Source of the DNA: Bugula neritina
Taxonomy: Eukaryota > Bryozoa > Gymnolaemata > Cheilostomatida > Bugulidae
DNA length: 64,000 nt
Assembly: GCA_964035545.1 (NCBI GenBank)
Contig: OZ037770.1
Coordinates: 3,825,662 to 3,889,661, forward strand
Reading direction: 5' to 3'
The notes under the pieces are model-generated. The model did not search any database, was not told the origin of the DNA, and worked only from the letters and a program-made list of their open reading frames with translations. Below are positions 1 through 64,000 of this stretch, one piece after another. Made by a program: the position numbers and the translations under genes. The stretch's first letter is position 1; the number at the start of each line of letters is the position of its first letter.

Positions 1-17
1 CTAATGCTATTTCACAG

Positions 18-1637
18 GCTGATCCTAGTTTCAAGGGAGCGCTATTTAACTTAGCCTTACTTCTAACAAACAGTTTACAGCGGCCCTCTGACGCCATCCC
101 CTACCTGAATAGAAATATCCAACTGTATCCTGATCATGTTAAGAGTTACCTTCTCCTGGGAGATATCGCCATAAATCATGAGAAAGACCTCCAACTGGCT
201 GAACAGGTGACTTTCTGATGTATATTTAGTATTTCAAGTCTCCCTTCTCACTTTTAGAGTTCAAATCAAAATTGAAAATAAACTGGTGTAAAAAGCATGG
301 CTTAGTTTTATTTATTTCTTTGTATTATTAATTTGTGTTAAACGTTAAAACAAAGCGAACTTGGTAATGTTGATAATTTGATAGCAATTAGAAAGTTGAA
401 CTGAATGGTTCTATAAGCAGCTCCAAGTTGGGGGTCACAGAGTGCAATAGTTCCTGTGTTTGGAGTTAGCAGTTTCAATAAAGCAATAAACCCCAACTCT
501 AAAGAGAACTGCTGCACTCAGTGACCCTCAACTCAGAGCTGCTTATAGAACCATTCAGTTGAACTAGTTTACTTTGTATACATGATATTATATACTGCTT
601 CCTTTAGTGTGTTGCATTTCATGTACCACTAAGTATTTAGAAATATTTACTAATGAATATGCCACATCTAATCTCTTTCTGTCTTCATTTTCTAGTAACT
701 GCCAGACTTTGTAACTCCATTTCACTTTTGCAAAGTCCTTGAAATCTCTTGTCATACTACCATTTAAAACAAAAATAATTTGATTCAAAAAATTGATGTC
801 AATTTAAATTAAAAATTTGATTTCAGGTTGAATTAAAACCTTGATTTTGATTTAAATTAGAATTTTCACATATAAGCATTGAGCAATAAGCTACACCAGA
901 TGTAGAAACTGGTATGCCTCAGTGTAAAGAGACTGTTATAGATAGAAACTGGGTCCCTTGTTATACTCAGGTTACCTCTAAACTTGTCAGCTCTGAGCAG
1001 TGGACCAACTATTCAATTTAGACATTTCCTAATATTCAAAGTGATGGAAGTTTTGTAAAATATTCTTTAGTGTAGTAAAATTATTGGTGTTTTGCATGGG
1101 CCTTCCTCAAGTAAACACTGATGTCACCAGTTTATGCTGTGATGTCACCAGTTTAGGCTGTGTTTTCTCCGATTTCTGTAGTATTTATATAATTAACTTA
1201 TGCATTACTTTCACTATAGAATAGAATAATCAAATAATGTAGTCATGTCAACAGTTTGCACAGTTGACGTTAGTTTATATTATTATGGTGTTACTAGTTT
1301 ATGTTGTGATGTCACTAGTTTATGTTGTGATGTCACTAGTCTATGTGGTTATGTCACTAGTGTATGTGGTGATGTCACTAGTTTACGTTGTGATGTCACT
1401 AGTGTATATATAATGAATTCACTTGTGTTGCAGTGTTTCTCCAAAGTAAAGAGTCTAGAACCCAGTAACATTCAGGGCCAACACAACCTCTGTGTAGTCT
1501 ATGTGGAGAAGGGAGAGCTGGACCTAGCCGAATCCTGTCTTGCTGCCATCATGGCTGCCGCCCCCACTGAGCATTACGTTCAGCAGCACCTTGCCATTGT
1601 CAGACAGCGTCTGGCAGATAAACTAAGACCTACCTAG
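18..1637 (+). CDS. TMTC3: TMTC3-like protein, last two exons (3' end of gene)
   Basis: Two coding exons are visible, 18-206 and 1434-1637, both in phase 0. The first follows a branch-point-like CTAAT and a TTTCACAG acceptor and ends at GAACAG/GTGACT. The second follows TTGTTGCAG-type acceptor sequence and ends at TAG 1635-1637. Together they encode about 130 residues of tetratricopeptide repeat. Landmarks are SFKGALFNLALLL, YPDHVKSYLLLGDI and EPSNIQGQHNLCVVYVEKGE. The order and wording match the C-terminal TPRs of TMTC3, an ER-membrane O-mannosyltransferase that modifies cadherins and related proteins. The protein here ends sooner after the last TPR than vertebrate TMTC3. The transmembrane part lies left of the window. 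Assignment to TMTC3 rather than a sister TMTC rests on recalled family sequence. Confidence 0.82.
394..566. repeat. Foldback (MITE-like) inverted repeat in the TMTC3 intron
   Basis: The arms begin CTGAATGGTTCTATAAGCAG (401-420) and end with its reverse complement around 537-558. The pairing continues inward with mismatches (GGGTCACAGAGTGCA against TGCACTCAGTGACCC) to a centre near 478. This is a palindrome of about 165 bp with no coding capacity, typical of a short foldback transposon. No clear target duplication was seen. Confidence 0.7.
1288..1410 (+). repeat. 21-bp tandem minisatellite
   Basis: About six head-to-tail copies of a 21-bp unit, GATGTCACTAGTTTATGTTGT, with scattered changes. 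Two diverged copies lie further left at about 1118-1160. The array ends only about 25 bp before the acceptor of the last TMTC3 exon. It is open in one frame because 21 is a multiple of three, but it lies in the intron. Confidence 0.85.
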
Positions 1638-2236
1638 TCATTTATTTGCAGTCTATAAAGTAGTTATCTGGAATGTTATTATATTACCCTGTAAATCTAC
1701 ACTCACTTATCAGGAGAATTAATCATGAATCTCATTAATTTTAGAATTTATTTTTGTACAAACCTATTCTACACTGTTTGCTAGTGCTGAGCTGGTATCG
1801 TGGATGTCTTAGCATTATCAGTACTGTTTCTTTAGCTTGGAGCTTTTGATGTTTTCAAATGTGTTCACTAAATACCAGAAGAACTCCTGTGTATTTTGAG
1901 GCTAAGTTACGTAGTGCTGAAAACAGCAATTACCTAAAATGTCAAGGACTTGTAATAGGCCCAAAGCGAAAGTTGTTACCAAATACTGTTACTGCTGCAG
2001 CCCTACTATCTGCTTCACTGATTGCACAGCTCTAGAGACATTACGTTACGGATTAGCTTAGCTTACTTCTATATTATGTATACTTCATAACTGTTGAGAA
2101 TTAAACTAATGGTCTTAGAACTAGTTTTTGGTACATCTTAGTTTATTATTGAATTTCTACTTCACTATTATTTTGCTAAGCAAGGTATTATTCTAACTAC
2201 TTGAATTGTGATCTGTACATTCCTACTCTGTGATGA

Positions 2237-2242
2237 AATAAA
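2237..2242 (+). terminator. Probable polyadenylation signal of TMTC3
   Basis: AATAAA about 600 bp after the stop codon, followed by a T-rich stretch. It is the most plausible 3' end of the + strand transcript. 2243-2807 holds no gene I can see. Confidence 0.45.
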
Positions 2243-2807
2243 ATATATTTTATAAATTGACATCTTATCAGTTTTCACATCTTGTGTATCATGTGAATCC
2301 ACCTTTGATTCATTATCACTGAAGAGGTCAATTTTTGTGAATAAGTGCCTCTAATAACTCTAAACCAGGTGTTTATGGTTTGTGACTTGAAATTTGCTCA
2401 ATTTGGACTCTGACATGACTTGTAACTACTTGATGGTCACCCATCCTAATAAATTTCACAACATAATAAATTACAGGATAATTTAAGACACCTTCAATAT
2501 AGTATAGGCTCTCTTTTTCAGTGGATTGAACTATATATGCCATTTAGACTTAATACTATATACATACCATCTATATTTTAGACTCAGTTTTATATTATAT
2601 GCCAGTTGTTGGAACTTTACATAAGCTAGGAAAGCTTTTCCCTAATGCATTATATTGCTTTTCACATATCATCTCAGCTAGGCCAGCTTTTTCCACATTC
2701 ATTATAGCTACTGCACAATAGCTAACCTTTTTCACTATAGTTTAAAAACACAGAATTTCCACTTATCCACGCACTTACGTCTCACACTTGTAGACTTAAT
2801 TCTACAT

Positions 2808-2884
2808 ACATACCATACATACCATACATACATACATACATACATACATACATACATACATACATACATACATACATACATACC
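2808..2884 (+). repeat. (TACA)n microsatellite
   Basis: About 18 tetranucleotide units, starting with imperfect TACCATACA units. Its right edge is the exact point where the Gypsy integrase reading stops. Confidence 0.95.
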
Positions 2885-3797
2885 TTGGGGGTGGTAGAGG
2901 GTGGTCCTGCTCTGATTTTATTCTCCAGAGGCGGCAAAGGTCGCTCATCAGTTGAGACTGGAACTGTGCGCCTTGGTCAGAGTGTATCTGTTCGGGGAGA
3001 CCGAAGTGACAGAATACATGTTGGTCTAGCACCCTGGCCACTGTCGGGGCTGACCCATCTGGGATAGCCAGAGCGTCCGTCCACCTCGTAAAGTGGTCGG
3101 TTAATACTAAGATCCAACTATTGCCTCTGGGAGTTAGGGGCATGGGTTCAACCAGGTCGACAGCTACTACTTGCCACGGCCTTCTAGCATATAACCTTTG
3201 CCGTCCCGCTTCACCAGGGAGACGGCCATGCTTGCTGGCCTGGCAGAATTTACATTGCTTTACTCTGAGTCGGACATCACGCGCCATATTGGGCCAATAC
3301 CACCGGAGATGCAATTTGGAGATCACTCTCTTGACTCCTGCGTGAGCCTGTTTGTGAGTGTCCCAAATTAACTCACGACATATGGCACTGGGGCAGACCA
3401 CCTTTTTCCTCTCTGGGTGTCTGCCCGTGGCAGCTAGGGAAATGGTCAGCAGACCATCCTGCCCGATCCTCAGCGAGTCCCAATGCTGGCAGAATAGCCG
3501 AAATATGGCGCATCCCTGCCGCAGTTGTTCCTCGCTGGGTCGTCGTCCTTCCTTCTCGGCCCGATATATGTCTGCCACTACCCCAAGCAGCTCTTCCTGA
3601 AACTTCTTCAGCTCCCGGACATTATTGGCCAAAACAGGGTTGGCGCGGAGGTTTTGTACAACCTCCGGGGACTCGTCAACCTTCTGCCTGAGTTGACCCT
3701 GGTCCCAGTCAAACTGTGCTCCGTGGTGAGCCAGTGTTTCCAATTTACATCGCGGGGACCTCCGTCCCTCCTTTCGATGTTGAGACACAGTTTGCAA
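2885..3797 (-). pseudogene. Gypsy integrase fragment
   Basis: The reading shows the N-terminal zinc finger (THKQAHAG for the two His, CKFCQ for the two Cys), then the core with VAVDLVEPMP (first Asp) and HSDQGAQFQ (second Asp). The frame is off by one just before the conserved TTxYHPQ motif, which is readable in the neighbouring frame. The sequence then stops at the TACA repeat, just short of the catalytic Glu. Integration activity is therefore lost. Confidence 0.88.
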
Positions 3798-3808
3798 GCC
3801 CCATCAGG

Positions 3809-4252
3809 TCAGCGGCTCAAACCATCCGCATTGCTGTGTCTCCTGCCCGGTCGATGTTCGATCGGGTAGGAGAACTCAGCTAGGATTTCGAGCCACCGGG
3901 CGACCTGACTGGACGGATCTGCTCTCTTGCACAAGCAGATCAGGTAGGCATGATTCGTACGCAGCCGAAACTTCCTTCCATAAAGGTATGATCTGAAGTG
4001 CTTCAGTGACTTGATTACTGCCAGCAACTCCTGGCGAGTAGTGCAGTAATTTTGTTCAGTGGGTGAGAGAGACTTGCTGTAGTAAGCTACTACTACTTCT
4101 CGGCCTTCCTGCATTTGAAACAGCACAGCGCCAACATTCTGGTCAGTGGCGTCTGTGTCGAGGATGTACTCCAGAGTGGGGTCTGGGTAGGCCAAGATTG
4201 GTGCCGTCAGTCGGCAACCCTTGAGGCGGTCGAACGCTCCTTGTTTGACCAA
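3809..4252 (-). pseudogene. Gypsy RNase H domain
   Basis: Seen: ILDTDATDQNVGAVL (first catalytic Asp), TRQELLAVIKSLKHFRSYL (Glu), RTNHAYL (normally RTDH) and NADGLSR (last Asp). The Asp-to-Asn change in RTNH hits a catalytic position. The ORF overlaps the RT ORF in another frame (4143-4252), showing a frameshift between RT and RNase H. Confidence 0.88.
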
Positions 4253-5453
4253 GGTCTACTGCCACGTCACTCCCTTTGCGGTGAGCCGGTTTAACGGCTG
4301 TTCTGTCCCCGCAAAGTCTGGTATGTATTGTCTGTAATACCCTACCAGACCCAAGAAAGCCCGGAGTCCAGTCAAGTCTTGGGGGGTTGACCCAGTCCTC
4401 TACCGCCCGTACTTTCTCGGGATCCATTGCCACGCCGTTTCGACCGACAACTTCCCCCAGGTACTTGACCTCCGGCTGCAATAGAGCGCACTTGGAAGGT
4501 TTTAGCTTCAGACCGGCACCTCTGAGTCTTTCAAAAACCTCTGGCAGATGACTGACGTGTGTCTCGAAGTCTGAGGAGATCACGATAACATCATTGAAGT
4601 AGATCAGCAGTGTTTTCCAGTGGAGTCCGCTGGGGACTTGCTCCATCAGCCTCTGAAAGGTGGCCGGGACAGAGGTTAACCCGAAGGGCAGCACCTTCCA
4701 TTTCCACAGTTCGTCCCGTGTGATAAACGCCGCCTTCTCCTGGGCGTCGGAACTCAGAGGAACCTGCCAGTAACCGCTCAACAAGTCTAACGTACTGAAG
4801 TACTTGCTGTCGGCTAGGGCATCCAGTGATTCATCAATACGAGGTAGAGGGTAGGCGTCCTGTATGGTTACGCTATTGAGCTTGCGGTAGTCCACACAGA
4901 ACCGCCAACTGCCGCCTTTCTTCTGGACTAATACGACCGGCGAGCTTCACGCACTGTGGGCTGGCTTGATGAGGCCGCGGTCCAGAAGATCCCGGACTCG
5001 TCGGCTGACCTCCTTCTCCGGCCCAAACCTGCGTGTGGGTTGCCGAATAGGGACCGTTCCTGCAGTCAGCGGTATCTCAAATCTGACAGCTCCAGTCAAT
5101 CCCACGTCGTGATCCCCGCTACTGAACTCATCACCGTAGTTGCCTAGCACCTTCGCCATAACCTGGCGTTCCTCGTTGCTCTCACAGCCACCACAGGCTG
5201 TCTCATATAACTCCCAGATGTGTGTTGGGACAGTCTCTCGCCTCTTTTTCAGGCGTCGAGGGGGTTCCTCTGTCGGATTTCCCAGCGACGGGCCCATGTC
5301 CTCCTCTTGGACAGAGTGGAACCGGTCCAGCATAGACCCAGCTGGTAGCTTAATGGACTCAGTAAAGGGGTTTACACACTGCACTAAGATCTCTCTTTGC
5401 TCAGTCAGTTGGTTTAAACTGCTGGCAAGTTGGATTCTTTTGTGCGCCTTCAA
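4143..5453 (-). pseudogene. Gypsy reverse transcriptase
   Basis: Two ORF pieces make the domain. 5453-4947 holds the upstream part with PTRRFGPEKEVSRRVRDLL and GLIKPAHS. 4895-4143 holds DYRKLNSVTIQDAYPLPRID, FSTLDLLSGYWQVPL and TFQRLMEQV. The active-site tetrad that is normally Y-x-D-D reads YFND (in LLIYFNDVIVIS), so the first Asp of the pair is lost. About 50 bp between the pieces carries a frameshift. Confidence 0.9.
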
Positions 5454-5459
5454 CTACCC

Positions 5460-5940
5460 TGAGTCCAGAGATCCGGTTATCATTCACTCTGCAGTGAATA
5501 GTAGCCGGGAGCGGCCTGGTTTGGTACAGTTTCGCACCACCTGCACGCCTCCCACTAAGGGGTGGCCAAACTTGTCGACACAGGCAAGTTCTCGCCCGGA
5601 CATCTCCATCGCAGACTTGCTAAAGTCGATGTGACATCCATGCCGTTTCAGGAATGGCATCCCGAGGATGGCGTCCTCCTTGAGCTGACTGACGAGAAAC
5701 GTCTCTTGGATCGTTTGATCTTGGACGCGTCCCGTCAGCTCAATTATACCGTAGAAGGGAATGCACGACCCGTCAGATAGGGTGCCACACTACCCCTCGT
5801 ACGGTTCCATCTTGCCCCTGACCCTAGCGCTGAGGGTGTCGAAGAGTTGGCGACTTATGAGGTTCGTGGTAAAGCCCGAATCAAGTAGGAAAGTAACAGC
5901 TCTGCACTCTATTTTGCCGGGCGAGAAATAGCTGTTCTAA
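5460..5940 (-). pseudogene. Gypsy aspartic protease
   Basis: Minus-strand reading contains LLDSGFTTNLIS, the DSG active-site loop of retropepsins, and about 80 residues later AILGMPFL, the hydrophobic-hydrophobic-G flap-side motif. At least one in-frame TAG lies between them (about 5790) and a TGA follows the domain near 5485. This would normally be part of a gag-pol reading. Confidence 0.75.
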
Positions 5941-6254
5941 TGGGGCTGTACCTGTACTCGCTCTATTCGTGCTTTACTCTCGCAGGGAGCACCTCCCTCG
6001 CTTTAGGTCGCGAAGGAGGTGGTTTTGGATGGTGGTAGTTTGTCCTTGGAGGTGGGGAGGCTAAGTTTCCAGTTGCCTGTGCTGGTTCTATTCCGGATTC
6101 TCAGGCTGGAAGCCCGTCGAATCGATTGTGGAGTGGCATGGAGAAGGTAACAGCGGGGCGGAGCCCCTTACCCGTCCGCCGTGGCTGTTGCCACTCTTGG
6201 TTGTCGGCACGCGGTACCCGTCTGGGTAACCTACGTTTCCTCTTCTCTGGGGGT

Positions 6255-7199
6255 TCATCGCCGGCCCGCAGGAGGCGGGACCATCTGCGAGCCGCGGTAG
6301 TTTAACCCTGGAGCTAGGAGAGGGCAATATCTGCGGAAATGTCCTTGGTTTCCACAGTCCCAGCAAAGACTAACTGTTTCCCCCGGTGGCGGCGATGGCG
6401 GCTGCAGAGGCTCATAGGCGGTACCTACTAGAGTTTGATGTGTCAGTGTTGCTATCAATTTAGCCAACATGTCGGTCAGTTTGGCGACCTTCAATGCGGC
6501 AGTTAACTGTGCCACGGCAGCGGTCGCGGAGGGTTTCGCCTCCCGCTCGGCTGCCGTGTTCGTGGGCTCTATCTCCACTTGGCGGGAGTTCCCGCGATTT
6601 TTATGCATCTGGTTTGCCAAGAGATGAGCTTCCCCTTCTGCCAGAGCACTTTCAACTGTGGTAACTCTCTTAGCTAGAAATTAGTGGTAGAGTCCCAAGT
6701 CGTAGACAGACTGTACAAAAGCGTCAAGAGTATACTTCGCACGGTTAGCTTGAGGCAGATCGCTATACGCAATCTGTGCCAGCTTCATGACTGTGGTGGT
6801 ATGTTCTTGTAGCCAGGTGTGGGGATCACGCTGCAGCCTTTGTAGATGGGCCCGGGCATCAATAACAGAGATGCTGAAGCGGGCCCGCAGAGAAGGAAAG
6901 ATACTATCGATGTCTGGGCCTAACTCATAGGGCTTGGCCTAGTTCATCAATGACATTCTGAGCTTCAGCAGGGCCACCCTAGGTGGCCACTGGGCGACGT
7001 CGATTACGCCGCTAAACTCTTGAATGAATTGCTTCACTTCTTCTTCGCCCGTGAATGTGGGCGCCTTCAACCGCTAGCGGTCCTTGTTCAGCTCCCGAGG
7101 AACTCTTCGCTCTTCTACCACATGATTCACAGAAATAACATCATCTTTACGCTCACCTTCTACTGGCTGTGGTTGCGTTCCAGCGTTTTCACTCTCCAT
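6255..7199 (-). pseudogene. Gypsy gag with CCHC zinc knuckle
   Basis: An ATG at 7199 opens a minus-strand reading that runs to TGA near 6255, interrupted by three TAG codons. Near its end lies CWDCGNQGHFRRYC, a canonical CX2CX4HX4C nucleocapsid knuckle. The middle resembles retrotransposon gag (THTWLQEH, ALAEGEAHLLANQ). The stops are consistent with C-to-T changes of CAG codons. Confidence 0.8.
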
Positions 7200-7213
7200 C
7201 TTGGATGTGCACT

Positions 7214-7231
7214 ATCTCACTGCTGCCACCA
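7214..7231 (-). other. Candidate primer-binding site of the Gypsy element
   Basis: Minus strand TGGTGGCAGCAGTGAGAT begins with TGG, as a site complementary to a tRNA CCA end must. It sits 15 bp upstream of the gag ATG and one base after a possible LTR end ATAACA. I cannot name the tRNA. Confidence 0.5.
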
Positions 7232-7232
7232 C

Positions 7233-7452
7233 TGTTATAATTTTCAGTTTTGGGTTGTGTGCAATCCAGAGAGTCTATTTATTTACTAGAGAACTTCACC
7301 AGGATAAGTCGAGTTAATATGAGTATATTTCACACACAAGAATACATCACAAAAACTATACAAATACATTCAGTCAATTGCTACGTTCATACAATTCAAC
7401 ACTCTATTCTTAACTAAATAACTGCGGGATACTAAAATATGGAAAATCCACA
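7233..7452 (-). repeat. Candidate 5' LTR of the Gypsy element
   Basis: A stretch of about 220 bp with minus-strand ends TGTGG and AACA and an AATAAA-like signal inside. It sits next to the candidate primer-binding site. No second copy remains because the element's other end is gone, so the outer boundary is a guess. Confidence 0.3.
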
Positions 7453-7460
7453 ATTACAGG

Positions 7461-8052
7461 GGCGATGAAGGTTACACTGTTTGTCGGCTCTGCCAACAAC
7501 ACTGTGGGTACACCTCCCGCAGCACTCCGTCACGACCTTCTGTCTTTGTGGGGAGTTTAGCTACCACAGGGAATATATACTAAGGCACCAACGTACCATG
7601 AATTGTTTCCAAGGGAATCCTTATGACGTGGATGAAGCCTCCTACCTCACATTCCTCGATCTCATACGACCGTTCATCTCAGACTCCGCTCGGCTAGAGC
7701 GTCTTAACCAGGGACTTTCTGCTCCCCGGCCCATCACCCCTGGACTCACTACGAAGCCTCCCAGATATCTGAAAAACTCCCCTTGATCTATCCCTCGTGT
7801 CTTACTACAATGCATCAAGATAAGCCTTACAAACTTCCTCTTTTTTCCCCTCCTACAGACCGAAAGAGACGGTGGCAGCAACCTTCCCTCCACGTTCCTC
7901 AGCGTTGGCCCGCAACTTGCGGGAAGTAGAACTTAGAGCCAACAAACTCGAACAGGAGGCACATCAGCTTGCTCCTAAGGTTAAAGAGGCAGCAAGTGAG
8001 TTATGATCACTAGAAGAGTCCATATCCCAGCTCAAACGAGCCGTCAAAGAAT
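7461..8052 (+). pseudogene. Unidentified decayed coding stretch (Cys/His motif plus coiled coil)
   Basis: Three readable blocks lie in different frames. 7461-7560 reads EGYTVCRLCQQHCGYTS. 7541-7786 reads FSYHREYILRHQRTMNC and then NPYDVDEASYLTFLDLIRPF. 7862-8052 reads a heptad-rich helix (REVELRANKLEQEAHQL, then SLEESISQLKRAVKE before TAA). One TGA interrupts the helix at about 8005. A pyrimidine tract and CAG at 7851-7858 could be an acceptor. The blocks lie just outside the Gypsy gag end but on the opposite strand. I do not recognise the family; a relic of another mobile element is likely. Confidence 0.35.
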
Positions 8053-8189
8053 AAGATAATATTCCCCAACCCGCCACCAACTCCCTACTCAAGGTGACCT
8101 ACTCCGCTCCATGACAAACTGGTGCTCAATAGGTGATATCGGAATATAACTGTACATACTGTAGACAATCACTATGGTTCTTTGTTTTA

Positions 8190-8192
<3 letters not shown>

Positions 8193-8260
<68 letters not shown>
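8193..8260. repeat. (TA)n microsatellite
   Basis: About 34 uninterrupted TA units followed by a short CA run. 8261-9612 has no gene I can support. A minus-strand AATAAA at 8679-8684 could serve the gene ending at 9613. Confidence 0.95.
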
Positions 8261-8268
<8 letters not shown>

Positions 8269-9612
8269 TGTCTTGATGGATGTTATTTTCTTTTTATATG
8301 TTAGTTTTTTTGGATGAACACCTTTTGTAAAAATTGCCTTAGATAACTTTGTTTTTATATATATAAAAGTTTTTTTTATAGTATGCCTCTCTTCCACTTT
8401 AGATTTAGCTGGAAGTAGACTCCCTGCTGGAGGGGGCGGTGTAGTGGCCGAGGAAGCATACTAGTTATACACATGCATTGAAGCCAATCATATAGAAGCA
8501 CATGATTACCCCCGGCGAAGCAGAATGCTTCCGGACAGTTTTTATATAGTTACAGTTGAAAGTAGTATGTGAAGATAGATAGTAGACCAGTGAATGTGTT
8601 ATAGAATTTGAAAGTATTTCTATTATTACTTGTATTAATATAAAAGCAAACAATCTAACATAATATAATTGAATAAAATTTATTGATAAAATATGAAGAG
8701 CAAACTTTGATATACTAGCAAGCTAATTGATATAATAATGTTGATAACATGGAAGTTAAAACATGTGCTTGAGACTTAACCTGGTCAGAACTTAGTGTCA
8801 CATCAAAATAGAAAGAATAATAAACTTGGCTAAATAAAAGGTGTGATATAAATAGGGGTTGTTGGTGTTTAAAAAGTCATAAAATCAACTGTTACAATAT
8901 ATTGATAATAAATATTATAACGTGACATTCTATATACTGTAGGTATAATTAAGACATAGTAGTTAAAAGTCTTTGCTAGATAATATGGCTGTCAAGTAAT
9001 AATAAACAATAGTCTCACATACCCACTCTATGTTTCAAGTCAAGAATCTTCAATAATGGAATTAAGCTTTGTGCAGCTTCAAATTGGAGTTGTGTACCGA
9101 GTACTTAAGAGTTTTCTTCTCTACTAAGCCCATCGAAGCCAGGAAACAGGTAAAGTCTTTTACGGAGAGGAAGAGTCTTCCAGATTACAATCAAATTCCT
9201 GCTTCTCTCTGAATCTTCATCTGGATACAGTTTCTTAACTAGTTTAGTCTGTACCTGTAGAGTAAGTAATGACTAGTAAGATTGTTCATCAATTCACTAT
9301 TATAGCTGTGATAAAAGGTAAACTTCAGCTTTTAGAATGTTGTATCCCACTTGTAACAAATATGAACAGCAAGCACTTTGGGATTTGTCTACCGCAGTCA
9401 TATCATATAGCATTCAGCAGTACAGTGGCACTAGTATATTTGCAAACTACAAGAACATATTGACAAGGAAGAGAAACTATAATCAATATAGTGAGCCAAT
9501 ATATGCTAAAGGAATTGTAGGAGCAAAAACTACAAGTTAAACTAGAGAAAACTAGGAAAGACATTCTGTTACTAAAACTATAGTGGATATTTTTTTTAAA
9601 GGACAATAGGGT

Positions 9613-11186
9613 TTAAACATAGAAATGAATAAAATGATATGATGAGAAATAATATTTTAATTTCTTAAATAAAAGTTGAACTAGCCAAAAAGGTATTGTG
9701 ATTTTTAAACTTTTAAAGTTGAAATAGTTTGTGATTTGTAAAGCCACCTGCTTGAAAATGGTGTAGAGATCACGGTGACAGGCATGTTTGTAGATTGAAG
9801 ATACTAGAGCTCTAATCAGAGGAGAGCCATACTCAGGATGTCTCTTTGATGCTAAAATACAATTAAGTGCAACCAAAATCTAGGTCTATAGCCAGACCAA
9901 GTTTAACAGGTTTTAGTTATGGCATAGGCCTATCATATTAAAAATCTCCAAGTTCTGGAACACATTTTACTCTTTTCAGTTTAGAAGTTATTAGAATCAA
10001 AGCCTTTACAAAATGCGGGGATGATACAAAATCGGTAAACCACATCTTATACAAGGTACAACAGCTCAGACAAACTTATAGCCAATCACTGTCTCTTATT
10101 GTACTTACAGCAGATGTTACTCTTCAGAACAAGAAGATTATCAACATCCAGTCTTGCCATACATTCCTCTACTTTATATTCTGGTGGTGAGACAGGTCTG
10201 ATGGGTCTTATTACACTGGGTGTTTCAGGATATACAATATCATCATCAGATTCAGAATGTGTAGAAGAGACAGCTTCAGTTTCTTCTCCTTGAGCTGCTG
10301 CAAGACCTGATCTGTCTGAATTCACCTCAATGTCTGCTGCAAAACACATCTAGTTATCAGGGAAGTAGGATAGATCAAAACATCCATTTTAGCAACAAAG
10401 TCGCCTAACCAATTTTATATGACACATTTCTGAAGGTATTCCATATTTTTTGTAAAAAATCATCTTAATGAAACAAAGAAGTTTTGACTACTGTGTGACC
10501 ACTCAAATAACTGTGTCCGTTTTTATTACAAAACAATATTCACCTTCGCTGCAAGCTTCTATGATGACAACTGTAGGTTTAGGCTTTAAACTTAAAGGAG
10601 CGAGCATATCATAGAAGTCTGTAAGGTTGACCTTCTCAAGGTCAGTTCCATAGATACAGTTATCTTCTCCACCATGAGTCATAATAATCAGTATTTGACA
10701 ACCCAAGCCATTGTTTTTTTCTCCTCTTATCTCAGACTTCACAGCAGACATCATTTCCTACAAATTTGGAAATAACTATAATTATGTTGAATAATTGATA
10801 CAAGGTTATGATAACTAAATAAAAGAAATTTTTCCAACTAGCAAAAAACAATATTTTGACCAGCAATAAACATGATTTGGGTTTTTTATTCAGGCCATAT
10901 TTGAAACATTGATAAACTAAATAGTTAGTGACTGCGTCAATTTTTAAAACAAGTGTCAGGTTTCATATAGATAAACTGATTGAATACTATTGCTTTCAGT
11001 CTAACAATATTATACCTCTGCCTTTAAGTCTGTGTGTGTCTCAACATCAAACTTGAGAGATCTCAACATGACAGACACGTTCTCAACATCAGCATCTGAA
11101 CCTTCCCTGCATAAGTCTGGTCTTTCAACAAAGTTCTTGTTTCTTATTATCAGAGCTTTTCCTCTCTCTCTGGTCATACTGAACAC
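9613..11186 (-). CDS. Caspase (C14) domain exons
   Basis: Four exons: 11186-11016, 10757-10544, 10336-10109, 9851-9613. The first begins VFSMTRERGKALIIRNKNF, the classic caspase start, then REGSDADVENVSVML with the first S1-pocket Arg. The catalytic His is in MTHGGEDNCIYGTD (codon 10676-10674). The catalytic Cys is in IIEACSE (codon 10553-10551). The third exon encodes a Ser/Asp/Pro-rich inter-subunit linker and the start of p10. The last gives SKRHPEYGSPLIRAL (second S1 Arg retained) and DLYTIFKQVALQITNYF. Compared with QACxG, the site reads EACSE, so Gln and Gly are replaced. The last 25 residues do not look like caspase. It could be a separate gene, but the phase-0 link to the linker exon argues against that. 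Confidence 0.85.
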
Positions 11187-14100
11187 CTGCATGGATACAA
11201 TTTTCAGACAATCGCATACAGTAGTGACATACCAGTATGTATGTCTACAGCATATTGTGAAGCACACCAAGAAAAATAATTACAATTATTCTAGAGCACA
11301 AGATGCCATTTGGAGCTTCAAAGTTGGAAGTCTCATAGAAAGCAGTATAACACTCTCTTGCAAAACCAATTTTTTATTTTTATGCCAGGTTTTAAGTTCA
11401 TTACTTTTTAGCTAAGTTGAATAAAAAAATTTTGTTTAAAAGATCCATTGTCAGCTTTACCAACAAAACATTTAAATATTCAATTAAGTGTTAATTGGTA
11501 TTTTGGCACGAGTCATTCAGGATATGATTTAATGAGGTTACAAAATACAGGTTATTACGCTGCATGATTATACTTTATTGAAAATTGCTTCTATTTAACG
11601 TTAAGTTTTTACAAAACAAGCATGTATTTGCAAGGCTGTAAAACTAAATAAGGACAATTTATGGCTATAATAAAATTTGTTTGCATATAACACTTTACTG
11701 GCCTTAAAATAGACCATGGTCTAATTTATGTAAACATAATTTTTAAAACCAAACTATCCGCAAAACATTCACTTAGCATACAGATGCAATTGATTGCAAT
11801 AGAACATTATGGTAAATTCAACTTTTAGCTTAAAGGTCACAAAAGAAATCATACTATAAAATGTTTCTCCACTAGGATTACTCTATGGTCATAGGAGTTA
11901 CTAGGAAATCTCAACCCTTTATCCCAAGCAATTCCTCTGATCTCTAATTACAACTCCTTCAGCCTTCAGGTTCTCTTAGCCTCTGACTTCCCTATAAGGA
12001 GTACTTCTACTGCTACTACTACTCTTCACTAAAGTCAAAGGAGCCCACAAAAAATTGCCCCACCTCCACCGGAATTCAAATCGCAGAAGTCTAGCTTTCA
12101 AGCATGCAAGGCAGGATAAACATCACACCACAAGGACTAATAAGTAATATCCACACAACAGATGCCTCCTAACCATGACAACCAATTGAACCCAAACTAA
12201 TAAAAGCAGAGTGGAAACTATTATGGCTAAACCAGAACCTACAAGTATAGTAAAATGATGGAATTTTAAAATGTGCATGCATTCGGATTAATTGATTTTT
12301 GAATCTAATTGAACAACTGCACGTGACAATCTAGTAAAAGGAGTTTTTGGAAACTGAAATACTCTAATGGGTGGAGAAAGGAGAGCTGCTATAACTTGTG
12401 TTCATCAACTGATAAATTCACCTTTTCAGTGTTTGAAAAGAGTTGTTTTATCCTTGAGTTGGTTGTTGGCTTTAGTTCCAGTTGTACCAACTTCATGTCT
12501 TCTTCATTCTCTTCATCAGGGTACAGATTGTCATCATCTTCAGAGAGATTACTCAGATCTTCATCATTTAACTCATCTACGATCACATGATTGGACAGAT
12601 TATTGCCAAAATTTGAAACCACAAACTGCACATCTTGCCTAGACAGGAGTAGAAGCAATTAATTTTAAAAGTCACAATTAGATATGATTTGTAGGGAAAT
12701 GTAGGGCAACATTTGCAAAGCCTATAATTTTACCAATACTGCTGGTACAAAAAGTAAGTTCTGTCTAAAGATTTTACCATTTGATTTGTTCTGCTCTCTT
12801 CGAAGTTTGAGCTCAGAAAGGAACTTCTTCAAATGAATTGTTTCTGCTTCAGAAAAAGTCTCACCTGAACAATACAGACAGAATTAGTAACATTAAAACT
12901 AGATGAAAGGCATAATTAGAAGAATATGTTATATAATCAAAAGCGTATGTTTCAAGTTTGCACATTTATAAGTTAGACTGAAAGTTTATTAAAGTAACTG
13001 CATGTGTAGTTTGCTAACATCCATCTGTTATTGAAATTCATTAATGTCTAGAAAAAAATATTAGATATGATTTGTTAGTGTAAAAAAAATATTTGAAAAC
13101 AGCTTAGAAAGAAAATCAAAAATGAATCATAATTATGTGTAGACATACATGGATGAATTAAAGCACTGGGTATCGGTTCATCATTACACAATATCTTTGA
13201 AGATCCATGACACTTCTTGACATCTGGTGGCAGTTGGCTTTTTAAAGAACGGAGACACCATTTAGGATGCAGGAACCTTTTAGGGCAAGAAACCCCCAGT
13301 ATGATGCAGTGAGCACAGATGCAGGCAGTAACTGGTCGACTAGCAGTCCAAGTTTCCATGACATGTTTGAGAATGTTGTTTGTGGCTGAAATGAGTTTCT
13401 TCCACATCTTGGAAATGTGAGGAGCATCGGATGAAACATAGAGTAAGACTCTTCTAGAATCATAGTCATGTGTCAGCTGTGTGTATATTTCATCTTGATA
13501 GACATTAGCTCCATTTCTCTTCACCTTCATTGTAGCAAACTCTTTAGAAAACAGTTCTAGCAAACCAACTGTCATTTGATGGTAGACATGCTGCGGCAAA
13601 GCCAGACCCTTGAACTTTACCTCGGTGTGAAGGACCATATCCTCTGGTGAGGTGTATGACACACTGTAATGTTCCTTAGCAAACTGAGGGGTTATAAAGT
13701 AGGGTTCATGGACATCATTTTCCAAAGGGCCATACAACAAACGGAATGTTCTAAGCAAGCAAACAGCAATCTCAACATCATGACAGCTTTTAAATAAAGT
13801 TTCCTTTGCAATCAAATATGTTAGAAGAGATTTCATCATTAAGCCAGTTGTTTTGAAGCAATTTACAGACTCTTCAAATTCTTCTGTTTCAATTCTCAAC
13901 CCTTCTCTGGAAATGCATGGTTGAAACTGGTCAACTCTCCTCTGCCAAATATTTGGATCATGATGATACAAGACACAGAGTAGTTTGGTTACTTCTGTGA
14001 TCTTGTGAAATATGTACGGTTTGAGTGCTTCAATATTCTTATACCACAAGACTTTACCGCAGTCATGCATGTATGTGAGAATAGTATCCAGCTGATCTTG

Positions 14101-17100
14101 CTCCACCTCAAAGCCTTCTTTTGTCAATTCCAACAGAATAAACCTGAAAGAGCTAAATGCTCCGCTTAAAGACAAAACTTTCTCATTCACTTCTTCCCAG
14201 ATCAGTGGCAAAAGCTTAACAAAGTGCTGAATGCTTAGAAGAAGAGAGCTTTTTATTGTTTCAAATTCAGCATACTTGTCTTCTTTTCCAATCTGATAAA
14301 TATCTTCACTAGCAAAAACCTTTCCATTTGATGAGTTGAAATGCTGAATTTTCGAGAAATCTCCATCTGAACTTTTCTCTTCATTAAGAACTTCTTTGCA
14401 AAGCTGTTCAGATATGCTAAGAAAACTTTCTTTAAGCTGTTGAAACTGTTCACTCTGAAACTTATCCTTGTGTGTGAAGACAAGCTTAGGTGGGCCAAGA
14501 GTAGGATGGGCCAGATAGAGGTGAGACATGAAGTCAAAGGCCAACTTTCTGACAGCCTCTTTCTTTGTAAACTCATTTGAAATCTGATCATACTGCTCCA
14601 TGTTGACTACAACTACTGGTACACAATTCTGCCTCAGTGTTAAATGGTATGTGATATGGTAGACCTCCTGGCCTCCCATATCTATGAGACGAAGAATTGT
14701 ACCGTCCACCTCCACCTCTTCCACATTAAACACCTTTGTAGTCTCATCATACTCTGCATTAGGACTTCTGTCAGTCAGAACTCTTTTCCTGTCAGTGTTC
14801 TGTAATGTTCTGATTAGACTGGTCTTACCTGCCATGGTGTTTCCCACCACGACTATTGTAGCAAATGGAAAATTTCTACCAGCACCTTTAGCCAAGTCTG
14901 TGTAGTATTGTCGTACAGCATCTAATCCCCTCTCACAAACTTCTAGTGGAGGAGATGTAAAGGCATAGCAACCCTGTGTTATGAGGAGACTAAGATGTGT
15001 TAGCTGTAGTATCTCAGGATTCAAAGATGTCATGGATCTGTTGTAGGATATATTCAGTATGTACAGATTACTCAATGTACACACTGAAGATGGGAGACTG
15101 GTGAATTTATTCTCTGATATGTTTAGTATCTGTAACTTCTGTAGACTCTGTAACCTAACAATACATTATAGTTCTATGGTCAGCACAAACTAGAGGTAAG
15201 TGTGATCTACTTGTTGTAATAAAGATACAATGATAGTGAAAAATTTATAATAGAACTCAGAATGTAGTATGAAATGGCAGTGAATACAGTGAGCTTATTA
15301 TGTAAAACTCTTATTGTTTAGAGTAGTACAGTAGATAATTGTTATTCTAGAATTTGCCCTTATTGATTTCGTCACAATTGTCAAGTATTATTTTCAAGCT
15401 CTACAATTAATATTTCGAAACATTTACAGCACTACAACTATGAATAATTATTTGGTCAAAAATAATAAATAAGTACCTTATTATTGTCACTTTAGCACAA
15501 TTCCTAACACTACCATAAACAATGCTGTTCTATATAGCATGTAGTTGATTATAACTGCTTACACTGATATTTTATTAGATATGTATTATAATGAAAATTA
15601 CAAAACTAGATAACTAAATTCTGCAGGATATACAGTATCTATAGTATTCATTTGGCAGAAAAACGCCAATTTTTGACTTAGGTTCACAATCCCAGATAAA
15701 GCTTTTTTCTCTCCTGATTATTCAAATATAGGGTCCAAGTAAATGTTTTTAGGTGGGTGTGGACTTTTTATCCTTGAGAATTTTGAGAAATTTAAGATGG
15801 GTGCTAGGCACCAGACGATTCTATATAATTTAAATGTACCTACCCATCGGGGAGCTAAATTTAAGGTTCCAATGATTTGAAATCTTTAGAAATTAAACTG
15901 CCTTTATCACGTTCATTATTAAGTAATAGGCAAATTATACCCAAGAGGAACTAGGCAAAATCTTAATCACTCATTTTTTAAAGTTTAACCTAACCTTACT
16001 GGTCTAAATTTATGAAAATTTACTATATGGGGTGATATTTTTATGCTGATCACAAATATGTCAACCAAATAAAGCTGAAGAAAGTTCTGAAAAGTAAAAA
16101 TACAACGTCTTTGTCATATATGAGCTAAATAGCAATTTATTTCAAATTAGCATGCCTATCAAAAAGGTTTGTTGAGCTGCCAATTTGATAGTTATTTTCA
16201 CTTTTAAAACTTTAGCTTTGTTTTTTAACATTAGAAAATGGGTCAAAAAACCTTGATAAAACAACACTATGGCTTCTTAACATAATTCAATTGCTTTAAT
16301 ATTAACACATCATTTATCTAAATATTGATATTTTTGCTTTCAAAAGCTACTTCTACAATCAGCATATTTGACTTTTTCTCTAAAAAAATTGTAAACAAAT
16401 TTTATGAATGAGAATCTATTTCATGCTGGGGGAAGTAATACATCTATTAGAACAGTGGTTCTTTACATTTTTTGATACCAATCTCTTTTTATAAACATTT
16501 ACTATTATTTTCTCCCCGTTTAATGAGCTATGTTGGGTGCACTGGAACACCAATTGCTGAAACTGATTTAGTAGAAGTAGTTCTTTCTACGTTTGATGGT
16601 CTCCCAAAAATTCCAAAGAGAAAAAATTTCCTCAGAATGTGCTAGGTCTGAGAATATAGATGAAAGAGCTGTGAAGAAGTCAGTTTTTGATGAAAGTGTA
16701 ATCACTAGCATGGAAGACCTTGAAAAGATGTTGACTAATATTTCAGAGAGCTCAAGAACAGCAAAAACTGTGGGTCATGCGCTGTATTATACCAATTTTT
16801 ACCATCAACACTTGCATCATTATAGCTGATGGGGAAGAAGACTGGGCCTCACACCTAGCAAGGGAAAAGGAAATGTACATATCTGCGTAGCATGGAGGTC
16901 ATACCACAAGCTGCAAGGATTGAATTCTCAGCTGGTAACCACACAGTGCATCATAAACACGGCCAGCTGGGCGGCATCTGGTCAGACATGATCATTGAGG
17001 TGACCTTTGTGAGATTTGGTCACAGCAAAGGGAAATCATTGGCATTACTACTAAACCTGAATCTCTCAAGGTGTGGGTGTACAGTACTTCTGCATGCAAC

Positions 17101-20100
17101 AAGATATAGTAAGGGCTCAGTGACATCAAAGATGAGTCTTAAATACATGCTTCCACTACTCATAAAGATGATATGCAATTCAATCTGATTCAAAAGACAG
17201 AGAGTGTGTCAAAAGGAAGATTGAACTCTGCAATGACCCTCTTAAAGAAGGATGCCACCCAGTTGCTCTTGTCAATATTGAAACAGAGAAAGTCATCAGT
17301 TATTTAACAATTATTATTGACAATATTTTCGCTATAGGTAAAGCATTTATGCAAGAATTTAAAGTGAACTGGTCAGAGGGGTTAAATCATTCTTTCTCAT
17401 CTAAAGTTAAAGCAATGATATCATCTCAAAACATATTAAGGTTTCTAATACCACTGTGCATGATACTGAAGTCATATATGCCCGAGCCATTGCACTCAAG
17501 CACACTAAGAATTTGGACGCTGACTCATTAATGGCTCATAAACTTGCAGCATTGCCACCTTCTACATTCAAGGAAGCATGAAAAATAAGAGAAGCTAGGA
17601 CCAAGTCAATTCTCAGAAAATCTGTGAAATTTTGAATTTTCAGAACAATCCGCGACAAAATGATAAGAAAATTTCAACCAAGCTGGAGATTCTCTTATAC
17701 AGAACGGCAATTAAAACTACACTAATGTATGGAAATCAGATATGGCCACTGACTCAATGTCACAAATTCTGAGTGTACATATACCTATAGACTTACCGGG
17801 TTTTTCCTAATGATTATACAGGAATGTTCATAAGTGTTCTAGACTGATCAAAGAGATGGGTCATTGTTCATTGTTGTTGTTTTCATTAGTCATGTTAACT
17901 ACTGCCCAGCAATGTAAACAAGGTGTTGCGCAATAATTGCAAAATAACCATAGAAATTCCAATGTTTTGTTTGTTTTGATTTTCTATCTTAATAGTATTG
18001 GCATGTGGAGAATGTTTTCTACTAGAATTTTCTATACCGGAATGCTTGAGAATGTTCTAGAGTTTTTTTTGTTTACTATAGATACTGAGGCAGTTGTGCT
18101 TACAAATCAGTTCATTTTTATAAGTTCATCTGTGCATATCTTACTGGAGGAATAAAGTCTACTTATATTCACAACTCTATTTACTCTCAACTGGATTAGG
18201 AAGCTGTATGCTAATTGTCTAAACACTTCTGACTGCCAGACTTTTTGAACTCGTCACACTGCTACCAACAGTTTTGTGACACTCAAAGACAAAAAGCAAG
18301 ATAAGTGCAACTGAGATGAGAATGCTTTGACACATTTACAATATAGATTGGGACGAATATGTAACAAACAATAGTATAAGGGAGGAAGCCAAAATAGAAG
18401 CCATCGTAATAGACATGAGGAGGAGACCTCTTCAATGGTATGAAAATGTGTGCATAAGAGATAGGGAAGAAGATAATTTAATGGGGGCTGAAATGAAGAT
18501 ACAGAAAAAGAGAAAAAGAGGGAAGCCAAAGAAAAAGGTTAATGGATACAGTGAAGGATGACATACTGAAATGTGGCCTCCCAGATAAAGATGTTGACCA
18601 CAGAATCAGATGACACTCTCTGATAGCGATTGGTGCCCTGCAAAACCACCACCCATCTTGAACCACGACGTACTAGGTGAGAAAGTCTGAGACAAAACCC
18701 TATAATAGACAATTTGCTGCTTTTCCATGGCCTTTCAGGGTGTGATACAGTAGCGATAATGTAACATGTTGGAAAAAGAGTCATATTAAATGTCTTGGTC
18801 CAAAGAAGATGTGATTTCGTGACATTAGTGCTTCTTTTCAGGATGACTGTTCATACAAGCTATCAGGTTTATGCTATGTTGCTACAATTATGCAAAGTGC
18901 TCTTCCATTACATCTACAAGACAAAAGGCCTTGGAAAACCAAGGTCTGAAATGCTATTTGAGATGTGCCTTTAACTTATGTACTTTGCCTCCTACAGATG
19001 AAGCTATTGGACAATGTCACCAGAGCACACCTTCATATGAAACTGCAGCATTAAACCCCTTAAATAACATTGGTGGACAAAAGAGGATCTAATAGAATCT
19101 CTTTTCCCAAAAGGAATAGGAAATGATGTGCTTACATGCACCAGACAGTATTATGAAGTGGATCATTTTACTTAATTTGGTGTACACTCGATGACTAGTT
19201 TTTGGCAATTTTTTACAATTTAGCTGCTAATGTATATAAATTTTCTGCCTTAAACTAATAAAATTTTAACAAATAAAACTTAAAAATTAAGGCTTTTCAA
19301 TTATGCATGATTTTCAATGTTTTTCCTGATCTATTAGTACATTGAGATATTATATGGACAGTGATGGTTCACAAACATATATTCACCTTGTATGACAATG
19401 ACGCAGCACTTAAACGTTGCAAAACCTTCTCCCAGTCTTTTATTGCTATGTATAGTTAGAATCAGCAAATTCTATTGCCCCATATAGTAAGTTTTCATGA
19501 ATTTTGAGCAAACTTTAAAATGTTTGATCATAATCTGCTGATGTGTACTAAATAAATTAAAATGACCAAAATTAATTGAATACTCCTGTGGAAGCCACCA
19601 ATTATGCAAAACAACAAGATATGGCTGTTCTAGTACATCTATCCCATGCACAGAGTTCTGCCCTTGTGAAGCAATAACAGGAGTGTGCTGCAATGAACTA
19701 GCATTTCTAACATATGTTAATGATGGAAAAAAAGGTGTTCAATATGAACATGAGCGAAAGTTAGTCACATCTGTATGAGTATATATATGTTCTAGTTTAA
19801 CTTTAGCTGAGCAATATCCTTCTGTATCTTTTTCACTTTCTATTCACTCACAATAAGCAATGTTTTTCTTCATATATCTGACCAAATAATTATTTAAAAA
19901 CCTTGTATCACTTCTCTGTACCATATGTGATGTTTTATTGAAGCAATGACGATTTTTAAGCTGGGCAACATGTCTCTTGGCTCTTTTCTTTCATCTTTTT
20001 TTACTGGCAGAGCGCATATTTATTCCAAAATTGCAAATCAATTTGAACCATCAAAAAATTTTGTTTTTGCAACATATAATAATTATTATATACTTTATGC

Positions 20101-23100
20101 CTACAAAATTACGATTTTTTCATAATTGGCGGCCATCTTAGATTTCTCAAAATGCTCAAGGATGGCTGGTTCACACCCACCTGAAAACATTCACTTGGAC
20201 CTTCAAGATAAAAGATCAAGGGAGAAAAAAACTTTATCCGAGATTGCTATATAATACAGTTATAATCAAATTATAATTAGAGAAACAAAGCTATCCTGTA
20301 TAAGTCTGCATGAAGTACTAAAAAAATATGTCGGGGAAAACACACTACTCTGTATCTTTTGCTCTACCATCATAATGTAATTTAACTGTGTAACTATTTT
20401 GCTGAAACAAATGAGTTAACAAATATCTTAAATGGTAAGTCTATAGTGACACACAAACCTCTCAGGTAGATCAGATAATTTACAGTTCCCCATATTCAAC
20501 TCTTTGAGTGATGTGAGTGATGACACAACTTCTGGTACTGTGTTGACAGGATTCCATCCTATGTGTAGTTTCTCTAACTGAGTCAGCTGACATAGACTGT
20601 AATATAAAGTGAATGATGAATGTAGACTGACTTATACATTTTATAATTGCAAAAATTGCTATAACTACCATATAATTATGACGGATACGACAACTACATG
20701 TACCATCACCTTGTTTCTTCACTACACCTTTATTCAACTTATCATGACACTGGACTACTATATAGGTGAAAATATATTAATGTACCATAATGGTATACAA
20801 CTATTTAGGGAGCAGCCGTGGTCTAGGGGTTAGAGCGTTTGCCTAGTAAACACGAAGGTCATGGGTTTGAGCCCAGACAAAGGCCATTAGATGATAAAAG
20901 GAAAAGCATCCAGTCATAATTGCTCCTGTGCCTCATTTAAACAAGTCCTTAGCCCGATTTATACAGGGATAGTGACTATAAATTTGCGTGAGAAAAAAAT
21001 GGTATACAACTATTTAATTATTATACTCAGTAAACACAAGTAAACTAGATATAATGACTTATAATCAATTACACTTTTTAACAGCGTAAGGATATACTAT
21101 AATACAATGATCGACATACCTTAAAACTATGGGGTTTTCACGTACATTATTGCAAACCATTACATACGTCATATATAGATGACTTCAAAAAAATACATTT
21201 TTTATTCTCCCACTTTATGTTGGCACACAATAATGTTAGTTGGTAAGTATATAAAGATGCCAATTATTGAATGTTTTTAAACAACTCATTAACTGTAATT
21301 GTAAAGTTAGCACTGAACATAATTTAATTCAAGCAGTAAAAGTAACATAGTGTAATGAATACGTAATAGTTAATCAAGCATTCAGCGTTGCGTTTAACAT
21401 AACGTTTCACTCAAATAGGCTATCACATCACTTGATTCCCGCCTACGCAGCGACTGCTAGTTGTAAATTCACTAATTAGATTGCAGCACGCCCTCGCCCA
21501 TTGGCTGTGGCTTTAAGCTTTGGCAGCCCGGATGTTTCAGTGCAGACATTGAACCTACAGCTATAGTAGAATAGTAGCTGCTAGCGATGCAATTTCATCA
21601 CATCGATAACAATCAATTTTAAATGATATAATTCATAAAATATAAATTAATTTAAATTGGAATTAACTTAAAGAAGCACGGGTTAGTTTTGTCTTTCAGT
21701 ATTTGTAATAATTTGAGGCTTTCCTTAAGTATTTTTATCTATTTTTAGCTAGATAAGAATAACTATTTGGTTTATTAAACATGTTTATAAGTTTGACAAT
21801 TTTTAGAATGCTAGTGCGGTCAGTGTATGATAGAATGTATGGCTATGTGTTTACTTTTTAATAGATTTCTCATAAAATTACTACTCTAAAGGCAGGCTCT
21901 CTAGTGATTGATCAGTTTGGCACTAGATAGTATAAATATTCTAATTGGCAGTTAAAGCCTTATTTTTACACTTACATGCAGTATTTTAATGCAGCTACTA
22001 ATTCAAGTCAACATTGAATATAAGTTTTAATCCCTGTCTTTGAGCTATACATTCATTTTTACTAATTGTGTCAACATTTGTCTAATTGCAGTTATCACCA
22101 AATGTCATTTTTATTATAGTTTGATATTTTTTAGTAGACCTGTAATACCGTTTCATAGAAACAAACTCACCCTAGCTAGCCACTAAAAGAAGGCAAAAGG
22201 TGATTAATTCAAGATCTGTATACATGTTTGAATATTTTGCAACTTCATGAATAATTTTCTGTTTGTTTTATTTTAAAAACATGTTATAATTGCATATATT
22301 AATAACCTACTTTTACAGTTTTTTACGGCAGTTGGAATAAGTAAAAATAAAATACTAACACCAACACCATGCAGTACAACTCATTTATAGTTAGTGGTGA
22401 TGCTACAGTAAGTGACACAAACCTCTCAGGAAGAGTAGATAATCCACAGCTCATCAGATTCAACTCTTTAAGTGACGTGAGTGATGACACAACTTCTGGT
22501 ACTGTGTAGAGAGGATTATCTTCTATGTCTAGCTTCTCTAACTGAGTCAGCTGGCATAAACTGTAATATAAAGTGAATGATATATATTCAGTGTGCACTA
22601 CCATAATATTTTATATTATATTAACCTATTGTCTTAAACCAGGTAAAATTATATATACACTATATGCAACTTAACTACCAAACAACTTATTGTAGCATAT
22701 AGTACATGTTGCAAAGCATGAAAATGTAGCAGTTTATTATTATAGCATAAAAGTATTCAATTATTGTAGTCATTGAATGCTAAAAAACTACAACTAACTG
22801 CTAACTATTAATTACACTTTCATATCACAAGAATATAATATAATGGCATACTTTAAAATTATGTTATTTTTACAATACTATGAACTATTACATATAATAT
22901 ATTCCTTTAAAAAATGCATTTCATGTTTCTCAATTATATAATGACATACTGTAATACTACTTGGTAAGCATAATATGAAGATGTCAAATATTGAATGCAT
23001 GTTTAAAAAAACAAAAACAATGACACAAACCTCTTAGGTAGATTAGATAATTCACAGCTCCTCATATTCAACTCTTTAAGTGATGTGAGAGATGACACAA

Positions 23101-24065
23101 CTTCTGGTACTGTGTCGAGAGGATTCCATCCTATCTCTAGTTTCTCTAACTGAGTCAGCTGACATAAACTGTAATATATAGTGAATGGTATATGTAGTCT
23201 ACTGTATCATATGATGACATATTCTGTAGCTACTCAGTTATAATGTAAATTATGTAGTAAACAATTTTGTTGAGACAGGGCACAACAGAAAGATTATATT
23301 ATGGCATGTTATAGGTGTAATGGATGCCCTGTGTAGAGTTGACTGATTAGATTTGTTTATAAGGTTAGCCTGTTAGTTTAGTTATAGATAAAGGCTACTC
23401 TACAATGTAATGCTATATGGCATGACTGTAATAAATAGTATACAATATTATAGCTGATCTGACATAAATTAGACCCAATTTGTCATTTTGATAAATCTGT
23501 TATTTTTGGATTTAGCGTCATATAATATATATGTATGCCTCCTACTTGTACATGTATGTGATATAGTACTATGCTACACATATACTGTTTAGTATGTTAC
23601 CTTTGGTACTCAACTATATGAAACACGCTTATATTGATGATATAATATCCATAACAGTAAAAACAGTTTTGTACTGTTTATAAGTTCTACAACTGTTTTG
23701 GCTTGTGTAGATACAATGTTTTGCTTATTACTATAGGTTTATATACTGCATGATAATATTATAAGTAAGAATGTGAGTGAAGACAGTTAACACAACTAAA
23801 TTTATTTGACAGCTATACCGCAGAAATACTTACTTGTCTAGACTTGCTCTGTCAGTCAGGTTAGAAACACATAGACACAGGGCTTTACCAGCAATCTCTC
23901 CAATGTTGTTTGGAATTCTCCCTTCCAGTTTGAGATATGTGATATGACAACTTCCAACTTCACGTTTTACCTCAGCAGTATTGTATGATTTGGTAATAGC
24001 ATACTGTATATCTGACCAGTCTACGAGAGACTGACCAGAATGTCTGAACCAAATTCTTATATTCT
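9613..24065 (-). CDS. LRR-Roc-COR-caspase protein (module A plus effector half)
   Basis: Minus-strand exons: 24065-23834 (N-terminal IWFRHSG domain), then LRR exons 23168-23031, 22560-22423 and 20596-20459. Next come 15154-13149 (LRR, Roc, COR), 12864-12778 and 12633-12422 (acidic linker), then 11186-11016, 10757-10544, 10336-10109 and 9851-9613 (caspase). All borders are GT-AG and every phase fits: 1 in, 2 through the LRRs, 1 after COR, 0 into the caspase, 1 to the end. This gives 1266 residues and a stop with no frameshift. Three LRR exons give six repeats, and the large exon adds more before Roc. The protein should be an intracellular multidomain protease. The true N-terminus is not seen: the first exon has a phase-1 acceptor and no Met. 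It may continue from modules B and C. The only doubtful junction is the acceptor at 12634. Confidence 0.82.
10551..10553 (-). other. Catalytic cysteine codon of the caspase
   Basis: TGC inside IIEACSE, six bases before the exon end at 10544. The donor GAAG/GTGAAT follows. The next acceptor is a NAGNAG pair (10339-10334), so two forms differing by one residue next to the active site are possible. Confidence 0.75.
12422..12864 (-). CDS. Acidic linker between COR and caspase (two exons)
   Basis: Exon 12864-12778 encodes ETFSEAETIHLKKFLSELKL, probably helical. It joins the COR exon by completing a split Cys codon. Exon 12633-12422 encodes VVSNFGNNLSNHVIVDEL and then a strongly acidic run (LSEDDDNLYPDEENEED) and ends NTEK at AAG/GTGAAT in phase 0, matching the caspase exon. 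The acceptor AAG at 12635-12634 keeps the frame; the stronger-looking TAG five bases earlier would break it. No death domain or CARD is evident. The Asp-rich run could be a processing site. Confidence 0.65.
13149..15154 (-). CDS. LRR end, Roc GTPase and COR domain exon
   Basis: A 2006-bp exon, phase 2 in and phase 1 out. It opens with leucine-rich repeats ([32 protein letters not shown]). A short helix ([17 protein letters not shown]) leads into Roc. The P-loop GNTMAGKT is at 14844-14821. The G3 motif DMGGQE begins at 14682. The G4 motif THKD lies near 14475, as in Roc rather than Ras NKxD. COR follows with LTYMHDCGKVLWYKNIEALKPYIF. The end has CICAHCIILG and PIPSALIHP, a Cys/His tail seen in other metazoan Roc-COR proteins. 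The usual donor CAT/GTATGT lies at 13149. All GTPase motifs are intact, so it should bind and hydrolyse GTP. Confidence 0.9.
16510..17600 (+). pseudogene. Relic of a transposon ORF (uncharacterised CXC-type family), N-terminal and middle parts
   Basis: Broken + strand reading includes VEVVLSTFDGLPKIPKRKNF, then PQAARIEFSAGNHTVHHKHG, GGIWSDMIIEVTFVRFGHSKG and GCHPVALVNIETEK. These phrases resemble an uncharacterised family repeated many times in cnidarian and other invertebrate genomes and ending in a Cys-rich CXC tail. That recollection is from memory only. Several stops and frameshifts make it non-functional. Confidence 0.5.
17690..18665 (+). pseudogene. LINE reverse-transcriptase C-terminal relic
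   Basis: The frame reads LEILLYRTAIKTTLMYGNQIW at 17680-17755, the strand following the RT active site in many LINEs. Then MRRRPLQWYENVCIRDREED and KIQKKRKRGKPKKKV appear at 18410-18540, the basic tail that closes such ORFs. Stops and about 600 bp of unrelated DNA lie between. It is nested in the inverted-repeat element. Confidence 0.6.
18960..19200 (+). pseudogene. Relic of the same CXC-type transposon ORF, C-terminal part
   Basis: Reads TLPPTDEAIGQCHQ, then in a shifted frame an RAHLHMKLQH-like segment and ALNPLNNIGG. This matches the segment that precedes the Cys-rich tail in the family named for 16510-17600. The Cys-rich tail itself is not recognisable. Confidence 0.4.
20789..20807. repeat. 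Left target-site duplication of the SINE
   Basis: AATGGTATACAACTATTTA, repeated without a mismatch at 20998-21016. Confidence 0.93.
20808..20997 (+). mobile_element. tRNA-derived SINE
   Basis: A 190-bp insertion. The head has an A box TGGTCTAGGGG at about 20819 that fits TRGYNNARNGG, and a B box GGTTTGAGCCC at about 20864 (consensus GGTTCGANNCC with one change), spaced as in a tRNA. A tRNA-unrelated body follows and the element ends in A7. A perfect 19-bp target duplication flanks it, as expected for LINE-mediated insertion. Good preservation points to a young copy. It is not a functional tRNA because the acceptor and anticodon arms do not close. Confidence 0.92.
20998..21016. repeat. Right target-site duplication of the SINE
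   Basis: Second copy of AATGGTATACAACTATTTA, directly after the SINE A-tail. Confidence 0.93.
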
Positions 24066-24890
24066 CTGTAACATTATACAGTGACAGTGTAATTACTACA
24101 CAGTGCCAGCAGGTGTTGCCAGGCAGCTTTAGGTTTACGAAATAAATAGATCACTGATTCCTGAAAACAACCGTTTTATTTAAAATCTTTGAAATTATGC
24201 TGCTTCGGTTTCAATAAAAGTCCCCCCGAGTAATACTAGCATATTATATTCTTTGCTATACAATTTTAAAAAAATAGTTTGAATGTTGATTTAAAGCAGC
24301 CAAAATTAAGCCGTGTTAGTATTTTATATTCACTAATAATTGGTCCAAATACCAACATAAGTTAAAACTTTCTATATCTGACACTGCGTACTCCCTATAC
24401 CCTATCAGTTACACAGATGACAGCTGTACAGGATGATCATAGATATACTCGAACTAGCGTAGTTAGAGCACTTTCTGAATTGTGGAATCTAGAGCTATAT
24501 AAGTATTTCAATGTTTCTCATATTTCAACTATAGAAAAAAGCATACCAATATAGAAAGGTTTCTGAAAAGTCTTGTCACAATAACATTCTTGTCAATTTA
24601 GATGAAACATTTGCTAGTTTTGCTCAAATAAAAAGAAAATTTATGCATTGAAAACCAATATAACTGATTGCATTCGAAATAATATTCAAATGAATGCCAA
24701 GTATACTGCATATAAATACAAATAGTGCGATAACATTGGCATACACCATGTGCTACTCTCCTTCCCTCAATCGCCTTTGGACCATGTAGTTTACTTACTG
24801 TTCTACAAACAAACCGGCTACATATCTCTATCCTTAACTGACATTTGCAGGCATGCTGCACCATTATTGTAACTAATGAAAGATTTTTAC
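24066..24890. repeat. Junction segment between modules A and B
   Basis: Non-coding DNA nearly identical to 47870-48712 and, in its first 420 bp, to 60681-61140. Shared landmarks include AACTTTCTATATCTGACACTG and a T-rich ATCTTTGAAATTATGCTG stretch. It would act as the intron joining two modules, or as the intergenic spacer if the modules are separate genes. Confidence 0.85.
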
Positions 24891-25949
24891 CTGCACCTCC
24901 AGCCAAATCTGTGTAGTATTGTCGTACAGCATATAATCCTCTTTCGCAGACTTCTAGTGGAGGAGATGTAAAGGCATAGCAACCCTGTGTTATGAGAAGA
25001 CTAAGATGTGTTAGCTGTAGTATCTCAGGGTTCAAAGATGTCATGGATCTGTTGCTGGATATATTCAGTGTGTGCAGATTACTCAATGTACACACTAAAG
25101 ATGGGAGACTAGTGAAGTCATTAAATGATATGTCTAGTATCTGTAACTTCTGTAGACTCTGTAACCTAACGATACATTATAAGTGTATAGTCAGCAAACT
25201 AGAGGTAAGAGAGATCTACTAGCTGTCATGAATATACAAAGATATTAAAGTAATAGAAGAGATAGTAAGAAGTAGCAGTGACTACAGTGTGATTATTATA
25301 TAACACCCTAACTATTTGGAGTAGTACAATAGAAAGGTGATATTTTAGAATTTGCTCTTTGCCCTTTGCCCCATGCATGCATGAGGTATTACAGAAGATA
25401 TGTCAGATAAAACACAATACTCTATACTATATTACTTTACATTCATAATGAATAGTTTGACTGTGTGACTGTTTTGCTGAAATGAATGAGTTCACAAATA
25501 TCTTGAACAGTAATTCTATTGTTACAGACAGACCTCTCAGGTAGATCAAATAATTTACAGCCCCTCATACACAACTCTTTAAGTGATGTGAGTGATGGGA
25601 CCACCTTTGGTACTGTGTTGAGAAGATTCCAATTTGTTTCTAGTCTCTCTAACTGAGTCAACTGACATAGACTGTAAGGTAAAGTATATGATATATGTAG
25701 TTTGACTTAGACAGAGGATAATTATAAGAGTTGCTAAAACTACAAAAAATTATGAGAGATAAGATAACTACTATATCAAGTTGATTGTCTCTTCACAACA
25801 GTTCTATATTCACCTTATCATGACACTTGACTAATATGTGAATATATAACAGTGTATTATAATAGAGTACAAGAATTCAACACTTAGTAAATACTAGTAA
25901 ATTAGAAATGACTGCAATAACTGTTAATCACGTTTTTTATAGCATAGGA

Positions 25950-26029
<80 letters not shown>

Positions 26030-26072
26030 ATATATATATGTATATATATGTATATATAAATGTATATATATA

Positions 26073-26126
<54 letters not shown>

Positions 26127-26269
26127 TACATATAGACATATATACATATATACATATATACATTTATACATATATACATATATACATATATACATATATA
26201 CATATATACATATATACATATATACATATATACATATATACATATATACATATATACATATATACATAT

Positions 26270-26349
<80 letters not shown>

Positions 26350-29300
26350 CTATATATATATACATATGTGAGTGTGCGTGCGTGTGCACGTGCATGTGTC
26401 TGTAACTTTAATAAATTTAATTTCATATTTTTCAATGACATACCATAATAATACTTGGTAAGCATATAGAGTTGTCAAAGATTGAATGTTTTAAACAATA
26501 CAAAACCTGTGACACAAACCTCTCAGGTAGAGTAGATAATTTACAGCTCTCCATATCCAACTCTTTAAGTGATGTGAGTGATGACACAACATTTGGTACT
26601 GTGTTGAGAGGATTCCATTCTATGTTTAGTTTCTCTAACTGAGTCAGCTGACATAGACTGTAATATAAAGTGTGTGATTTATATGTAGTCTGCATTAATA
26701 TATTATTTTATACAATAATCACATTTGGTTTTCAACCAGGTAAAACTATATACAACCTTACTACCAAGCAACTTATTATAGCATTGTACATGCAGAGCAT
26801 GAGAAGTTAACAGTTTATTATAATAGTATACAAGTATTCAATTATTATATATACTCAGTGTGTGAATACTAATCAACTATACAACTGCTTACTATTATTT
26901 ACATTTTTATAGCATAAGAATATATAAAGACATACGTTAAATTCGGTTATTTTCACAATATTACGGACCATATTTCATATAGAAATGACAAAAATTGCAT
27001 TTCACATAATATTTCTTCAATTATATAATGACATGCCCTAATTATACTTGGCAAGGAACTATTTTAGGGTTTTAACCTGTGACAAACAAACCTCTTAGGT
27101 AGAGTAGATAATTTACAGCTCCCCATATCCAACTTTTTAAGTGATGTGAGTGATGAGACAACATCTGGTACTGTGTTTAGAGGATTCCTTCCTATGTCTA
27201 GTTTCTCTAGCTGAGTCAGCTGACACAGACTGTAATATAAAGTGTATGATTCATATGTAGTCTGCATTACTATAATATTTTATACTATATTCACATTTTG
27301 TTTTCAACCAGGTAAAACTATATACAACTTAATTACCAAGCAACTTATTGTAGCATTGTACATATGCAGAGTATGAGAAGTTAACAGTTTAATATAATAG
27401 TATACAAGTATTCAATTATTATATATACTCAGTGTGTGAATACTAATCAACTATACAACTGCTAACTATCATTTACATTTTCATTGCACAAGAATTTATA
27501 ATGGCATAATTCAAAATTATGTTATTTTCACAATAATACAGACCAAATTTCATATATAATTCAAAACATTTGCATTTCACATATTTTTCAATTATATAGT
27601 TATACAAACTAATAATACTTGGAAGGAACTATTTTAGGATTTCAAGTATTAAATGTTTCAAACAATACAAAAACTGTGACAAACAAACCTCTCAGGTAGA
27701 GTGGATAATTCACATCTCTTCATATTCAACTCTTTGAGTGATGTGAGTGATGACACAACTTCTGGTACTCTGTTGAGAGGATTCCAGCCTATGTCTAGTT
27801 TCTCTAACTGAGTCAGCTGACACAGACTGTAATACAAAGTGTGTAATATATGTAGTCTACTGTATCATATAATGACATATTCTGTACTCTGCTATATAAT
27901 GTAAATTACGTAGCAAACAATTTTGTTGAGACAGGGTACAGCAAAAAAAAGCTATTATCTCATGCTGTAGGTGTAATGGGTGCCCTGTGTAGAATTGAGT
28001 GATTAGATGTATTTGTATAAAGACATCCTGTAAGTTTAGTAGATAAGGGCTACATCTACAATGTATTGCTAATATATAGTATGATTTATAATAATAAATG
28101 GTTTACTTTGTTATAGCTAATCTGACACAAATTAGCATGTATTTAATATTCCGAAAATCTTGTATTTTTAAGTATATGGCTACATATAATATGCTTATAT
28201 ATATTATGTGTTACAAATATAAACCTTCTGTATAATCCTACATGTATACATGTACTACATATAATATGTTACTTCTGTATTCAACTACATAAAACATATG
28301 TATTAATTTAAGATAGCGTATGTAACACTACAGACAGTTTCCCACTGTCTAATTTCTACAACTCGTTCAGCTGGTAGAGATACAGTGTTATACATATTAC
28401 TATAGCTTTCAGTATATATTTTCCTAGAATGTTGTTTAGAGACATAAAAAAACTGCCTATGCACAACATACTTTGCATCTGTTTAGTATCTCGTAATTAG
28501 ACATAAAAAAATCAAAGCCAATTATAAGGTAAAAGACCATAATACTGTACTATCATTGGATAGTTCTTCATCAATAAACAGGTAGTCGCCAGTGGTGGAT
28601 ATGAACCCCTCCTAGATGTTTCTCGTATTTCTTCCTCAAAAAACATTTTCATTAAGCCAAAAAGAAATAACAATACACCTCTTTAGTTGACACTTTTTAA
28701 TTTCTGACTGATATTTCACCTTATTTCCAATTATAATTAACTTTTAACCGGCACTTTTCTTTGTAGTAATTCCTACCCTTTAGACTGTGTACTTTGAAAT
28801 GAGTCTGTTTTACTTGTTACATAAAGTATAGTTGCACTGGCTACAGGTTGACACAAAAGCAAGCCTATCTTGATAAAATCATGCGCAATTGTAGAAACTA
28901 TCGAGGAGTTTGTTCCTCATAATTAGAAATTGACAAATTATTTTTAATCCGTTTAAAAGCATCTGGTTAGGGAAGCATATGCCGTGTTCAATTTGTTATT
29001 CTAGCATTAACAATAACAGAATGCAATAATTATAAGTTTATGAAAGTAATTTGTATTCTTTCTAATTACAAATATAATATTTTAGTATAATATATTGTAA
29101 ATTTATAAGGCTTGCATTAGGAATAACGCAGCTAAAACATCATTTTCCTTAAAGCCTTAAAAATATATAAGTATAACATAATACACTATGCCAATAAACT
29201 TATTAAAGTACCAAGCAAGCTTAGCTAGTTTAAGAAAAATTACACTAGGTAAATTACCATTATTTATAGAATGCTTGCTGATATTAGCTTTTGATGTAAT

Positions 29301-32300
29301 TAAAGTAAATTATTATTTATCTTTCTAGCTAAGGATTTCTTGCCGTAAGTTTTGCTTTTATGCATGGAGAAATGTCGTAACAAACGAGTTAAATTTTTAT
29401 AGCACATAAAAATGTAATCTATAAGTCGAAGATATTTAAACTTAGCCATTAACTCATTTTAATTAGAAATGTAGCCTAAATCTAATACAATACAAAATAT
29501 ATACCAGTATATATAATATATTTTTACCATGCTGTTAATTACAGTATTTGTAAGACAAATTTTATGCTCATTAATTAAATGCAACAAATATTTATAAAAT
29601 ACTAATAATGTTGAATAAATAAATTCAATAATTCCTTTTCTATTTAAATGGCTGCATAATTTCTTGCAAGGTTGTATAAAGGAGTTGTGGCCCACCACTT
29701 ATTATGTGTTCAATTGTCATATATGTCTTAGGAAGAAGAAAACTCCCCAAAAATTCTTAGTTTGAAAATTCTAGTATAATTAAAATCACTTAATATATGT
29801 CTTTGAAATGCATTTTGCCACTCTGCAAAGTTGCAGGAACAAATATTGCATGAAGTAATAAATGATTTATGAAGTAATTAACAAACCAATGTAAAAACTG
29901 TTGTTGTATATAGAACACAACATATTGATTTTCTTCAATTTCCACATCAAATCTATATATATTCAATTATATCTAACCAATGCTAATAAACTAAACATGC
30001 ATGCATACAAATATTTGCATCATGTGCAAGTAATATTAGCTAATTAGCAACTATAGCATTTTTTTCATTATCTTTATTGCTTGCATATGTCTAAGTATTA
30101 TTAAAATAAGGTTTTTATTTGCAACTTTGCACCACAAATTACATAAAATCTAAAAACTTAAGTTGTGACATAGGGCTACCTATACACAAATAGACCTTCA
30201 TAAAACTCTCAATGATTTTATTCAACTCATGTATGCAAAAGTTTTGCTTTAAAACAATTCTTCTAAACCACCCTAGAGCAGGGAATTATTACAAAAACAG
30301 CTTCTCATATATAATCTTTCCCCAGATTAATTTTTTTTCCTGTATTTAAACTAACTTAGCAAGTGAAGATTGTGATATCACTCAGGTAATCACATATATA
30401 TTATTCATAGCTGTAATACTTTAGCAATGAATAGATCATGTTTAATTTCCACTCTACCTAGCAGTTTTTCAGAATTATAGAGCTATGTATATCGTGAAAT
30501 TGGAATAGCCTAATAGTTTTACATGTGTTTATATAGCTAGTCAAGTTAACTTAAAAAGCTTACAATAATTAGATGATATTTGCATTCTTTTGAAGGTTAT
30601 GGTGAAGCTACTGCAAAACTGGCCATTAGTTTAGCATAATTTGCAATGCCACGCAAAAGCATGCCAAACAAGCAATGTTTATTTACCTTACCAGTGCAAT
30701 TTTATCACCTTAAACACAAAAGCAAGTATAAAATACACATCCATATTAGATTAACTGTCAAGTTAAAAAAAGACAACATATATTCATGAGCTGGTTCTGT
30801 TTGCACAAGTACAATTTAGACCAGCTTATTATTTAGATTGCCACAAGAATATGACATAAAATATGTCTTTAATCATTATTTTGATATTCACTGGTTGAAG
30901 ATATTTTTTATATCCTAATATGTAAATATTGTACATAAATCTTAAAAATTAACTAGGTGAATAAGGAAAACTGCTAATTTTATGAAACTGTTATGTTAAT
31001 AAAGACAATGGCTATCAACAAATCCCACCAGACCACAAACTAATTGTAAATACTAAAGCAATTATATAGTGCTATGTGTTGATCTAGCCTAGTCAATACA
31101 CCACAAATATGTATTATGACATACCACATTTTAAGTACTGGGTTACCATTTATTCTAATGGGTATTTGTTTAAACTGTTATATACAGCTTTTTGCACTAC
31201 CAATATACAAGCCAGTTGTTATTCTGTCACTTTTTATCTACATCTCTTTTTAATGCCAGTTACTTGTTAGCTTCAGTACAAACAGCTAAACATTCTACTC
31301 TACAGCCAATCTTACTGTTAACTCTTGTTTAACAATATTACAAGAATCTAAAAATTTGGGTGTGTTTTAAGTATAATATTCTATCATTATAACTTTTAAA
31401 TGAAACAATAATATGATAAATGCATTATAACTTTCTGAAAAGTTTGTTTGCAAAGTATATGTTTTTGGAAAATAGTTTTACAACATTTGCTAGGAGCATT
31501 ATATTTATTCCTATCTAAAATAATTTTGTTTGAACTGCTATGTTTGTAATCATGTAATCAGAAGTAAAGCATCAGTAAAATGAGTATAAGTAGAAGCTTG
31601 ACAGCTACATTAGGCATTGCTACATAGTACATAAATGTATGGCCGTATTAAATACTTAGCTGCATTCACAGATAAATGCATGGCTTGGAATTACAATACC
31701 ATGAATACATTATTTATTTAGCTGGGTAACTATACAATTATGCCAAAGTGAAAAGCCTTTGGTTATTAATGCCTGAAATGTCTAACAATCTACTTGGGAG
31801 TCCACCTTGTTGTTACAGAGTGAATGAGTTATTTGTTTGGCATTTGGATGATGGCACAAAGAAAGGCTATTTGGTTTGTTACTTGAGACTAGTAGCAAAC
31901 TGCTACAGTCATAGCATCTTAGAAGATTTTGCATCACTTGCATCACTGCGTACATTATTTTAATGTAGCTATTGAAATTAATATCTCACTGAAAACACAG
32001 TATTGCAAAATCTTAAGCTGTACATAATTATATTATGCATCAAAAAGTACTTCTGCTATTCGACTATCCCAGGTTTATTTTAAACTAGCACTGCCAAAGT
32101 GCCTTGACTCTATTACAGTGTTTACTAGCTAATTTTGTTCTTCTCAATAGTGAAATAGATCTATTGCAAGAAATTAATGACTAGATATAACAATAATTAT
32201 TTTTAGGCAAGACTTTCGCATCTATATTGCTCATCTGCTAGCTTGAAATACCCCTCTCCTTGGACTAATCTCAGGCATTTCATTGTTGTTTAAACAGTTT

Positions 32301-35300
32301 TTAAACTCCTATTTCAATAAATCATTACCAACACTGCCTGCATGTATTAATATTCGTTAGTGCCATCAATGCACTGTGGAGACAGCACCTGATGTTCTGT
32401 ATATTACATTATAGTACAGAGATACTAAATCCAAAACATCTAAAATAATTGATGCTTCTACCAGATTTTTAGCACACCTATAATATGTATTCCTGTAGTA
32501 AATATTAATAAGATGTTTTAACTGATAGTTTTTATGCCATTATAATAGTTTGATACTATAACTACAACTTGAAACTCTTTAACCAGCACATTGGTTAGTA
32601 ATATTGCTTCTTGATATTTAATTGCTGGTTCACAAACTATCAATAATAGGGATGCATATCAAAACTTGACTGCATTCATAATATGATTTTAATGCTAGGT
32701 AATGACTAAGCATGTCTGGCTGATATGAGGTGACTATTTTGTACACTGTTTAACAACATCAGCTGTTTAGGTTCATTTAAAGCATCTGCAAATCTGTATT
32801 ATACATAATTACTGTTAGGGCCAATTAATTAAATTGTTAACCCTGAAATGCTTTTTACACTGTAATACTAAGTAGCAAAAGACATGTATACATATATAAA
32901 CTAATTGTAATTTATACATAACATTGTACATTTAAAAAAACTCACAAAATACATAATTTATTAGCTAAATTTCAAGGCGTTTTGTAGGTAGTGGGTTAAT
33001 TTCAATAAAGTAGAATCCGAGAAGTTGAGTAGCTTTATTCAAGAGGAAGGCTCTCCAACAGTTCTACCAAAGCCTAAATAACATGTAAAAAATAAAGGTT
33101 ATATGCACAATTTTTTTTCCAAAACAGCCTGCAACTGTTTTGCTATTGCATATGCCCTATGCCATTCATCAAGTGGAACAATTTTAACCAGGATATCTAG
33201 AAAAGTTGACACAAGGGCTTTATAAACTATGTAACAGTAAAACTGTGAGTAGAAATTAATTGACACTAATGAATAATGCTTTAGGTGCTGGCAACAACCA
33301 TAAAAGAAAAGTTATATAACAAACAAATAGAAAAGGCACTAAACAAATCAACAGCATTATATACAATTGGGGCACATACATGAAAACAGCAGCTAGTGTC
33401 ATTTTCTTAAGACAGCACTATTTTAGGTGTAAATTTGAGAAGTATTAGAAAATGCAGAAATTTACTGCAATTGGTTCATTTTATTTAAGTTAGTACATAC
33501 TGAAGATCTCAAGTTTTTGCTAATGAACATGAGTTTTGGCCCGAAACTAAAAAAATATCAATAAATACACCTAAATAATCAAGGCTCTTTTTAATTTTCT
33601 TTGATTTCCTATGCTTTTTTCTAATTACAGCAACTTCTGACTCCGGATCGCCACGGTTAGTTTGTAACAGTAGGCAATCCAAATGAAATGAATAAATAGG
33701 AAAAAACATGAGAAATCATGCAAAATTAAGAAGAACCTTGATTATTTAGGTGTATTTCTTGATGTCTCACTAATTTTAAGCAAAAAGCATTGTTCATTAG
33801 CAGCTAAATTGTAAAAATGGCTAAAAACTGCAGATTTCCAGTGTGTACTAAATTAAATAAAAGGACTCAATCACCTTTGCAACATAATTCAATTATTGCA
33901 TGGTCAAGCAGAATAAACTACAATTAACAGCAACAACAGTGTAATAGTTGCGTAGAAAAGTTGTACTGCAAAAAACTAAAAGAATGCAAAATCTATACAT
34001 GTGTGCTACCAAGTAAATGCTGAACAGACATCATGAAATAGTGTACGAAATACAAACTATTAAACTTACCTGTTGATCTAATGCAGCCAAAACCTTAAGC
34101 TTAGAGTAGTGGAATGGTGCTGTTCGATGTTGATATGCTACAAGTAGCTAAGATGACTCAAATTCTTGCCTTTAGGAGTAAGAGGCCTCAGCTCAGTTTC
34201 AACAAAACTTCCAATAATCTCAACGGATGCGCTCAATTAGGAGCCACAACAAAGCACACCCATGTCATTTTAGTAAACTCTAAAAAATGAACGGAAATAA
34301 AACTGTTAGAGAGTAAACAGAGAAACATATAGTGATGGGGGAAAAACCTGTCAGCAAAGGTTATATACACTCATAGTCATAACACGAAGAAAAAGATAAT
34401 GAATAACAAGCTATTCAAGATGACACAAGAAACCAAACAAATTTCTTTGACTAAAAAATATAATTAAATACTATATTACTTGGCAAAAAATATTTGTTTT
34501 GAACAACGTATTATTGGGAAGAATTGCCAGTGTCTTAAATTTTGAGATTAAAGTTTCTGCCTTATAGCAGAAATAGAGAGGCAATCAATAGTGTACAAAA
34601 CATGTTTTCAGTCATTGGCTGTTGACTAAATTGACAAAGGTAAAGAAAGCTTCCATATCATTATTTATTTTGTTCTCAAGTGTGTGGTTACAGTTTCATG
34701 AGTCAGAAATATAATTATTTGAGATATGAAATCAAATGTAGTCAAAAGAGTGTCATACAATTTAAAATGTAGTAATAGAGCTTTGACAATAATTTCTTCT
34801 GCTAAGTAAAACAGGTACCATTATGTGCTACTTATCTTTTAGAGATGAACATCAAGGATGTTGAAAACAAAATAGTTGTAAATTACAGCAAATACCTTTC
34901 TACTTACCTAACCAGAGAAAATAAGTTTTCAACCTTGCATGCACTCAGCTGGTTTTCAATGTTTGGATCAGTGACATCTTTATAACTGATAGCAGCATTA
35001 TGTGATAGCTTTAGGAATTGTTACCTTAAATCTAAATTATATAGAACAAGAAGTGCAAAAATATGGCATTAGTACTCATTGCACAATACACACTTGCTAG
35101 AGTAGCTAATCTAGCATCACATTAATTTAAGAAAGACAAAATTTTTTTTACTGTTCACAAATGATGAATATTAAAATTTGAATAATTAGACAAATTAACA
35201 ATGATATTGATGTTACTTCAAACATTACTAATGGTAAACACCAAAATACTAATAGGAATAGTCATGTTAACATCAATTAGAAAAGTAAAGATAATTTGAA

Positions 35301-38300
35301 AATGAGACAGTTTATAGGTCTAACTCTTATAGTTGACAAGCAATTACAGGGCAGTCATATTGATGTAGGCTACCCTCAAAATGTAGCACTTTAAAAATAT
35401 TAAAAAGAAAGCACATATAAGAACATAATCTTAAAAATAGGCATATGTGACACCTATATTTTGATTACCAAAGAAATCTTCTTTACTTTATTAATCTAGC
35501 TCATATAATGGTATTCTGTATTATAGTATGTTATTTTAATACTTGAAATCTAATCAGCTACAGAAAAGTACTTCAATTCAAAGGCCTTCATAATTATTCT
35601 TTAGTTTGCTATTTAAATAGACAATAAGGTTGATGAATAAAATAAAAGTTAGTAAAGTAAAAACTAAATAAATTGAGAATAATATTTCCACTCTAAGGTT
35701 ATAATCCTTATAAATTAACATTTTAATACTCCTGTTATCCTTAGGTATAGTTGTTAGCAATTTAAGTATGAGCTCGAAGCCAAATGTCAGTATCAGCATC
35801 CCCATTACATTGACTAAGACTGACTTTATAACCCTCAAGCTGTGGCACTCAATTTCTATAAGTAGTAACTAATAACAAATATAAAATTATTTATTTGCTA
35901 CTGATAGTGATAATAATTAAAAATAATAATATGATCCATTAAAATAGAACTAATAAAGCCAACGACGTTAATGGTATGTCTAACTAAACATGGCATGTCT
36001 CGTCTGGCAGTGGGTATGTGGAGGACCAGGCAACCTACGGCCGTCAACCCGTTACTGGCACAACTAGAAGAAGATACTCAAGAGAAGACAACAAAGTTGT
36101 CATGGAATGCTACTTCAAAAGTACACCCAAATTGAGAGGTTATAGAAAAACAATGTATGAGCTCTGTAGACCCGGATCAAAGAATTATTTAAAAAGAATG
36201 TGCAAACGCTGGAAAACAGAGGAGAGTTTAACATCAGCGAAGAAAAATATAGGATAAAGAACAAAGAGTGTGGTGTAGTGATTGAAAAACTGAAGCAAAA
36301 CCTGAGAGCTGTAAGCCAGAAAATAAACAGATATACAGAATGAGTTGATCAATATAATCAGAACACAATGTTTACAATGATAAGCGCTTTTATCAAGAAT
36401 TACGAGGAAATGAATGTACATCTAAAGAGGCACCTGACAAGGAAATCAAAAGCATTCTGATAAAATATATGGGGTCAGCCAACTAAAAATAATACCAATG
36501 CAGAATAACTAAATAAAGTTAGCAACAAATTGGAGCATATGTAAAGACAAGGAAATTAGATCTTAGAAACGATGCAAACAACTGGAATAGCAATTAATGT
36601 CATAAGGTTGATAAGAAAAAGCATGAAACCTGGAAAACACAACTGAAATACCTGGAAGAAAAGATAGGAAAAATAAAGATCAAACTAAGAATTTTCCAAG
36701 GAGACTCTTTATCTCTATCCCTTTTCTCCAACTACCGATTCGCATGACAGAAGCGGCTCAATGATGCAAATTTCGACGAGACAGAAAACAAACCATCTCC
36801 TATATGTGGATGACCTGAAGGTAAATAGGAAATCAAAGTCAGAACTGGAAGCTTTGGTAAACACTGCCGGGATCTTCACAAGGAATATAGAAATGAAATT
36901 TGGATTAAAAAATGTGCCACACTGGTTATGAGAAAGGGAAAGAAAATCAAGGACACAGGAATCAGTTTGCCTGATGAACAGGTAATCAAAGATCTGGGTG
37001 AGAAGCCGTATAAATATCTAGGAGTTCTTGAGATTGATAGAATACAAATATATGAAATGAAAAATAAGATCAAGGAGTACTACAAACAAATAAGAAAAGT
37101 TCTGGATTCAAAACTGAATGGTGAGAACACAATTAAAGCAATAAACACATGGGCAGTAACAGCAGTGCATTACACAGCTAGAATACTTGACTGAACTGTT
37201 TCATGAGCTAAAAAATATGGACTGAAAGACAAGGAAGCTAATGACAACAAACCGTGCACCCTATCCGAGAGCAGATGTAGGCAGGCTGTATTTTAGCAGA
37301 AGGGAAGGCGGTAGAAGAATGTTGTCAACTGAAAAATGCATAAAGATTGAAAACTGCAGCATGTCAGACTACATAAATAAAACATAGACTGATAGAAACA
37401 CCACACTGAATACCTTCCTAAAAGACAAAACGGCGGTAGAACTAAATAATGATAAAGTGATAGAAAGAACTGATGAGTGTAAAGAAAAGCTTCACGTGGT
37501 CAATACATCATCAAAATGGTGGAAGACATGAAAGCATTTTCCTGGAACTGGTTGAAGTATGGTTGGCTGAAAAAGGAAACAGAAGGACTGCTGACAGCTG
37601 CGCAAGATCAACTATTCACTACTAGAAATTATAAAGTGGCTATGGTGAGAGAACAGGGTAGCAAGAAGTGTGGAATGTGTAACGCAAGAGACAAAACTTC
37701 GATGCACGTATTGAGTGAGTTTGAGAAGGTAGCAGAAGGAGAATATATGAAAAAACACAACCTTTTGGCATTGATAATTTCAATAGTAGTTGTGTGAACT
37801 TCGTGGGTTTCAGAAAAGTAAAAATTGGTACGGCCATCAAGCAGAATCAGTACTGGAAAATGATAATGTAAAAACCTTGTAAGATTTTAACATACACACT
37901 GACGTAGTCATCAAAGTTAGGAGACCCGATATATTAGTAGTTGACAAGCATAATGCTGAAACAACGATAATTGATATCACAGTCCCGGTTAACTACAGAG
38001 TAAAAGAAAAAGATTCGAAAAGTTAGGAAAATATCAGAATTTAGCACTAGAATAAACCCGCCTTTGAAAAACATCAAAAAGTCATCCCGTTGTAACTGGA
38101 GCCTTTGGAGTTTTATACAAGATTGTAGACTGGCTGACACTACTTGGAGTAGCTGAAAACAAATGCTCATTAATTCAGCAGACACCCTTACTAGGATCAG
38201 GATAAGCTCACATCCTGAGGAAAGTTCTATCCATTTCAGCCTAGTATAACTAGGCCAATGGTAAAAGGTTACACCAGCTAAAAAACTACGGTCAATCAAC

Positions 38301-41300
38301 AATAATAATGATATACAACTATATTAGTGCAGTTGGTTCTATTATTAGATTAGCATATCGATTATGACTTTTCGATTGCCACCCTGATACTATGAGTAAA
38401 ATGTACAAGCATACGTGAAAGTATAGATATGATCATAAGTATAAAAATAGGTATAAGTATAAATATAAATATAGGTACAAGTATAAAACGAATGATTATA
38501 TTATTAATAATATTAGTCAGTGATACCTATAACCGTAATGGTTTTTAGACTTACAGTTATCATTAACATTAGCTGAGTAATATGATTAGTTAAAATAATG
38601 GTATTCATTAATATATCATAGTTATAAGTTATAACTCTAGTCTCTAAAGAGCAACAGCAAGTGTAATTGGGATATTCATATTAAATTTCATATTCACATA
38701 GTGCAATGTTTATGTTATGAACTAATTTATTTCTTCAACATTTAACTATAAATATGATTAACACTAACTTTGACCAGCAGTATTACTAAAAGAAGCGTAT
38801 TACACATATAAGATAATAAAATTCTAGTAGTGGGACTAATAGTATTACTAGGTCCGGTATTATTCTTGTTATCTTATTCATCATTCATGAGTTATCAAAT
38901 TTAAAATTACTACTTATTAGCATCGGCATATAAAAAGTAAGATCATTAGGAATAATTATCATGAGGTATGATCTATGATTTGCATTATCCATATATAGTT
39001 TAATACCAATATGATATATTATTATTGCTGATAGTCTATGTTATAGTTAAATTTATACTTATCTTTACAGTTACCTATAGTAGCACTTATTAGTTATTTG
39101 TGGTAGCCAAACTAATGTTTAATATTAATAAATTAAACTGAGTATCATAAAAGTGTTACTAAGAATTTTAATTATAATCGTAATGGTGATCATATTACTT
39201 TATTATAATTATTATATTTTATCATTAATGCTAAACTGAGTTAATGTATATACTTTGAGTTTTACTATTACTCATTATATTTACACTTATAGTAAAACTA
39301 AATATGTAAAAGTTATACTTATACTATTATTATTCGTATTTCATTAGACTTACATCTAAGATCGCAGTCCTATTACTACTACCACTGATACTAGTACTAC
39401 AACTAGTACTAGTACTGCTACTAGTACTACTACTACTACTACTAATAGTACTGCTACTACTACTACTACTAGTACTACTACTAGGTCTACTACTGTACTA
39501 GTACAACTACAAACTTTGAAAATAACTGCAAGAAAGGTATGACTTACTCTTTTTCTTAGTCTTACTGTGACTCTCAGTCGTAATGTAAAATAAAATTGTG
39601 AACTGTAAAGTTAAACCCAAGGCTGAAATTTATTTAATTAAATTTAGACAATCTGAATCATTGGCTCAATCCTTGAGTTTGACTATTACTATTATTATTA
39701 GTGTTACGATTGTGATTATCATTGGCATTATCATTATGATTATGATTATGCCATTATCATTATGATTGTAATTGTGGTAATTCTAACATTAATTATAATC
39801 ATAAATTAAAAGGTAATGATTAATGATAATTATTTTCATTTTGTAATCATAATGATAATCATAATGATGTAAATTTTGATGTAAAACCAAAATACTAAAA
39901 CTAAAAGTAAAAGTTATAAAATTAAATGATAAAATATTATAATGATAATTATAATTATTATATTTATTATATTATTATTGAATATATTATTTTATTAAAA
40001 AATAGGTTGCAGCTTAGCATGATTAAAATTCAGTAAAAATTAGTTTACCAACAGCAAACATGCATGCGTCTTGTCAACATTCAATTCGTAGTGCCATAGC
40101 GAAGCCAGATTACTGGTAGTACGACTACTAGAACTACTACTACTAGTGATGGATTACAGATCCCTGGCGATTTTAGCTGTGAGTGACCTTCACCTCACAT
40201 TCTCGTCATGCGCGCGGTATTAGACTAAGTAGAGGGTATAAAGCACTGAGCTGGAAAAGAAATAATATATTTTAATTATAGGTAATACTAATAGTAATAG
40301 TAATAGTCATATAAATTTAAGTTATATTTACTCATTACCGGCAATCACAATGGCAATAGTAACTTAAATTGTAACAGTAATGGTATGGGTATGTTTGAAA
40401 TTGTCACTATCAGTATTGTTATGAATCAAAATATAATGCTATCATACCAATAATTTAAAATAATATTACAAAGCTTCAGTAGCAACTTTTACTTGTACCA
40501 GTTTGGAATTTTGAATTATACATATTCTTAGTTAAAGTCTTCAAGTTTATTGTCAAAATGAACTTGAAATTAAAGACTTAGTAGTAAAAATTAAACTAAG
40601 ACTGACTGTAAGTGACTAAGATTAAAAATAAGTAATTTTAAATATCGATTTAGTATTTTTCTTACTCTTTGTCTTAAAATTGACTTTTATTTTGCACCTA
40701 CTCCTGGTCAATGATTCTTTTTTCTATTTATATTACTATTGCTATTAGTATAATTGACTTAAATTTAATAATAGATATGATTATATCTTTATAGATGTGA
40801 TATTTGATTTTATGAATAGTAATTCGAAAACTCTTTGGTATTATTTATTTTTGATCATTGTAGTTATTATCATTATATTTGTATAATAATTATGATTATC
40901 AAATTCAATATCGATATTTGTATTATGGTATGGATATCTGCCTCCATCCCATGTTCTGTTTTGCAGTGCCTTTTTACATTCACGTCTAGGTTCACATTGC
41001 GATGGTCATACTGATAGCACTTGGGGACAGTGATGAGCATAATGATTATCACTAATATTAAGATTATCGTTATTAGGATTTAGAATAATTTAATAAACAA
41101 GCAACTAAAAACAAATGTTTTTACTAATATACATATTAATTACTAATATAAATATACTACTATGAATATTATAATTATTATACTTTACAATTCAAAGTAA
41201 GATAATCATTTTACAAACTGGTAAAACTAAATATAAAGTAAATGTAATAATACTAATAGTAGTTATCCATTCCCCTTTGGTTTCACATACTAATAATTGG

Positions 41301-44300
41301 AAACCTCTGTCCTAATATTATTTCTATTAATATTGCTCAAAGTTTGATCCCTATTTAATTTTATAGTTCACTCACCAGCTACATAATTTTATTAAAATAC
41401 ATGTGGTATTGGTTATAGTACTAGTGAAACTTGAAGTTGAATAGCATGCTTATTACTCACTGCTCTTTGCTTACATTATTAGGGTTACTCTTTAGTCTTA
41501 GAGATACCCTAACATAAACTTGAAAGCTGCAGGTAGTACTAGTCTAGTGCTGTGTTAATCCTACACTGTTGACTTATCAACACTGTGACTATAATTATGA
41601 CTCCTAAGTCAAAGTCATTTTCATATAGTAGTAATCACTATGACAGACTGAAAGTCAGGAAGACTAAATATAATGGTAAAGTGTGTAAGAATAAATCATA
41701 CTTAATCAATTACTTTTAGTTTTGTTACCAGTGTTGGGTCAACTTTCAGAATAAAGAATAAATATAATTATAAAGATAAATGGATAAATATTCCAATCAT
41801 GGTTCAATGTGCCTATTTTAAGCTGTTAATTTAATTACTATAATATAAGTGCTCTAAATACAACTTTTGATTTTCATAATTATGTTTCAATTTAATACAG
41901 ATACCATAGTATCATATACAGTAGAATCAGTTGTATCCTATTTAATAATGAAGTAACTTATTGGAGCTTTCACAGTTATTAATCATTCACTTGTTAGTCT
42001 TTGAACTGGGACAATGTTTGAAACTTGAAGTAGAATGAAGTTTGATTTCAGTTACCGCAATGGTATCTGCAGTCACAATAGGAATACGCATATAACTATG
42101 TTTATATTTGTGAAAAATATATAGTCAAAACTAGATAAGGTAATAGTAATTATAATTGGTTTCACTTTTAATATATTCCTATAAACTGGAAAATAGACAG
42201 AAGCATTTAATCATGAAAGTAAACCTAGTGGAAGTAAATCAATTCACTAAGTATAGTAAAATATTTACTATTCAGTAAGTTTATTTACTTTAGTTAATTG
42301 TACTTGATTATTTCTGTCGGTTTTTCAGTTGATTTTTCTACCTTTTGCTATAGCATATCAAACTACCACAAAGTCATGCTTCCGTATTACAATTATAAAC
42401 ATAGTGTTACTGTGTAATGTTATAGTAATGTAATAGTAATATTTGGATCATTGTAAGTATTTCTGTTGTTGTACTGATTGATAAATATTTTTTAGCTTGC
42501 ATGGATATTTGCAACGATCAAGATGTCATTTGAACCTGGACTGGAATAAAGATGGCAAATCGAGAAGCTAGCTACAATTATTCTGCAAAAAGAAACTTGG
42601 TAAGCAAAAATAAGCTGCAGCATTAATCAGTAAGCAATATGACGATGAACTTTGCTTGATTTTGATTGACCTTAAAATATCTGGTCACCTTTCACCAACG
42701 TGGTCCTGCGCGGGTGGCGGGTGACCTTAAAATGTCTGTTGCACGTAAAATAAATTTTGTGACAGTCAAAAGTATGCTGATCTTTTTCGTATTTCAGTGC
42801 ATCAGTGTCTTAGCTTAAGAGCTGAACCCAATAATTATGATCTAAAGCTGTTTTTTACTGTCTTTCTGATTATTCTTGGTTTTTCAGCTTGATGAATTGA
42901 ATAAATGGATTTGATTTCGGGTATTATGTAATGGATGAAAGAAATTTTTCTTAAATTTGTACTGAGCAATTTTTGCTATTGCTATGATGTTTAGTGATAA
43001 AATTGCACCCTTAATAACCCTGAAAATTATCATTACTAGCATTTGTTTATGTTCATTTTTAGGAAATTAAAATGAAGACACAACTCACCGATGCTATCTC
43101 ACTGTGCCTGCATGCAGTTCATCTAAAAAGGTACTCCTATTAGCTGGCTCTTGCCCAATACCTGGTTGTCTCTGTAACTATTTTTTGCTCACAGATGAGT
43201 TTTTTGAACTTGACATTTTATTGATTTTGAAAGTTATAGTGAGCTTTGAACTTGCTAGCATCGTTTTTAAAGACTTGCTGCAGTTTTTATCAACATTTTT
43301 TAAGTAAATGGTGTTAGTCTGGAAGCTCTCTCACTCCTCTCTCTGTCTCTTTCTCCCACACCTTCCACTCAACCTCTCTCTCTTTCTCTCCCTCTCTCCC
43401 ACCCTCTGTCTCTCCCACCTTCTTCCTCTCTCTCCCACTCTCTGTCTCTCCCACCTTCTCTCTCTCCTAACCTTTCTCTCCTCCCTTTTCCACTATCTCT
43501 CTGACTCTCTCCCTTTCTCTCTTCTACCCCATCTCTCTTCCATCCTCTCTCCTAACCGTTCTCTCCCACCCCCCTCTCCCACTCTCTTTCTCTCTCTAGT
43601 TTGCATGGCTTTACCCAATTTTGGTTTATTTTTTATTTTGTTTCAGAGTATCCAAATGGAAAGCTAAAATTTATTTAATATATATTATACCAAATTGAGC
43701 TTTACATATGATATCAAATAAATGCTGTGTTTTGTTAAAATCAATGTTTGCAACTTTGTAGTATATTCAAATTCATAATTTATTTGTAGAGTCACACAAC
43801 AAGACACTACTCTGACACACTCACAAGTTGCCACTGATCCAGCAGTATAGATGATTGTTTTCTCCACTGGCTATGCTGTCACGCTTTACTGATGTGGTGT
43901 TTGAAACAAACCAATTGTTTGCCTACGCAGACTAGGGTGAGAAAAAAAGTGAGAAATGAAAGCTGTTTTTAATACCAACTACACTTTGTTTTTATTGAAT
44001 GAAAAACAAAGTGAAGTCATTAGTTATCAGTTAAATGACTAAATCACTGTTTATAAAGATGAAACACAAATAATCTTATAATATGCTAATGAAATTTGGC
44101 TTTCAAATAGCTTTTTTCTGTATATTTGTCGAGGAAGTTTATCTTCAACAAAACTTCGTAGCTGTTGAATATGTGGAGAGTATTTTATGTTGCATAAATT
44201 TATAGAGTAAAAGGTTCTAATCAAAATTTTTCAACTTGGCTCATCTACGGTTTAAAATTGTGAGTCACCCTTCACACTAGAGTTTTATAAAGTTTTAATG

Positions 44301-47300
44301 AATGTGCAGTATTTCATAAAATATTGTGTGTCTCGTAAATTTAGCTATTTATACCTTTACAGTGAGATTGGAGTAAACACACCTCAAAATTCACATCTGG
44401 TATCACATTGATTTATCGCAAGTCAAAGTACACCTACTAACTCGTCCTTCCTTAATACCTGCTTGCTTTTGCACTTCTACTCATTTCATATACCTAACAT
44501 TTTTCTTGCAGATGAATTACATCTTTTAAGTTGTAAAAGCCTTAAATAGCATGAAATTAATGAGGTTTAAACCGTGGCCACACTAACTATTGATGCGTTT
44601 AATACACGAAAATATTGTCTCTTTTTTTTTAGTTTCACCTAAAGTATTACATACTATTGATGGAGGCTTTGCTGAAGTTTTTGGGTGATGATTTGTCAAT
44701 AATTTTCCAGAGAAGATGATGCCACGATGGCTGGCGTCATTATGCAATTTCCAAATTTCTTTCGGCTTTGCTCTAGTGAAAATGTTAGAAAACAATCAAC
44801 AAAAAGGTTTGTACCATAAACAAAGTTATTGTGTGCATGTTGCCAAAGCATAAAGTGTGCTGGACATTTTTAAGTTTCTGTTGAGTTGCGTTTATGCTTT
44901 TCCTGCATGAAAAAAGTTCCAGTTTCAGTTAATATCACTAGCGGAGTGCCCACCTATATTTTAAATCATATTGATGCATAAGTTCTTTTTGTAATATTAA
45001 ATGTATAACTTGCTTAATTGCTATTCAATGCCCTTTGAAGTTTCCAACTGTAATTAATTAGTTGATTTGGCAGCATAGTATCGATGATTGATGAAGGCAG
45101 CCTATATAATTATAAGCACAAATATCTATATCTACATGAAGATGTCATTCCCAATGATTGTTATTCTGAAATCAGCTGATTAAGTTATCACAAACTAGAC
45201 ATTTTGACCAGCGGCTTTTACAATGCAACTCGGTGAAATTTCAGACCTAGATAAATTGAATTTCTTACTGAAAATCGTGAAGGTATTAAAGTTTAAAGTG
45301 AAAGTTTAAAGGGTCATCTCTCTGCGAATTATAATAGCATGGTGCCAATTAGACTTGAAAAAATTTCAAGGCACTATAAAGCACTAAGCCCATTCTTACA
45401 AGTAGTTTCAAAGTGCACTGGAATTTCAGTTTACTTGTCATTGTATAGAATCCTGATCTACACTATATAGCATTCACTATTGCCTGCTTCTTCTAAGCAT
45501 CTATAATGTATTAACTACAGTTTGCTTTGAGAAGTGAATTTCTACTTGGTATTTTTTCCTTATCGTTCCGTTGTTTGCCAGTAGTCTTAATTTAATGGAT
45601 TTTCCCTTTTCAAAAGTGGTTGTGACAATCAAACACATCATGCAGCCTGCAACTACACAATCAGTCAGTAATTTCTTCCATTAAAGTAGCTCTTCTGGTT
45701 ACTCTTGCTCACCTAAAAGCGTGAGCCTCATTCAAATTGCAAGTTTTTAGAGTTGTTAATTTTTCATGCAGTCTTTCATTTTTTTTTGTTAGGCACAAAA
45801 TTAGTATTCACTAGACCTAATATTTCATCTGCATGTATGCCTATTGTTTGTTCATTAAAGAAAAACCTCTGCTGAATATTGAACTAATAATGAAAATGAA
45901 TTCCCTAAACTAAAAGTAGCAGTGTGATTTTGGTATTACAATTAGTTGTTAGCATAGAGTCAAGTTATTGACGGGAATTTTCAAATTGAAATGAATGAAT
46001 TTCATTGTAAGTCAGCAAGATTTAGTCTAAGTAAACATAGCATTACATCGTGTTTTATTTAGCATTTGTAGAAGGCAGCATATATTTTAAGGATGATTGT
46101 AAACTTAAATGTAATTTTAAGTACTTTCCATGTTTGTTATTGTAGATGGTCTTGTTCTTTGGGATGGATGTGACAACTCCTTGTGTCAAACTTAACTGAT
46201 TGACTACTGAATCCCAATCATACGTTTTGCCAAAAAATGTGAAAATGGAGTGCATGTCTACTTTATTTGGGAAAATATTAAAAATACTTTTGAAACTTCA
46301 TCTAGCCAAACAATACAACAGTTTCATTTTATTAAAAAATATCATTTGCCCAAAATGTATTATGTAATCGAACAATTTCTAGAAAAAAAGTGCTTTCCTC
46401 CAGTTTTGCTAATGAATTACATATTTCATTACATGCTTGTCTTTATAATTTTATTAATTGTTTTTTCTGGTGAGTCAATTAAAGTCAATTCAACCTAGAA
46501 AAGTCTGAATTTCAGACCTAATTTCAAGCTAGAATATTCACATTTTTAGGTCTGCTGCGTTTGCAAACATTGTTGTGTTACTTTACTTTTTATATTTTTT
46601 GAAATAAATATCTTTTTAGCTTGTGCCTATTCATGATTAGAATAGTATAATAATATTTAACTTTTCTTCAATTTTAATAGATGAAAATGTTGATCAGTTG
46701 GAGTATTCAGTTTAGCTGAATTTTACTTGCTTCTGCGAAAACAATCTTTTGGAGTTGTCTGCCCTCTCTTTAGGTAATTTTTTGACCTATGGTTAACGTA
46801 ATAATTATAACTTTTTAAAGATGCATGTGAACCTAACAATATAGCATAACTATCAAACCACATTATTCAATATCTGCATAAAATTTAGCCGATAAGCTGC
46901 CACCCAATGAGCTTGAAAAGATATTAGAATTCTAGCTCAGTGCTGCCATCAATGTAGATATTTATAATGATATAAAGCCAAAACTCATTATTGCATGAAA
47001 GTATCTAACCATTCCTGACAAAGAATAGAGATAATAACTCCAAAGTTGGTCAGTTGAAACCACAGCAATAATACTTTAATCTTTATACCAAGGGTTTAAT
47101 TTTATACCAAGCCCCAATAAGTACATATCACTATGACAACACAGCCTAAGCACCTCCAATGCAAGAAATTTAGTATTGTGGTGCTACAAATCCTCCAGTT
47201 ACAAATGAGTAGAGCTTTCATGATTATTGGTCTACCATAATGTTTATTTAGTTTTAAGGACTAGCATAGATGCTATTATATGTGGGAGGTATTTGAAAAG

Positions 47301-47869
47301 CTTCCAACTCCATCTTCAACTACGGGCTATTATAATTATGCCGATAAACGAGATACTACACTCAGACTGCCCTGTTATAGTACTATGATTGGCTACTGCA
47401 AAATTTTTGCCGATAGACAACATTTAATTATGATGTAATGTATCTCGTATTGGTACATAAGTGTTATGTCTGAGGACGAGATACTGTGAAATTATGCCCT
47501 GATAGCTTTATATACTGCATGAATACATCATGAGTCAGAATATACTTCAGCATTAGCTTAGATACACACATCGTGGGTGATAATTACCACAACTAAACTC
47601 ATTTAACATTTACACAGCTATCATAATTGATACTTACTTGTCTAGACTTGCTCTGTCAGTCAGGTTAGAAGCACGTAGACGCAGGGCTTCACCAGCAATC
47701 TCTCCAATGTTGTTTGGAATATTCCCTTTCAGTTTAAGATCTGTGATATGATAACTCCCAACTTCACGTTTCACCTCGGCAGTAGTATATGATTTGGTAT
47801 TAGAAGACTGTATATCTGACCAGTCGACAGGAGGCTGTCCAGAATGTCTGAACCAGATTGTCATATTCT
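24891..47869 (-). CDS. LRR module B (N-terminal domain, LRRs, truncated Roc-exon start)
   Basis: Exons on the minus strand: 47869-47638 ([17 protein letters not shown] to DRASLDK), LRR exons 27826-27689, 27229-27092, 26657-26520 and 25671-25534, and the LRR/linker exon 25165-24891. The last matches the start of the Roc exon of module A. Homology stops just before the P-loop, where the reading becomes TIMVQHACK and Roc is absent. If the donor GCAG/GTAAAA at 24891-24889 is used, the exon ends in phase 1 and joins the first exon of module A in frame. All exons are open. Alternatively the module is a truncated gene of its own; an upstream ATG at 47987 gives a hydrophobic leader (MFSESVIYLFLIFTFV) if the 47869 acceptor is not used. 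Confidence 0.6.
25950..26362. repeat. Long compound (TA)n / (ATATACAT)n microsatellite
   Basis: About 410 bp. Pure TA flanks at both ends enclose about 20 units of an 8-bp ATATACAT repeat. A (GT/GC) tail follows to 26396. The counterpart in module C (49790-49925) is much shorter. Confidence 0.95.
28402..28409. repeat. Left 8-bp target duplication of the 19-kb insertion
   Basis: ATAGCTTT, repeated at 47502-47509. The empty site is single-copy in module C (60313-60320) and, with one change, in module A (about 23736). Confidence 0.88.
28455..33500. other. Gene-free AT-rich interior of the insertion
   Basis: No ORF above about 80 codons with recognisable content and no splice-linked coding exons seen. 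Near the left end the motif GTATCTCGT (28487) and a second AGACATAAAAAAA occur, echoing the inverted end. Confidence 0.6.
33510..33815. repeat. Foldback (MITE-like) inverted repeat
   Basis: The arms share AAATACACCTAAATAATCAAGG (about 33560 and, inverted, 33735-33760). The match extends outward to GCTAATGAACA and inward to CTTAATTTT and a T-rich block. The arms are about 130 bp each at roughly 75-80% by eye, with a short centre near 33650. No coding content. Confidence 0.75.
33816..35990. other. Gene-free AT-rich stretch
   Basis: Only one minus-strand ORF of 86 codons (35838-35578) stands out. It is rich in hydrophobic residues and could form two membrane helices, but it has no homologue I recognise and its AT-rich codons are expected by chance here. 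Confidence 0.5.
36010..38165 (+). pseudogene. Non-LTR retrotransposon (LINE), internally deleted and decayed
   Basis: + strand pieces in order. 36018-36257 has [19 protein letters not shown] and [11 protein letters not shown] (N-terminal Myb-like segment). 36797-36870 has [20 protein letters not shown] with the RT active site YVDD at 36803-36814. 36928-37194 has [16 protein letters not shown] and [17 protein letters not shown]. 37516-37797 has [15 protein letters not shown] and the zinc-like [18 protein letters not shown]. 37900-38000 has [13 protein letters not shown]. Frameshifts and stops lie between, and a normal element would be longer. This order is typical of a LINE family common in aquatic invertebrates. 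Confidence 0.8.
38400..42500. repeat. Region of cryptic simple sequence with a (CTA)n core
   Basis: Short-period runs dominate: (ATAAGT)-like at 38437-38490, (CTA)n with GTA interruptions at 39365-39510, ATTATC/ATTATG runs at 39690-39775, and a second CTA run at 40120-40150. No coding content is visible. A slightly GC-richer island lies at 40150-40260. Confidence 0.6.
43320..43605. repeat. Polypyrimidine (CT-rich) tract
   Basis: Nearly 290 bp in which the + strand is almost all C and T (CTCTCTCC/CTGTCTCTCCCAC units). It gives an open frame of Leu/Ser/Pro that is not a gene. Confidence 0.9.
43606..47450. other. Gene-free right part of the insertion
   Basis: No supported gene. The inverted motif ACGAGATAC occurs at about 47348 and 47478 and GTATCTCGT at about 47440, near the right end. 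Confidence 0.55.
47502..47509. repeat. Right 8-bp target duplication of the 19-kb insertion
   Basis: Second ATAGCTTT, after which the module-B intron resumes with TATACTGCATGAATAC, as in module C. Confidence 0.88.
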
Positions 47870-48712
47870 CTGTAACATTATACAGTGACAGTGTGATTAT
47901 TACACAGTGCTTGCAGGTGATGCCTGGCAGCTTTAGGTTTACGAAAGTGAAAATTAGAAATAAGTAGATCACTGATTCTGAAAACAACCGTTTTATTTAA
48001 AATCTTTGAAATTATGCTGTTTCGGTTTCAATAAAAGTCCCCCCCCCCAGTAATACTAGCATTTTATATTCTTTGCTATACAATTTTAAAATAGTAGTTT
48101 GAATGTTGCTTTAAAGCAGCCAAAATTAAGCCAAGTTAGTATTTTATATTCACTAATAATTGGTCCAAATACCAACATTATGTTAAAACTTTCTATATCT
48201 GACACTGCGTACTTTCTATACCCTATCAGTTACACAGATGACAGCTGTACAGGATGATCATAGATATACTCGAACTAGCGTAGTTAGAGCACTTTCTGAA
48301 TTTTGGGATCTAGAGCTATATAAGTATTTCAATGTTTCTCATATTTCAACTATAGAAAAAAGCATACCAATATAGAAAGGTTTCTGAAAAGTCTTGTCAC
48401 AACAACATTCTTATCAATTTAGATGAAACATTTGCTAGTTTTGCTCAAATAAAAAAAAATTATGCATTGAAAAACAATATAACTGATTGCATTCAAAATA
48501 ATATTCAAATGAATGCCAAGTATACTGCATCTAATTTATACAAATAGTGCGATAACCTTGGCATACACTATGTGCTACTCTCCTTCCCTCAATCGCCTTT
48601 GAACCATGTAGTTTACTTACTGTTCCACAAACAAACCGGCAACATATATCTATCCTTAACTAAAATTTTCAGGCATGCTGCACCATTATTGTAACTAATG
48701 AAAAATTTCTAC
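47870..48712. repeat. Junction segment between modules B and C
   Basis: Copy of 24066-24890 with few differences by eye; one is a longer C-run near 48042. Confidence 0.85.
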
Positions 48713-60680
<11,968 letters not shown>

Positions 60681-61140
60681 CTGTAACATCATACAGTGAC
60701 AGTGTAATTATTACACAGTGCTAGCAGGTGATGTCTGTCATTCTGAAACCTGTCACATATAACTATTATTTGCTGTGTGTCAGACACTATAGCTATATGT
60801 AGACATGTCTGGTTACTTTAGGTTTACGGAAGTAAAATCTGCAAATTTAAAATGATCTTTAATTCCCTGAAAACAACTACTTTGTGTAGAATCTTCGAAA
60901 TTATGCTGCTTCAGTTTCAATAAAGATATTTTTAAATAATGTTAGCATATATTCAACCTTATATAAATGTATTAAATCATTTTAAAATCATATGAATTTA
61001 AAGCAGCCAAAAAACCGCTGAATTATTATTTCATATCCATGCATGCACTAAAAAGTACAAATAGCAATATCAAGTTAAAACTTTCTATATCTGACACTGA
61101 CTACTTCTTACCCTATGAGTCACACAGCCATGAATGCTAA
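60681..61140. repeat. Partial junction segment upstream of module C
   Basis: Homologous, with more divergence and a 60-bp difference, to 24066-24420 and 47870-48240. Homology ends near 61140, marking the outer edge of the repeated unit. No truncated Roc exon follows, so no fourth module is visible. Confidence 0.75.
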
Positions 61141-61439
61141 GTATTGTCTAAATACAAATAGTAACAACCAGTAGATAACTTTTGTTGAAAGCAAAAATTG
61201 TAACTTGGCTTTTCATTACAAAGTTATCAACACAACTCACCATCTGTTACTATGGTTACTAAAGATTTTACTGCTGATTTATTTCAATTCTGTAAGTCTA
61301 CAAGTTAGTAGCCCCACTTGTACAACTTAAAATAAAAAGTAATATGATATAAATCATTGCTGACATAAAAATATATACCAATGTACATGCCAATTTCTTT
61401 AAGGAGTAGATGTATAATCAGTCATGATAAATAAACTTA

Positions 61440-61790
61440 GGTAAACTATAGGTATTTAGATATGTAGGTATTTAGATATGTAGGTATTTTCGTATGTATA
61501 TATAGGTATTTAGGTATGCAAGAAGTTAGGTATGTATAGGTATGTAATAAGTTTATAGGTATGTATGTATTTATGTATGAATGTATTTATATATGTATGT
61601 ATTTATGCATGTAGGTGTTTAGGTGTGTAGGTATTTAAGTATGCAGGTATGTGGGTATTTAGGTATGTATGTATTTAGGTATGTAGGTATTTAGGTAAGT
61701 AGGTATGTATGTATGTATTTAGGTATTTAGGTAGGTAAGTATGTAGGTATGTAGGTATGTGGGTAGGTATGTAAGTCTGTAAACTCCTAC
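61440..61790 (+). repeat. Degenerate GTAT/TTAG-type tandem repeat
   Basis: About 350 bp of GTAGGTATTTAGGTAT-like units with a 4-bp underlying period and many variants. Confidence 0.9.
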
Positions 61791-64000
61791 TGACACAGTA
61801 TACAGCTGTCTACTCGGTCACCTGTATTGTAGGAGGGAACTAGGTAACTCATCTGGCTGGACTGTGTGACAGCAGATATGACTTTGAATCAATACTTTGT
61901 ATATCTCTGTCTCACTGCAATATGAATAATTTACAAACTGTACTGAAATCTTAAAATGAGTGTAATAGAGATTCATATAATCTAGTCCTCTATAATTACT
62001 TTATATAATATTATATGCTGAACTAACTTGAAAAAATTTGCAGACTTAAAAAATAGTATATTGGCTGTGATATTATTTGTAGCTGCCATTATTATGCACT
62101 TTAAATAATAAACTATTTAATACTCAACAGTTAGTTATATACCTATTCTAATAACACAGTTAGTTTAAGGTCATTACTTTCTAGGTTCAGGCACTGCTTT
62201 ATGTTGTTTATAAACGGTTTCCAGGGGATAGCTCGAACAGTTTTTGTCTCACATTAACAAATTTTACATGAAAAGATAGCTCTTGCATTCCTCTTTCATA
62301 TACTTTTTTAATTTTTCAATAAAAATTTTCTGAGAAAGTTATTGCATAATAAGTAAAATTTTACACCCTCCACGTTCCACTGCTGTAGCACAGGGGATTC
62401 ATTTTATAAAGTCTAAAAGTTAAACTTGACATTCCTTGATATATTTTCTCTATAATATACTTTCTTTGTTTTTTGAAATTCTGTTTATGCTCTTCACAAT
62501 TTGGTAAAAACATACACCATTTTGCAAGTTTCACTGCAATTTTCTAAATTCTTCATATGGTGGTTCTAGCTACGCTTCTGTGACTAATTATAACATTCCT
62601 AGTACGTTTGCTGCTCTGCGCGCTATCACAATAACATATAGTACCCTCTCGCACAAATTGGCAATCTATTGGATTTCTGCCAATATAATGTTCCCTGTTT
62701 TACATTAGCACTTAGCTGAATCATCTCACTATGTTACAATCTATTGAAAATGCCTCAGCACAACATAATTCTTTGTTTGTTTGGCAGAGTTAATTTCAGC
62801 TAAATCACTTCACTTTGCAGTCTCGTCAGTAAAGGTCTGTCTATAGTGCAGCAGGTGTACTTTCAGTTTCTCTAATTCACATATGATTATTTTAAGTACA
62901 TTGTATTCTATGAGATCAATTTAAGGTTTAGCCCAGTGTTCAGTATCTAATTATTATGCATGTATGTTGTCTTACTGTTGAACAAAAGTTAAAAAAACTT
63001 TACAATTAAAGCCATATTTATTATACATGCGTAGGATTTGCATAAGTTGACAAAAAAATTGCAACTAACTAGGGTTGAACCATGACCAACCAATTCCTCG
63101 CCGCGCAAATGGGTTATAATTATTAGGCTGTCAATTCATGTTGATTAGCAGTGAACTGTTGCAATAGCCTCGGGTTACTAGCAAAGCTAATGGTTTTGAA
63201 CAAATAACCCAAAAGTTTAAAAATAAGTAGCTTGCGTATTGCTAGCTACAAAAACAGGTCTGAAATAGACTGGTAAAGCGAGCTCTTATTATAGAATTTG
63301 CAGATGTGTTCTAAAATAAAACTTAAAGGATTGCTCTATCTTGTCTAATAAATGGCCATTTAGGTCAAACACATATAATATTGTGTTTTTCTAAGCATGC
63401 ATTGACAAAAAGCATTTGACCAAAGGTAGAAAAGTTAGTTGAAGTTGAGGGTGTAGATTGGTAACAGCCAAAACGCCGATTTTGAAATGAGCTGGGAAAT
63501 GTGACGTAACAGCGCCAGCATTCCTGCTGGTCACGTGACTATACAAATGAATAACTATAGAAATATGACTGTGAGATGTGATCTTTCAGCTCGTAATTTG
63601 TATATTTATAGAAGTGCAAATGTGAATTATCTCAATCTAGAGTTTTTTGACATTTTAAATAACATGTATGTGATACCATTAGGCCATATTTTGCTTGTAA
63701 ACATTAGAAAAAAGCATTGCAAAAACATGCATTCTTTAGGATGAATGCCTGCGATCGATCTAAACTAGGTCAGATTGTGCAATATTACGGGCACACCAAA
63801 TCTGACCTATATAGCCAGGGATGTAGTGGCAAAAATATTCTAGGCCATACTCTCAGGGCGGGGGTCCAGGGGGCCGCCCAGGCCGCCGAAGCTTTCAGAG
63901 TGCTTCTGATGCAAATTTATGCAATTTAAAGCTATTGTGAATTATAATTCTTCTGAAGAAAATCTGTGTTGAAATGTGCACCTCGCTATTATTTTCATAC
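61791..64000. other. Right end of window without a supported gene
   Basis: AT-rich DNA. Two short + ORFs (63535-63744, 63717-63929) have no recognisable content. A 10-bp perfect inverted repeat, AGGTCAGATT/AATCTGACCT, lies at 63767-63808 next to a GC-rich block at 63855-63890 (GGGGTCCAGGGGGCC), which looks like the edge of a dispersed repeat. An N-terminal exon for the LRR locus might lie here, but I could not find one. Confidence 0.5.

Follow-up and report, generated by a model that had tools for sequence, protein, structure and literature searches.

A locus in a 64,000-nucleotide stretch of Bugula neritina DNA (hereafter the window) raises the question of whether LRRs, a Roc GTPase with its COR region and a caspase are encoded there as one polypeptide chain or as two neighbouring genes, and what such a chain might do. 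In the animal pathways known to us a sensor reaches its caspase through death-fold adaptors.

Structure of the gene

Reassembly of the locus gave 12 exons on the minus strand between window positions 24065 and 9105, which splice into a single open frame of 1252 codons with GT-AG borders at all 11 junctions and place LRRs, Roc, COR, an acidic linker and the caspase p20 and p10 in this order along the chain. The general picture drawn in the initial annotation, which had LRR-Roc-COR followed by a pair of linker exons and then the caspase exons, all on the same strand with GT-AG borders and an open frame, was confirmed together with its junctions 13149/12864 and 12422/11186, while its ten junctions and 1266 codons are replaced by the numbers given here. 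All exons listed below lie on the minus strand. The first exon found, X0 (23834..24065), encodes an N-terminal piece, which Pfam did not match to any domain. It is followed by three LRR exons of 138 bp each (23031..23168, with two LRRs, 22423..22560 and 20459..20596), both ends of which are in phase 2, and by an exon combining the last LRRs with Roc (P-loop GNTMAGKTSL, DMGGQE and THKD) and COR (13149..15154). Linker exon 1 (12778..12864) is entered and left in phase 1; linker exon 2 (12422..12576, SEDDDNLYPDEENEED) is acidic, entered in phase 1 and left in phase 0, and its start at 12576 corresponds to an acceptor that is in register with the paralogues. Caspase p20 is divided between exon 11016..11186, containing VFSMTRERGKALII and CREGSDADV, and exon 10544..10757, containing the His of MTHGG and the Cys of IIEACSE, which we take to be catalytic from the motifs as we know them. 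The long p20–p10 linker and the start of p10 (DVDNLLVLKSN) are encoded in 10109..10336 and the next part of p10 in 9748..9851 (SKRHPEYGSPLIRALVSSIYKHACHRDLYTIFKQ). The gene had been thought to end at 9613, which was wrong, since exon 9851–9748 donates to a further and last p10 exon (9105..9254) that ends in the stop codon TAA, is absent from the previous model and was also recovered by tblastn in 15 of 20 other loci.

At the other end of the model the exon taken initially as the first one opens at a splice acceptor, and X0 is therefore internal. X0-like exons are present elsewhere in the window and in locus L045, and the divergent X0 of L038 likewise opens at an acceptor. Comparison of the stretches upstream of several copies revealed neither the true 5' end of the gene nor a recognisable shared start exon; the neighbours do share duplicated DNA. 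Outside the gene model a truncated LRR-Roc exon (24859..25167, minus strand) belongs to a degenerate neighbour copy, whose LRR exons are located near 27.8, 27.2, 26.7 and 25.7 kb. It might be supposed that the copy described here is itself a pseudogene within a real family, as it has ATA in place of the X0 ATG found in two other window copies and L045, its first exon was not found among the stretches compared, and degenerate copies are located on its flanks. This is rather unlikely, however, for a copy that has an uninterrupted frame of 1252 codons, all 11 splice sites undamaged and the catalytic residues in place.

Family of related loci and variability of LRRs

Genome-wide at least 93 LRR-Roc-COR exons were found, 88 of them with a same-strand caspase match downstream and five without such a match within 12 kb; these counts are lower bounds, as only the best-scoring candidates were taken in and, for the caspase positions, only most or a selection of the matches obtained. 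Because of this recurrence the observation goes beyond chance, and the locus probably belongs to a large B. neritina gene family, clustered for the most part and predicted to encode LRR-Roc-COR-caspase proteins as single chains. The single protein of the initial annotation kept its architecture but turned out to be one of roughly ninety or more related genes, and its presentation as an early-animal protein does not suit the host, which is a bryozoan and not early-branching. A sponge or other early-animal origin was considered and rejected, as cox1 matched B. neritina with 446/447 identical. Detailed comparison was made for 21 loci (this one and 20 others), three of which (L025, L034 and L037) contain in-frame stops.

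Most of the chain is under purifying selection, with pN/pS of 0.26–0.32 in p20, and high values were registered in the p20–p10 linker (0.80) and in the last p10 exon (0.63). An excess of amino-acid change was detected at those positions of the LRR strands that are turned towards ligands, so that surface positions of LRRs are apparently under diversifying selection. A single-chain immune receptor is the most likely reading. Variable LRRs would suit self/non-self recognition equally well, and bryozoans are colonial animals that fuse with or reject their neighbours. A fused receptor serving allorecognition, development or colony signalling rather than immunity is a minority reading, to which we give about the same low weight as to a pseudogene; the size of the family and its diversified LRRs fit this role and immunity alike.

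Roc-COR and caspase domains

When the spliced frame was compared with Pfam, it matched LRR_14 (1.7e-25), Roc (31.2 bits against a cut-off of 27) and Peptidase_C14 (1.4e-24, 87.5 bits with a cut-off of 21.4, positions 1–218 of 233). Of the three domains named initially, Roc and Peptidase_C14 were recovered in this way, but COR-A reached only 13.6 bits in this copy, under the Pfam cut-off of 35.3. In the family Roc was matched at E≤0.01 in 19 of 19 exons, and the columns of P-loop G-K and S, DxGG and THxD are invariant in their alignment (A1, 19 rows). COR-A was matched at the same threshold in 14 of these 19 exons, this copy being among the 19 and outside the 14, and exceeded the Pfam cut-off in some exons genome-wide. 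The predicted fold of the Roc-COR exon aligns with LRRK1/2 and C. tepidum Roco (CtRoco) through the entire COR. With a predicted Roc GTPase bearing its G motifs and COR directly after it, the encoded protein is a putative Roco protein. The same scan of the spliced product gave no match to a protein kinase or to a NACHT NTPase, the NTPase here being Roc, and no CARD or DED prodomain of the initiator-caspase type was matched in this product, whose model begins at internal exon X0.

The C-terminal part is predicted to comprise p20 and p10 of the caspase fold (peptidase family C14); in comparison with solved caspases the best E was 7.4e-17, for p20 only. His is present at the catalytic position in all 21 loci and Cys in 16, Ser taking its place in the other five. 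The residue two before the catalytic position, as a rule Gln, is Glu in 16 loci and other than Gln in 19. For the Asp-binding S1 pocket (Arg, Gln, Arg) we assume by eye that the arginines correspond to those of CREGSDADV and SKRH, and that Gln is replaced by Glu here. The first p10 exon was found in 19 of 21 loci and the last one in 16; neither was found in L037 and L041, and for L025 and L026 the stretch examined may have ended too early to include the whole locus. Substitution of the catalytic Cys, deviation from Gln in nearly all loci and two loci with no p10 exon found would be in line with a caspase that is fused to Roc-COR and acts mainly as a binding or scaffold module (pseudo-caspase), its output being recruitment of other caspases or signalling. 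We consider this possibility still less probable than the two discussed above, because both His and Cys are kept in 16 of 21 loci including this one (MTHGG and EACSE), p20 evolves under purifying selection and a p10 exon is present in 19 loci.

One chain or two genes

The two linker exons recur in 17 and 20 of the 21 loci, respectively, 20 of 21 show concordant splice phases where the COR, linker and caspase exons meet, and stops past COR or past the linker are not conserved. In five loci the gap between linker and caspase is just 79–104 bp and therefore too short for two genes, and all 20 of the 20 loci aligned at this border have an AG acceptor in front of their caspase exon. Fusion of LRR-Roc-COR and caspase in one chain, as claimed initially, is well supported by these features of the genome sequence, to which the 20 other loci contributed their linker exons, phases, short introns and absence of a conserved stop.

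In this copy an in-frame stop (TAG after VDEHKL) is located 10 codons past linker exon 2. It was considered as the gene end and rejected: a similar tail was registered in close copies only (L025, L026, L028, L030 and partly L029), and since it is missing from other loci the region is read as intron. Close relatives in the protein database are single-exon pieces. In other organisms, close Roc-COR exons P0001–P0006 and seven of nine more (all except P0155 and P0162) show a Pro-Cys read-through where the window exon splices. No fused animal protein was detected in the protein database including nr among the best 7991 candidates, selected by shared 5-residue words within length limits, and this absence is accordingly weak evidence. 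Two adjacent genes, LRR-Roc-COR followed by a separate caspase in a co-duplicated and perhaps co-regulated block, are highly unlikely in view of stops, phases and intron lengths, even though the family is known here from the genome alone, this copy has the above-mentioned stop and a conserved Met (VFSM) three codons into the caspase exon could begin a separate short caspase. YxM ahead of the first caspase strand is, however, normal within caspases.

Possible mode of action

For the single-chain receptor one can assume that the ligand recognised by LRRs is of microbial or self/non-self origin, that GTP-regulated Roc-COR switches between monomer and dimer, and that two caspase domains, placed after COR like the kinase of LRRK, are thereby drawn together. 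Proximity would activate the caspases, which would be cleaved in their long, Asp/Glu-rich p20–p10 linker, and no CARD, DED or death-domain adaptor would be needed for the protease to set off cell death or inflammatory processing. Copies with Ser for the catalytic Cys may serve as regulators, decoys or partners. Caspase activation through Roc-COR dimerisation, put forward already in the initial annotation, is plausible. For the whole scheme, we lean slightly towards a one-chain inflammasome in B. neritina, and perhaps in bryozoans generally, in which about ninety intracellular receptors with fast-diversifying LRRs would use Roc-COR dimerisation to activate directly a covalently attached caspase.

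If so, a sensor, a G-protein switch and a caspase in one chain would represent a second wiring from immune detection to cell death. Roc-COR would act as a caspase-activating dimeriser, which bears on Roc-COR function in LRRK2 and DAPK1, and would offer a simple system where GTP state and dimer state are readable as protease activity. B. neritina is known for its bacterial symbiont, and the family suggests that little-studied lophotrochozoans may harbour large, as yet undescribed receptor families.

Relation to known systems

NLR inflammasomes and the apoptosome combine an LRR or WD sensor, an NTPase oligomeriser and caspase output, their NTPase being NACHT or NB-ARC and their caspase a separate protein recruited via CARD or death domains; the Bugula product has no NACHT or NB-ARC match in the Pfam scan. 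With LRRK1/LRRK2 (Roco group 2) it has a common LRR-Roc-COR core, and the predicted folds agree along the entire exon, but these proteins carry a C-terminal kinase, at the place of which the Bugula protein has a caspase, with kinase unmatched. DAPK1 (Roco group 3) has an N-terminal kinase, a C-terminal death domain and no LRR, in contrast to the LRRs and caspase C-terminus found here.

The initial statement that no LRR-Roc-COR-caspase protein had been described stands for animals, where literature searches found none, and fails for bacteria. As outlined in PMC8195603, bacterial LRR-AP-GTPase(Roc)-COR proteins carry variable C-terminal effectors (at least 24 effector domains, caspase among them), with 11 LRR-Roc-COR-effector paralogues in one example bacterium. 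Variable N-terminal LRRs, Roc-COR, a C-terminal effector and several paralogues are shared with them, but on that outline they are prokaryotic and vary the effector between paralogues, whereas Bugula is an animal in which about ninety copies have a single effector type, namely a caspase composed of p20, a long linker and p10, and the gene contains introns. Despite the similar layout, the animal host and introns place the Bugula proteins outside this bacterial class, and the comparison of how they work stands. As immune receptors in one piece, which is a plausible role for the family, the Bugula proteins have counterparts that we found only in bacteria and only in outline. They would represent a parallel in animals, whether inherited or arisen independently, to bacterial Roc-COR-effector immunity.

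Brown-algal ROCO genes, by the account in PMC11378527, number 9–47 per species, have 72-bp LRR exons and the sole layout LRR-ROC-COR; similar are the expanded family, phase-2 LRR exons, diversified LRRs and proposed role as immune receptors, and different are the at least 93 copies, 138-bp exons with two LRRs and terminal caspase of Bugula. If the reading proposed here is correct, its repertoire would exceed the algal ones, which in 2024 were named as the largest on record. Fusion of animal Roco proteins to domains of immune or death signalling is exemplified by sea-anemone NG1 (LRR-Roc-COR-TIR, PMC5094078) and, in Trichoplax, by Roco proteins that contain CARD, death and TIR domains (PMC4104024); these are adaptor-type or TIR domains, and the relevant parts of both papers report no protease. 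For sponge NLR genes a figure legend in PMC12909245 lists CASc and COR, the LRR-Roc-COR-caspase fusion not being seen in that part of the paper. Metagenomic protein P0179 (LRR-caspase-EAD11-Roc-COR-TIR) has LRR, Roc, COR and caspase in a single open frame, but differs in that its caspase, matched with 28.3 bits only, precedes Roc, and EAD11 and TIR are present.

Anatomy of the window copy

On the minus strand of the window 12 joined exons form a single open frame of 1252 codons closed by a TAA stop, and 11 of 11 introns have GT-AG borders. The first exon found, X0 (24065-23834), is followed by three LRR exons of 138 bp (23168-23031, 22560-22423 and 20596-20459), which have equal phase at both ends, so that gain or loss of one leaves the frame unbroken. 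Further along are the large LRR-Roc-COR exon (15154-13149), linker exons 1 and 2 (12864-12778 and 12576-12422), two p20 exons (11186-11016 and 10757-10544), the p20-p10 linker exon (10336-10109), a p10 exon (9851-9748) and the last p10 exon (9254-9105), ending in TAA.

The Roc and caspase domains named in the initial annotation were both recovered by Pfam over the cut-off in the spliced product: Roc with 31.2 bits (cut-off 27) and Peptidase_C14 with 87.5 bits (cut-off 21.4) over profile positions 1-218 of 233. LRRs were registered as LRR_14 (E 1.7e-25), and COR-A, with 13.6 bits, stayed under its cut-off. Among solved structures, the p20 part matched ancestral caspase-3/6/7 (E 7.4e-17) and also caspase-3. 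In the large exon, matches to LRRK2, LRRK1 and the Roco protein of C. tepidum ran across the border between LRRs and Roc. X0 of this gene lacks the ATG that is present in X0 of two other window copies and of the copy L045; it starts at a splice acceptor, as does X0 of the divergent locus L038. A start exon should exist further upstream, and comparison of upstream stretches between copies did not find it. Directly downstream of the gene an LTR-retrotransposon-like stretch was seen by eye (about 2900-7400, minus strand), with gag-, protease-, reverse-transcriptase- and integrase-like readings and in-frame stops.

Connection of the Roc-COR and caspase parts

The exons were surveyed by tblastn (E<=1) over 21 loci, i.e. 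the window copy and 20 paralogous loci of the same genome (L025-L044). Linker exon 1 was found in 17 of them (absent from L039, L040, L042 and L043), and linker exon 2 in 20 (absent from L040). Of the caspase exons, the second p20 exon turned up in all 21 loci and the first in 20 (absent from L044); the first p10 exon was recovered from 19 loci and the last from 16. The same loci were also aligned by a purpose-written spliced protein-to-DNA program that took the window protein as its template. It placed the end of the COR exon in phase 1 in 20 of 21 loci (exception L039), and both the end of linker 2 and the caspase start in phase 0, again in 20 (exception L037). Replacing the linker by shuffled letters lowered the score in all 20 paralogues by 27-316 units relative to the best of three shuffles, the gain being small (27-43) in L039, L040, L042 and L043.

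If the two parts were separate genes, the first could end in the VDEHKL tail considered in the initial annotation; such tails were present in close copies only. Reading past the COR donor met a stop after 1-39 codons and past the linker-2 donor after 2-32 codons, so that neither point marks a conserved end of a gene. Linker 2 and the caspase are separated by an intron of only 79-104 bp in five loci (L041 79, L038 82, L031 97, L036 103 and L037 104 bp), too short to hold both a terminator and a promoter. An AG acceptor precedes the caspase exon in all 20 loci in which this border was viewed, and the exon opens with (V/I)(F/Y)xM in 19 of them (L026 has Ala first); this is the usual sequence ahead of the first strand inside caspases. 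Six of six close relatives from other sources (P0001-P0006) read through Pro-Cys at the splice point of the window exon, as do seven of nine further relatives inspected (exceptions P0155 and P0162). Linker exons, phases, unconserved stops and short introns bear out the proposed fusion, and judging from sequence we hold it with high confidence to be real as far as gene anatomy goes. Counting against it, no full fused LRR-Roc-COR-caspase protein stood among the best-scored candidates of the protein-database searches. Part of the family is in decay or altered, as in-frame stops (one each in L025 and L034, two in L037) and the lack of a p10 exon in tblastn of L037 and L041 indicate.

Family size

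The initial annotation described a single gene; its fused anatomy stood, and the finding proved broader, a family with at least 93 Roc-COR exons. Bugula neritina is a cheilostome bryozoan, a lophotrochozoan, and the genome searched comprises 215.85 Mb in 295 contigs; the published assembly has a size of 216.00 Mb, with nine chromosomes and a mitogenome of 15.25 kb (PMC11480708). All family counts are lower bounds. The window Roc-COR exon gave at least 66 matches of 60-100% identity (the best 66 of 153 candidates), which were paired with caspase matches picked from longer listings (most of one, 17 rows of another). Among the caspase matches so paired, 61 of the 66 exons had one downstream on the same strand within 12 kb, 57 of these within 3 kb, and none had an opposite-strand match within 12 kb downstream. 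Two same-strand matches lay upstream, both beside one Roc-COR copy, which itself has another copy (C6:13880576) upstream of it. A divergent copy from contig C7 used as query added at least 27 Roc-COR exons, 27 of 27 with a caspase match 0.9-2.6 kb downstream, the places being hand-picked, so that this count does not measure wrong orientations. In total 88 of 93 exons have a same-strand downstream caspase match. A second caspase query gave none, among the matches listed, beside the other five (C6:2607458, C1:34940266, C1:34326149, C1:32582549 and C1:34570672).

Two more X0 exons followed by LRR exons (60451-60678 and 47640-47867, minus strand) mean that portions of two or more additional copies lie in the window. 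Also on the minus strand are two truncated LRR-Roc exons, 48681-48989 and 24859-25167. Each retains residues 1-103 of the Roc-COR exon, at 86 and 85% identity respectively, breaks off at SLVTIMV, and is preceded by LRR exons and followed by an X0 exon; they represent a truncated block that was duplicated. A long TA-rich simple repeat was seen by eye at 25900-26400, between LRR exons of a degenerate copy.

Selection and catalytic residues

pN/pS was estimated by the Nei-Gojobori method, pooled over pairs of seven loci (window, L029, L031, L032, L035, L036 and L038) picked from the 21 for spread and completeness. It amounted to 0.33 for COR, 0.58 and 0.36 for linker exons 1 and 2, and 0.26 and 0.32 for the p20 exons; the p20-p10 linker reached 0.80, and the p10 exons, which are less surely placed in L031 and L036, gave 0.43 and 0.63. 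Among the loci searched for LRRs, the window included, 26 LRR exons came up; two that were truncated at the edge of a locus were left out, and 24 distinct ones remained. At eight positions flanking the leucines of the LxLxx strand, taken from the known LRR pattern and chosen after the sequences had been viewed, pN/pS was 1.67 versus 0.48 at the other 37. Their mean pN was reached by 3 of 100000 random eight-position sets. Such an excess is the mark that diversifying selection leaves on a putative binding surface.

All 21 loci keep the catalytic His and 16 of them, including the window copy, the catalytic Cys, with Ser instead in L025-L028 and L030, which are predicted pseudo-caspase members alongside active-looking ones. 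These five copies lie near the window copy on contig C6 and have an otherwise similar p20. Human caspases carry Gln two residues ahead of the catalytic Cys; here this residue is Glu in 16 of 21 loci, L042 and L043 retaining QACR, and substrate preference may differ.

Relation to known systems and proposed mechanism

Searches of the accessible literature found no animal LRR-Roc-COR-caspase protein. Nearest among the descriptions there are LRR-AP-GTPase-COR proteins of bacteria, in which at least 24 domains, caspase among them, can serve as effector at the C-terminus (PMC8195603). Roco proteins with TIR are known from sea anemones (PMC5094078) and Aplysia (PMC9334734), and ones with CARD, death and TIR domains from Trichoplax (PMC4104024). 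Brown algae have 9-47 Roco genes, said to exceed other organisms reported (PMC11378527), and the count of at least 93 Roc-COR exons in Bugula neritina is higher. The database protein P0179 has a related architecture, its single chain running from LRR through a region that matches caspase weakly (28.3 bits) to EAD11, Roc, COR and TIR. Roc-COR receptors with an effector are a known kind; the version here has a caspase as effector and belongs to a family expanded in a bryozoan.

Beside the anatomy, conservation and selection observed, a well-founded proposal can be made for ligand binding, dimerisation and caspase activation, which we infer. LRRs would bind a ligand. Roc-COR of Roco proteins switches between monomeric and dimeric forms depending on nucleotide state, dimerising mainly via COR (PMC6337361), and such a dimer might draw two caspase domains together, making an adaptor domain unnecessary. 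The caspase would then be activated by proximity in the manner of initiators, with cleavage inside the long p20-p10 linker, and the outcome may be cell death or inflammatory processing. Some Cys-to-Ser copies could make inactive partners.

Cox1 matches in the assembly

The mitochondrial contig of the assembly (15,248 bases) carries cox1, and the part translated with genetic code 5 agrees with Bugula neritina at 446 of 447 residues. A second strong match, with nine TGA codons, lies on a nuclear contig (G000:C6:11174072-11175412) and is either a mitochondrial insertion or an assembly join. A further match without TGA codons was registered on G000:C17, perhaps a bacterial contig, and those on G000:C65 and C196, in pieces and with many TGA codons, perhaps stem from the mitochondria of eukaryotes other than Bugula neritina in the sample.
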